Source: Conchocele bisecta
Taxonomy: Eukaryota > Mollusca > Bivalvia > Lucinida > Thyasiridae
NCBI GenBank assembly: GCA_029237695.1
Contig: CM055279.1
Span: 62,007,586-62,071,585, forward strand
Reading direction: 5' to 3'
DNA: 64,000 bases
Part shown: positions 1 through 64,000 of the stretch, in pieces
How positions within the stretch are numbered: the stretch's first letter is position 1
Layout: each line of letters begins with the position of its first letter
Notes under the pieces: generated by a model
Seen by the model: only the letters and a program-made list of their open reading frames with translations
Told to the model about the DNA's origin: nothing
Databases searched by the model: none
Position numbers and translations under genes: made by a program

Positions 1-1535
1 TTTTCATGTTGTTACGTCTATTGACATAATGTGATTTGCATTTTCAGCAGTGTTTTTTTTTTAAATTCTAAAAAAATGCATGTTTTGTCCAAATATATAT
101 GTAAGCTAGCAATTTATGTTATGGTCACGTATAGCGCTATCAATGTGGGTCATTTTGGTACCATTTGTAGAAGATTGTGATGAAAAACAAAAAAATATAT
201 GACATATAAACGAGTAAGAGGCACATGACTGTTTTTCAGCAATAATTCCAATGGGTTACCATGGAAACCTGCTAAAATGAAGGTCATGCTCCCATTTCCG
301 GCAATCACAAGAATGATTTTCGGACTCAGCATACCAAAAGCATTCAGAAAAAAATTGTTTCAATTTGTTCTACCGTGGGGAGGGGTACCCCTCCATTTTG
401 CTCCAACGACCACTACCCTATAAACTCACCGCGATTTTGACCTTTGACACACTGTAGTCAAGTCAAATTGGTCATACACTGGTCGTTACTGACCTACATA
501 CCAAGTTTGAGGATCCTATGCAAGATTATTTTGAGCGCAAACCAAATCGCTAACAGACGGACAGACGATAAGCGCCATAATATGATACGCCACTGGTCGA
601 TTCGGCGTGTCCTTGGGCAAGACAAGACACATTCGTGCTAGCCTAGTCCTATCAGACGGGGACTTAAATAGTCGGTATCGACATGCAAGGTCATCGAGCC
701 AGTGCCGTCGTTAAATCAAAGCATTCACATTTACCTTGTCTGCATGCGTGGCATGACTTTAAAATAACCCGGCGAATATGCCTGCTCCTTTCTGTTTTAT
801 TTTATCGCACTGTTATCCCCCTTTCGAATGTTCATGTGACATATTCGTCTGGACAATATTTTATTATTTTGTGTTCGAGTTTTTGTAACATGTGACACAT
901 TCGTTTTTATCCGAGCTATTAGCTCGGATTTAGTAACTATATGCAAATTCTCAGTCATTGCAGATATGTTAATGAGTTAAGTGGCGGTCGCAGTGTCACT
1001 GTTTGCTTTTTTGTGCTATATGTGTGTTATTGCAAAAGTTTTTGTATACTTTATAAACTATTAACTGTTATGTATTAATATGAGTTCTTTGTTATGTATG
1101 TTGATATTTTGCGCAATGATATAGTAGGGTGCGGGATTTACCTGTGACGTTTTTCTTGAATGACCTATCAAATTAAAGCATACATTCTGAACTTTACATA
1201 GGTCAATAGCTCGATAAAATCCGACATTGGACAGCGAAATGATGATGATACAGTACGATACACTTCACAAAGGAAACGTTGTCTTGAGTTTGAATAAGGA
1301 TAATAATTATCTCTAGATTATTTGTATTATGAATTAAAAAAAGTATATTTAAATAATTAGATATTAATTTAAATAAATATTTCGGCATCATTTACTCAAT
1401 ACATTAAAATTGAATGTGTAGCTGAAATGAAAGTGAAAGTAGAACGTTTTTGTTATATCCTCCGGGTTACAAATCGCTGAGGATTCCTATTTGAATTGGA
1501 AAATGATATGAATTTTAAATTTAGGAGACTGTGTC
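1..1535. other. No gene seen; AT-rich intergenic sequence
   Basis: All open frames are short and lack coding character. A 7-bp-stem hairpin (ccgagct/agctcgg) lies at 911-930. Around 540-575 is a cagacggacag stretch typical of the ends of mollusc repeats. Confidence 0.6.
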
Positions 1536-1640
1536 AGGAGAAAATGGACTGATGACATATGTCATCAGTCTAGTTCCTGAGCTATGACTGTGACAGGAAA
1601 AAAGGGACTGATGACATATGTCACCTGTCGTGTTCTGTGC
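1536..1640. repeat. Direct repeat containing an inverted core
   Basis: Two copies of a gacaggaaaaaagggactgatgacatatgtca-like unit (about 1533 and 1592). Each holds the palindrome tgacatatgtca, and the first extends to gactgatgacatatgtcatcagtc. Confidence 0.6.
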
Positions 1641-1703
1641 ATGACTGCTCGCTCTTGTTTGTAAAATATATAAAGTTTAAACTGTGTATACAAAACTATA
1701 GAT

Positions 1704-1742
1704 ATACCCCCCGGCATACAAAGTATGTCGAGGGGTATATAG
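1704..1742. repeat. Hairpin repeat end
   Basis: atataccccccggcatac and gtatgtcgaggggtatat form the stem. A second copy in the other orientation is at 60488-60527, next to cagacagacagac. Confidence 0.6.
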
Positions 1743-3606
1743 TTTTAGTAATTCCGTCCGTCCACGTTAAATAGTTTGGGTACCCATTATCTCTGTGACG
1801 AAAAGTCGGATGGACCTCAAACTTCATATACTTCATATACTTCCTTATCATCAACCATAGTTTCATTCCATACGACACTCATGCGGCTTTCATTTCCAAG
1901 GTCAATGTGAAATGACTTGGAACAATCATGTTTGTCAAGATAAATATTGTTTGTGCAGCATTGATAATGTATACTGATTCGACGAATATATTGATTTTAA
2001 ATGGAGTATATATGATTTTTTTGTGTGAAATATTAAACTGGTTGCTATGACAACCAATATTATTAAACATTCACATTTTAAGTGTATTGCAAAATGGTAA
2101 CACCTTTTCAACAAATACTATTTTTGTGTTTTCCAATATTGTTTATCATGGTTACTATGGTAATGCATATGGGCCGCGCTCTGTGAAAACCAGCTTTAAT
2201 GACAACATTTTTAATTTGCACTTTTTTACATTTTTTGATGCGGACACCTTTCAAAAACAATATGCTGAAAAGAAAATGCAAATATGTTTCATAGGTTTTG
2301 TTTTATCTCACTTTTTGTAGCACCATGTGAATCACGAAAGGAAAAACAAGTAACGTCATCGAGAAAATGACGTTATTGAAACGCTGACGTTTGAACAATA
2401 CAACACAACAGCCTACAGTAGAAATGCGTGTTCATAGACTCATTGACTGTGCTTGCTGTAAACTGTATTTGCTGATAAGTTGCACTAAATGTATCTACAA
2501 GTGTTATTATGTATACTATCAAACATAATAAAACTATGATATGTACATGTAGTGAACAAACCAAACGCACCACTATCAATGTTAAATCTATAATTAGCCG
2601 ACATGTGACTTCGTAATTTGCTACTATTGTCAACTATCACAGATTATGCATATACATGTACCGTCAAAAAGATACATTGTAATTATTTGAGAATTTAGTT
2701 CAGAATCTAATTGACGTTATTTACGTAACAGTTAATTGTGACATCATTTATTGATGTAGACAATACGTCACTCACCAAAGACCAAACACAAACAACTAAA
2801 CGACATTCTTGGTGTTTGAAATTGAAACAATCTGTGATTGAAACAAATGCACTATTTTCTGTAGAAATGAATGACATGAATTTGGTTAGAATTTGGATAG
2901 GCCTATGGCTGCACATATCAATGACTTCAGCGCCCGATGGTGTCTAGAGGGTAGTCGGACACCCCCGGGGAGATTTAAACAAATTAAAAATCGACTGTCC
3001 ATACCCCGACTCTCGGAATTAAATTTACATCTCAGAAAGCGGGGGGAACGTTTTCCTGTGTAGCCAATATGATTGACGGACGGTCTTGTCTACATGTACC
3101 TCGTACTAGCAGGCAGGAGGTCTATGGGGGAAATCCTGCGCTGACCCCCACTCCCTCGGCTGCCCACCACCGCGCCACTGCCCCCACATCGGGAGGGCAG
3201 ATATTGTTATGTGTGTCCGCTTAAAAAAGTTATTGTGTGGGCTACCCGTCTCGATCATATCTGTGAATTTACTGCCGGTACTGATTTTTTTATATAAGTT
3301 TCTTCAAATTTTATAAATGTACGCATTTATCAACCGTACTTTGTAAATTCCTTCATATGTTTGTATTTGCGTGACTGATGCCCGCGCGACAGCATTCGTA
3401 TTTATTTAGAAAGTGGAATGTATAGTTGTTAATATCAAAAGTGGCCAACAGAACATTCAGGGCAAAATTATCCATTACTGTGTATTTTTAAATGTGTGGG
3501 TTTGAATTTTTGATAATGGGTTTACCATTTGAAAACAATTTGTTTACATAAACCTGCCAATGTCGGGAAAATTTGTCGATGTGACATACATGATTGTATA
3601 ATTGTT
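1743..3606. other. No gene seen; includes a GC-rich patch at 2935-3240
   Basis: The 2935-3240 patch (ggggaac, cctcggctgcccacc) is GC-richer than its surroundings, but no frame with splice signals or conserved motifs could be read. The rest is AT-rich. Confidence 0.45.
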
Positions 3607-3608
3607 AT

Positions 3609-3871
3609 TTATCCCGTCAACACAGTGCGTATGTGCCGTGAAACACGGTGCCGTGAAACATTTTTGATATCCAGTCAATTCAATTTTTGCATTTTACAGC
3701 CATTTGTAGGTGTTGACGGGATAAACAGAATAGTAGGTTAGTGCCGTGAATGGGAAAAAATATCTGGCGCGGCACGGAAACGGGATGTGCTCGGCAGAGC
3801 CTCGCCCATCCCGTTTCCTGAGCCTTGCCAGATATTTTTTCCCATTCACGGCACTAACCTACTATTCTCTA
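3609..3871. mobile_element. MITE-3 copy 1 (double hairpin)
   Basis: Left hairpin opens with tttatcccgtcaacacag and closes with gttgacgggataaa. It abuts a second hairpin whose arms are aatagtaggttagtgccgtg and its complement, around an agatattttttccc/cggcagagcctcgccc core. The same left-right pairing recurs in most copies. Confidence 0.8.
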
Positions 3872-3892
3872 TCTATTTTCCTTATTTCTGAA

Positions 3893-3982
3893 CCAAAGTA
3901 TATGTTGTGACCACTCATTTGAACCGTCTCGGCGAGACGGTTCAAATGAGTGGTCACAACATATACTTCTGATGAGAAATAA
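3893..3982. repeat. Short hairpin element, gaaccgtctcg family, copy 1
   Basis: Near-perfect inverted repeat: arms gtatatgttgtgaccactca and complement, centre accgtctcggcgagacggt. It lies between a complete and a half MITE-3. Confidence 0.8.
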
Positions 3983-3990
3983 AGAAATTC

Positions 3991-4046
3991 TTGAGCCTTG
4001 CCGGATATTTTTTCCCATTCACGGCACTAACCTACTATTCTCTATA
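3991..4046. mobile_element. MITE-3 half copy
   Basis: Only the right arm (gccttgccggatatttttt to actaacctactattctctat) is present. Confidence 0.7.
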
Positions 4047-4270
4047 TAATGTTCTGATAAAAATACCGGCAGTAAGCATAATATGTATGCATATGATGAC
4101 TGTTTTCCCTTAATGTCTACTTTTTTTTATAAATTTATGACTGACTGCTTTGTTACTAAGGCATTTGAATAATATAATCTCTGCTCATCCATGCACTGAA
4201 AAAATACCCGCTGGTTCCAAAAAGTGGGTTCGTACAAAGTGGTGTCGTTCGAACACATCGAACCTCCCCT

Positions 4271-4450
4271 GGGGGCCGTTTCACTAAACTTCGTAGGACT
4301 AAGATGTTCGTAAGTGCAAAATTATGATAGTCTGTAAATTTCACATCAACAATGTTTTCTTGTGAACAATTATTGGATTTACATTGATTGAGCATAGCAG
4401 CCTATGCACAATAAATCTAAATCCATCAATTGAAATTTCCAGACGATAGG
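4271..4450. mobile_element. MITE-2 copy 1, truncated
   Basis: Begins ggccgtttcactaaacttcg and gttcgtaagtgcaaa, has the ttgagcatag/agcctatgc centre (damaged), and lacks the outer right arm. Confidence 0.7.
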
Positions 4451-4454
4451 AAAA

Positions 4455-4629
4455 TGTTTTTTTTCGCTTTTAAATCAATATTTGATGGAATTTCATGAAA
4501 CAAAAAATTTTGGGGAGGGTGACTTTTTTTTTATTGGTGAAAAAGTACTTACATTTAAATATTTTTTAGATTTGATGCGTTTAATAGCCAAAAGTTCGTC
4601 GGCAGGAAAACGTGGAACAGACAGTAGTA
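4455..4629. mobile_element. MITE-8 half copy
   Basis: Right half only: aatcaatatttgatgga, aagtacttacattt, then gttcgtcggcaggaaaacgt and ggaacagacagtag. Confidence 0.65.
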
Positions 4630-4814
4630 TACTGTCTTTTGTTACAAAACTATTTATCATATCTCGCTATGAAACGCACACTGTCACGTATGTCTACTGG
4701 GGCCCATTGTGTCACTAAAATATGTTTTTGTTAGTGTGTTTCTCATATTAACACGTTTCCCAAATGCTACAATTGTCCACTGTATTAATCGTACTACTAC
4801 TGTGCGCCATAAGG

Positions 4815-5400
4815 TATATACAGCACCCCCTGCGTTAGTCTTGCCAATATGTCCACGTTTCTCAACATATATTGGCAATATCAACTCGCAATTAAGTTTG
4901 ATTGGCTGTGTCTGAGCTGTAGCATACATACATACATACACCGCCCGCGTTAATCTTGCCAAGATGTCAACGTTTCTTAACATATATTGCCAAATTCAAC
5001 TCGCAAGCAGTTTGATTGGCTGTGCCTGAGCTGTAGCATACATACATACACCATCACCCGCGTTATCTTGCCAAGACATTAACGTTTTTCAACATCTATT
5101 GGAAATATCAACTACCAATTAAGCAGTTTGACTGGCTGACCCTGAGCTGTAGCATACATACATACACCACCACCGGCGGTAATGTTATCTTGCCAAGACA
5201 TTAAGGTTTCTCAACATCTATTGACAATATCAACTAGCAATTAAGCAGTTTGACTGGCTGACCCTGAGCTGTAGCATACATACATACCCTACCACCGGCG
5301 GTAATGTTGACAAGATGTTAATATTTCTATCGGCAATGTCAACTCTCAATCAAACAGTTTGATTGGCTGTGCCTCAGTTGTAGCACAGCTCAGGCACAGT
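4815..5400. repeat. Tandem repeat, period about 115-120 bp, five units
   Basis: Each unit holds atcttgcca, cgtttctcaacatatattgg, gtttgattggctg, cctgagctgtagc and a (cata)n tract. The last unit ends in a small inverted copy (tagcacagctcaggcaca). Confidence 0.8.
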
Positions 5401-5446
5401 CCAATCTAAGTTGCTTACTTCCAAACTCAATTATTCAAATAGTATT

Positions 5447-5512
5447 GTAATAAACACATTTACAAATATTGGCAAAATCATTTTGCCAATATTTGTAAAT
5501 GTGTTTATTACA
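5447..5512. repeat. Perfect palindrome of about 60 bp
   Basis: taataaacacatttacaaat and attggcaaaatc are mirrored by their complements around gattttgcc/aaaatcatttt; the two arms are practically identical. Confidence 0.85.
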
Positions 5513-5825
5513 AACAATTTAAGTAGCGCAGGCGATGGTGTAGTAAATAAACATTCAGATACCACTTTGGAAGCCGATATATCTTTACAAAACAACGGGT
5601 ATCATAATATAAATACATTTTATTAACACAATCAATTAACATAATAAATTATATAGTAAAGGATGATGTGATACATGACATAGACAAATCTCCATCTGTG
5701 TCACCAATCTAACACACGTGCACACTTCACTACGTGAATACACGTCATATTGTAAACAAACGTCACATGCAATGACAGTCATGAGGCGTATGGAGCTGTT
5801 GGACAACGGATTCAGCTTGGTATAC

Positions 5826-5884
5826 AGTGAAACCTCCGTACAACGGGCACTCAGGGTGTCCGGTTTAAGGAGGTTTCACCATTA
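5826..5884. mobile_element. MITE-4 hairpin, copy 1
   Basis: acagtgaaacctccgtacaa and cggtttaaggaggtttcacc surround a gggcactcagggtgtcc core. Confidence 0.65.
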
Positions 5885-6082
5885 GTCTGAAGCATGACAA
5901 GTCCAAGACAAGGTTGTGCGCTTTGCAATCATGAACATACATTAGCAACGGGGATACATGACGGTGAAATCATCACAGAGGCGTGTTGGATGTCCTGTTT
6001 GGAGAGGCTTTTCTATAATATGTGTTAGTACTTTCATGTCAGCTGACACGGATCTATACTGTGTGTTAGGAGCACGATCGAT

Positions 6083-6185
6083 AGTTCGCTGGCTGAATTG
6101 CGAACAGTGCAGACCCGGATCAGACGGTCTGGTCCGTGTCTACACTGGTCGCAAATTCTATACGCCCCATTTCTCCAGGAAAACT
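6083..6185. repeat. cagatcctgatcag hairpin family, degenerate copy
   Basis: cgaacagtgcagacccggat, cagacggtctggtcc, gtctacactggtcgcaaa and ccccatttctcc in the family order. Confidence 0.6.
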
Positions 6186-6629
6186 CATATACATTTGTAT
6201 ACGGCGATCGTGTTAGAGAAACACAAAGCCAACCATGTATTCATTAGCATATATCTCTTCTAAATATTCTGGTCATTCGTTAAATGTAGGTCATCGCCGC
6301 AGCTGGCAGTAGTTAAAAAATAAATAATTAAATATATAAATATGTAATTTACTGCTGTGGATTTGCAGACCGACTATATTATATTAAGCACTACTTTTAC
6401 CTGACAATCCTTCCGACAAGTGTGTCACTCTGTTTTTAATTCGACCAGCAAATTATAACACCAAGAAACTAACGTCAGTCGACCAATGTTGCACCAGGGA
6501 AATCTGTATGCCGTTGTTTTACCAGTTTCCAATGTTTTACCAGTTTCAGTTACTTTATTTAACCCATTGCAGACATTAAAGTAGTATGAAATTTTCTTAA
6601 AAAATCCCGATTTTCCTCATTTATTCTCG

Positions 6630-6715
6630 AAAGTATACATTGTCATCACTCATTTGAACCGTCTCTGTGAGACCGTTCAAATGAATGTTAGCAACATATA
6701 CTTTGATTGATAAAC
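6630..6715. repeat. gaaccgtctcg hairpin element, copy 2
   Basis: tcatttgaaccgtctctgtg mirrored by agaccgttcaaatga; outer arms partly decayed. Confidence 0.75.
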
Positions 6716-6961
6716 TAGAAAATCTTCTTCTTTTTTTCAACAAGACTTAGACTTCGATGGGTTAAACATCATCTTTGTCTCACACAAACGTCCATATTAA
6801 ACGTACTTCCTACTCGTCCATGTGCGTGTCGTAGCTAGAGAATGAGAAACACTGAGGCAACCCGAGTACAGTGCAACCGCCATACAACGCCTACACATGG
6901 GAAGACACACAACTGACTGTTGTAGAGAGGTTAAATATAGAGGCAATTGGGATACAAATTA

Positions 6962-7036
6962 CAGTTAAAACCTCTCTAAGCCGGACACCCTTGGATGTCT
7001 CCAGAGTGTCCGGTATAGAGAGATGCCACTGTAAAT
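6962..7036. mobile_element. MITE-4 hairpin, copy 2
   Basis: gttaaaacctctctaagccg and gtccggtatagagagat around ggacacccttggatgtcc. Confidence 0.7.
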
Positions 7037-7170
7037 CAGGGATCTGACACGAACAGACAGTACCGCCGGCGATAAATAACAGTGAAATCCATCAAAAGTA
7101 ACCAAACATGGGTGCAAATGGTGACCGGTTTACAGCGGTTCCACTGTATCGACCGTTACAGAGAGGGAGT

Positions 7171-7884
7171 TAAATGTACATGCCCACTCAGTAGGCACAC
7201 AAGGGGGCCGTTTCACTAAGCTTCTTACAACTAAAATGTTCGTAAGCGCAAATTTAGAATGGTCTGCAAATTTGAATTGATGGATTTACATTTATTGAGC
7301 ATAGGCTGCATATGCAGCCTATGCTCAATAAATGTAAATCCAACAATTATTTACAAGAAAACAGTGTTAATGTGAAATTTACAGACTATCATAATTTTGC
7401 AATTACGAAGATTTTAGTCGTAGGAAGGTTAGTGAAACGGGCCCAAGGTTCCATACATCACAGACATCATACGATACATTTTATGGCAAAATGAACATTA
7501 ATTCACCATTACCCCACGTATTGATTGGCATTATTAACATTTTATATCAGACATAAATTTCCACACTGATACAAGGGACGATAACCGTGTTTCCTTAAAC
7601 AGTTAACGGACATTACTATTTATTATTTGTGTTTATTTTTCGATGTGCAATGATCATACTTGATAATCTGTCGAAAATACTTTTTTTTTCAGGTGACGCA
7701 TTTGCATATGAAAATAGCCTGATACCACCGCGAGTCACTATCAGTAAACTAAATAGTACTAATTATATCTGTATAGTGGGCGCTCGTAATTTGTATAACT
7801 TGTGGAATAGTGACACAATTTTAGACTTACATATTTAATTCCTATTAAGAACATTGTGTGCCTACTGAGTCGGCTTGTACCGTC
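7171..7884. mobile_element. MITE-5 copy 1, split by a MITE-2
   Basis: Outer ends tgcccactcagtaggcac and tgcctactgagt form terminal repeats of the roughly 500-bp family. The body (tttcgatgtgcaatgatcat, ttgcatatgaaaatagcctg) is shared with four other copies. A whole MITE-2 interrupts it 30 bp from the left end. Confidence 0.8.
7203..7444. mobile_element. MITE-2 copy 2, nested in MITE-5
   Basis: Complete: ggggccgtttcactaagctt to agtgaaacgggccc, with the near-perfect 60-bp centre tttattgagcataggctgca and its complement. Confidence 0.85.
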
Positions 7885-8147
7885 AAGCTGCAAATCTCAT
7901 AAGCCCCGTATCTCCAGTGACAGCCACGTCTACACTGGCAACAGGGCGCCATAGACCCACATCAGGCCGGGCACAGTGGGCCACAGCCATCATTAAACCA
8001 TGCCAGGTCACCCCCGGGACATGTCAGAATCCGTGCCCGTGGATGTGCATGCCGATATGGGTCAGTGGATTGTGCAACGTTCGGGTGATGCTAGTAGCTC
8101 GCAGCTGATAATATTCAGCACAGAAAGAAATAGCATTTGTGAATATC

Positions 8148-8268
8148 CACCTGGGCTCGGTTGCTCAACCGTTAGCTTAACAGACTGTTAAATCCTTAGC
8201 ATTGCTAAGGATTTAATAGTCTGTTAAGCTAACAGAGGTTTTGAGCAACCGGGCCCAGGTCGCATGAT
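8148..8268. repeat. Long palindrome of about 110 bp
   Basis: ctgggctcggttgctcaacc, gttagcttaacagactgtta and atccttagcat are mirrored by complements, ending gagcaaccgggcccagg. Confidence 0.8.
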
Positions 8269-8456
8269 ATTTACGTGGCACTACCGATGCCAAGCATAGT
8301 ATTAAATTCACAGACGCCGATAAATAGCATATCCGGAAATGGCAAAGCAACTGTCTATATTCCATATGTGTGGCTGTCACTGTACAAAAGAGGTACTTGG
8401 GTTTGCGACCAGTGTATATCAAGTTTATCCTGTGCATCAAAAGTATCAGTACGTCC

Positions 8457-8762
8457 GTAGCCGATTTCATCAAAATTGCAAAGTATACTTATCTAGCAAA
8501 GTATACGTTGAGGGAGTAATCATTTATTTCCCCCCGAAATGCATTATTTCATATAGAACTACCGACAGCACATATTTGATGATTAAAAGTATGCAGAGTT
8601 ATTATACTGAATTTATTACATTATCACAGCCAAAATGGCTGTGATAATGTAATAACTTCAGTATAATAAAAATTAATAAATTTATCCTTAAATTTAAAAT
8701 GTCTCCTTCTCAGTATACTTTGCTAGATAAGTATACTTTGCAATGTTGGTGAAATAGGCTAC
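8457..8762. mobile_element. MITE-1 copy 1
   Basis: About 306 bp. Terminal inverted repeats gtagccgatttcatcaaaat / gtagcctatttcaccaacat run into a gcaaagtatactt arm. The centre is a 55-60 bp palindrome, attattacattatcacagcc / ggctgtgataatgtaata. Confidence 0.85.
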
Positions 8763-8939
8763 AGGGCATGCGCTGTCTGTCATTACATCAATGAAACAGC
8801 CGCCATTATTGTATCAGGCTACAGGAGAGTGCTATTTAATACACTGGTCACAAATTGACATACGTCTAATTACTGCTGTGAGATACATGGATTCGCGACA
8901 TCCATACAAGGTGCGTTACAACAAATATCATACACGTGT

Positions 8940-9222
8940 TTACAGAACAATGGCGGCAATGGCGGCGAGAAGACCCCCAACGATGGTGACCACTGACGTC
9001 ATGACGCCAGCCGCAGACCCCCCAGGCCCGCCACCTCCCGCTGTGCGCGCTGACTTGGCGTACGTGACTTCATTGCAGCTCGTCATGAAATTGGACACCT
9101 GCAGGTGCTTGCAGTGCTCCTGGATGACTGCGCACTCAAACTCGGTCTTGAGGCCGACCACGTCGCCCGGGCACGCCGATGTCCAGCCGGTCAGGTCGCA
9201 ATGCAGCTGATCCAGTCGGATC
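8940..9222 (-). CDS. Exon 15 (type B, five cysteines, plus GPI-type tail) and stop
   Basis: Phase 2 acceptor (cccgtgcag), 283 nt, ending in TAA at 8940-8942. After the last five-Cys half-module it encodes NEVTYAKSART, a flexible AGGGGPGGSAAG linker offering small residues for GPI attachment, and about 22 hydrophobic residues ending VGGLLAAIAAIVL. With no charged residues after the tail, GPI anchoring is more likely than a classical transmembrane segment. Confidence 0.87.
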
Positions 9223-12200
9223 CTGCACGGGCACAAACACACGAGCGGTATTACAGGACAGCTGTACATAGCGAACACACGGTTAGAAGCAGAGTCTAGT
9301 TAGGGAGTTAACTTATATTTAAGTGTGAGAATTGGCTCGAAAACATTACTTGTCCAGAGATACAAGTCCAAAAATACGGCGACTTTTGGTGTGTGTGATA
9401 TATTATGAGAAATTTGTGATGGTGACGTGCGGTTAGAATTCATCCTGGAGTCAAATATATGCTAAGCTCGCCAAAATGGGGCTTATATGGATCACATTCC
9501 ATTCACTGGCAACGTCATATCATACCGTTGCTTTGGTTATTTAGACTTTCAGGAGCTTTCAGGAGCTATCAGCAAATATTTACATCTTCCATAAATTCCT
9601 ACGTAAGACAAGATTATTCTTAATTTTAACGCCATATGTGCTTATTTACATTTTTAAATCTATCTGAAAATGCAGTGTAAATATAAATACTAACACCATG
9701 GGCTGTTGCGTTTACTAGGGTGAAAATACATTTGGTATGTTTAACGTTTGCGAGGAGTCCAAAGAAGGACTCCTCGCAAACTTTAAACAGACCAAATGCA
9801 TTGTATAATCCGCTGCTTCGTTTATTGCGGTTCGCGCAAAATAAAACATTTGGGCTGCTGAAAGGGGACCGTTTCACTAAACTTCGTACGGCTAAAATGT
9901 TCGTAAGTGACACAGTATGATCATTTGTAAAGTTCATATTAACAATGTATTCTTGTCAATAATTATTTGATTTACATTTATGCGTATGAAGCCAATGTTC
10001 ATTTAATGTAAATCCATTAATTCAAATTTCCAGAGTATACTCAATTTGCACGAAGTTTAGTGAAACGACCCCCGGGCCAGACTCCAGCCACTTTAACAGA
10101 TACACGTTTAGAAAACCACAATAAACAATATAGCCAATTGTTGTGTTTGTTTAAGTGAATGACTGGGACGGACGACGTGAGGGAAAAAACACACTTACGA
10201 GCAGAAGTCACGGAAGTAGGAATCGGGTGAAAGTTTCTTGATGACCTGTTTATCCGCCAGCTGCATCATGCGGTTCTCCGTGTTCGACACGCACTGCTGC
10301 ACCTGCGCATTGGCGCCCGAGAAACACTGCAGGCCCTTGTTGTACACTGGCGAGATGGAAATAGACACCGTTAGTTACGCAAATGATAGACACCGGCTAG
10401 CGACGCACGTGAGCGACCGGTAATTACGGGAAGTAGCTCTGCCAAGCTCCTGTATAGGAGGTGCGCAGAGTTTTCTGCCCGTAACTAAGAAACCGACCAG
10501 TTACGTAGATGACACAAATGATACATGTAATAGCTGTCTGATGACAGACATTGGCAGGAACAGTACATGTGTGTACAGAACATGCACGGCTACTGTCTGT
10601 TTCACGAAAGCTGCCCAAATTTTACGGCTATATAAACAATTCAAAAACAAGATTTCTTTTCATAATATTAGATTAAAGGAAAATTTAAGAATGAGCCTTT
10701 TTTTTATTTCGTGAAATTTGGTCAAATATTGATTTTATTGCGAAAAAACAATTTCCCCATGTTAAATACCCCATAGACATCTTCACGGAGTGAAGATGTC
10801 TATGGGGATTTAACATGGGCAAATTGTTTTGAATTTTAGAAATACTGGACCGATTTTTAAAATTTAACTTTTGTGTTCTTAGTTAGATCATATCCAAGCT
10901 ATCTAGTCAGGTTTCGGAGTCAATTTCCAAATTTTTTCGTTTTTTGACTCCTCCCACTTCCGTACCACTTTTTCTCCCATGTTAAATTCCCATAGACAAA
11001 TCAATTTTTCGTAATAAAATCAATATTTGACCGAATTTCACGAAATAAAAAGAAGGCTCATTCTTAAATTTTCCTTTAATTCAATATTATCGAAAATAAT
11101 ATTGTTTTTAAATTGTCTATATAGCCGTAAAATTTGGGCAGCTTTCGTGAAACAGACTATAGTCACATATAGGACGCCCAAAGCTAATTACGTATAGGCC
11201 AGCCAGTGGATAGTTAATAGTACATGTACAGTCAGCCAATACACTGGCGGGTGTTTCATTGATAGAATGGCGAACAGTGCAGATCCTGATCAGACTGTGC
11301 GGATGCACAGTCTGATCTGGATCTACACTGGTCGCAAACCACATAAGCCCCATTTCTGCAGTCACAGCCACATGTATAGAGAAAACCAACTCACGTGGAA
11401 GGTCGGCACAGATGACCTCGATGGCGTTCTCCAGCGACGACTGCTGGTGACCCCAGAAAGCCAAGATGTCCTTGGCAGCGGGACACGACGCGAACGTCTT
11501 CTCCATGCACTGGAATATCTTGAATCGGTCCCTGTAATAACGCCATTGATTCATGTTGCTGTGATATGTACATGGGCCACACCACCAACATGCATAGTAG
11601 TTATGAGTACATAACTCTAATTACATTCCATTACACAGCATTACATAACAGTTATTGCGGAGTAGTCTTTCCAAATGTGCGTTTGAAGCGTTCTTTGTTT
11701 ACTTTCAACTTTGTGGAGAGTGACCTAAGAATGTTGGTAATACACACTCTATTAGGTAAGTTTATGGAAATTAGATCGGCAACATTATTTGCTACAAGCA
11801 ATCAGCAACACTGACGGCAGATGTATCCCTCAACAATACATGTAGTATCGTAAGCTTTTAAGCCATTAAAGGTACACGTCCACTCAGTAGGCACATAATG
11901 TTCTTTATATCAGATACATCATCGGAGACATTTTCTGGCAAAATAAACATTCATTCACCATTACCTCACGTATGTATTGGCATTATTATACATCAGACAT
12001 AAATTCCCACACTGATATCAGGGACCATAACCGTGTTTCTTTAAAATGTTAACGGACATTATTATTTATTCTCTGTATTTATATTTTGATGTGAATTGAT
12101 CATACTTTATAATCTGTAGAAAATATTATGTTTTCATGTGACGCGTTTAATTAGTATAAATAATTAAAATAATATCATGCCTCATTTGCATATGAAAATA

Positions 12201-15200
12201 CCCTTATACCACCGCGCGTCACTAGCAGTAAAATAAATATTACTAAATAATTATATCTGTATAGCGGGCACTCGTAATTTTTAGAACTGGTGGAATAGTG
12301 ACACAATTATATACTTATTTAATTCCTATAAAGACTACTGAGTGGGCATGAACCTTTAAGCAAGGGGCCGCATGGGTGGGCTATAGAATATGGCTATATA
12401 TTGGTGATGACACATACAGTATATTAAGTTTCAAGCCAGTTCGATTTAGAGTAAAAGAGATATGCAAATCTCGGAGAGACCGACGAACAGACGGACAAAC
12501 GAACAGTTCGCAGGTAGGCAACTATATGTACGTATATTGGTTTGTGTCCGGGGTCTGTCTCAGGTTGGAGGAAAACTCATGTAGGTATTCCAGTACATGT
12601 TACAAAGCAAATGGCATTGAGAAATGCTTATCTAGACCAATACGAATAACTTATTACTTATATCAATTTTTGCCTAGAAATTGCCTGTATTTGCCTACAG
12701 CAATAACATACACAGTTCAGGCTGATACGGCGTGTTTTACAGTCTGATACTGAAACTTCTAGTCTGATACTGCCATTTCTAGTCTGATACCATCGTTACT
12801 AGTCTGATACCGCCGTTTCCAGTCCGATACCATGTCTCGCGCGCGTATTAAACCAGTTCCTTTGGGCATGCGCATTACGTATGTTTACTTTATCGGCTGC
12901 GTAAGTTTTGACAGATGCCGGGAATTTAAATTTGTAGGCTCTGTATTTCATCATTCAATCATGGATAACGGTATAGATTTTAATATATGATTATCACAAC
13001 AGCCGGATGATTGATATTGAAATTGATATCTAAGTAAGCTAAGTAATACAGATGTTAATACGTGTCTTGTTTGATATCGGCCTAGGTATCGTCCCTCGGT
13101 AACTTGGTATCAGCCTTCGACCTTCGGTCTCAGGCTGATACCAAGTTACCTCGGGCCGATACCTAGGCCGATATCAAACAAGCCACGTATTAACCTCTAA
13201 GTATATACTGCAAACAATAGCAAAATATGCCACCCGTAATTCATTAATAACCCACATTCTAACCACATCCTAACTAAGTTTAATTGACTAAGTTATAATT
13301 ACTTTCAATGTTTCTGATAAATAGACTACCATACATGTGTCTTTCGCTACCAAGTGTATCTGTCTCGGCCTCGGAAACGGTAGGAATCCTCGGCGAGCCT
13401 CGGAATTCCTACCATGTCCTAGCCTCGGCCTGGTATTGTCGGCCACGAACCTGCAGACGGAGCTGGCGGAGTCGCTGTCGCCGAGGAAATTACGGCGGTC
13501 GTGGGTGATGTTCACGAGGAACATGTCCGCCGCGAGCCCGAACTTCTGGAAGCAATTGTTCATCGCGCCGTGGATGTTGCGCACGCACGCCGGCTGCTCG
13601 TGTCGGCGGATGGTTGTGTTCGTGTCCGGAATAAACAGCTCTGTAATGGACAGTGTGGGGTGTTGTCAGCTGTGGCCGGGCATCGACAATGGGGGTGTGG
13701 CCAAGATCGTGACATGTTATTGTGAAATACTCGGCCACTAATCCACGGGGTTGATTCAACTACTAGTATGTACCATTATAGCCTGTTCTCTCGGGTACTA
13801 CACAGTGTATGCAACTATTGTGACGACAAGGCAAATCACTGAAGACTGGTGTAATCCGGTATTTACTAGTGAGATACAATACTTTTGATATAATTATATA
13901 GCCGCCGGCTGGCGTAGCTGGTGAGTGTACCAAGTGCTCGCTAACCGCTATGCACTCAATAGAGCTTGGTAAAGCGTCGGACCCACGCTGGGTCGAATTG
14001 TGGACGCTATCTGGCAGTCTGGGCATATGCAGCCTATGCTCAATACATCTAAATCCAATAATTGTTTACAAGAAAACAGTGTTAATTTGTGAAATTTACA
14101 GACGATCTTAAGTTTGCACTTACGAACATTTTAGTCGTACTAAGTTTAGTGAAACGGGCCCCTGATAACCCTAAAATCTGGTTGTCATCATAGGACGATT
14201 TACATAAGTCTCTCTGCGTTACAAACTGAAACTTCGGGTTAGTGTCCTGGAAGATAGTCGGTAGATTGTCGCCATACCTGTGTTCGGGCAGATGGCGTCG
14301 ATGTTGTCCTTGTGCGACTTGTAGCAGCGGGACGGGATGAGCTGACACTCGAACTGGTTCTTCAGGTCGATGGCCGGCTTGCCGCACGTCGGCCACGAGG
14401 AGCCGTCACACTGCACGTGGTTCACCCGCGCCCTGACACGGAACATGCATTTATCAGGTACATGCATCTTACTACGCCATTAAAGATACCATACGTTTTT
14501 GAAAATATCAAAACTGCAAAGTAAAACTAAATAATACAACTATCCGCTCTTGTGTTAATCGCCGTTTTCAAAACATTAAGTCTATTTAAAGCACAGATAT
14601 TAAAAACTAGATCGCCAGTTGATATTTGTATGGCACCTGTGGTTTAACGCGAGTGTAAACCACGTAAGACCAATATAACTGCGACAGTGGATGGTATTAC
14701 ATGAATTCCTTAACATAGAGAGCAACAAGACACATTGAACAAAGGAAAAACATCAACACATGTAACTAAGTTAAGCAATACACCATGATAACTACATGAT
14801 AACTACATGGCACTTAGGTGAGAGACTCACGTGCAAAAGTCTGAGAAGAACGAGTCCATGGAGAGTTTCTGTGTGATCTGTTTGGTGGAGAGGTCCGTGA
14901 TGGCCACCGTCATGTCCTCCATGCACTGTCGGGCGCCATCTGTCGGCTGGGCGAAACACGCCAGGCCCGCCAGGTAGTCTGTATACACGGAATATCTTGT
15001 TATTAACCCAATGATGACCGGATACAATTATAATAACGTAGACGGGAAATTTGAAGATTATTTCTCGCTATTTTCGCTATTTCTGTTCGAAAGCATATGT
15101 TGTTACCACTCATATGAACCGTCTCGACGAGACGGTTCAAATGAGTGGTAACAATATATACTTTTATGGAGAAATACACAAAATAATAAGTACGAGACAG

Positions 15201-18200
15201 TTTGGCACTTTTCTAAACGGAAACTTTCTTTCTTGAACTCGGTCCTTAATTGCATCCGTCCCTGGCGGACTCGTTGCAAGTGTGACTCGTTGATACGTAT
15301 TTCAGACACAAACGGGCAACCTACCACTTATGAGACTGGCCTGTCATGTGATAACCTGTAGCCTATTTCACCAACATTGCAAAGTATACTTATCTAGCAA
15401 AGTATACTTTGATGGAGAAATTTTCAATTTAAGGATACATTTATTAATTTTTATTATACTGAATTTATTACATTATCAAAGCCAAAATTAATAATTATGC
15501 ATACGTTTAATCATCTATATATGCAGTCGTTAGTTCTATATGACTGACATAATGCATTTCAGGAAATATATTGACTCCCTCAAAGTATACTTTGCATTAG
15601 AAAAGAAGTATAGTTTGCAATGAAATCGGCTAATGGATATAGTTTATGAGTCTCGTCTTGGAAACGGTCGAAGTTCCTCGACAACCTTTTTAATACATTT
15701 GCAATCCCATTTAGAGAAGTAAATGCAAAGGCATTATCTGATGAACTTGGAATTGGAAACGGTTCGAATTCCTCGACAACCTTTTGAATTCCTTTACAAT
15801 CCCATATAGAGAAGTAAACTTCAAATGCATTATCTGGTGAACTTTTGAATTGGAAACGGTAGGAATTCCTCGACAACCTTTTTGATTTCCTTTGCTATCG
15901 CATACAGAGAAGTAAACATCAAATGTATTATCTGGTGAACTTGGAATTGGAAACGGTAGAAATTCCTCGACAACCTTTTGAATACCTTTGCAATCCCATA
16001 TAGAGAAGTAAATGCATTATCTGGTGAACTTGGAATTGGAAACGGTAGGAATTTACATAGCAATTTCATGTAAATTTGAGAAGACTTAGTCTAGTATTTA
16101 CCTGGAACGTCGTGACAGAGGATACCGACGGCCCGCTCCATGCCGTGCAGGTCGAAGCCCGTGAGCGAGAGGGTCTGCTCGGCGCCCGGACATTTGTGGA
16201 TCACCTCCTGCATACAGGTAAACAGGTCGTGCTTCTTCCTGCAAACACACGCCACACCATTTGAAACAAAATCACTCTTATGCCTTCTCATGCTTTATAA
16301 AAATAAAACACCTTACGTTCCTTATACAAATAAAACACCTTAAGTTCTTAAGTAAAACACCATGCCATTTCGAAGAGCTCGAAAATAAGACAACCCCCAC
16401 ATTGCGAACGGTAACTCTTGCAATTACTCCCGTACCGTCCGTAGCTACGGACGGTACGGGAGTAGATTGCAAGAGTTACCTTCGCAACTAGACAACCCCC
16501 CTGTTCCCCAAATGCTTGATCCGCCCCTGGTTACCGATATCTTACTTGCAATGGCACAGAACATCATTACGTTTAAGGTAGTAAGTACAGCGGAACCTCT
16601 CTAAAGCGGACGCTAAGAACATATGTTGTGATCACAGTTTGACGAGTTTCTTGTATGCATGTTCATGATTGCTGCAAAAGTCATAAGTATATTCCAGAAT
16701 GATCATATGCCTGATTGACAGTGGAACATCTCTAAACCGGTCACCCTGGGGGTCACCCCAGGGTGTCCGGTTTAGGGAGGTTTCACTGTACCAGTATACT
16801 GGCACCGATTAAGTACTCATACACGTAAATAATGCAAGGGAGAACCGACTCGAGTAACATGAACCATTGAAACATGTACAGCCGAGCCTCACTAAACCGA
16901 AAACAGATGAATGTTAGTTTTGCTCAATTATTATCGGGTTCATTGCCACTTATCTCCTATTATAATGTATATTCATGATCACAAAGTAAACACGCGTGTC
17001 ATGATGTAGTCTGTTTTACAGTGGAACCTCTGTAACTGGACACCCTGGACCATCTCTAAACCGGTCACCCTGGGGGCCATCCCAGGGTGTCCGGTTAAGA
17101 GAGGTTATACTGTAGTATTTTCGTACGTTGTAGTGAGAGTGATTATTAGATACACGTCTTAACCTTTACAATGCTGAATTAACTTTCGTCGTCTGCTGGT
17201 TACTTTTTTATTCCATTTTTAGCAACACAATATAGTTTGGTATGACTTTAGAAATGATTCTAAAGCGCTGCCAAACCATTTTGTTTTGGAGAAAGATGAC
17301 AAGAATATGAAACATCAGACAACAATTGTTTTCCCACATTCTAAGGGTTAACTGATGGGAATAGTTAAAACCACACCAGGTTGCGCTACTTACGAGCAGG
17401 GTAACTAGGTGGCGTTACTTACGAGAAGTAATTAGGTGGCGCTACTTATGAGCAGGGTAACTACAATGTAGGTGGCGCTACTTACGAGCAGTAGACCTGC
17501 GCCTCCTGTGTGGTGGCGCCGATGAGGGCCCCGCGGTGCTGCGTGTCGTTGCTCATGTAGATGGCCGGATCGAGCCCCACCTTGGGGAAACACGTGCCGA
17601 ACTGCTTCTGTAGGGTGAGCAGGCAGGCGCCCGGCAGTGCTGCAACACAGGTATCGGGTATGCATAACACTTCCTAATACACATAGTATTTACTGATATA
17701 ATGTGGTTGCATTTATTAAAATAGTTTAGCGGATTCATAATGTTGTGATATTTTCCATTTAAACACTATTCCTTTTAACCAGTAATTAAATGATAGTAAT
17801 GTCTCTAAATTAATTTCGAATAGCCATGACGCAGTTGCTAAAATCACTCAAGCACATATAAGCACATATATACACGCATATAAGAGTAAAGTTAAACATG
17901 TGTTTTCACATGATACTAATCATTGGAATCCATAGAAAACATTAGTCATCTGAGGCCCGTTTCACTAAACTTCGTACGACTAAAATGTTCGTAAGTGCAA
18001 AAATATGATAGTCTGTAAATTTCACATTAACAACGTTTTCTTGTAAACAGTTATTGGATTTACATTTATTGAGCATAGGCTGCATATGCAGCCTATGCTC
18101 AATAAATGTAAATTCATCAATTGAATTTTCCAGACGATCCTAGATGTGCACTTAGTAACATTTTAGTTTTACAAAGTTTAGTGAAACGGGCCCCTGCACT

Positions 18201-21200
18201 CTTCTAATAAAAGGAAACGTATCGATACAATACATGCATAGTAATTTCACATGGCAATGCATTTCGCTATATGTATGGACGAAGTGGAAATTTACGAATG
18301 TACTGATAAAACATGATTCAAGCATGACAAAGTGTATCATTAAAGGTACATGCCCACTCAGTAGGCACAACATGTTCTTTATATCAGAGACATCATCTTA
18401 GACATTATCAGTAGCCTATTTCATCAACATTGCAAAGTATACTTTACTAGCAAAGTATACTTTGAGGGAGTAATCATTTATTTTTCCTGAAATGCATTCA
18501 TATCATATATAACAAAGCATATATTTCATGATTAAAAGTATACATAATTATATACTGAATTTATTACATTATCACAGCCAAATTGGCTGTGATAATGTAA
18601 TAAATTCAGTATAATAAAAATTAATAAATTTATCATAAAATTGAAAATTTCTCCCTCAAAGTATACTTTGCTACTAAAGTATACTTTGCAATGTTGGTGA
18701 AATAGGCTACTGGAAAAATAAACATTCATTCACAATTACCCCACGTATTGATTGGCATTATTATACATTTTATATCAGACGTAAATTCCTATTTATTATT
18801 CCTATCTATGTGTAATTATCATACTTTATAATCTGTCGAAAATATAATATTTTTAGGTGACTCATTTAATTAGTATAAATATTTAAAAAATAGCATGCCT
18901 CATTTGCATATGAAAATAGCCTGATACCACCGCGCTTCACTATCAGTAAAATCAACATTACTAAATGATTATATCTGTATAGCGGGCACTCGTAATTTTT
19001 AGAACTGGTGGAATAGTGACACAATTATACACTTATTTAATTCTCATAACGAACAGTTTGTGCCTACTGAGTGGGCATGTACCTTTAACACAATTGTGCA
19101 ACTGCTTGTTCGTAGTATTTATAGGATAGCAAACAATAACATAATGAGAACACACATTACATGTATGTATATACAACATGCACATGCGTAAGTCAAACAA
19201 AAACAAAAACATATAACGTGATATAAATAGTGTTAGTGGATATGTGGTAGTGAGTAGCATTTTCTCATGGCAACCTCGTTGCATATTGTGATCTAGCTGA
19301 ATAAAGTTACACAGGTTCCGCTGGTGTCTTAGATGATAGTTGGCTGATGTCAAATTGATACGGGCAGTAGTATAGAGAATAGTAGGTTAGTGCCGTGAAT
19401 GGGAACAAATATCTGGCAAGGCTCACGAAACGGGATGGGCGAGGCTCTGCCGAGCACATCCCGTTTCCGAGCCGCGCCAGATATGTTTTCCCATTCACGG
19501 CACTAACCTACTATTATATTTATCCCGTCAACACCTACAAATGGCTGTAAAATGCAAAAATAGTATTGACTGGATATCAAAAATGTTTCACGGCACCGTG
19601 TTTCACGGCACATACGCACTGTGTTGACGGGATAAATTACAATTAGAGATTTATCCCGTCAGCACAGTGCGTATGGGCCGTGAAACATGGTACCGGGAAA
19701 CATTTTTTGACATCCTGTCAATACGACCTAATCACTGCGTATGAATATGTGCGGTGGCTGGGGTTATTTTGTTTGTATTATTTTAAAGCCGATTGTAGGT
19801 GTTGACGGGATAAATATAATAGTAGGTTAGTGCCGTGAATGGGAAACATATCTGGCGCTGCACGGAAACGGGATGTGCTCGGCAGAGCCTCGCCCATTCC
19901 GTTTCCTAAGCCTTGCCAGATTTCCTTTCCCATTCACGGCACTAACCTACTAGTCTCTATATCTCAAACAGACCAAACAGTTTGAGTACCACATATGGTT
20001 GTATAACTTATACTTATATTGCATTTGCTGAAAGTTTCAAACATGAAACTTGCCATTCTTTTAAACTTTCCGCATGTTCAACAATTCCGCATCAACTAGG
20101 AACCTGGTTTTTGCGGAGTTGCTGAACATTCTTTTAAAGAATATGAAAATGGAGTTTCATCGTGTTATTGTACCATTCAGTCGTCATTCATGGAACAACG
20201 ACGTTATTGATCAAGAGTGTGTCGTGGACATGTTTACTTTTTATCCCGTCAACACAGTGCGTATGTGCCATGAAACATTTTTGATATATTGTCAATATGA
20301 TTTGGAGATGCGGCTGGGGTTATTTTTTGCATTTTAAAGCTATTTGAAATGTTGATGGGATAAATAGAATACATGTAGTAAGTTAGTGCCGTGAATGGGA
20401 CAAATATCTGGCGCGGCACGGAAACGGGATGTGCTCGGCAGAGCCTCGCCCATCCCGTTTCCTAAGCCTTGCCAGATATTTGTTCCCATTCACGCCACTA
20501 CCCTAATATTCTTTATAATGGTGTCAGACTTGTATCCAATAAAGTTTGATGAACTATTTCACAAGTATAAATGAGGCACTAATATACAATGAAATGCTAG
20601 GCTATAATAAAAATCCCACAATACCATAAAATACAGGTTGTGTAAACTAATGTAGAAATATCATAGTGGTATGTATCCGGCCATAAGTGAACACGGCCGT
20701 ACCTGTAGCCTATTTCATCAACATTGCAAAGTATACTTTAGTAGCAAAGTATACTTTGAGGGAGAAATTTTCATTTTTTTTTTTTAATTTATTAATTTTT
20801 ATTATACTGAATTTATTACATTATAACAGCCATTTAATGGCTGTGATAATGTAATAAATTCAGTATAATAATTCTGCATACTTTTAATCATGAAATATAT
20901 GCATTTGTTAGTTCTATGTGAAATTATGTATTTCAGGAAAAATAAATGATTACTCCCTCAAAGTATACTTTGGTAGTAAAGTATACTTTGCAATGTTGAT
21001 GAAATAGGCTACTGATACGATTGGGTTGGCTTTGCATGTGTTCGATGACGTAGACTTGCACTTGCTAATATAGTACTCTCTAAACCGGACAAGAAAACAT
21101 CTGTGATCTTATTTTTGATGAGTTTCTTGGTCATTTATCTCAGGTGATAATGTTTGTTCGTGATCGTATGGCACACAACTATGGCTCAGAATGATCAAAT

Positions 21201-24200
21201 GCCTGATTTACAGTGAAACCTATCTAAACCGGACACCCTGGGAGGTCCCCAGGGTGTCCGGTGTAGAGAGGTTTCACTGTATATAGTATTAGTATAAGAG
21301 AACCCGGTATATATAGATATGGCGAAAGTTATAAAAGAGAAAAACAATTTCAGTCCGTGTCTGGGACAACCTGCCTTATCGCTATAGATTGTAAATACTC
21401 TCTACGAGATTAACATCGACAATAGGAAACAAAGTGCTATTTTTATATCCACAAAGGAGGCATTAATAAGGCATAATTAATGGAGGCCGAGATAAGGCAG
21501 GCCGGCCAGGCAGTGGGCCGATGAAATTGGCTTCACTTTTGTCGCCGCAGTACGTGGCCACGGTGATGAGCACGTTGGCGAAGCTCGCCTCCACCTGCAG
21601 CAGCTGCATGCGCACACAGCCCGACCCGAGCAGAGCGCCCTTGCCGCATTGCTCCAGCTCCTTCCAGCGCCTGCAGTGAACAAACACACGGGTTACAGCC
21701 CGCCACAGCACGGGGACCGTCCGCCAGAGGGCCTACTTACTCGTGTCTCCGCAGAACGTGGCCGTGGTGATCATCATGTTGGCGAAGGCGGCCTCGATGG
21801 ACAGCATCTGGCCACCGGAACACCCCGCACTAGTTAACACATTCTTTCCGCAGTGTTCGAGAGGTTTTAATTGCCTAATGAATAATAGAATACATACATG
21901 TATGGTTAGTACGGTGATTTATTTCATTGCTGAGGACTGTGCACACCTGTGTGAATATCATCGCCAGTACACAAGTAATATTAAATGACAGGAAGTAAAT
22001 CGAAGAGAAATAAAGAAAGAAGGAACATTATCAAAGATAACAAGGAGCCGATATTGATTATTGCATACGTCCTGTAATGCAGGCCTGTACGCAGAGGGGG
22101 TGCGACGGGTGCGTACGCACCCCCCCCCCCCTTAACCCTTTCACGTTTAACCCGCAGGCATGTATAGTGGCATTGGTAAACAGTGTAGATGCAGATGAGC
22201 CGGCTCGTAACGAGACGTCTCATCAGGATCTGCACTTTTTGCAATTAATTTTCATAATTTTGAGAACAAAAACACACTCCATGTTCATAAATGGACTGGT
22301 CTGAAAATCATTTTGTGATGATTTAGATTGGTTGCAAAATTAACAAATCAAAATCCATTTCATTTACTTATGGATGAAAGGGTTAATCTACCGAGGTCTG
22401 TCCGTGGATGTGCAAAAACAATGTTTAACCCTTCGCGCCGTCGATAGCGCACCCCCCCTAAAATAATTCCTGCGTACGGGCCTGTAATGTATACATTTGT
22501 ATCATAAAACTACTCCCCACCAGTAGCCTATTTCACCAACATGGCAAAGTATACTTATCTAGCAAAGTATACTTTGAGGGAGAAATTTCAATTTAAGGAT
22601 AAATTTATTATTTTTTTATTATTATCTGAATTTATTACATTATCACAGCCATTTTGGCTGTGATAATGTAATACATTCAGTATAATAATTCTGCATACTT
22701 ATAATCATCAAATATATGCAGTCGTTAGTTCTATATGAAATAATGCATTTCGGGAAAAATAAATGATTACTCCCTGAAATTATACTTTGCTAGATAAGTA
22801 TACTTTGCAATTTTGATGAAATCGGCTACAGCTGTATTAGACAAAACACGAATGAAATGTGTATGTCTTCAATACGGATAAACAACACACACATTATAAT
22901 ATGTGTTGCACGTGCAACGATATATATTGAGACATATATGTATGACATGTGTATGTAAATAAACATATGTACATGTGCACTGAAATCATGAGCGCATTAA
23001 AACTGTGCAATCAACCTGATCTCTTGGCGACAAGGCGTGCGAATACGCCGTGAAATTACTTACCCACAGATGGTTTTCTTGATGGTGGCGGCGTTGGCGC
23101 CCTGAGGCAGCGTCTGATTGTTGAGCACCATCAGGATCATCTTCATATCCATGTTCAGCACCTTCTGAGCGCACGTGTTCATGCCAGTCTCGAACTTGCC
23201 CATACACTGGTTGGGGTTTACAGATTTTCCCGTGCCTACCGAGAAAGCGAGGTATTATTGTTTGGCATGGTGGGAACTAAGAGTATCATCCATCAAATGC
23301 CTTGGTGTGGGACAAGGATATTCTATCCGAGTGTCAGAATATGTCATCAGCCTCGTTTCTGACAATATATTCTCACACTCGGGTGGAATACCCTTGTCCC
23401 ATACCAGTGCGTATGATGGATACAATTAATCGCCAATTATACGGATAACTAAAAGGAAATTGGCGACCGAGAAATATATAGAGAATAGTAGGTTAGTGCC
23501 GTGAATGGGAAAAAATATCTGGCAAGACTCAGGAAACGGGATGGGCGAGGCTCTGCCGAGCACATCCCGTTTCTGTGCCGCGCCAGATATTTTTTCCCAT
23601 TCACGGCACTAACCTACTATTCTATTTATCCCGTCAACACCTACAAATGGCTGTAAAATGCAAAAATAGTATTGACTGGATATCAAAAATGTTTCACGGC
23701 ACCGTGTTTCACGGCACATAGGCACTGTGTTGACGGGATAAACATATTTATCCCGTCAACACAGTGCGTATGTGTCGTGAAATATTTGTTCCCATTCACG
23801 GCACTAACCTACTATTCTATTTATCCAGTCAACATTACAAATAGCTTTAAAATACAAAAAATAACCCCAGCCGTATCTCCAAATCGTATTGACAGGATAT
23901 CAAAAAATTGCACGGCACCGTGTTTCACGGCACATACGCACTGTGTTGACGGGATAAAGTGCATAGACCGTCTATATTTACTGTATGGTGGTGGCCTATA
24001 CTATGTGTGTAACTGTATTTAATATACAGAACTAAGTGCGTGGAATATAGAGGAAAACCAGGATAGGACGGACGTACATGTATCAGGTAACGAGCTTTGT
24101 ATTGGCCGAATACGTACTGTCTAATAACATAATGTCGCATCAGGAATTTACCGGATACGAATATTCGGGTTACAACGATTTAGCAACTGAAGTTTCATTG

Positions 24201-27200
24201 CTCGAACGGCGTCATATGACGTTACCGAATGGAGTCAGTGTAATGAATCAATGGAAACACGTCTGCATTCTTTTATTTCAACGAAACTACTTTATCGTTT
24301 ACAATCGGCTGGCATAAAATGTTATCTGGTAAATAGAATATCAGCCTACTGGCTGTTGATATCAGGTTTATCAGGCTCGGCTCAGAAACCATAGAATTTC
24401 CTACGCGTGTCTCGGTATTCCTACGAGTTTCCTCGTATTGCCTGGTAAACTGGATATCAAAAGACACGAATGTACATCGACATGTTTTTAGTAGACTGGT
24501 ATTCTCTATGTATCAGAAGGAAGCGATATGTAGCGATAATGGCACGCCCCGTCGCTGAACCACGTGTACTTACAGACGCCCTCGTACGCCCCGAGCATGT
24601 TCTGGAGCGTCGTGCCCACCATGATCGTCTGCTGCGTCTGGCACTCCTTCTGCAGTTTCGTCACCAGGGTCGTTGAGCAGCTCATCAGGCTCTGCTTCGC
24701 CGCATCACTGCCCACAGAAAACACGGGGTAAATATCACTACGCACAGAAAACACGGGGTAAATATCACGGCGCAGAAAACACTGGGTAAATATCACTGCG
24801 CACAGAAAACATGAGGTAAATATCACTGCGCACAGAAAACACGGGGTAAATATCACTGCGCACAGAAAACACGAGGTAAATATCATTGCGCACAGAAAAC
24901 ACGGGGTAAATATCACTGCGCATGGTAAATATCACTGCGCACAGAAAACACGGGGTAAATATCACTGCGCACAGAAAACACGAGGTAAATGTGAAGATGG
25001 TTCATGGAAAGGCCTCTATGACAGGTATATATATACCATGTTTCCATAGTCATTAGACTTGTCACAAAATACCGGACCGGTAATATGAACAATGTTATAC
25101 TGATGGCATGACGACCAGACTGAAATGTTTGCTGACGGCATAGAATGAACGGTACTACTCATGATAAATGCACAGGTACCAGAAAAAAATCACCCGATTA
25201 TCTAGTTTCTAATATGAATTATACATGAAACGATAATGACATGCGATTATTTTCAGTCACCTGTGGATAAAGGTGTACTCCACAAGAACAGACAAAAAGA
25301 AGAAAAGCCCAAGACACATTATTGTCTTTGTACTAGCTGCGGGAAATCTTCCACACCGTCCGGAATTTTGAAGTTTCTGCCGGAACTATAAATTTATAAA
25401 CTATAAACGGTGCAGTGAAACCTCTCTAAACCGGACATCCCGGGAATTCCCCGGGGTGTCCGACTTAGAGACGTTTCACTGTAAATCAGACATTTGCTCA
25501 TTCTAAACCATAGTTGTGTGATATGTGACCACGAACAGACATTATCACCTGCGATAAATGACCAGGAAACTCGTCAAAAATAAGATCATATGTGCTTTCT
25601 TGGTTTCCGGTTTAGAGAGGTTCTACTGTACTACTAGTTCGTGTGTTTATTTCCCGCGGCGGTACGAACCTGCAGGCGAGCTGTTTGAGCTGGTCGCGGT
25701 TGACGTTCTGCGGCAAGGTCTGATTGGCGAGCAGCATGAAGAACTGGTCGGGCACTATCTGGGCCGACTGCAGGCACGCCCTAAAACCCTTGTCGAAGTT
25801 CTGCAGGCAGGCGGGCGGCACTGACGCTGTGAACAACATGATTAATTAACCCTTTGAAACCGGAAGCCCGCTATATCGGTTTATGCAAACAGTGCAGATC
25901 CAGATGAGCCGGCTCGTAACGAGCCGCCTCATCAGGATCTGCACTTTTTGAAAGTAAATTTCATAATTTTGAAAACAAAAAACACCCCCTTTTCATAAAT
26001 GGACTAGTCTGAAAATTAGTTTGTGACAATTGGATTGGTTGCAAAATTAACATGTCAAATCCATTCCAGTTACTTAGGGTTGAAAGGGTTAAGGAATACA
26101 ACCATGGTGTGTTGCGTTTACTGGGGGTGAATAATACATTTGGTTTCAAAAATGTAAATAACCGCATATGGCGGTAAAATTAAGAATAATCTGGTTATAC
26201 GTCATTTTGTCGCAATTTCTGGAACAGCGACGTTGCCGGTCAATAGCGTGCAGTCGTTGATGACCTCGTGGAAATTAAAGAATTCAAACGAACTTTAACC
26301 AATCAACAACATGGCGCATCGTCACGTAGGTCTAATGTATTGTACTGGGATATAAACGCAATACGTTGAGTGTGCGTTTCCATTATGAATTTATGGACAG
26401 TATGAATATTTCTCATCGCATTGTCTTTTCGAGCAAGTCCACAATGGATGACCAAATCCACACATACATGTATACATGTACAGCACAACATATGCTGCCA
26501 AAGCAAACGTTGGCCATATGTTTTCGTAACAATAAAATAAATGTGGTTCAGAACTTGCCATTTCCGGTTTCCGTTTGTAGGTTAAGCAAATAAATAAGAC
26601 TGCCTTAAATCGAAAAGACAGATATACATCTAAATTGGCGATCAAAATACATGTATATGTAGTTACAATTTGGAATCCGCCAGTTATATCAGTAACTTTT
26701 AAGAGACGTGTTTTTGTTATTTGGTGTCCATTGGTATTCATATATCATTTAAGAATCTATGATTTACCAGTGTTTACACATCATTCGAAGAATTGTAACA
26801 ATTGTAACACGTGTTCGACGTGTGTGCTTACATGGGGCGCCACTGTGTGTTACAACGGGTGCCATTGGATTTACAAGGGGCGCCACAGTGTATTTACAGG
26901 GGTGCCAGTGTGTGTTTACATGGAGAGCCACTGTGGTTTTACAGGGGGCGCCATTATGTGTTTACAGGGGCGCCAGTGTGAGTTTTCAGGGGGGTGCCAC
27001 TTACGTTTGCCACAGACGTTGCCGAGGCCGGAGACCATGGAGTTGACGGTACCAGCCATCATAGCGATGTCCGCCTGCTGGCACGACTGGACTGGGTTGT
27101 TGGGCAGCGGCCCGATACACGACTCGACGCCCTGTAGGTTCCTGTACAATTGCAATATTACAATGTACATTTATATCCAAAGGAGACAGACGATCCCACA

Positions 27201-30200
27201 CACATCAATATTTCACGTACCCGTATGCCAAGAACTGAACACAAGTATGCAAATGCGTCTACGATTAGCAAGTACATGATGCAAGATGTAACAAGGGCAC
27301 CGGAAGCGTCATAAGATTGGTCCGGCGAATCTAGTAGGTGCCCCCACTACCCCCGCTACAAAGTGTATGTTGTTACCACTCAGGTGAACCGTCTCACCGA
27401 GACGGTTCAACTGAGTGGTAACAACATACACTTCTGATGAGAAAATATTTACATTCCGTTTTTATAAATATATATAATTTATTTGAATTCCAAATATGTC
27501 AAAATTATTGATTCGGCAGTCGCCGGACCTGTTCCGCCTGTGTAACTATGTAAAGCCATATAACACAGGCACGCGTACAGTGCTAATAATCACCGAGTGC
27601 CCAACAGACATCGAGTGTAACACACATACGTGATAAACTTTACATGTATGTTCCGCCAGTATCATAGTATATATTGTGCACAGGGCTCCTGCGCAAATGT
27701 CCTACAATTCTAGCTACCGCTCAATATGTACAGCGAAGGTTCCGAAACGAAAATGACTAGAAAACTAAGTGTAGGCGAAAACAATATTTTCGTTTAAATT
27801 CACCGCTTTCAACCATTTAAAAGTCTGCCGTTTCTTTCAACGCACCGTTTTCATATCATTTTCGTTGTTTTAATTAGAAAATCATTGCCAACGAAAACAT
27901 TGTTTTCTAATTACGAAATCGAAAATGATGTCCACGGGTATAATGATAAGCAATCGTTCGTTTGGGGAACCTGGGGGCCGTTTCACTAAACGTCGTAAGA
28001 CTAAAATGTTCGTAAGTGCAAATCTAGGATCATCTGTATAGTTCAATTGATGGATTTACATTTATTGAGCATAGGCTGAATATGCAGCCTATGCTCAATA
28101 AATGTAAATCCAATAATTGTTTACACGAAACATTGCTAATGTGAAATTTACAGACAATCATAATTTTGCACTTACGAACATTTTAGTCGTACGACGTTTA
28201 GTGAAACGGGCCCCAGGAACACATCGGGAATCTGGAGCCACGATGTACGTACCCACATAGTGTGTTCTCTAAGTTTTTTCTCTGCCCAACCATTTGCTGT
28301 GGCAACGCGCCGCTCGTGCCGTTGGTAACCAGGGAGAACACAACCTCAAGTTCGAACCCGCCGGAGTCACGAAAGCACTGGCGGAAACTTCGGTCGAACA
28401 GTTGGACACATTGTGACGGACTTTGTGCGTTTGTTGAGCTTGAGTATAATAGCGCTGAAATACACGATACGTATCATAATTAATTAGCATGCCTTATATT
28501 TCAGCCAGTAGTTTATAGAGAGATAACTACTAAATTAAACCATTCGGTTCTTTAAAGGGCAACTACTATGATCGTGTTTCCAATATATGGATAAACAATC
28601 ACATATTTACTTCGACCAATAAAATCATGTTCTCGGACACAATCGCGAAACGGTTACGTTCATGCAGCCCTGTAAATATTTTTTACAAGTTACAAGGCAC
28701 GCTTCATGCCAAGTGCCATGTATTCCATGCATTTTTCGGTCGTTTTCTTATTGTTTCAAAATTTAAACGTTTTCAATCAAAATTCATGTCTAAACATACT
28801 GTGACAGTGTCACTATTTTTGCTCCAAAATGTGCCAGAACGCAGCAAATGCGATGTAGATTTGCATAGCTCGTTCGATAATATAGTCAAGTATTGCAAAA
28901 TAGTTACGCCCCCCCCCCACCCCCAACCCGAAATCCTGGATCCGCGCCTGCTTGTTTTTCATATATAGTTATACCGATGCTAGCCGAAATCATTCAAACG
29001 TTCTAAAATAGATTTACAAAGAAAATGTGTCTGTGCCTAAGCTATCTATGCTTAGAACTTGATGAAACAGGGGCTAGTTTCACTAAACTTCGTAAGACTA
29101 AAATGTTCGTATGTGCAAATTTCGGATCGTCTGTAAATTTCAATTGATTGATTTATATTTATTGAGCATATGCTGCATATGCTCAATAAATGCAAATCCA
29201 ATAATTGTTAACAAGAACGCATTGTTAATGTGAAATTTACAGACAATAATAATTTTGCACTTACGAACATTTTAGTCGTACGAAGTTTAGTGAAACGGCC
29301 ACCTGATTAGGAAAAAGAATGATTTAATTGTAGATTCTTATTGTATTTCTGAACCAAACTGTACCCGATATGTCGCCTGCAAACAAATGGTGGATTGGTA
29401 TAAATGCATTTATTTTATAATACGGAAAAATAACTAGCGTTTGCAATATCTGAGGCGCAGTACTTTTATAATTGTAAAGTGTGAATGTCGTGTTAGACAT
29501 TGCCGGAAGTCACCGAAAGAAAAAAGGACCCGGGGCTGCACTTCCGCCGTGACTCATTGTGCGGGTTAACGTGTGAGCTGCGTGTAATGTGTTCAATGGC
29601 GCCATGATGAGCCACTGTCATTTACTGTTTCTGTATTGTTTTTGCATTGTTTATATGGCCGTAAAATGTGGGCAGGCTTCGTGAAACAGACAGTAGTTTC
29701 CATTCGATATGATATTTATTAAGCGAGTCACACGCAATGTACAGTGGGGTCAGCGTGTAAGTGCACACACGAACGAACACGACAGGTTGGAACCAACCTG
29801 TCGTGTTCGTTCGTGTGTGCACTTACACGCTGACTCCACTGTGTGCACCGAGCCTCTGGCGAGGTACATACAATTGATGACGAGTTTCATTTGGAACGTC
29901 TTCGTTTTGTTCGTTTGGCACAACGTCGGCGCATAATACGAATACGTGATTAGGGTGATGCGGCCAGCCAATCAAATTCCCTGCAGATGTTATTACACGT
30001 GTGTCATATCATCATGAAATGGGTTACAGCACGTCATAATAAAGTTTTTATGTGATAAATAGTATTATAATAGTACTGTACTGGCATTATCACGAGTTGG
30101 CACGCCCCTGGGTACAATGTGTATGATCACGTGCTTAAAACAACAACAACAACAACAAGTACTGAAACTTACAGAAGCCCTCCGATTCAAAGTACGTATT

Positions 30201-33128
30201 ATTATATATTGTCCTTATTATGTAACGGATGTTGATGAAATATGGAGCATCAAACGTGTCTTGCTAAGCTGCATTTTGGTGGTCTCGGTACTTTCGCCCA
30301 AACTTCTGTCGTTTTTGCGAAGAATCGATTTCCATGTCTACGGACACGGAAATCGATTCTTCGCAAAAACGACATAAGTATATTCCGAACTCCCGGGACC
30401 ACCAATTGCAGCGTTTGCTGCTCAATATTTCATCAAAATCCGTTGCTTATTAAGGAAAATATAAAATAATACTTACTTTGGAGTGGGCGCGCTTTCAACA
30501 TGTTGTTGTTAATGTTGTAACCACGTGATGATGCACCTTGGGGCACGTCTGACTATAATTCACCAATACTGGGTTGCTGGAGAAATGGGGCTTATGGTAA
30601 TTATTACCAGTGTAGCTGCTGATCGAATAGCACACGCCGGCAGTCTGGTAACAGTCTATATTGCGTGTTAGAATCATGACGGGTGCTTCATTGGTAGAAT
30701 GGTGAACAGTGCAGATCCTGATCAGCCTGTGCGGATGCACAGGCTGATCTGGATCTACACTGGTCACAAAACCCATAAGCGGATGCACAACTCATAACAA
30801 GGGCGGACTCACGTAGGGGAAAATCCGGCGCGCGCCCGCCCTTTACATTTAGCGAGTAAAGATAGTTTTGCTCTAAAATGCGCCAAAACGCAGCAAAATG
30901 GGGTGTAGATATCAAAAATATTCCGGAGGGCGTACCGCCGGATTCCCCTAGCAGTCCTCCGAGCCCTGCTCGGTCAACGAACGATCGGTGCTAGTTCGAA
31001 AATAAATTAAACTATTTCAATTAAGAAGTCCCGCCCCCCTAACCTTAAGTTCTGGATCCGCCCCTGCATATATATAAGCCCAATTTCAGTCACAGCCACA
31101 AATGAGTTTGAACTTTAGTAGCAAAATTATTGTATCGCTTCTGTAAACAGTCAAATCTTAAAGAGTTTTTGAAACAAATACCATAAAAAATAAAAACGTG
31201 TTTTCATCATGGCCCTGTGTTAAGTACAATAATAACATATAAAATATTATAATGGCTGAAATCAACATTCGGTTTAAAGGGGGCACATCAGGATTTTATT
31301 TTTTAAAAATACTATAAAAAATAAAAACGTTTAATTGAAGATATATGACGATACTAGGACTACTGTGTGTTGTTTCTATTTTCACCGATACATAAGTATC
31401 AGATTGAACGCAACAAATTAGGAAATCCGATATTTATGTACCTATATGGGTGAAAATAGAAACAACCCAGCGGTCTAGTATCGTCAGATATCTTCAATTA
31501 AACGTTTTTATTTTTTATAGTATTTGTTTTAAAATATCCTGATATGCCCCTTTAACCCGAATGTTGATTTCAGCCATTATACTATTTTATATTTTAGTAT
31601 TGTGTGCACTTACATGTATCTGCTTATAAGCCCTATTTCTCCAGTCACAGCCACAAATTGATCATTCATCATTTCAGTAGCCTATTTCACCAACATTGCA
31701 AAGTATACTTATCTAGCAAAGTATACTTCGAGGTAGACATTTTCAATTTAAGGATAAATTTATTAATTTTTATTATACTGAATTTATTACATTATCACAG
31801 CCATTTTGGCTGTGATAATGTAATACATTCAGTATGATAATTCTGCATACTTTTAATCATCAAATATATGCAGTGGTTAGTTCTATATGAAATCATGCAT
31901 TTTGGGAAAAATAAATGATTAATCCCTCAAAGTATACTTTGCTATAGAAGTATACTTTGCAATTTTGATGAAATCGGCTACTGGACCATGTTACTTCTGT
32001 AATTCATCAAGTTATAGACGCTTTGTCTATTGTTCTACTATATACTTCTAAATATAATAACGGGCCACCCTGTGTTAAGGATTTTAACATCCATGATTTA
32101 AAGGCACATGCCCACTCAGTAGGCAGAACATGTTCTTTATATCAGAGACATCATCGGAGATATTTTCTGGCAAAATAAACATTAATTCACCATTACCCCA
32201 CGTATTGATTGGTATTATTATACATTTTATATCAGACGTAACTTTCCACACTGATATCAGGGGCGATAACCGTGTTTCCTTAACATGTTAACAGACAGTA
32301 CTAGTTATACTCTGTATTTATTTTTTGATGTGCACTTATCATACTTTATAATTTGTCGAAAATATTATTTTTTCAGGCGAAGCATTTAATTAGTATAAAT
32401 AATTAAAAAATATCATGCCTGAAAATAGCCTGATACCAACGCGCGTCACTATCAGTAAAATAAATATTACTAAATGATTATATCTGTATAGCGGCCACTC
32501 GTATTCTTTAGAACTGGTGGAATAGCGACACAATTATACACTTATTTAATTCCTATAAATAACTTTGTGTGCCTATTGCGTGGGCATGTACCTTTAAGCA
32601 ACCAAGCCCAGGCCGTTACAATCAAGCAGACCGGAAACACGTGCTTGATACCACAATTTATCCCGTCAACACAGTGCGTATGTGCCGTGTAACACGGTGC
32701 CGTGAAACATTTTTGATAACCTGTCAATACGACCTAATCACTGCGTATGAATATGTTCGGTGGCTGGCATCTTAAAGCCATTTGTAGGTGTTGGCGGAAT
32801 AAATAAAATAGTAGGTAATGCCGTGAATTCCGAAAGATATCTGGCGCGGCACGTAAACGGGATGTGCTCGGCAGAGCCTCGCCCATCCCGTTTCCTAAGC
32901 CTTGCCAGATATGTTTTCCCATTCACGGCACAAACCTACTATTCTCTATTTCTTTTTCTGGCAAACGTAGTTATATGTATGGTACATAGTGACATAGTTT
33001 CCGACATAAAAGCTATCGGAGTGTTCCTCGTCGTCGCCGCGATTGTACAGACGGGTAAACGGACACAGACAGCCATGAAATATTAAACAAGTTCGATACT
33101 TACCAAGAGATATCCCTATAATCCACAT
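8940..33128 (-). CDS. Secreted, GPI-type anchored protein of seven tandem six-cysteine modules (spliced, 15 exons per transcript, one mutually exclusive pair)
   Basis: Joining 33104-33128, 28253-28454, 27005-27141, 25670-25826, 24574-24707, 23064-23235, either 21741-21874 or 21537-21670, then 17486-17639, 16102-16238, 14831-14978, 14278-14432, 13451-13640, 11395-11531, 10199-10346 and 8940-9222 gives 2313 nt: 770 residues plus stop, no internal stop. Residues 1-18 form a signal peptide (MWIIGISLALLY, then SSSTNA). Even exons (type A) carry C-x10-C and a final Cys; odd exons (type B) carry C-x7-11-C and a final Cys, with two extra cysteines in exons 11 and 15. Residues about 749-770 are a hydrophobic tail after a Gly/Ser/Ala stretch with no cytoplasmic residues, as in GPI signals. 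The protein should sit outside the cell, disulfide-bonded and N-glycosylated. Family not recognised; the cysteine pattern loosely recalls DUF19/T20D4.11-like domains, which is only a guess. Confidence 0.85.
9223..10198. other. Intron 14 of the cysteine-module gene
   Basis: Holds a 40-bp hairpin (gtttgcgaggagtcc mirrored, about 9746-9786) and MITE-2 copy 3. No other exon seen. Confidence 0.6.
9865..10072. mobile_element. MITE-2 copy 3
   Basis: Arms gaccgtttcactaaacttcg and gaagtttagtgaaacgacc; the central palindrome is decayed. Confidence 0.75.
10199..10346 (-). CDS. Exon 14 (type A)
   Basis: Phase 1 to 2, 148 nt, acceptor tcgccag, donor GTAAGT. It encodes GLQC-x10-C, then DKQVIKKLSPDSYFRDFC. 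Counterpart of exon 10. Confidence 0.86.
10590..11158. mobile_element. MITE-7 copy 1
   Basis: About 570 bp. Terminal repeats tctgtttcacgaaagctgcc and complement enclose a second pair (gaatgagcctttttttt / aaggctcattcttaaa) and an inner hairpin at 10785-10815 (agacatcttcacggag). Confidence 0.8.
11255..11375. repeat. cagatcctgatcag hairpin family, well-preserved copy
   Basis: gaacagtgcagatcctgatc, cagactgtgcggatg, cacagtctgatctgg, atctacactggtcgcaaa, then ccccatttctgcagtcacag. Confidence 0.75.
11395..11531 (-). CDS. Exon 13 (type B)
   Basis: Phase 2 to 1, 137 nt, acceptor tattacag, donor GTGAGT. It encodes FQC-x7-C, a Trp-containing stretch (ILAFWGHQQSS) and VICADLP. Counterpart of exon 9. Confidence 0.85.
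11868..12359. mobile_element. MITE-5 copy 2, uninterrupted
   Basis: aaaggtacacgtccactcag to gagtgggcatgaaccttt; about 490 bp with no insertion, so it shows the family's native length. Confidence 0.8.
12735..12830. repeat. Minisatellite, about 21 bp, five units
   Basis: Units read agtctgatactgccatttct with single-base variants (taccatcgtta, taccgccgtttcc). Confidence 0.8.
13056..13190. repeat. Palindrome of about 130 bp
   Basis: cttgtttgatatcggcctag, gtatcgtccctcggtaactt and ggtatcagcc are mirrored by complements around cttcgaccttcggtctc. Confidence 0.85.
13451..13640 (-). CDS. Exon 12 (type A), first exon of the second block copy
   Basis: Phase 1 to 2, 190 nt, acceptor cattacag. It starts with a linker (ELFIPDTNTTIRRHEQ), then PAC-x10-C, an NIT sequon and SVC. 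It is the longest internal type A exon after exon 2. The donor is GTTCGT after TGCAG, as in exon 4. Confidence 0.85.
13908..14012 (+). repeat. Possible tRNA-derived SINE head
   Basis: tggcgtagctggt fits a Pol III A box, and about 65 bp further on gggtcgaattgtg resembles a B box. No cloverleaf was folded and no second copy was found, so this is tentative. Confidence 0.25.
14021..14162. mobile_element. MITE-2 half copy
   Basis: Starts at the centre (gcatatgcagcctatgctca) and runs to gtgaaacgggcccc; the left half is missing. Confidence 0.75.
14278..14432 (-). CDS. Exon 11 (type B, five cysteines)
   Basis: Phase 2 to 1, 155 nt, acceptor gtgtcag, donor GTATGG. It encodes VQCDGSSWPTC, NQFEC, PSRC and DAIC. 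Two cysteines beyond the type B norm are shared only with exon 15 (LHCDLTGWTSAC, TEFEC, QEHC, MTSC), so the five-Cys form arose once and was copied. Confidence 0.85.
14831..14978 (-). CDS. Exon 10 (type A)
   Basis: Phase 1 to 2, 148 nt, acceptor tatacag, donor GTGAGT. It encodes GLAC-x10-C, STKQITQKLSMDSFFSDFC. Exon 14 has the same length and a parallel ending (DKQVIKKLSPDSYFRDFC). No sequon here, unlike most other type A exons. Confidence 0.86.
15085..15170. repeat. gaaccgtctcg hairpin element, copy 3
   Basis: catatgttgttaccactcat / atgagtggtaacaatatata around gaaccgtctcgacgagacgg. Confidence 0.8.
15358..15633. mobile_element. MITE-1 copy 2, central palindrome damaged
   Basis: Left end and body intact; one arm of the central hairpin after attatcaaagccaaaatta is lost; the right end reads tttgcaatgaaatcggcta. 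Confidence 0.75.
15655..16060. repeat. Tandem repeat, period about 90-97 bp, five units
   Basis: Each unit has ggaattggaaacggtagg, aattcctcgacaacctttt, caatcccatatagagaagta and gcattatctggtgaac. It ends 40 bp before the donor of exon 9. Confidence 0.85.
16102..16238 (-). CDS. Exon 9 (type B)
   Basis: Phase 2 to 1, 137 nt, acceptor tttgcag, donor GTAAAT. It encodes LFTC-x7-C-PGAEQTL and GILCHDVP. The short C-x7-C spacing, the length and the acidic ending match exon 13 (FQC-x7-C-PAAKDIL, VICADLP), pointing to shared descent. Confidence 0.85.
16394..16490. repeat. Palindrome of about 90 bp
   Basis: gcgaacggtaactcttgcaa and tactcccgtaccgtccgtag are mirrored by complements around gtagctac. Confidence 0.85.
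16580..16796. mobile_element. MITE-4, long form, copy 1
   Basis: Opens agcggaacctctctaaagcg; middle has gtttcttg, gttcatgattg and gaatgatcatatgcctgatt; closes with the cggtcaccctggggg hairpin and gtttcactgta. Confidence 0.7.
17021..17115. mobile_element. MITE-4 hairpin, copy 3
   Basis: agtggaacctctgtaactgg, then caccctgggggccatccca and ggttaagagaggttatactg. Confidence 0.7.
17159..17350. mobile_element. MITE-11 copy 1 (TTAA ends)
   Basis: ttaacctttacaatgctgaa to ttctaagggttaa, with tcgtctgctgg near the left end and the tttagaaatgattctaaa hairpin in the centre. TTAA ends suggest piggyBac-type mobilisation. Confidence 0.7.
17382..17491 (-). repeat. Minisatellite of exon 8 splice-donor copies
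   Basis: In the minus sense, CTGCTCGTAAGTAGCGC at the real exon border is followed by three more copies within 95 bp. Their donors fall at 17388-17393 (GTAAGT), 17417-17422 (GTAAGT) and 17444-17449 (ATAAGT, lost). Flanks (gccacctaattac) are shared. Confidence 0.8.
17486..17639 (-). CDS. Exon 8 (type A), first exon of the duplicated four-exon block
   Basis: Phase 1 to 2, 154 nt, acceptor gtgttgcag, donor GTAAGT. It encodes PGAC-x10-C, an NDT sequon at the place equivalent to NQT in exons 4 and 6, and VYC. Copies of its donor with flanks follow in the intron at 17382-17470. Confidence 0.85.
17953..18193. mobile_element. MITE-2 copy 4, complete
   Basis: ggcccgtttcactaaacttc to agtgaaacgggcccc; central hairpin perfect over about 29 bp each side of gcatatgc. 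Confidence 0.85.
18342..19087. mobile_element. MITE-5 copy 3, split by a MITE-1
   Basis: aaaggtacatgcccactcag to ctgagtgggcatgtaccttt; MITE-1 inserted about 70 bp from the left end, in sequence that reads straight through in other copies (attatc / ctggaaaaataaac). Confidence 0.85.
18411..18710. mobile_element. MITE-1 copy 3, nested in MITE-5
   Basis: 300 bp, both terminal repeats and the central palindrome intact. Confidence 0.88.
19374..19638. mobile_element. MITE-3 copy 2, inverted order
   Basis: The agtaggttagtgccgtgaat hairpin comes first and the cccgtcaacacctacaaatg hairpin second, the reverse complement of copy 1. Confidence 0.82.
19650..19960. mobile_element. MITE-3 copy 3
   Basis: Immediately follows copy 2 in opposite orientation, so the two form a larger inverted pair. 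It contains the longer first hairpin variant (cctaatcactgcgtatgaat). Confidence 0.82.
20242..20512. mobile_element. MITE-3 copy 4
   Basis: tatcccgtcaacacagtgcg, gttgatgggataaa, then the second hairpin with an acatg insertion in its left arm (atacatgtagtaagttagtg). Confidence 0.8.
20705..21012. mobile_element. MITE-1 copy 4
   Basis: 308 bp; the central hairpin is shortened to ttataacagccatttaatgg; ends intact. Confidence 0.85.
21070..21285. mobile_element. MITE-4, long form, copy 2
   Basis: actctctaaaccggacaaga, tcatttatctcaggtgataa, tggctcagaatgatcaaatg, then the ccctgggaggtccccaggg hairpin. Confidence 0.75.
21537..21670 (-). CDS. Exon 7b (type B), downstream member of a mutually exclusive pair
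   Basis: 134 nt, phase 2 to 1, acceptor cactgcag, donor GTGAAG. It encodes LEQCGK, C-x9-C, EASFANVLITVATYCGD, with the same cysteine spacing as 7a. Splicing 7a to 7b shifts the frame and reaches a stop at 17553-17555 in exon 8; either exon alone keeps it open. Confidence 0.85.
21671..21740 (-). promoter_or_regulatory. 70-bp intron between exons 7a and 7b
   Basis: Starts GTAAGTAGGC and ends cactgcag. It must hold donor, branch point and acceptor in 70 bp. It is far shorter than every other intron of the gene, which run from several hundred bases to several kilobases, and may be too short to splice well. Confidence 0.6.
21741..21874 (-). CDS. Exon 7a (type B), upstream member of a mutually exclusive pair
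   Basis: 134 nt, phase 2 to 1, acceptor attcattag, donor GTAAGT. It encodes LEHCGK, C-x9-C, EAAFANMMITTATFCGD. It aligns residue for residue, without gaps, with exon 7b. Its donor lies only 70 bp before the 7b exon start. Confidence 0.85.
22133..22384. mobile_element. MITE-10 copy 1 (TTAA ends)
   Basis: ttaaccctttcacg to gatgaaagggttaa, about 250 bp. Inside is a hairpin gatgcagatgagccggctcg / gagacgtctcatcaggatct and the stretch gattggttgcaaaattaac. Confidence 0.82.
22523..22829. mobile_element. MITE-1 copy 5
   Basis: 307 bp; the left end has an acatggcaaag variant; the right end uses the atcggctac form. Confidence 0.85.
23064..23235 (-). CDS. Exon 6 (type A)
   Basis: Phase 1 to 2, 172 nt, acceptor ctcggtag, donor GTAAGT. 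It encodes NQC-x10-C, a Met-rich stretch (VLNMDMKMILMVL), NNQTLPQ and KTIC. It ends in TGTGG, so either exon 7 version can restore frame with its first G. Confidence 0.86.
23295..23420. repeat. Imperfect palindrome of about 120 bp
   Basis: tatcatccatcaaatgcctt, gggacaaggatattctatcc and cgagtgtcagaatat pair with complements around gtcatcagcctcgtt. Confidence 0.75.
23478..23744. mobile_element. MITE-3 copy 5, inverted order
   Basis: gagaatagtaggttagtgcc to gtgttgacgggataaa; almost identical to copy 2, including ggctgtaaaatgcaaaaata. Confidence 0.83.
23746..23960. mobile_element. MITE-3 fragments, rearranged
   Basis: tttatcccgtcaacacagtg, a stray tgttcccattcacggcac arm, then a complete first hairpin in reverse (tatttatccagtcaacatta to gttgacgggataaa). 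Confidence 0.7.
24574..24707 (-). CDS. Exon 5 (type B)
   Basis: Phase 2 to 1, 134 nt. It encodes LMSC-x11-C, a Gln/Thr-rich stretch (QTQQTIMVGTTLQNML) and GV, with the final Cys codon split across the junction with exon 6. The acceptor (ctgtgggcag) is the last unit of a 30-bp minisatellite that fills the intron end. Confidence 0.85.
24708..24995 (-). repeat. 30-bp minisatellite carrying the exon 5 splice acceptor, about nine units
   Basis: Plus-strand unit cagaaaacacggggtaaa plus tatcactgcgca. In the minus sense every unit supplies a pyrimidine-rich acceptor, tgttttctgtgcgcag; the unit touching exon 5 (ctgtgggcag) is the one used. The third unit from the exon is 28 bp, and another unit is cut short near 24921. 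Confidence 0.85.
25410..25635. mobile_element. MITE-4, long form, copy 3
   Basis: The cagtgaaacctctctaaacc hairpin (25410-25485), then catttgctcattctaaacca, acaaacattatcacc-like body, and ccggtttagagaggttctac at the far end. Confidence 0.75.
25670..25826 (-). CDS. Exon 4 (type A)
   Basis: Phase 1 to 2, 157 nt, acceptor ttcacag. It encodes PPAC-x10-C, the sequon-bearing ANQTLPQ and a closing QLAC, closely matching exon 6. The donor is the unusual GTTCGT directly after TGCAG, shared only with exon 12. Confidence 0.85.
25848..26093. mobile_element. MITE-10 copy 2
   Basis: ttaaccctttgaaaccggaa to ttgaaagggttaa; inner hairpin gagccggctcgtaacgagcc. Confidence 0.82.
26815..27004 (-). repeat. Minisatellite starting at the exon 3 splice donor
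   Basis: Minus-sense units of about 26-28 bp, TGGCGCCCCTGTAAACACA with variants, seven or so copies beginning inside the donor GTAAGTGGCACCCC. The intron stays in frame for about 30 codons before a stop. Confidence 0.75.
27005..27141 (-). CDS. Exon 3 (type B)
   Basis: Phase 2 to 1, 137 nt, acceptor ttgtacag, donor GTAAGT. It encodes ESC-x11-C, then a Met/Ala-rich helix-like stretch (DIAMMAGTVNSMVSGL) and NVC. A minisatellite starts immediately after the donor. The same 137-nt length recurs in type B exons 9 and 13. Confidence 0.85.
27358..27440. repeat. gaaccgtctcg hairpin element, copy 4
   Basis: gtatgttgttaccactcagg and cctgagtggtaacaacatac-like arms around gaaccgtctcaccgagacgg. Confidence 0.8.
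27973..28213. mobile_element. MITE-2 copy 5, complete
   Basis: Ends 40 bp before the exon 2 donor (28252), the closest MITE to an exon of this gene. Confidence 0.85.
28253..28454 (-). CDS. Exon 2 (type A): rest of signal peptide and first half-module
   Basis: The acceptor (tttcag) opens at phase 1 and the donor GTACGT closes at phase 2; 202 nt. It completes the signal peptide (cleavage likely after SSSTNA) and encodes C-x10-C (VQLFDRSFRQ between the cysteines), an NGT sequon followed by ALPQ, and a closing NTLC. Its ALPQ parallels the TLPQ of exons 4 and 6. Confidence 0.82.
29070..29301. mobile_element. MITE-2 copy 6
   Basis: gggctagtttcactaaactt to gtttagtgaaacggcc; the central palindrome is shortened at atgctgcatatgctcaataa. 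Confidence 0.8.
29635..29702. mobile_element. MITE-7 end fragment
   Basis: attgtttatatggccgtaaa, tgtgggcaggcttcgtgaaa, cagacagtag; no opposite end nearby. Confidence 0.65.
29740..29846. repeat. Nearly perfect 106-bp palindrome
   Basis: cagtggggtcagcgtgtaag, tgcacacacgaacgaacacg and acaggttgg are mirrored with one visible mismatch (ggggt/actcc) around ggttggaaccaacc. Confidence 0.9.
30113..30539. mobile_element. MITE-6 copy 1
   Basis: Ends gtatgatcacgtg ... and aaccacgtgatgatgcacct, a (caa)n tract inside the left end and its complement in the right, a central palindrome cgtttttgcgaagaatcgat; about 425 bp. Confidence 0.8.
30570..30790. repeat. cagatcctgatcag hairpin family, two-part copy
   Basis: ggagaaatggggcttatgg near the left; the core gtgcagatcctgatcagcct / ggctgatctggatctacact at 30707-30760 is a 24-bp-stem hairpin around gtgcggatgcac. 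Confidence 0.75.
31250..31585. mobile_element. Inverted-repeat element, about 330 bp, single copy here
   Basis: tataatggctgaaatcaaca and ttgatttcagccattata at the ends, then aaagggggcacatcagg/cctgatatgcccctttaa, aaaacgtttaattgaagata and tattttcaccgata pairs. A clean MITE architecture not matching the other families. Confidence 0.75.
31677..31981. mobile_element. MITE-1 copy 6
   Basis: 305 bp, intact; adjoins agccctatttctccagtcac, the tail of the cagatcctgatcag family. Confidence 0.85.
32098..32596. mobile_element. MITE-5 copy 4
   Basis: aaggcacatgcccactcagt to tgcgtgggcatgtaccttt; about 500 bp, no insertion. Confidence 0.82.
32657..32948. mobile_element. MITE-3 copy 6
   Basis: ttatcccgtcaacacagtgc, ggtgttggcggaataaataa (mutated), then the second hairpin ending actattctct. 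It ends about 150 bp downstream of the exon 1 donor. Confidence 0.8.
33104..33128 (-). CDS. Exon 1: start codon and half of the signal peptide
   Basis: ATG at 33126-33128 encodes MWIIGISL and one extra G, followed by the donor GTAAGT. The G joins CG from exon 2 to make Ala, and the hydrophobic core then continues as ALLY. This start is preferred because it gives a textbook signal peptide only after splicing. The following intron is about 4.6 kb. Confidence 0.72.
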
Positions 33129-33164
33129 CGTTGCGTGTTTGTGTTACTGTCTAGTGTACGATTA

Positions 33165-33212
33165 TACTGAAAGTTCGTTGTTGTATACCACTCCGTATGA
33201 ATCTATATAAAT
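33165..33212 (-). promoter_or_regulatory. Candidate core promoter of the cysteine-module gene
   Basis: On the minus strand, ATTTATATAG (33203-33212) lies about 75 bp before the start codon, and an initiator-like TTTCAGTATA lies about 40 bp further on, which would give a 5' leader of roughly 40 nt. The spacing is slightly long for TATA to initiator. Position only; no transcript evidence. Confidence 0.35.
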
Positions 33213-33726
33213 GAATGTCACACCCACCACGCTGCACAGACTAAGGGTGAGGCCAACTATCGTGAGCCGAGTCAGTATGCTAATGATCATACATGCGGAC
33301 CGCCCGACGTAATATACATGACGGAAGTAGGCGTTATTTTAAATCGCCGCGAGATCATTGAAAGGTTTGTGGGGCGTGTTAAATCTTGATACCTAAAATC
33401 AATCAAATTTGTCAACGGTATCGTGAGAGCTTCCCGAAATATAATGTGTATTCTCTTGTAGAACTTTATCGAATGGCCTGCGGCGATATCGCAAGCGTCA
33501 ACGCGAAGGTAAAAGTTTGAAGTTTGACAACTCCATATAGCGTGGCCGGTTTTCGGGTTTACACATTAAATATTGCGTACCGCTGACTTTAAACCGAATA
33601 CATACGATGTGTTGACGTCAGAGAATCGGCTACCAACACCTGTGATGGTATGGTGTTTCGCCAGAAAGGGCAAGTGGGCTTCCTCCGGATACCCTGGTAT
33701 CCTTCCACATGTTGCCTCCATCTACG

Positions 33727-34161
33727 AGGTGTATGATCACGTGGTACTAACAACAACAACAACAACAACCAGTACTGAAACTTCCAGAATCCATCCATTC
33801 AAAGTACGTATTATTTTATATTGTCCTTATTACGTAACGGATTACGTAATGAAATATGGTTCATCAAACGCGTCTTGTTTAGCTGCATTTGGTGGTCTTT
33901 GTACTTTGGCCCAAACTTCTGTCGTTTGTGAGAATAATCGATTTCCGTGTCGGAAATCGATTCTTCGCGAAAACGACATAAGTCTGTGCCGAACTCCCTG
34001 GACGACCATTGCAGCTCATGAAGACGCGTTTGCTGTGCCAATTTCATCAAAATCCGTTTCGTATTAAGGAAAATATCAAATAATACTTACTTTGGAGTGG
34101 GAAAGATTTCAACACTTCCAACCACTGTTGTTGTTGCTATAACCACGTGATCATGCACCTT
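33727..34161. mobile_element. MITE-6 copy 2
   Basis: aggtgtatgatcacgtggta to aaccacgtgatcatgcacct, centre aatcgatttccgtgtcggaa; about 435 bp. Its 164-codon open frame is a by-product of the repeat. Confidence 0.82.
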
Positions 34162-34189
34162 GATCTATGCGAACACATGATTAATGTTG

Positions 34190-34388
34190 TACAGTGGAAC
34201 CTCACTAAACCGAACACCAATATAACGTATGTGATCTTATCTTTGATGGTTTTTTTCTTCATTTATATCAGATGATAAATGCATGTATATTCATGATTCC
34301 AAATCATCCAATTACGTATCAGAACGGTCAAATGCCTGATTTACCGGGAACATCTCTAAACCGGACGTTTAGAGAGGTTCCGCTGTAT
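34190..34388. mobile_element. MITE-4, long form, copy 4
   Basis: agtggaacctcactaaaccg, tcttatctttgatgg, tcaaatgcctgatttaccgg, closing accggacgtttagagaggtt without the usual tccagggtg arm. Confidence 0.7.
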
Positions 34389-34501
34389 ATTTACTAAGTT
34401 TCATGCTATGTGTAACACATGTTTTAAAAGCCTATAAATGGAACGGTCCGGACACACACAATGAGAACTGATACAAGAGAGGATTATACGATTATACTAT
34501 G

Positions 34502-35440
34502 GGTGGACCCGGGCCCGTATGATGTGGGGAGCCGTACGGACATGTGGCCCGTGGGAAGTCCGTACGAAATCACCCACCTATGATCATGATGTTATGGTCA
34601 CTACTGTCTGTTCCACGTTTTGCTGCCGACGAACTTTTGGCTATTAAACACATTTAAAAGTAAGTACTTTTTTTTATCAATAACAAAAAAAGTCATACTC
34701 CCCAAAACCAATTATTTGATGAAATTCCATGAAATATTGATTTTATTGCGAAAAAACGATTTTCCTACGGGAATTTAACATGGGGAGTCAATTTCCAAAA
34801 CTTTTCAGGATCAAAAAACTAATTTTTTGGGAAATTGACTCCGAAACCTGGCGAGATAGCTTGAAAATGATATAATTAAGAAAACAAGTTAGATTTTGAA
34901 AATCGGTCCACAAATAAAAAAAATATTTAAAAAAGTCATGTTTAACCCCCATAGGAAAATCGTTTTTTCGCAATAAATTTCATCATATAACTTTTTTTGC
35001 GGAGGGTGACTTTTTTATATTGAGTAAAAAGTACTTACAATGTACATGTACTTTTAAATATTTTTTCAGATTTAATGTGTTTAATGGCCAATTGTTCGTC
35101 GGCAGCAAAACGTGGAACAGACACTAGTTGTATGCGGCCTACTGGTTTTGTGTGTTCTTACGATGTTATGGCCGCGGGATCGCAAGCACCCGTACGTGTA
35201 CCATATGGGTTCCTAAGGTGCACATGTGGTCACCGTACGGACCCGTGCGGATGTGTTGTACGGGCTTGGAAAAACCCGTACGATCACTCGTGTGGGGCCG
35301 TACGGGTCCCGCAAGGGGACTATTCGTTTTAGCCGCACGGGTCGATGAGAGCACATAGGACCCAACTTACCGGTGGGCCATCGTACAGGCTCCGCACCTG
35401 CGGGCCTTCTACGGGTCCAAAACCGAAGGAAGCTCGTGTC
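34502..35440. repeat. GC-rich CCGTACGG-rich segment, split by a MITE-8
   Basis: CCGTACGG, CCGTACG or CGTACGG occurs many times at 34515-34570 and 35190-35320, with related ccgtgcgg and cgtacggg forms. MITE-8 at 34601-35127 divides it. No coding frame with splice sites was convincing. Confidence 0.55.
34601..35127. mobile_element. MITE-8 copy 1
   Basis: About 525 bp. Ends ctactgtctgttccacgttt and aaaacgtggaacagacacta; inner arms ttgctgccgacgaac, aagtaagtactttt and gattttcctacggg are mirrored. Confidence 0.82.
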
Positions 35441-35784
35441 GGAAAAGTGGTGCATGCTCAACTTTCTGACACGTGATATACGACGCTCCTATGGATCAAA
35501 ACTTCGTGCGAGCCCGCACAGCATGTGCGATTACCTACGGGTTCTCAGGATTTCAGCCCTTACAAATATCATTGAACAGTAATTTAATAGAAAATAATAG
35601 GTCAAATCATTTTGCCGTGTATATCATACAACAAAGATGTTGTGGCAATGTTGTGGCCGTAGGGGCGACAGAATGGGTGCAACAGATTAAAACACGAAGT
35701 TCAACTCTTAACGTTGGAAGTGCCTAATTAACTTAAGCGAAAAAGGAAGTCCGATGTCGCAGTCACATGAAGGTCACCGATATA

Positions 35785-36110
35785 TAAATATAGGTATTAT
35801 TTGATATTTTCCTTAATAGGCAAAGGATTTTAATGAAATATGGCGCAGCAAACTCGTCTTCATGAGCTGCATTTGGTGGTCCCGGGAGTTCGGCACATAC
35901 TTATGTCGTTTTTGCGAAGAATCGATTTCCGTGTCACGGAAATCGATTCTTCGCAACAACGACAGAAGTTTGGGCCAAAGTACAAAGCCCACCAATGCAG
36001 CTTAACAAGACGCGTTTGATGCGCCAAATTTCATCAACTTCCGATACATAATAAGGACAAAATACAAGAATACGTTCTTTGAATCGGAGGGCTTGTGGAA
36101 GTTTCGATTT
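35785..36110. mobile_element. MITE-6 copy 3, ends lost
   Basis: gtattatttgatattttcct, gaagaatcgatttccgtgtc and complement, acgttctttgaatcggaggg; the gatcacgtg ends are missing. Confidence 0.75.
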
Positions 36111-36239
36111 CCGTATATATGCAAGCTGAAATCTTGTGATGGACAGACGGACTAACTCACACACGGGCGGACATACTATCTGACGTCAGCAGACCTCTCG
36201 ATATAATCACCGTTGCCATGGTTGCGGGGGCAAACAACG

Positions 36240-36450
36240 CCCTAAACCGAACACCAATAAAACACATGCAATCTTATTTTAGATGAGCTTCTTGATCATT
36301 TATCTCAGGTGAGAATGTCTGTTCATGATCACATTGCACACATGTATGGCTCAGAATGATCAAATGCCTGATTTACAGTGAAACCTGTCAAAACCGGACA
36401 CCCTGGGGACCTCCCAGGGTGTCCGGTTTAGAGAGGTTTCACTGTAACAG
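36240..36450. mobile_element. MITE-4, long form, copy 5
   Basis: ccctaaaccgaacaccaata at the left; the 70-bp hairpin ccggacaccctggggacctc / cagggtgtccggtttagaga at the right. Confidence 0.78.
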
Positions 36451-36540
36451 GTTGAACGATCCTGTCCGCCACACGCCCTATCATATCACATGCGTCGTTG
36501 AGAATTCCTCAATATAAACATCTTGATGAAGTGTGCAAAT

Positions 36541-36795
36541 CTACGGAGCCCCGCAGGGAACGTAGAATTCTTTTTTTATTAATTCGTTCCCACGAAATAA
36601 CAATTCGTTCCCTAATAAAAAAAATATCATGCGTCTGTGAGAATTTCCTCGCAATATCAAACTATTTGATGAAGTGTGCAATATACGGGCCCGCAAGGGA
36701 AGTAGAATTCTTTTTTTTATTGAATTCGTTCCACGCGATATAACAATTCGTTCCCTAATAAAAAAAATATTATGTCCCCTGCGGGGCTCAGTACA
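36541..36795. repeat. aattcgttccc element, two tandem units
   Basis: Each unit has a gccccgcaggga-like head, gtagaattctttttttatt, aattcgttcccacgaaataa and cgttccctaataaaaaaaat. The last part ends ctgcggggctc in inverse sense. Confidence 0.75.
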
Positions 36796-36918
36796 AATCA
36801 ACACGTTAAGTTTTTCCGTTATCGTGATGGCAAAAGTGAATTCGGGTACGGCGGACAGACATAACGAGTTCTACGATAACGGGAACTCACTGATGGGATG
36901 CGTACCCCTCAAACACGT

Positions 36919-37131
36919 TAACCCTTAGCCTGCTGATCGCGAAAACTGTCGTCTGCTGTTGCTTTATATTTTGCTCTCTTTCTCAATAAAAACATGGTTT
37001 GACAGCACTTTAGAATCATTTCCATTGGAAATGATTCTAAAATGCTGTCAAACCATGTTTTTGACGAGAAAAATCGAAAATAAAACATAAACAGCAGACG
37101 ACAACATTTCATTCAGCAGGCTAAGGGTTAA
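36919..37131. mobile_element. MITE-11 copy 2, well preserved
   Basis: ttaacccttagcctgctgat to agcaggctaagggttaa; centre agaatcatttccattggaaa with arms aaaacatggtttgacagcac; nearly perfect over 213 bp. Confidence 0.88.
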
Positions 37132-37139
37132 CGGAAATT

Positions 37140-37351
37140 GCCAAGTCATTTGACCTCGAGCACAGGGACCGCATGTGTGGGCTATCGAATGAAAATATGG
37201 ATGATGACAAACAGGTATATGAAGTTTCAACCCGATCCAACTTCCGGTAACAGAGATAGTAGGTAGCCGAAAACTAACGCAAATCAGACGGACAGACGGA
37301 CAGACACGGGGTGACTATATAACAGTTTCGAGGTACATAAACTGCTGTATT
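37140..37351. repeat. Repeat hosting the ORF-bearing transposon
   Basis: gaccgcatgtgtgggctatc, gtttcaacccgatccaactt and cagacggacagacggac match 12362-12510. Confidence 0.55.
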
Positions 37352-38694
37352 TAGTCTATCCCCTGAGTCTGAAAAGAGGCCTAGAAATGAGTTTTACATA
37401 ACCGATCATGTAGAAAATTTCCAATGGTATTTTTAGTTAACCATGTCTATGTGGAGCATAATAGGGGTGGATGCCCAGCCAGGATGTGGTGCAGTTTTTC
37501 TGAATACGCATTTCAAAATGGCCGCCTAATGTACGTATATTGTCAGTTTTTGTCAACATACCATATATTTTACTTACTTTATCAAGTCAGAAACTTGTAT
37601 TTTGAGACAGCATACTATTTTATCAACTCTTGGTCATCATATGTATATTTCTCTATCGTCATATTTTCAAAATGGCCGCCAAAATGCATATTTTTTTTAT
37701 TTGTGATACAATATATTCGAGTATGGTATTGGTGGTAGGTTTCTGACTGAAACTAAATATTTGAGCATTATTAAACCCTATAGTGTTCAATATTACATTG
37801 ATTGATACCAGGAATAATCTCCAAACAACAATATGATGTTGTTTCTGAAGTATGATGCGACCCATACAGATATAAGTACAATATATGAGTGCCGCACAAG
37901 CACTACACTATGCCGTATTGTTTGTTACTCAATATGGTTTATACTTATCAGACGTACACAATTACTAACTAACATCAGGGGGTAACTGATTTGTTTAATT
38001 ATACATGAATTTCCATCTGTTGTATGACATTCTAACAAGATAAAATTACCAGATTTGCCATCTTCAGTGACAGTAGACAATACAACATATGCCTTCGGCG
38101 TCTTTGAGTCAGACTTTATAATTTGTTATCATAACATTTGCTGAATACTAATTTCACCTCATTATGCCTAAAATGGTCGCACATGCGGTAGATACTTTTC
38201 ATCAGCTTGTGATCCATATGATAGACTATAGTAATGTCTGTGAGAATCATTTCCTTCACACACTGGATAAATAATGTTTACAATGAATATTACATCACCA
38301 AATAGTGTATTGGATTGTTATCTGCAGCGACACACTTATTCAAAATGGTATAATTGTTTCATGATCTGACAAATGATACGTGCTACCATGTAGACACCAG
38401 ATAATCTGCATTTATATATTATGTTGAATACTATATAAATACGAGTAGCGAACACTAGGTACTTGTCTGATTGTTTGAATGAATTGAATGACTAGATACT
38501 ATATTTATCAATGTGACATACACCAGCATTTGTTGGATCATGAACTAATTATGTGTTTAGTGAAGTTTACTTGTATTACACATGTACATAATTCGTTCGG
38601 TTATATAACAGTTCTGATTGGGTGTAACACATGTTCATTTGGTATGTCTCTTATGTAAGACCTGTATTAAGTCGCATCACTCGCTTCGGTCAAC

Positions 38695-40098
38695 TTATTG
38701 GGCAGTCAAATTGTACTTTTGAAGAGCACCTTCGTTTGTATAAAGATGTTGAAATTTGCCACAGTCTCTGTTTAATGACTGTTCGATGCCCATGTCATGC
38801 CACACTCCACTAAATGGCATACCAGTGCGATACACAGCAGCATTATCACCTGATATCGCCTCGTGGATTTCTGGTTTGTTCACTTCCAGGAGATGTCCTT
38901 CAATTACATTCACACAACCCCATCTAGCATAGTTAATATGACCGCACATAAAGTCTAGGGGAATCATTTCGGCAAACGTCTCAAGTTCAAGAGATCGATT
39001 TCCATCTCTTTTTGCAGCTATATAGTCCAGGAGTAGTTGTGAGATGAAACTTACATAGTTGTCCCAAAAGAGAAATGTGTCAGACCGCGATCTCCCGTCC
39101 ATTGTGAACTCACGCATACGAATATTCATGCTCCTGGTGTTTTGTTCGAATTCTTGAAGAACGTTCTGTATTTCTGCTGTGTTGTCAGCACTGACTGGTT
39201 CCGTGTTCTGAAGAAGCTCTGATAACCGTAATGCATCGTCAGCAATTGCGTGTCTGTCATCACTTGGCAATGTTTTCTCATTCTCTTCCATCCACTCTTC
39301 AAACGCAGTCCATTTCAGTCGATTCATTGCTTCATTCAACAGTTTATGTGACCTGACCCCACGGTTATATGACTTTCCCTTCACAATTTGATGAACAGCC
39401 CTTGGACCATACACCTTCGCCTCAACTAAAATATCTTCAAAGGCACTTTCTTCCATCAAACGGCCAATGTCACCCATGTAATTCATAGCTCTGTGCATTC
39501 CACCCATGTCCAATTCATCAGTCTGAAATTGATCAAAGTGTTTCCATTTGATCATCTGCGCTTTACTGTATATTGCCTCGTCATACGTAACATACGTCCA
39601 ATCCTGACCAAGAGACCTGAATAGGCACTGGAAGGTCTTCATCATCGTGTATATCATATTCATCTCAGTAGCAGACGCAGGTATCATGGGACAGTAACCA
39701 ATCTTGATTTTCTGAGGATTCATATTGTAGGTAACCGCAGCATGGTATACGGTCCATCCAGGAATCTGATTAATGTCAACTTTCTGAAAGTCGGCTTCAA
39801 ACAGTTTCATTGGCATCAATCTAGCTTGTATATATGCACGGTCTATAGCTCTTGCTGCTTCATGTGCATCAGAGCAACTGAAAAACCAGTCAAGGTTAGC
39901 TTTACGAATCAAGTGCTGGGGCCCAGGCTGCTTACCTCCCACGCGTGGACATTCCAAAATGGGCAATGTTTCATAACTATGTGATCGCTTTTCAGTAGGT
40001 ATCGGCTTTGGCATAGGGCCGAATGTGCCTCCAATTGTCTGAGTGTCAGGGTGGTAAATAGTTATGGTTTTGGTAGAGTGGAGGAAACCAGTAAAGTG
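38695..40098 (-). CDS. Uncharacterised transposon-associated protein, C-terminal exon (468 codons including stop)
   Basis: The frame is open from an acceptor-like aatttttag ending at 40099 down to a TAA, with the first Met at 40014. The 28 codons before that Met look coding (HSTKTITIYHPDTQTIGG), so the Met is probably internal and an upstream exon is missing or unseen. Near the C terminus it has GHINYARWGCV, EVNKPEIHEAISG, VYRTGMPFSGVWHDMGIEQS and LNRDCG. I recall the pattern Y-A-R-W, then P-E-x-H, then F-S, then D-x-x-x-E-Q-x-x-N from many uncharacterised proteins in corals, molluscs and fish. A role in transposition is inferred from its place between inverted repeats; catalytic residues are unknown to me. 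No stop or frameshift over 468 codons suggests recent activity or selection. Confidence 0.7.
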   Translation of the reverse strand, partial: HFTGFLHSTKTITIYHPDTQTIGGTFGPMPKPIPTEKRSHSYETLPILECPRVGGKQPGPQHLIRKANLDWFFSCSDAHEAARAIDRAYIQARLMPMKLFEADFQKVDINQIPGWTVYHAAVTYNMNPQKIKIGYCPMIPASATEMNMIYTMMKTFQCLFRSLGQDWTYVTYDEAIYSKAQMIKWKHFDQFQTDELDMGGMHRAMNYMGDIGRLMEESAFEDILVEAKVYGPRAVHQIVKGKSYNRGVRSHKLLNEAMNRLKWTAFEEWMEENEKTLPSDDRHAIADDALRLSELLQNTEPVSADNTAEIQNVLQEFEQNTRSMNIRMREFTMDGRSRSDTFLFWDNYVSFISQLLLDYIAAKRDGNRSLELETFAEMIPLDFMCGHINYARWGCVNVIEGHLLEVNKPEIHEAISGDNAAVYRTGMPFSGVWHDMGIEQSLNRDCGKFQHLYTNEGALQKYNLTAQ

Positions 40099-40348
40099 CT
40101 AAAAATTGTGCAGATCTTGATTAGACGGCTAGCTACCAGCTGTCTCATCTGGGTCTACACAAATTGTGTAGTCTCTAACGGTTTATATCGTGTTCCAAAA
40201 TAGTGTAACGATGGACTTGATTGAATAGTTTATATATTACACATTTTATAGCGTATTCTGCCACTATTTTACGTATTCTGCTCTATATTTATTACATGTA
40301 TATCGATCATAAGGTGTCTATCCGAATCCATTTTTTATATATTTGGCG
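40099..40348 (-). other. Region upstream of the transposon gene, disturbed by a hairpin element
   Basis: A copy of the cagatcctgatcag hairpin family (40108-40165) sits directly before the putative acceptor of the long exon. No coding exon is recognisable between here and the right inverted repeat, so the element may be 5' damaged. Confidence 0.4.
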
Positions 40349-40752
40349 GCCATCTTGGATTCATGTGAACATTATACCATCGTATTTATGTACTGAAATT
40401 GGTTGCATGTATGTAGTTAATCATTTACATCACTTCCTGATGCTTAAAGCTATTAGAATTTTCATGTGGAAGGGATTATTATAACAAAAACTTGAAATTT
40501 GGCGGCCATCTTTAATAGCGATTTGCAAAAAACTGCACCAGTTTTGAGCTGGGCATCCACACCTATTATGTTGCATATGGATATAGGAAACACAAACCAC
40601 CAACGGAAATTTTCTACATGATCGGTTATGTAGAAAATATTTTTCAATTTCTGGGGGATAGACTAATTGGGTTTGCGACCCTTTGTGTCCACATGTGAGC
40701 CTGTACACATACACGACATACACAGGCGGTTATTGGGTTGGGGACCAATCCT

Positions 40753-41040
40753 GTAGCCGATTTCATCAAAATTGCAAAGTATACTTTCCTAGGAAAGTAT
40801 ACTTTGAGGGGAGCAATCATTGATTTTTCCGAAATGCATTATTTCATGCAGAACTAACGATTGCATATATTTGATGATTAAAACTATGCAGAATTATTAT
40901 ACTGAATTTATTACATTATCACAGCCAAAATTGGCTGTGATAATGTAATAAATTCAGTATATAATTAAAAATTAATAAATTTATTCTAAAATTGAAAATT
41001 TCTCCCTCAAAGTATACTTTGCAATGTTGATGAAATAGGC
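40753..41040. mobile_element. MITE-1 copy 7, right end shortened
   Basis: One of the two aagtatacttt motifs of the right end is lost; it abuts MITE-2 copy 7 directly. Confidence 0.8.
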
Positions 41041-41044
41041 CCCT

Positions 41045-41289
41045 GGGGGCCGTTTTCACTAAACTTCTTACGACTAAAATGTTCGTAAGCGCAAATTTAG
41101 AATCGTCTGCAAATTTGAATTGATGGATTTACATTTATTGAGCATAGGCTGCATATGCAGCCTATGCTTAATAAATGTAAATCCAACAATTATTTACAAG
41201 AGAAAACAGTGTTAATGTGAAATTTACAGACTATCATAATTTTGCACTTACGAACATTTTAGTCGTACGAAGTTTAGTGAAACGGGCCG
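41045..41289. mobile_element. MITE-2 copy 7
   Basis: gggccgttttcactaaactt to gtttagtgaaacgggcc, central palindrome intact. Confidence 0.85.
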
Positions 41290-41406
41290 CAGCTGGTGCC
41301 TGCAAAGAAAAACTGACATGTATACACGGTGTAAACGGGCTACCTGATCAGAAACATCAGAAACGGTACGTGTACAGAAAACCGAACACAAACAAGAAGC
41401 GATATT

Positions 41407-41735
41407 TTATCCCGTCAACACAGTGCGTATGTGCCGTGAAACACGGTGCCGTGAAACGTTTTTGATATCCTGTCAATACGACATAATCACTGCGTATGAA
41501 TATGTGCGGTTGTCATACTATTCGATTTTCCGATTTTGAGGATGCGGTTGGGGTTATAGTTTTCATTTTAAAGCTATTTGTATGTGTTGACGGGATAAAT
41601 AGAATAGTAGGTTAGTGCCGTGAATGGGAAAACATATCTGGCGCAGCACGACAGAGCCTCGCCCATCTCGGTTCCTAAGCCTTGCCAGATATGTTTTCCC
41701 ATTCATTGCACTAACCTACTATTCTCTATATTTCC
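41407..41735. mobile_element. MITE-3 copy 7
   Basis: The long first-hairpin variant (cataatcactgcgtatgaat), then the second hairpin with an internal deletion (gcgcagcacgacagagcctc). Confidence 0.8.
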
Positions 41736-41867
41736 TATGACCATATATGACCCACAGAATACATTTAATGAAATTAACGACGATTTATTTTAACACAGAC
41801 ATCTGGTATACGATTGAATACAACGACCAAGCAAACACCCCTGTGGGTAATGTACACCATGCGCACC

Positions 41868-42050
41868 TTGTGACCGTTTCATTAAACTTCGTACCACTAA
41901 AATGTTCGTAAGTGCAAATATATTATAGTCTGTCAATTTCACATTAACATTGTAAACAATTATTGGATTTACATTTATTGAGAATAGGCTGCATATGCAG
42001 CCTATTCTCAATAAATGTAAATCAATCAATTGAAACTTCCAGACGATCCC
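41868..42050. mobile_element. MITE-2 copy 8, right arm lost
   Basis: tgaccgtttcattaaacttc, centre attgagaataggctgcatat; ends at cttccagacgatccc. Confidence 0.75.
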
Positions 42051-42623
42051 AACGTTGTCCTCTATGTCTCATGATCTACAGGGGCAACTTTGATGTGATA
42101 AAGCACATGTATCACGTGACAGTATGTACAAGTTATGTACTTATTGTTCAGCCAAGTGTACAATGCAATGTCCCGTCCGAGTATTGATTTTCGTTTTCCT
42201 GTCGAACAGTGAATCATTAAATCTGGTAATGTATAACAATGTTAAACGTTGTAATATGTGAAACACGTGGAGCACAATGCTGCCCAGCGATTGGCTTAGA
42301 AAGTAGGGCGAAATATAAGTAATGCATCGTGACGTCCGATTCGGAATTAGTTCGTGTAAAGATTTCTGGAAATAACACCGAATCGCCAAAAGCTATGAAT
42401 ACAGCGTCGTCAAAGACACGACACTATTTGCCTGTACTGTATATCCGTGCGTTTTGGCATCGAAATTGCCCCAGTCTCTGTTGAAATATAGAGAATAGCA
42501 GGATAATGTCTGGTTATATCAAGTTCATCAGAAAAAGTTGGGAGACGCGTAGGAATTCCGAGGCTCGTCCAGGAATTCTTGCCGTGTTTCCGAGCCTACA
42601 TGTAGCCTGATAACAGCAAATAC

Positions 42624-43143
42624 TACTGTCTGTCTCCACGTTTTGCTGCCGACGAACTTTTGGCTAATAAAGTAAAACACATTAAATCTAAACAAATATT
42701 TAAAAGTAATTACCTTTTTATCAATAACAAAAAAGTTACCCTCCCCAAAAATATTTATTTGATGAAATTCCATCAAATATTGATTTTATTGCGAAAAAAC
42801 GATTTTCCTACGGGAATTTAACATGGAGGCTAAAAATAGATATTTTTTTAATATTTGTTTTATTTGTGGACCGATTTTCAAAATCTAACTTTTGTTTTCT
42901 TAATTAAATCATTTTCAAGCTTTCTCGCCAGGTTTCGCAGTCAATTTCCAAAAAGGATAAAAAAACGAAAAGTTTTGGAAATTGACTCCGCATAGGAAAA
43001 TCGATTTTTCACAATAAAATCAATATTTGATGGAATTCTCTTTTTTGTTATTGATGAAAAAGTACTTACTTTTAAATATTTTTTCGATTTAATGTGTTTA
43101 ATTGCCGAATGTTCGTCGGCAGCAAAACGTGGAACAGACAGTA
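42624..43143. mobile_element. MITE-8 copy 2
   Basis: actgtctgtctccacgtttt to acgtggaacagacagtag; about 520 bp; centre aaaaggataaaaaaacgaaa. Confidence 0.82.
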
Positions 43144-43191
43144 GGCTGGTATTCTCTTTCTCAGGCGACGTTTTATGCTAGCCGATGATCT

Positions 43192-43499
43192 AGAGCCGAT
43201 TTCACCAACAGTGCAAAGTATACTTTACTAGCAAAGTATTCTTTGAGGGAGTAATCATTTATTTTTCCCGACTGAGTGCATTATTTCATATAGAACTAAC
43301 GACTGCACATATTTGATGATTACAAGTATGCAGAATTATTATACTGAATTTATTACATTATCACAGCCATTTTGGCTGTGATAATGTAATAAATTCAGTA
43401 TAATAAAAATTAATAAATGTATCCTGAAATTGAAAATTTCTCCCTCAATGTATACTTTGCTAGAAAAATATACTTTGCAATGTTGGTGAGATAGGCTAC
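43192..43499. mobile_element. MITE-1 copy 8
   Basis: agagccgatttcaccaacag to gttggtgagataggctac; 308 bp. Confidence 0.83.
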
Positions 43500-44265
43500 T
43501 AGTTTTCGTTGAAAAGAACTCGGACTCGTTAACGTTGCATGTACTGACGTAACTCGGTAACGCCATGCGATTCTGTTCGACCAAGGAAAGTCAGATTTCA
43601 ATTCGACAGTATGTTATCAGTTAGTACGTATTCGTCCAATACAAAGTTCGTTACTTGAACAAAAATAGGAAAACGTAGGTTGAAGCGCCCTAACTTTCAG
43701 GTAAGAATGACGAACATTGCCCAACATTGACATGTGTATCCTGTTTATGGACAGGAATTGCCGGAAGTGACGTTTGCCGACTGGATGCGTCGCGGCGTAA
43801 ATCGGCCCGCGGCCATCTCGTCCACGTGAGAGAACAGTAAGCGCTTCCTCGTTCTGTTGACGTTCACTGTACAGTCATTAGCCTCGTCACAACGTTAGAA
43901 CACGGACCCTGTTGTTTTGTGGCCACTGTACGACCAGACTGCACAGCATCTGCGCGGTCTAGATAGGGTGTACACTGTTTCAGTATGATAAATTGTTCAA
44001 ATTGACGCGGTCACATATTCAGCCCATATAAGAGCTATGCTTCCGTTTTAACACCATCCTACAATGTGTGTGGTTTAACAAGTCCGACGAGATGGGGTGA
44101 ACGTAAACATGTTGATTTCGATTTTAATTGACAGAAGTTGTCGCGATCGCAAGACTGACGACTGACAAACATGGCCATGTTTCTGGAACGATACACTATG
44201 ACTAAGAAGCAAATGATATGATGTTGTAGAGAAGTTTCCTGGTGCCAGGTCTGAAATTTGGATAC
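43500..44265. other. Unique sequence without a recognisable gene
   Basis: 43760-43980 is GC-richer and free of the window's repeats, so it could be a promoter or untranslated exon, but no frame or splice pair could be justified. Confidence 0.4.
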
Positions 44266-44269
44266 CTCT

Positions 44270-44410
44270 TCAGTCTGTGAAGATGTCTATGGGTAGTTAA
44301 CATGGGGAAATATATTTTTTTTCGCCATAAAATCAATATACATGTAGAACCAAATTTCACTAAATAAAAAGAAGGCTCGTTCTTAATTCTGATTTAATTT
44401 AATAGTATCC
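44270..44410. mobile_element. MITE-7 half copy
   Basis: gtgaagatgtctatgggtag, taacatggggaaat, aagaaggctcgttcttaatt. Confidence 0.65.
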
Positions 44411-44465
44411 AGTTTAAACGTGGGTCATCGTCTCCGACAGGCATGTTACACACGCACAGTCACAT

Positions 44466-44541
44466 AATTTATGGATTTACATTTATTGAGCATAGGCTGC
44501 ATATGCAGCCTATGCTCAATAAATGTAAATCCATAAATGTA
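44466..44541. mobile_element. MITE-2 core only
   Basis: Perfect 76-bp palindrome: atttatggatttacatttat and tgagcataggctgca with complements; outer arms absent. Confidence 0.85.
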
Positions 44542-44619
44542 CATGTTACATGTATCCACTTCAATACGTGTACACTGGAAGTTACCATGGCGCATATCAT
44601 TGTGGGGATTTAGTGGCCG

Positions 44620-44992
44620 ATTTGTACGGAGCCCCGCACGGGACGTAGAATTCTTTTTTTTTATTAATTCGTTCCCACGAAATAACAATTCGTTCCCTCA
44701 ATTTAACAATTCGTTCCCACGAATTAACAATTCGTTCCCTCAATCTAACAATTTGTTCCCACGAAATAACAATTCGTTACCACGGGAACGTGGGAACGAA
44801 TTGTTAATTCGAGGGAACGAATTGTTAAATTGAGAGAACGAAATATCATTTCGTGGGAACGAATTGTTAATTCGAGGAAACGAATTGTTATATCGTGGGA
44901 ACGAATTGTTAATTCGAGGGAACGAATTGTTAAATTGAGGGAACGAATTAATAAAAAAAAATCCATGCCCCTTGCGGGGCTCCGTAGATTTG
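44620..44992. repeat. aattcgttccc element with mirrored internal array
   Basis: Ends gtacggagccccgcacggga and ccttgcggggctccgta are inverted. Between them about seven units (aacaattcgttcccacgaa) run one way to about 44783, then about nine (gggaacgaattgttaattcg) the other way. Confidence 0.85.
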
Positions 44993-45344
44993 GGCTCATG
45001 CCGTCAATTTATTTATGTATTTAATGGTGGTTAACGACCTGTGAACTGCTGTCAATTTACCCGAGGGAAAAATCTTAGTCGACTAAAGCTAGTCGACGAA
45101 ACTTGGGTTAATCGACTAACTAACGTTCGTGAAATAGTCTACATGGATCTCGGGGTTCCGGTATGGGTGGAGACGCATGATTAAATTACCCAGTGACCAT
45201 TTCCCAACGTAGATTACATTTAGGTGGTCAACCATCTGAAAGCTGTATACATAGTTGACCAGACAGGCAAAACACGTCACCGGGTATGCAACGTGTTCGA
45301 GCCAATTCCCACCATTAAATATAAGCCGAATGAATGAATGAAAA

Positions 45345-46217
45345 GCAAAACATATATAAACAATGCAAAAACAATATTGTTTTTCGATAATATTAAATTA
45401 AAGCAAACTTTAAGAATGAGCCTTCTTTTTATTTAGTGAAAGTTGGTCCTACATTGATTTTATGGCGAAAAATCAATTTCCCTATGTTAAAGGTACATGC
45501 CCACTCAGTAGGCACACACTGTTCTTTATATCAAGAGACATTATCCGAGACATTTTCTGGCAAAAATAAACATTCATTCACCATTATCCCACGTATTGAT
45601 TGGCATTATTATGCATTTTATATCAGACGTAAATTTCCACACTAATATCAGGGGCGATAACAGTGTTTCCTTGAAATGTTAACGGACATTACTATTTATT
45701 CTCTGTGTTTATGTTCTGATGTGCAATGATCATACTTGTAAATCTGTCGAAAATATTATATTTTCAGGTGACACATTTAATTAGTATAAATAATTAAAAA
45801 ATATCATGCCTCATTTGCATATGAAAATAGCCCGATACCACCGCGCGTCACTATCAGTAAAATAAATACAACTGTATTTATTATTATTATATCTGTATAG
45901 TGGGCACTCGTAATTTTTAGAACTGGTGGAATAGTGACACATTTATACACTTATTTAATTTAATTCCTATAAAGAACATTTTGTGCCTACTGAGTGGGCA
46001 TGAACCTTTAAATCACTAGACATCTAGATTTGCAAAATTTAACTTTTGGTTTCTTAGTTAGATCATTGCTAAGCTATCTAGCTAGCTTATGTTAAATTCC
46101 CATAGACAAATACATTTTGACCAACTTGCTAAAATTTAATATTATCGAAAAAAATAATTATTTTTGCATTGTTTATATCACCGTACAATTTGGGCAGGTT
46201 TCGTGAAACAGACAGTA
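45345..46217. mobile_element. MITE-7 copy 2, split by a MITE-5
   Basis: tataaacaatgcaaaaacaa, gaatgagccttctttttatt, aatcaatttccctatgtt, then MITE-5, then aatttaacttttggtttctt and gggcaggtttcgtgaaacag. Confidence 0.8.
45488..46010. mobile_element. MITE-5 copy 5, nested in MITE-7
   Basis: ttaaaggtacatgcccactc to gagtgggcatgaacctttaa; about 520 bp. Confidence 0.83.
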
Positions 46218-46448
46218 GTTGACCGGGCAGGCCAGACATGTGATTTTCAGTGTCGAAAATGAGGCATATTTCTTCTTGACCGTATATCCCACCATTAAGT
46301 GGTGTACCGGATGGTCCCATATTATGTGGATTGTTGTTGGTTGGTATTGCCAATTGTGTACAGAATGCTTCCAACTACATGTATTTACATAATTTGGATA
46401 ATGGATTAGGGACGGCCATTTTATTTTGTTTACACATTCTAATACTAT

Positions 46449-46720
46449 TTAATCGTTTTTCAGGATAAGCAGAAGCCTGACGTGTAATCGGTAGCATAGC
46501 AGCCTCGTGTATCTCTTGATGTTGAGGGCCACATCTGGGATTTCTGGCAGGATGGCTCTGGTGACGAGTGATCCACCGTCGATGATAATGGAAGTAAGCG
46601 TTTGGCGATTGGATAAACTGGACCATGTTTCGATCGAGTCCACAGTTGCTGTTGTATAAATTCGAATCCAGCTTATGGGCTGGCGTCTGACATCGTCGAG
46701 GGTATCGAGTCAGGTTACTC
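46449..46720 (-). pseudogene. Open frame of about 75 codons that may be a gene relic
   Basis: In one minus frame it reads LDTLDDVRRQPISWIRIYTT, then VDSIETWSSLSNRQTLTS, then SIIIDGGSLVTRAILPEIPD, ending LLILKND and a stop. Composition looks protein-like and the segment is not one of the window's repeats. Family not recognised, no start or clear splice sites; it could be chance. Confidence 0.22.
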
Positions 46721-46837
46721 AGGTGTTCATCTTCCAGGCGATATAGCGGGTACGTTGGAACACTTCCGCTTTTAATTGTTGAACTTCACGTTTAAATCAG
46801 TGTCTGCGTTATGTATGTACCAGTCAGAGACTGCGCT

Positions 46838-47045
46838 TTAACACTTACACTGCTGAATTAAATATTTTCGTCTGCTCCTTGTTTTTTTATTTCCCATTTT
46901 TTCCTCATAAAAACATGATGTGACAGCCCTTTATAATCATTTCCATTCTGAAGTGCTGTCACACCATGTTTTTTTATTGAGAAAGAAGGTAAATTATAAA
47001 ACAACAGCAGACGACAGTTTTCGTTTCCCGCATTTTAAAGGATAA
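46838..47045. mobile_element. MITE-11 copy 3, decayed
   Basis: ttaacacttacactgctgaa, cgtctgctccttg, aaaacatgatgtgacagccc and complement, agcagacgacagttttcg. Confidence 0.7.
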
Positions 47046-47213
47046 TGATTCCATTTCGAACGTCTCATGTATTGGGTCATACAGTTTTCATACCGAGTGA
47101 GCTCATCCGATGGACACGGTTTCAATGTTGCATGCAATATTGCATTGATGACTTGTGTTGAATTTCTAACAAAAGTTCCTGAGTGGAATGGTCATAAATT
47201 GACCTTTTTGTCC

Positions 47214-47584
47214 ACATTATAGGAATGAATGGCCTTTTTGTGGAATTTATCGGGGTATAAACTTGGAAAAGTCGCGGGAATACTGGACGAAGGCCCGAAG
47301 GCCTCGTTCAGTATTCCCGCGACTTTTCCAAATTTATATCCCCCGATAAATTCCACAAAAAGGCCATTCATTCCTTATAATTCCAGCATTTGAAATAAAT
47401 TCATCAAGAAAATGTGTTTATTTTGACAGACGGCAGTCATTTGTTTACATTGACAGCACCGACAGCGCACCTGTAGAAAGTAGTTCGGCGTGGGAGTTTA
47501 CTGGGATATAACTTTTGGACAGACTTGCTACTGGCCAATCAAATGTTATTGGAATTGTGTAAATATTTTTGTGCTGGAATTATT
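47214..47584. mobile_element. MITE-9 copy 1
   Basis: A 170-bp palindrome (ggaatgaatggcctttttgt, aatttatcggggtataaact, aaaagtcgcgggaatactgg with complements) is followed by a unique tail ending atttttgtgctggaattat. Confidence 0.8.
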
Positions 47585-47985
47585 GTCCAATCAAATTTCG
47601 AGGTGTGCTACACTACAAAATGTGTGGCATATGCAATTCATAAGTTTTATATATGAACAGCATATGCCTTTTTTCATATGAATTGCATACGAGACACATT
47701 TTGCTGTGTAGTTTGGCAGTTGATTTATAGTTGTAAGATGGTATAGTGATAAAGTCCGATATACGGTTACGAAGAGGGACATAACTCCGGATGGATTGGT
47801 GGCATTGCAAATTGTTTAACCTGTACTTGATGGCTGCGAGGTATAACGAGTATGAAGAGGGTTATCCCCCAGGATGCAATAATCTTCTATTGTATATACA
47901 TGATATACCACCATCGGAATTCCTACACGTTTCCTAGCATTGCCTGATAAAATTGGATATGAAGATACTAGCCTGGTATTCTCTA
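47585..47985. other. No gene seen
   Basis: An imperfect inverted repeat (tgtggcatatgcaattcata / atatgaattgcatacgagac) at about 47620-47705; nothing else. Confidence 0.5.
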
Positions 47986-47989
47986 TTAG

Positions 47990-48062
47990 ACTATACTTAT
48001 CTTTGCCTCTAGATAGTCAGTTTTACTAACGACTGCCTTATCTAGAGGCAAAGATAAGCCCC
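47990..48062. repeat. Hairpin
   Basis: atacttatctttgcctctag and ctagaggcaaagataagcc around atagtcagttttactaacga. Confidence 0.75.
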
Positions 48063-48405
48063 ATTTCTCCAGTCACGGCCATATTTCATCTTGACATTCA
48101 TATGGACTCCATAGACATAACATATGGATGGATGATAAAATGCTCCAAGTTTTGTATCTGAAGAGTATTATGTTATCCCCATATTTCAAATTCAATGCGT
48201 ATTTTACTTGACAAATAAAATATTGATTTTCGTCCTTTAAAATTAAATAGGGAACAAATAATAAAACAAGAAATGCGTCTGTTGAACGCAGATATTTGAG
48301 AAACTGTGACAAAGTGGTTAACCGAAAAGTGTGACGAACGGACAGACGGACAGACGGTCCAAACACTATATGCCACCCGTTTCTTCGAAACCCGGTGGCA
48401 TAAAA
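48063..48405. repeat. Dispersed repeat with a cagacggacagac tail
   Basis: tttctccagtcacggccata, tttgtatctgaagagtatta and catatttcaaattc match 60735-60810. It ends in a small hairpin, gccacccgtttcttcgaaac / ccggtggc. Confidence 0.6.
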
Positions 48406-48470
48406 AAATAAAAATTAACAATTCACTTATTTGAGCTGAAAAAAAGCAAAGACTGTTTGCAGGCACGCAC

Positions 48471-51023
48471 ATACATGGACTAACACTATATTCACTGTTG
48501 TCTATCAGCTAGGTGATAATTATGGTACACACATACATGGACTAACACTATATTCACTGTTGTCTATCAGCTAGGTGATAATTATGGTACGCATACATGG
48601 ATCTAACACTATATTCCTGTTGTCTATCAGCTAGGTGATAATTATGGTACACACTACATGACTAACACTATATTCACTGTTGTCTATCAGTAGGTGATAA
48701 TTATGGTCACACATACATGGACTAACACTATATTCACTGTTGTCTATCAGCTAGGTGATAATTATTGGTCACACATACATGGACTAACACTATATTCCCT
48801 GTTGTCTATCAGCTAGGTGATAATTATGGTACGCACATACATGGACTAACACTATATTCACTGTTGTCTATCAGCTAGGTGATAATTATGGTACACACAT
48901 ACATGGACTAACACTATATTCACTGTTGTCTATCAGCTAGGTGATAATTATGGTACGCACTACATGGACTAACACTATATTCATCTGTTGTCTATCAGCT
49001 AGGTGATAATTATGGTACGCACATACATGGACTAACACTATATTCACTGTTGTCTATCAGCTAGGTGATAATTATGGTACACACATACATGGACTAACAC
49101 TATATTCACTGTTGTCTATCAGCTAGGTGATAATTTATGGTACACACTACATGGACTAACACTATATTCACTGTTGGTCTATCAGCTAGGTGATAATTAT
49201 GGCACGCACATACATGGACTAACACTATATTCACTGTTGTCTATCAGCTAGGTGATAATTATGGTACGCACATACATGGACTAACACTATATTCATGTTG
49301 TCTATCAGCTAGGTGATAATTATGGTACACACATACATGGACTAACACTATATTCACTGTTGTCTATCAGCTAGGTGATAATTATGGTACGCACATACAT
49401 GGACTAACACTATATTCACTGTTGTCTATCAGCTAGGTGATATTTGGTAGGCACACATACATGGACTAACACTATATTCACTGTTGTCTATCAGCTAGGT
49501 GATAATTATGGTACGCACATACATGGACTAACACTATATTCACTGTTGTCTATCAGCTAGGTGATAATTATGGCATACGACACATACATGGACTAACACT
49601 ATATTCACTGTTGTCTATCAGCTAGGTGATAATTATGGTACACACATACATGGACTAACACTATATTCCCTGTTGTCTATCAGCTAGGTGATAATTATGG
49701 TACGCACATACATGGACTAACACTATATTCACTGTTGTCTATCAGCTAGGTGATAATTATGGTACACACATATGGTCTATACTACTATCATACACTGTTG
49801 TCTATCAGCTAGGTGATAATTATGGTACACACATACATGGACTAAACACTATATTCTGTTGTCTATCAGCTAGGTGATAATTATGGTACGCACATACATG
49901 GACTAACACTATATTCACTGTTGTCTATCAGCTAGGTGATAATTATGGTACGCACATACATGGACTAACACTATATTCACTGTTGTCTATCAGCTAGGTG
50001 ATAATTATGGCACACACATACATGGACTAACACTATATTCACTGTAGTCTATCAGTAGGTGATAATTATGGTACACATATGGACTAAACACTATATTCCT
50101 GTTGTTCTATCAGCTAGGTGATAATTATGGCACACACTTACATGGATAACACTATATTCACTGTTGTCTATCAGCTAGGTGATAATTAGGTACACACATA
50201 CATGGACTAACACTATATTCCCTGTTGTCATCAGATAGGTGATAAATTATGGTACGAACTTACATAATGGGACTACATATATCACTGTTGTTTTTCATAG
50301 CTTGGTGATAATTATGGTACAATACATGGACTAACATATATTCCCTGTTGTTATAGCTAGGTGATTAAATTATGGCAGGCAATAATGGACTACACTATAT
50401 TCACTGTTGTCTATCAGCTAGGTGATAATTATGGTACACACATAACATGGACTAATCACTTATTCCCTGTTGTCTATTCAGCTAGGTGATAATTATGGTA
50501 CACAATACATGGACTAACACTATATTCCCTGTTGTTATCAGCTAGGTGATAATTATAGGTACACACAATACATGGACTAACACTATATTCTGTTGTCTAT
50601 CTGCTAAGGTGATAATTATGGTACACCATACTGGACTAACACTATTCAATGTTGTCTATCGCTAGGTGATATTATGGTACACACATACATGGACTAACAC
50701 TATATTCACTGTTGTCTATCAGTAGGTGATAATTATGGTACCACATACATGGACTACACTATATTCCTGTTGTCTCAGCTAGGTGATAATTTATTACACA
50801 CATACATGTCTACACTATTATCACTGGTTGTCTATCAGCTAGGTGATAATTATGGTACCATACATGGACTAACACTATATTCTGTTGTCTATCAGATAGG
50901 TATAATTATGTACACATACATGGATAAACACTATATTCTGTTGTCTATCGCTAGTGTAATTATGGACCATACATGGATAACTATATTCAACTGTTGGTCT
51001 ATCAGCTAGGTGATAATTATGGT
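48471..51023. repeat. Satellite array, 61-62-bp unit, about 41 copies
   Basis: Unit: acacatacatggactaacac, tatattcactgttgtctatc, agctaggtgataattatggt plus a linker. Copies are nearly identical to about 50000; beyond that most units carry one or more single-base deletions or insertions. No unique spacers. Confidence 0.95.
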
Positions 51024-51335
51024 CAAGGAAACAAAATAACAGGAAATCTAAATCAGCCCATGTATTTATGTAAGCTAAAGTCTGTTACAGTATCGTTGGG
51101 ACCCACTTAGGTGGGAGGGTCACTTAGGTCAGTTGTCATGGCACTATAGCGCAGCAGCAAAGGAATGTGTGTATGCAATATCAAGATGTTCCATGAAGGG
51201 AAACAGGAATGAAAGAACTTTACCTGCTATGTAACGTTTTGTGATGGACGGATTCACGCATGGAAAATCTCACTTGTTGCAGGGGGAATCATCATGGTAG
51301 AAATTGTTGGTCATATAAAGAAAACAAGACACCTG

Positions 51336-51575
51336 GGGCCCCGTTTCACTAAACTTTGTACTAAAATCCTCATAAGTGCAAATTTAGGATCGTCTGTAAA
51401 TTGCAATTGATGGATTTACATTTATTGAGCATAGGCTGCATATGCAGCCTATGCTCAATAAATGTAAATCCAATAATTGTTTACAAGAAACAATCGTTAA
51501 TGTGAAATATACAGAATATCATAATTTTGCACTTACGAACATTTTAGTCGTACAAAGTTTAGTGTAACGGCCCCG
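51336..51575. mobile_element. MITE-2 copy 9
   Basis: ggccccgtttcactaaactt to agtttagtgtaacggcccc; central hairpin intact. Confidence 0.85.
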
Positions 51576-52119
51576 TTTGCCAATTCTATTGAAGTATTCA
51601 GATAGTACAGACGATCTGCCAGAACTAACAGGACATTATCACATGCAGAAGAAATATGTTACCGTGACTTGGGAAATGGGATTTATTGTCTTTCAGGGCT
51701 CCAGATAAGGAATTAGCAATTGAGTATTGTCACTCCATCATTTCTGAAGCTATTGGGTATTTCAACATTTTAATTGGGTAAAATAAAAGCACACTGTTTA
51801 CACATCAACAGACAGCAATTATTGAATAGTTTGCTTTGAAATGAAAACATGTCTTGGCATTTCGTTACAATTGTCTCCTTGTCTACACAAATTTTTTATT
51901 GCTTTTTGATACTCGCTACGTCTGATTTCAATTGGGTTTTTGGCAATTTTAATTGGGTATTTAAGCAAATATGCAGCTTATCTGGAGCTCTGGTCTTTAT
52001 ATCCAGGACATATTCACATCAACCTGCTTAGCTGCACCGTCTGGGCACTGTCTGCCATTCTGTCAATGAACCACCCTGTCATGCTTCTAACCCGTCCAAC
52101 CCTACAGACCACACATCTA
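51576..52119. other. No gene seen
   Basis: Two short gcttttgatac/ttaattgggta direct repeats (aattgggttttt, about 51925-51960). No coding or MITE structure recognised. Confidence 0.5.
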
Positions 52120-52291
52120 ATATTTGCCAACACTGTAGATCCAGATGAGCCGGCTCGTTACTAACGAGCCGGCTCATCAGGATCTGTGGTGTTTGTCATT
52201 TTGAAGCACTACCCCTTTTGTGATTAATGAAATACTCTAAAATTAACATGGAACACTGAATGTCAGATATTTAGGGGTGAAAGGGTGAAGG
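52120..52291. mobile_element. MITE-10 partial copy
   Basis: tagatccagatgagccggct and its complement, gatctgtggtgtttgtcatt, closing gggtgaaagggt; the left TTAA end is missing. Confidence 0.7.
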
Positions 52292-52431
52292 ATTATAGAG
52301 GCAGATGGGGTTTATGGCATTTGTGATCCTCTAGGTTTCATTCCAGTAAATCGAGTGTGGTCCTTAGTGTTCCAGTTGAAAGTAGTGCATATCGAAGAGA
52401 AATAGTGCGAATCATTTTGCTTGCTTTGAGC

Positions 52432-52772
52432 AAGTTTTTGAAGCACCAAGTATGTGACCTTGACCCTGGGCTTGGCGAGGGCAGGACGAACGTGGATTTG
52501 GCAAAGGGCGGTAGAGGACCATTAGAGCAATGCATATATGAAATATGAAGCTGATCCGTGAAAGAAAACAGAAATTATAAGATATTTACCTGAGCGTTAA
52601 AGTTTTTGAAGCACTAAGTATGTGATCTTAACCCTGGGCTTGGAGGGGGCAGGACGAACGTGGATTTTGCACAGGGCGGTAGAGGACCATTAGAGCAATG
52701 TGTATATGAAATATGAAAGAGATCGGTCGAAGGATGAAGAAATTATGAGACATTTACCCGAGTGTTAAAGTT
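52432..52772. repeat. Tandem repeat, two units of about 169 bp
   Basis: gtttttgaagcaccaagtat, gaccctgggcttggcg, gcaggacgaacgtgg, aggaccattagagcaatg, then gtttttgaagcactaagtat and so on. A related stretch lies reversed at 62400-62480. Confidence 0.8.
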
Positions 52773-52945
52773 TTGTGACGGACGGACGGACGGACAGGAC
52801 GACGGGAGGACGGGACGCACGTTCCTACGAATGAATACTTGTTGGGTTTTTACTCTATAAAAATACCCAACACTATCCTAACCCTACCCAATAAGATCCC
52901 CGTACGCTTATAACAAGTACCCATTCGTGTGTGCGGACGGACGGA
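52773..52945. repeat. gacggacggacgg tract and imperfect inverted repeat
   Basis: cggacggacggacggacag and tgcggacggacggac flank; inside, atgaatacttgttgggtttt / acaagtacccattcgtgt and taccctatccta-like pieces. Confidence 0.5.
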
Positions 52946-53149
52946 CAAGGGTAACACTAAATGCCCCCTCCACTATCGTGGTGGGGCATAAAAATATTCC
53001 AAAGGGTGTTCCAGTTATGCTCTGGATACAAAATCAGAGCACGAAACAACAAAGGGAGATAAGTAAACAAGAATTCCGCGGAATCAAATGCCTCGCCTTG
53101 TCCCGCCTTGACCTTGAGCCTGGGCCCGAAAGCAATTTTCACTGGCCCG

Positions 53150-53232
53150 AACATATTATACAATTATTGACTAGTGAGCCATAGAATATCAGATTATATT
53201 CTATGGCTCACTAGTCAATAATTGTTTTATTA
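53150..53232. repeat. Palindrome of about 80 bp
   Basis: acaattattgactagtgagc and catagaatat mirrored by complements around cagatt. Confidence 0.85.
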
Positions 53233-53239
53233 TATGATA

Positions 53240-54160
53240 ATAGTCTGTATATAGCACTTACGACCTTATGCTACTAGACAAAAATTGAAAAAGAATTTGA
53301 AAAAAAAAAAATGAAAAAAAAAAATGGAAAAAAAAAGTTTAAAAATTAAAAATAACAATGCTTGCTACTGGAGCCCAGATTTTTTTTTTTTTAATCGTCC
53401 TATATTTATCTACATATATCTGCACAGGTCCACATAATGCCACAATATTTTCAACACAATTTACGGAAATGTAATATACAAAAAAAAAATAAAAATAAAT
53501 AATGCTCGCTACTGGAGCCCAGAATTTTTGTTAATAGTCCTATATTTATCTACATACATCTGCACAGGTCCACATACTGCCACAATATTGTCAACACAGT
53601 TTACGGAAATGTAATAATGTACCTGTATAAATTACCTGTAATAAGTTAGTGGTCAGTTAAAAAATTGAAAAAGAATGTAAAAAAAAAAATGGAAAAAAAA
53701 ATATTAAATTTAAAAAAAATTAATGCTCCCTACTGGAGCCCAGAATGTTTTTTAATAGTCCTATATTTATCTACATATCATATATGCACAGGTCCACATA
53801 CTGCCACAATATTTTCAACACAGTTTACGGAAATGTAATATAATCATTTACCTGTATAAATTACCTGTAAGTGGTCAGTTGCACATGCTAGTACATGCAC
53901 AGGTGAATAGTCTGTATATAGCACTTACGACTTTATGCTACTAGACAAAAAGTAGAAAAACAATTTGAAGAAAAAAAAAATGGAAAAAAAAAGTGTAAAA
54001 ATTAAAAATAATAATGCTTGCTACTGGAGCCCAGATATTTTTTTTAATAGTCCTATATTTATCTACATATATCTGCACAGGTCCACATAATGCCACAATA
54101 TTTTCAACACAGTTTACGGAAATGTAATATCGAATGTAGTCTTCATGCATTATTGTCCAG
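53240..54160. repeat. Irregular tandem repeat, four units, A-rich
   Basis: ctactggagcccaga at about 53368, 53510, 53733 and 54021, each followed by agtcctatatttatctacat, tctgcacaggtccacata and cagtttacggaaatgtaata; A-tracts of variable length lie between. Confidence 0.85.
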
Positions 54161-54448
54161 TTTGTAGAGTGCGCAAAACAAACAAGAGCTGTAGGAGAAC
54201 AGCATAGCTCGACTACGAGGGTTGTCGATGTACACATAGCTTGACAAAGAAGGTGGCTGCGGCCTGCATAAAAACCTTAACCAAGGTCGACTAAAAACAT
54301 TAACCAAGGGAAACTAGAAATGTGGCCTGTCGGCACACGAATACCCCCACTGGCAGCCAAAGAAAACGAGGCATTTTTGATTATAAGCCACTTAGCCGAG
54401 CGTTAAGGTTTCAAATGCATCAAGTCTGTGACCTTGACCCTGGGCATA

Positions 54449-55730
54449 GTCTGATAATCCATGCATCGGTGTAGAAGATATAGAGCGGAAGGGAATTTCA
54501 ATAGGTTTGACCTTTGACCTTCAACTATGACCTTGACATTGGATGTAGGTGCGTGGTTATTGATCGAGACACACCTTCTCATCCTGAGAAACATTTGTGC
54601 CACGGCATTTGATAATCCATGCATCGGTGTAGAAGATATAGAGCGGAAGGGAATTTCAATAGGTTTGACCTTTGACCTTAAACTGTGACCATGACCTTGG
54701 ACGTAGGTGCATGGTTATTGATTGCGACACACCTTCTCATCATGAGAAACATTTGTGCCAAGCCATTTGATAATCCATGCATCGGTGTAGAAGATATAGA
54801 GCGGAAGGGAATTTCAATAGGTTTGACCTTTGACCTTCAACTGTGACCTTGGACGTAGGTGCGTGGTTAGCAATTTGATAATCCATGCATCAGTGTAGAA
54901 GATATAGAGCAGAAGGGAATTTCAATAGGTTTGACCTTTGACCTTCAACTGTGACCTTGACCTTGGACGTAGGTGCGTGGTTATTGATCGCGACACACCT
55001 TCTCATCATGAGAAACATTTGTGCTAAGCCATTTGATAATCCATACATCGGTGTAGAAGACATAGAGCGGAAGGGAATTTCAATAGGTTTGACCTTTGAC
55101 CTTCAACAGTGACCTTGACCTCGGACGTAGGTGCGTGGTTATTGATCGCGACACACCTTCTCATCGTGAGAAACATTTGTGCCAAGCCATTTGGGAATTT
55201 CAATATTTTTGACCTTTGACCTTCAACTGTGACCTTGACCTTGGATGTAGGTGCGTGGTTATTGATCGCGACACACCTTCTCATCCTGAGAAACATTTGT
55301 GCCAAGGCATTTGATAATCCATGCATCGGTGTAGAAGATATAGAGCGGAAGGGAATTTCAATAGGTTTGACCTTTGACCTTCAACTGTGACCTTGACTTT
55401 GGACGTAGGTGTGTGGTTATTGATTGCGACACACCTTCTCATCATGAGAAACATTTGTGCCAAGCCATTTGATAATCCATGCATCGGTGTAGAAGATATG
55501 AGCGGAAGGGAAATTCAATAGGTTTGACCTTTGACCTTCAACTGTGACCTTGACCTTGGACGTAGGTGCGTGGTTATTGATCGCGACACACCTTCTCATC
55601 ATGAGAAACATTGTGCCAAGCCATTTGATAATGCATGCATCGGTGTAGAAGATATAGAGCGGAAGGGAATTTCAATAGGTTTGACCTTTGACCTTCAACA
55701 GTGACCTTGACCTTGGACGTAGGTGCGTGG
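54449..55730. repeat. Tandem array, about 160-bp unit, eight to nine copies, with a DR1 motif per unit
   Basis: Unit: gataatccatgcatcggtgt, agaagatatagagcggaagg, tttgacctttgaccttcaac, tgtgaccttgaccttggacg, cgcgacacaccttctcatc. On the minus strand each tgacctttgacct reads AGGTCAAAGGTCA, the DR1 consensus. Open minus frames running through several units are a product of the unit length. Confidence 0.92.
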
Positions 55731-57075
55731 TTTTCCAAGTATGGTTGCTGTAGGCCCAGGAGTATTCCATATACAAGCTTGAGTAAAAACCGTAACCAAG
55801 GGGAGATAACTAAGTAATCCAAGGATAAAAGTAGGTCAAGGTGAAATATAGGTCAGGGATTATTGATGTACATCACTAGGAGATGAAGTTGTCCAAGTAT
55901 GGTTGATGTAGGCCCAGAAGTATTCCATATACAAGCTTGACTATAAACATTAACCAAGTAATTCAAGGTTAAATGTAGGTGAAGGTAAAATAAAGTTCAG
56001 GGGTTATTGATGTACATCCCTATGAGAAAAAGTTATCCAAGTATGGTGTATGTATGCACAATAGTATTCCATCTACAAGCTTGACTAATAACCTTAACCA
56101 AGGTTGAGTAAAAACCTTAACCAAGGGGAATTAAGTAAGTAATTTAAGGTTAAATGTAGGTCAAGGTCAAATATAGGTCAGGGTTTGTTGATGTACATCA
56201 CTAGGAGATGAGTTGTCCAAGTATGGTTGGTGTAGGGCCATGAGTATTCCATCTACAAGCTTGAGTAAAAACCTTAACCAAAGATAATTAAGTAAGTAAT
56301 TCAAGAGGAAATGTAGGTCAAGGTCAAATATAGATCAGGGGTTATTGATGTACATCACTATGAGAAAAGGTTGTCCAATTATGGTGTCTGTATGCACAAT
56401 AGTATTCCATGTACAAGCTTGATTAAAAACATTAACCAAGGGGAATTAAGTAATTCAAGAGGAAATGTAGGTCAAGGTCAAATATAGATCAGGGGTTGTT
56501 CATGACATCACTAGGAGATGAAGTTGTCCAAGTATGGTGGGTGTAGGGCCAGTAGTATTCCATATAGAAGGTTGACTAACAACCTTAACCAAAAGGAATT
56601 AAGTAAGTAATTGAAGAGGAAATGTAGGTCAAGGTCAAATATAGATCAGGGGTTATTGATGTACATACCTATGAGAAAAGGTTGTCGAAGTATGGTGTGT
56701 GGATGCACAATAGTATTCAATGTACAAGGTTGAAAAAAAAATACCTTAACCAAGGTTGAATAAAAACCTTAACCAAGGGAATTAAGTAAGTAATTCAAGA
56801 GGAAATATAGGTCAAAGTCAAATATAGATCAGGGGTTATTGATGTGCATCACTAGGAGATGAAGTTGTCCAAGTATGGTGGGTGTAGGGCCAGTAGTATT
56901 GCATATACAAACTTGACTAAAAACCTTAACCAAGGTTGACTAAAAACCTTAACCAAGGGGAATTAACCAAGTAATTCAAGAGGAAATGTAGGTGAAGGTC
57001 AAATATAGATCAGGGGTTATTGATGTACATCACTAGGAGATGAAGTTGTCCAAGTATGGTGGGTGTAGGGCCGGG
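55730..57075. repeat. Tandem array, 143-185-bp unit, about nine copies
   Basis: Unit: gttgtccaagtatggt, gggccagtagtattccata, caagcttgactaaaaacctt, aaccaaggggaattaagtaa, gtaggtcaaggtcaaatata, gttattgatgtacatcacta. Confidence 0.92.
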
Positions 57076-57104
57076 GTGACAACATAAGCTCTACTTATTC
57101 TTCG

Positions 57105-57870
57105 AATAGTCGAGCTAAAAAGGGAGATAACTCAAAAATTAGCTATGCAAGAGTTGTCATTCTTGTGCGCGACACACCTCCGGGTCGTGGTCTATGCATG
57201 TGTGAAGTTTCATGAAAATATTCCAAAGGGTTGTCGAGTTATGCTCCGGACAGGCAATTAGTACGCGAAAACAAAAAAGGGAGATAACTGAAAAATTAGC
57301 TATGCAAGAGTTGTCATTCTTTGCATGACACACCTTCGGTTCGTGGTCTAATTGAATGTGTGAAGTTTCATAAAAATATTCCAAAGGGTGGTCAAGTTAT
57401 GGTCAATCAGTGCGCGAAACAAAAAAGGGAGATAACTAAAAAATTAGCTATGCAAGAGTTGTCATTCTTGTGCATGACACACCTTCGGTTCGTGGTCTAA
57501 TTGAATGTGTGAAGTTTCATAAAAATATTCCAAAGGGTGGTCAAGTTATGGTTAATCAGTGCGCGAAACAAAAAAGGGGAGATAACTCAAAAATTAGCTA
57601 TGCAAGAGTTGTCATTCTTGTGCGCGACACACCTTCGGCTCGTGGTCTATGCATGTGTGAAGTTTCATGAAAATATTCCAAAGGGTGGTGTAGTTATGTT
57701 CCGGACACGAAATCAGTGCGCGAAACAAAAAAAACGGAGATAACTAAAAAATTAGCTATGCAAGAGTTGTCATTCTTGTGCGCGACACACCTTCGGGTCG
57801 TGGTCTATGCATGTGTGAAGTTTCATGAAAAAATTCCAAAGGGTGTTCGAGTTATGCTCCGGACAAGAAG
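57105..57870. repeat. Tandem array, about 150-155-bp unit, five copies
   Basis: Unit: agggagataactaaaaaatt, gctatgcaagagttgtcatt, gcgacacaccttcg, gtcgtggtctatgcatgtgt, catgaaaatattccaaaggg. A single relative lies at 52985-53060. Confidence 0.9.
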
Positions 57871-57879
57871 TGTCTGCGG

Positions 57880-58312
57880 CGGACGCGGACGCGACCTGCT
57901 GTCAAATCCATAGTATCCCCCGACGGAGTCCGGGGGATACAATTATTAGAAGTACATATACATTTACTCCTGCAACACAAATTATGAGAGAATTTTCATT
58001 TTACTGCCTGTCACGTATTCATACGTCACATGACCCTATCATCTGTTGATCCATTCTCGAGTCTGCTTTTTTAATCAAGCATGCCTTCCGAGTCATGGGA
58101 ATTTCTTACGTGATTGCCAACAACTTGTTTTCTCCTCATATTTTACTGTCCACAAGATAATTCATTATGAAAATGCTAGTCTAACAGAAAGTATTCCATT
58201 CTATATGTTTTTTAAATAAATCCATGTGACACAGGTTTCTGTTAAATTATATAGTGGCAATCAATGGTGGAATGTAACCTCTGTGTTTTAATTTGCCAGC
58301 ACATTAATCCAA
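57880..58312. other. No gene seen
   Basis: The end of the array runs into a small hairpin gtatcccccgacgga/tccgggggatac at 57914-57940; the rest is AT-rich. Confidence 0.5.
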
Positions 58313-58313
58313 G

Positions 58314-58704
58314 GTGTATGATCACGTGGTTACAACAAACAACAACGTCGCCCACTCCAAAGTAAGTATTATTTGATATTTTCCTTAATATTCAACGGAT
58401 TTTGATGAAATATGGCGCAGCAAACGCGTCTTCAAGGGCTGCATTTGGTGGTCCATGGAGTTCGGCACAGACTTATGACGTTTTTGCGAAGAATCGATTT
58501 CCGTGTCAGTAGACACGGAAATAGATTCTTCGCAAAAACGACAGAAGTTTTGGCGAAAAGCTTAATAAGACGCGTTTGATGCGCCATATTTCATCAAAAT
58601 CTGTTACGTAATAAGGACAATATAAAAGAATACGTACTTTGAATCAGATGAATTCTGGAAATTTCAGTACTTGTTGTTGTTAGTACCACGTGATCATACA
58701 CCTT
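58314..58704. mobile_element. MITE-6 copy 4
   Basis: aggtgtatgatcacgtggtt to accacgtgatcatacacctt; centre ttttgcgaagaatcgatttc around gtgtcagtagacac. Confidence 0.83.
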
Positions 58705-58819
58705 GTAATCTATACGTTTCATTAAAGGCACCAATAGGCAGTGGATATGGTCAAAAGTAGTCAAGGCAATCAAAATGGATTTAAAAGTTTTATGCAATTG
58801 AATGTTCATAGAATGAGTA

Positions 58820-59063
58820 TTAACCCTTAGACCGCTACTCACAACAATTGTTGTCTGCTGTTGATTTTATATCTTGCCTTAATTCTCAATAAAAACATGG
58901 TTTGACAGCACTTCAGAAGTTATTTCCAATGGAAATGATTCTGAAGTGCTGTCAAAGCATGTTGTAAATTATTCTAAAATGCTGTCGAAGCATGTGTTTG
59001 ATGATAAAAATGGAAAATAAACAGCAGACGGCAAAAAAATGAAGATAGCGGTCTAAGGGTTAA
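58820..59063. mobile_element. MITE-11 copy 4
   Basis: ttaacccttagaccgctact to agcggtctaagggttaa. One centre arm (attctaaaatgctgtc) is duplicated at about 58972. Confidence 0.82.
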
Positions 59064-59320
59064 TTACATAATTGTAAACTTAAAAAAATTAAACATTCAG
59101 ATGTGATTTGATTTAGCCTTAGCAGGTATTCCACTCAGCGTGTCCATCACCGTGGTGGGTATCTCCACATAGCTGCTTCCTACTGCAACAGGAGGAGACT
59201 GTCAACTCGTACATACAGAAAAACCACGGTTTCTGGTCAAACATTGAGCTGCTATCTTGTGCCGAGCATAGGACACAATTGTCAAATTAGTTCATATATT
59301 CTATCAATATCGTATTCAGT

Positions 59321-59572
59321 TTAACCCTTGCACCCCTAAGTAACTGGAATGGAATTTGATATGTTAACTTTGCAACCAATCCAATGGTCACAAAATGATT
59401 GTCAGACTAGTCTATTTATGAAAAGGGGGTGTTTTTGTTCTCAGAAATATGAAAATTACTTGCAAAACGTGCAGATCCTGACGAGACGGCTCCTGACGAG
59501 ACGAGCCGGCTCATCTGGATCTACACGGTTTGCCAATACCACTATACAGGCCCGCGGTTTTGAAAGGGTTAA
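59321..59572. mobile_element. MITE-10 copy 3, opposite orientation
   Basis: ttaacccttgcacccctaag to ttgaaagggttaa. The core hairpin is partly duplicated (tgacgagacggctcctgacg). It ends about 260 bp downstream of the TTI1-like stop. Confidence 0.8.
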
Positions 59573-59719
59573 GTAGTGACACATGCATTGATTAAATTAT
59601 TTAATACATGCTTAAAATAGTGTGTGTAGTTTGCTTTGGGTCTAAATTTTATGATTTTATTGCCCAAATGTCCCTTAAAAGCATAACAGGTGCTTTTTTT
59701 TACTAAATTATGAATAGCC

Positions 59720-59815
59720 GAGACCATTTTCCAACTGCATGGCTGTGTCGGCTCGTCTGGGTATATACTGGTCACAAATGGCATAAGCCCCATTTCTCCA
59801 GTTGGAGCCATCACT
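59720..59815. repeat. cagatcctgatcag hairpin family, 3' part
   Basis: tcggctcgtctgggtatata, ctggtcacaaatggcataag, ccccatttctcc, directly next to the TTI1-like stop codon. Confidence 0.55.
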
Positions 59816-59829
59816 GTCGGTGGCGGTGG

Positions 59830-59907
59830 TCACAATACGCGGGCAGCCTCAATCACCGTGGAAACGTTAGTCGTGTAATCTCCTGCTGGGCCGGGTTGCT
59901 GTAGTGC
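59830..59907 (-). CDS. TTI1: TTI1-like terminal exon D and stop
   Basis: 25 codons plus TGA in phase 0; acceptor tctgattgcag. It ends GDYTTNVSTVIEAARVL, a short amphipathic helix as at the family's C terminus. The other two frames hit a stop within the exon, so frame choice is clear. Confidence 0.72.
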   Translation of the reverse strand, partial: ALQQPGPAGDYTTNVSTVIEAARVL

Positions 59908-62769
59908 CTGCAATCAGACAACACTGGTTACCGTAATAACCCAAACTACTCGGACACAAATGATTCATTCTGGGGAAACATAAATATGAGTCACGCGATG
60001 TGATTTTGTACCTTCGAAAATCTGCGTAATTTCATTAAATTTAATCTTTTTCATAAATAAAGTAAAAAATTGAGAACATTTTCAGAGTACATGTACATGC
60101 AGAATATAATATATATATACATGCCTATTTATTTAAACGCGTAAAACAAAGACATGTCAAAAGCTGGTCTTTTTATGCTCCCGCCGCCAAACTTAACTAT
60201 CAGGTAAATGTCTTTTCATTAAATGTGACTATTAACCTATTAAAACAAACAGCGTAAAACAAAAACATGTCACCTGCTGATTTTTTTATATTTGATTTAC
60301 TTCTTTAACAAAAACTTGATTTGCCAAAACATGAGAATCGTCTCGATTGCAGACGATTCTCATGTGCTGTCAGAACATGTATTTTTATTGTCAAATATTG
60401 AAAACTAGAGCAAGTGAGCGGACAAATAAAAACTTAAACGCAAATCTTACGGATGGACGAACGCATGACAGACAGACAGACGAAAATTATATACCCCTCG
60501 ACATACTTCGCATGCCGGGGGTATAATAAGTAAATGCAGAAGACAAACACGTTCTTGAGAGTCGTAAGTGGGTAATCAACACAGATGTGGTACCTTGACT
60601 TGTAGGAACCTGTTGTCTGGGGGTGTATAGGTCACCGGGCAGTGGAGGTCGGACAGTTTCAGCCAGAGTAGGTCATGGTCAATCTGCATCAGCTGACCGC
60701 AACACTCAACACACGCCTGATGGAACACATATGTGGCTGTCATTGGAGAAATGGGCAAAGTTCCAGATTTGTATCTAAAGAGTATTATACCCCCATATTT
60801 CAAATTCTACAAATGTATTACTGATTATCTTCCTTATTTTCAACTTTATTGGAGTATTTTCACTACGCAATTTGAAAATCAATACGTATTTTCACATTGC
60901 TGTGAGTATTTTGTACTCCAACTTATGATAATCAATGCGTATTCTGCTAAATTAAGTGCGTAAAATACGCCAATAGACACCTTATCTGGAGCTCTGAACG
61001 AGTGCAGATCCAGATCAGCCAAAGCAATCGCAGTCCGATCAGGATCTGCACTGTTCGCCATTCCATCAATAAGTATACTTTGCAATGTTGGTGAAATAGG
61101 CTACAGATGACACTAGACTGGTATTCTCTATTACTTGGAACATGTGATGTACCTTAATAACCAAATATATTGTTTATGCAATAATTCCAGCACAAAAATA
61201 TTTACACAATTCCCTAACATTTGATTGGTCCGTAGCAAGTCTCTGTCCAGAATTTATATCCCAGTAAACTCCCATGCCGAACTACTTTCATTAACCGTGA
61301 GGCGCAGTTAAAATAATTCTTAAGAAAACGGAAAATAAACACATTTTCTTGATGAATTTATTTCAAATGCCGGAATTATAAGGAATGAATGGCCTTTTTG
61401 TTGAATTTATCGGGGATATAAATTTGGAAAAGTCGCGGGAATACTGGACGAGGCCTTCCGTTAGTCGTTAGTTCTATATGATATAATGCATTTCGTGGAA
61501 AATAAATGATTACTTCCTCAAAGTATACTTTGCTAGATAAGTATGCTTTGCAATTTTGATGAAATCGGCTACTGGAATAAATCGTGTCCAAATATTTCAG
61601 GTTATTATGGTACTCACGGTCTGGAGAGTCTGGGGCTGTCGGGCGTTCAGGTAAACGACACAGGCCGAGGCTAGCCTGTCCAGGTCGGTCCCGTCTACCT
61701 GACACTGCAACATACAATACAGCACACATGTCAAATACATAGAGAACACCCGTATCACATTTCATCAACATTACAAAGTACTCTTATCTCGCTAAGTACA
61801 CTTTGAGGGAGAAATTTTCAATTTAAGGGTAAATTTTTATTATACTGAAGTTTTTACATTATCACAGCCATTTTGGCTGTGATAATGTAACAAATTCAAT
61901 ATAATAATTCATGCAAACTTTTAATCATCAAATATATGCAGTCGTTAGTTCTATTTCGGGAAAAATAAATTACTCCCTCAAAGTATACTTAGCTAGATAA
62001 GTATGCTTAGCAATTTTGGTGAAATCGGCTACAGACTAGTGACTTGTGATAACCAGTTTATCATATCAGGAGATATGCAAAATTTGGATGTACATTCAAG
62101 TTTTACTGATCATGACGGATACATGTACTTCCAAAACCAGGTCACGAAGATCAAGGTCACCTAAATGACACTGGGTGGATAGCCATCAATGTAAGGAAAC
62201 TATGGAACAAATTTGGTAATGATTGGATCAGGATATTTTCAACATATGGATGAAATTGCTGACACCTATGATGACGACAACGCCCACATGTATACTGAAA
62301 TTGTGACAATTTGTTACTTTACTAGTTTAGTTATGCCCCCGCCACCGAATGAGGGGGGATATAGTGTTACTGGCGTCCATACGTATGTCCATCCGTCCCG
62401 AACTCTACCGTCCTGTGACAAATCCACAATTGTCCCGCCCCCGCTAAGCCCAGGGTCAAGATCACAAGACTTGGTGCGTTCGAAACCTTAACGCTCGGGT
62501 AAATGGCTTATAATTTTGGTTTCCTTATTTTCAAATGTGTCTCGTTTTCTTTGGCTGCCAGTGGGGGCATTCGTGTGCCGACAGGCCACATTTCTAGTTT
62601 AGCCATTAATATGACTAAAGCTACTTTCCACTGTGGGAGAAAAATGGGATATAATCTATCACCCATTGTCACAAATTGCAATGCACTTTGCACAACTGTA
62701 CACAATAAGCATGCGTGCTAGATACCATGAACAGATCTTTTAGCTATTATCATTTAAGAGTTTCCGGAC

Positions 62770-62801
<32 letters not shown>

Positions 62802-62938
62802 GGGTGGTGACTGTATGTCTAGTACGTCATTAATCCATCGTGAAACTTACGGTGTTTGCTATGTGTCCGACGTGTTTCAGTACAGCTAGCTGCAGTCGAT
62901 AGTTCACAGTGAACTGGTACGCGTGTCCGGCAGTCACA
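59830..62938 (-). CDS. TTI1: C-terminal part of TELO2-interacting protein 1 homolog (four exons; 5' end outside window)
   Basis: Exons 62851-62938, 61618-61704, 60594-60716 and 59830-59907 join in phase with no stop and end in TGA. The conceptual C terminus contains AYQFTVNYRLQLAVLKHVG, LDRLASACVVYLNARQP, IDHDLLWLKLSDLHCPV and YTTNVSTVIE. Order and spacing fit my recollection of the TTI1 C terminus: a HEAT-like helix pair, the cysteine-proline motif after a W-L-x-L-x-x-L helix, and a final Y-T-x-N-V helix. TTI1 forms the TTT complex with TELO2 and TTI2, which helps PI3K-related kinases such as mTOR, ATM and ATR mature. About 98 residues are visible of a protein of roughly 1000, so most of the gene lies to the right. 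Confidence 0.78.
60232..60420. mobile_element. MITE-11-like, degenerate
   Basis: ttaacctattaaaa at the left, hairpin catgagaatcgtctc / gattctcatg in the centre, aagtgagcgg; no right TTAA end. Confidence 0.45.
60488..60527. repeat. Hairpin repeat end, copy 2
   Basis: tatatacccctcgacatact / catgccgggggtata, preceded by cagacagacagacg. Confidence 0.6.
60594..60716 (-). CDS. TTI1: TTI1-like exon C
   Basis: 123 nt, 41 codons, phase 0 to 0; acceptor gttccatcag, donor GTACCA (weak). It carries the most diagnostic stretch, QIDHDLLWLKLSDLHCPV, followed by TPPDNRF. Confidence 0.78.
60990..61068. repeat. cagatcctgatcag hairpin family copy
   Basis: tgcagatccagatcagccaa and cagtccgatcaggatctgca around agcaatcg; followed by tgttcgccattccatcaat. 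Confidence 0.7.
61071..61104. mobile_element. MITE-1 end fragment
   Basis: aagtatactttgcaatgttg, gtgaaataggctac; only the terminal 34 bp. Confidence 0.7.
61180..61457. mobile_element. MITE-9 copy 2, truncated
   Basis: Tail in reverse (aattccagcacaaaaatatt) to half of the palindrome, ending ggacgaggcc, where the other arm should begin. Confidence 0.75.
61459..61574. mobile_element. MITE-1 right half, fused to MITE-9
   Basis: gtcgttagttctatatgata to ttttgatgaaatcggctac; ends 43 bp before the exon B donor side. Confidence 0.75.
61618..61704 (-). CDS. TTI1: TTI1-like exon B
   Basis: 87 nt, 29 codons, phase 0 to 0; acceptor tatgttgcag, donor GTGAGT. It encodes CQVDGTDLDRLAS and VVYLNARQPQTLQT. 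Pieces of MITE-1 lie on both sides at 61459-61574 and 61752-62032. Confidence 0.77.
61752..62032. mobile_element. MITE-1 copy 9, diverged ends
   Basis: catttcatcaacattacaaa to gtgaaatcggctac; centre ttatcacagccattttggct; internal deletion after ttctatttcgg. Confidence 0.78.
62033..62850. other. Intron of the TTI1-like gene
   Basis: Contains cccagggtcaagatcac, related to the array at 52432, a ggagggggcat-type patch, and a (caga)n microsatellite at 62771-62803. No further exon seen. Confidence 0.5.
62771..62803. repeat. (CAGA)n microsatellite
   Basis: About eight uninterrupted units 50 bp from exon A. Confidence 0.9.
62851..62938 (-). CDS. TTI1: TTI1-like exon A (first in window)
   Basis: 88 nt; acceptor ttgattacag, donor GTAAGT; the first T completes a codon from an exon outside the window, then 29 codons from VTAGHAYQF to GHIANT. 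Ends in phase 0. Confidence 0.75.
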
Positions 62939-63130
62939 CTGTAATCAATATAAACACAATTCTGCCAGGGCTCACATGGGGCAACATGTAGATGGTCCGA
63001 GATGAATAATTATTGAATATATTTGTTAAACAAGTTTACTGATTTCATAATTTCATGAAACGCGGCAAACCCCAGTTTCCTATGAAACCAGTCGAACAGT
63101 TAATAATAAACTGGCAATAAATAGATTATT

Positions 63131-63485
63131 ATAGGAATGAATGGCCTTTTTGTGGAATTTATCGGGGTATAAACTTGGAAAAGTCGCGGGAATACTGGAC
63201 GAAGGCCGGAAGGCCTCGTCCAGTATTCCCGCGACTTTTCCAAGTTTATATCCCCGATAAATTCCACAAAAAGGCCATTCATTCCTTATAATTCCAGCAT
63301 TTTAAATAAATTTATCAAGAAATGTGTTTATTTTCGGTTTTCTTAATAATTATTTTAACTGTGCCTGACGGTTACGGACAATAGTTCGGTATGGAGTTTA
63401 CTGGAATATAAATTTTGGACAGAGACTTGCTACGGACCAATCAAATGTTAGGGAATTGTGTAAATATTTTTGTGCTGGAATTATA
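63131..63485. mobile_element. MITE-9 copy 3, complete
   Basis: ggaatgaatggcctttttgt to tgtgctggaattataa; the palindrome of about 165 bp is almost perfect. Confidence 0.85.
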
Positions 63486-64000
63486 AATAGATAAATAAAT
63501 ACTTGAATATGATATTTGTTAAGTTTGTTTGTTTGTTTGTTAGGGTTTAACAGCCTATCAACAGCTAAGGTCATTTAAGGCCGGGTCAATGGGTTTAGTA
63601 CTAAATCCCATATATTACCTGTACAAGTACCGTATATGGACATGTTCAAGTACATGTACAAATGGGGAGAAAATCTCAAAATCAGAACTGAATATTTACA
63701 ATGAAAAATCTATATATTCAGCCCTGAAATCAGAACAATCTTGATCTGATGTCAGGTCCTCGCCACACCAGAATCACTTGGGCCCTTCCCAAAAGCAGTA
63801 GGATCAGTAATACTCTTACTACTTTTATAATGGGCAATAACCCAATTCAACAAACGAGCCAAAGATAAAAACGTACCTGAGGGCCAAACCAGGCAAATCG
63901 TGATTCCTATAAGGAGGAACCCCTACCGTTAATTTACGCCGTCGCGTTCGCCCGACCACCACCCACATGATATGTGTTAAACAAGTTTACTATTTCAGAA
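63486..64000. other. No exon recognised at the right edge
   Basis: (gttt)n at 63518-63541, then tacaagtaccgtatatggac, caagtacatgtacaaatggg. The TTI1-like gene should continue to the right, so this is taken as intron. Confidence 0.5.

Follow-up and report, generated by a model that had tools for sequence, protein, structure and literature searches.

Mutually exclusive exons with a short distance between donor and branch point are known from alpha-tropomyosin. More generally, exclusive splicing of tandem duplicated exons is well known, and such exons are often ancient (PMC9741552; PMC3228551). The pair 7a/7b of the bivalve Conchocele bisecta described here is both a new and an old example of them; a literature search over titles and abstract openings found no published description of this gene or of its exon pair. 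PMC7434440 describes exons 6a and 6e of nematode coq-2 and comparable pairs from annelids and molluscs. Like 7a and 7b, these are adjoining homologous exons of equal length, which is 134 nt also in C. elegans, and one exon is taken per transcript there, whereas exclusive use is a prediction for the present locus. However, coq-2 encodes an enzyme for which that account gives RNA-seq proof and a known substrate switch, while 7a/7b belongs to a predicted surface protein and was recognised from its sequence. In oyster, likewise a bivalve, exon 10 of the alternative oxidase gene (PMC5589949) is duplicated in tandem and is reported to be used alternatively. This is, however, the final exon of the gene, so that there is no downstream frame to meet, and the expression and stress response were measured there. 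Exons 4a and 4b of OGDH, as presented in PMC7969005, resemble our pair in the short donor-to-branch-point distance of the intervening intron, with the difference that the branch points of OGDH were mapped and that of 7a/7b is predicted.

The window, i.e., the whole stretch of 64,000 nucleotides analysed here, contains a minus strand gene (33128-8940) with 15 exons per transcript, and joining these exons at their splice borders gives a protein of 770 residues that is built of alternating A and B half-modules with three cysteines each. Exon 1 (33104..33128; this and all following exons on the minus strand) holds the start codon and the beginning of a predicted signal-peptide-like stretch. It is followed by exons 2 (28253..28454, type A), 3 (27005..27141, type B), 4 (25670..25826, type A), 5 (24574..24707, type B) and 6 (23064..23235), the last being the type A half of the third six-cysteine module, which consists of exons 6 and 7. 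Exon 7 is present in two versions, 7a (21741..21874, a-type) and 7b (21537..21670, b-type). Exons 8 (17486..17639), 9 (16102..16238), 10 (14831..14978), 11 (14278..14432), 12 (13451..13640), 13 (11395..11531) and 14 (10199..10346) lead to the last coding exon, 15 (8940..9222), with a predicted hydrophobic GPI-signal-like end and the stop codon. As read from the sequence, the start of the protein is hydrophobic and its end consists of small residues followed by a hydrophobic stretch, which suggests a secreted and GPI-anchored, hence a predicted surface, protein. Neither Pfam and PDB searches with the window protein nor a comparison of the family profile with PDB gave a solid match. DUF1397 (PF07165) was not matched by the window protein at E up to 1, and was matched at that threshold by four of the 14 relatives introduced below (best 7.6e-5). 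Two shorter paralogous genes are present in the same genome (C15:61966798-61985619 and C15:15710020-15720003; L018-L026, L029, L030), one of them about 22 kb beyond the low end of the window. Their recognisable pieces are E2-, E8-, E9-, E10- and E15-like, and a scan of the strand of these matches gave nothing related to exon 7 with an E-value below 0.71.

Both versions of exon 7 are 134 nt long, enter in phase 2 and leave in phase 1, and are separated by an intron of 70 nt (21671..21740, minus strand, GT..AG). Of the 44 aligned residues, 23 (52%) are the same in both peptides, and the three cysteines align (positions 8, 18 and 41). The sequence-only reading had noted these lengths, phases and spacing, as well as the matching cysteines and the identity of about half of the residues, and its coordinates and arithmetic were confirmed. 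In tblastn searches of the window with composition correction off, the 7b isoform matched 7a (E 4e-10) and the 7a isoform matched 7b (E 4e-11); judged from these matches, the similarity is more than chance. No third copy of exon 7 was detected in the window when an exon-7 profile, which itself included 7a and 7b, was run on six-frame ORFs of at least 15 aa (next E 0.48). Since 7a and 7b are only 61% identical in DNA, an assembly artefact or a recent duplicate is ruled out, and a DNA search of the whole 1.89 Gb genome, in which the best candidates were scored, found 7a once.

When only 7a or only 7b is included, the result in each case is an uninterrupted protein of 770 aa, as expected from the earlier claim that either exon fits exons 6 and 8. 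When the two are joined, the frame meets a stop in exon 8 (TGA 17555-17553) with seven junctions still 3' of it, and when both are left out it meets a stop in exon 11 (TGA 14408-14406); both failures had been foreseen in the same reading, the second as a broken frame. Retention of the 70-nt intron would give 338 nt and keep the frame by length, but a TAG lies just inside the intron. The two related neighbours are in frame only singly, and it is very probable that the animal splices one or the other and in this way exchanges one cysteine-rich half-module. Mutually exclusive splicing of a duplicated pair, swapping half of the third module as first proposed, is supported by the frame arithmetic together with the single a-type or b-type exons of the relatives. 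Under this explanation both isoforms would be made by this animal, transcripts with both exons or neither would be destroyed by nonsense-mediated decay, and the swap would alter what the third module binds.

The 14 related proteins comprise ten named bivalve proteins (Ruditapes, Mactra, Dreissena, Potamilus, Sinanodonta and Tegillarca) and four contigs, and all 14 have exactly one exon 7. It should be considered that the protein database was clustered at 90% identity and that each record displays one exon-7 kind. In the tree calculated without exon 7, the window protein was placed within the heterodont set (89/91), branching outside the other eight members (81/89), which points to a heterodont bivalve as the host. 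The two kinds are best seen in a conflict between exon 7 and the rest of the protein. Outside exon 7, P0005 shares 85% of its residues with P0004 of Mactra antiquata, and within it 61%; these two had been paired by their identities outside the exon, and the tree made without exon 7 confirmed the pairing. Between P0005 and P0006 the identity is 61% outside the exon and 80% within it. Among 737 sliding windows of 46 columns, P0005 was nearer to P0006 by 0.18 in the one starting at residue 278, which is the exact exon border, while all those starting outside P0005 residues 241-329 had P0005 nearer to P0004 (best -0.03), as did the mean over all 737 (-0.21). With exon 7 left out, a grouping of P0005 and P0006 was rejected (AU p 7e-23), and with exon 7 alone a grouping of P0004 and P0005 was rejected (AU p 0.015; mixture model p 0.0015). 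This conflict indicates that exon 7 is of one kind (a) in P0005 and P0006 and of the other (b) in P0004. Contigs P0001, P0003, P0005 and P0006 measure 2.4-4.0 kb and are likely cDNA because the entire coding sequence lies within each of them; in these other bivalves, P0005 and P0006 are a-type and P0001 and P0003 are b-type. A second search gave 12 matches with exon-sized reading frames, of which four cover exon 7, five exon 6 and three exon 8, and among the exon-7 frames P0015, P0019 and P0021 are a-type and P0023 is b-type. A protein search restricted to the b-type exon 7 returned no matches. The comparison with related species that had been recommended for the pair hence yielded a single exon 7 in each protein, of either the a-type or the b-type. 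The record of P0002 carries the name 'isoform X2', and the freshwater mussel proteins P0007 and P0008, with 995 and 996 aa, apparently have additional N-terminal copies of the first module, as judged by eye.

The distinction between the two kinds was also recovered in trees of exon 7 itself (20 peptides, 44 columns), for which the a and b labels of the relatives and of window 7a and 7b had been assigned before the first tree but after viewing the sequences. An a set of six rows, including window 7a, was separated from a b set of eight rows, including window 7b, with a support of 89/93 and in 98% of 200 bootstrap trees; the split was retained under the mixture model (92/91; 95% of bootstrap trees) and with heterodonts only (95/93; 97%). 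Profiles built without the tested row placed 7a towards a by 7.6 bits and 7b towards b by 8.0 bits, and put all 12 labelled relatives on their own side. A sister relationship of 7a and 7b was not rejected under the simpler model (p 0.088) and was rejected under the mixture model (p 0.028). Because window 7a groups with the a kind and 7b with the b kind, the pair predates the heterodont bivalves sampled. The five freshwater mussel rows lean towards b, by 1.1 to 10.2 bits, and a lean of 10.0 bits towards a was seen in the ark clam, and a tree uniting all heterodont exons without the freshwater mussels was rejected (p 0.032, from 44 columns with long branches), which is a hint that the duplication could be older than the split between heterodonts and freshwater mussels. 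New here is the finding that all of the related proteins have a single exon 7 of one of two kinds, from which the pair appears to be old.

Three means of keeping the exons apart can be proposed. The likeliest is their incompatible phase, which would turn the double, skipped or retained form into one with an early stop and which would in principle suffice for exclusivity. By the general rule of nonsense-mediated decay, an early stop with junctions downstream leads to removal of the transcript, and with seven junctions behind the stop in exon 8 the rule predicts removal of the joined form. In this genome the 70-nt intron might in addition hinder splicing of 7a to 7b, and factors of some kind could act on the two weak outer splice sites. 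The other 14 introns of the gene are much longer, at 398 to 4649 nt. In the 70-nt intron the best branch-point-like adenine is predicted 47-48 nt from the donor, slightly short of the donor-to-branch-point threshold of about 50 nt given in PMC7969005. As this adenine is 22 nt from the acceptor, the case is one of a short intron and not of a distant branch point. Human clusters with a distance below 50 (9%) and with lengths not divisible by three (60%) are given in PMC5740500, so that, according to these figures, both kinds of enforcement were already known.

The relatives separate the two ideas to some extent. The a-type exons of two relatives are longer by 2 and 4 codons, and since these changes are whole codons the exon phase is preserved. 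However, no b-type exon at such spacing was found 3' of the a-type exons of P0015 and P0021 when three frames were read, over 99 and 39 codons past the exon, respectively (P0019 was too short to judge). P0015 rules out a b-type exon starting within about 200 nt and P0021 was judged by the early motif CGK; window 7b was detected as a control. In these two the spacing must therefore be longer, the order different, or the b-type exon absent, which would count against the short intron as the ancestral means of enforcement. The steric block by a short intron, as invoked in the sequence-only reading, hence appears possible in this genome from the position of the branch-point-like adenine, but it is not borne out by P0015 and P0021. 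The comparison is useful in this respect, as phase is apparently kept in the relatives and the 70-nt spacing is not. Pairing sequences in introns 6 and 7 had also been suggested as a check. The duplex of the intervening intron with intron 6 was matched by 40 of 60 shuffles, and that with intron 7 was slightly better than the shuffles, 4 of 60 reaching it; docking-site pairing of the Dscam type is thus not convincing. Folds over the exon pair were no stronger than those of shuffles (z about +1).

The scores of the splice sites (matrix of 13 sites) bear on the rival explanations. The inward-facing sites are strong, with 7.9 for the 7a donor and 8.7 for the 7b acceptor, the top of 15, and the outer ones are weak, with -4.5 for the 7a acceptor and -0.5 for the 7b donor, each the lowest of 15 in the gene. 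From this arrangement, joining of 7a to 7b would be the default unless blocked, and the use of either exon may depend on a helper factor, or unproductive splicing of the pair may additionally reduce the protein level. It could even be supposed that the pair is mainly an off-switch, in which default joining yields an unproductive transcript and less protein while one exon is truly coding. The joined form, with its stop in exon 8 and the junctions behind it, would suit such a role. We consider this extremely unlikely, as distinct peptides of both the a-type and the b-type have been retained, each in several lineages, for which a pure off-switch has no need, and an intron of 70 nt is perhaps too short for good splicing. 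Joining by itself would not favour the off-switch either, given that PMC5740500, as far as its counting is described, includes frame-incompatible clusters with joining reads among the exclusive ones.

The weak outer sites would also fit if only one member were functional here and the other an unspliced remnant of an old pair, of which different lineages had lost different members. Among the records found for the relatives, each showing one kind, there is no case of both kinds in one genome, and the GC3 of 7a (0.70) is below that of 12 of the 15 other exons; both facts would agree with a remnant. On the other hand, both exons are open, with three cysteines and with borders and phases intact, and the profiles from relatives score them about equally (85.8 bits for 7a and 84.4 for 7b). 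Between 7a and 7b, dN is 0.43 and dS 1.30, giving a dN/dS of 0.33, and the end branch of 7a (0.25) is close to the value for the rest of the window protein (0.27) while that of 7b reaches 0.43, so that 7a is ordinary, resembling the rest of the protein in its evolution, and 7b somewhat fast. On these measures neither 7a nor 7b looks decayed, and a remnant is very unlikely.

Exclusive use of two coding exons, as preferred here, amounts to a concrete isoform switch proposed in an uncharacterised bivalve protein family, and since the protein records show one kind each, ordinary annotation conceals the pair. A more far-reaching version, which is put forward tentatively and is rather doubtful as a whole, would be a two-state surface switch that predates the split between heterodonts and freshwater mussels, in which bivalves would exchange one half-module of a GPI-anchored cysteine-rich protein by exclusive splicing to present two recognition faces at the cell surface, and which would be held in the whole group by phase and not by intron size or RNA pairing.

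Repeats were also observed within the gene. In intron 4 (24704-24990, minus strand), a minisatellite with units of about 30 bp terminates in the acceptor of exon 5, and its units bear the ..GCAG|TGAT.. border of that acceptor. This results in six decoy acceptors further upstream (88 to 257 nt), none of which is in frame. A palindromic MITE-like element, identified by eye, has copies at about 22835-22520, 21012-20710, 18705-18410, 31990-31690, 15640-15360 and 8760-8460, three of which sit in the introns flanking the 7a/7b pair.
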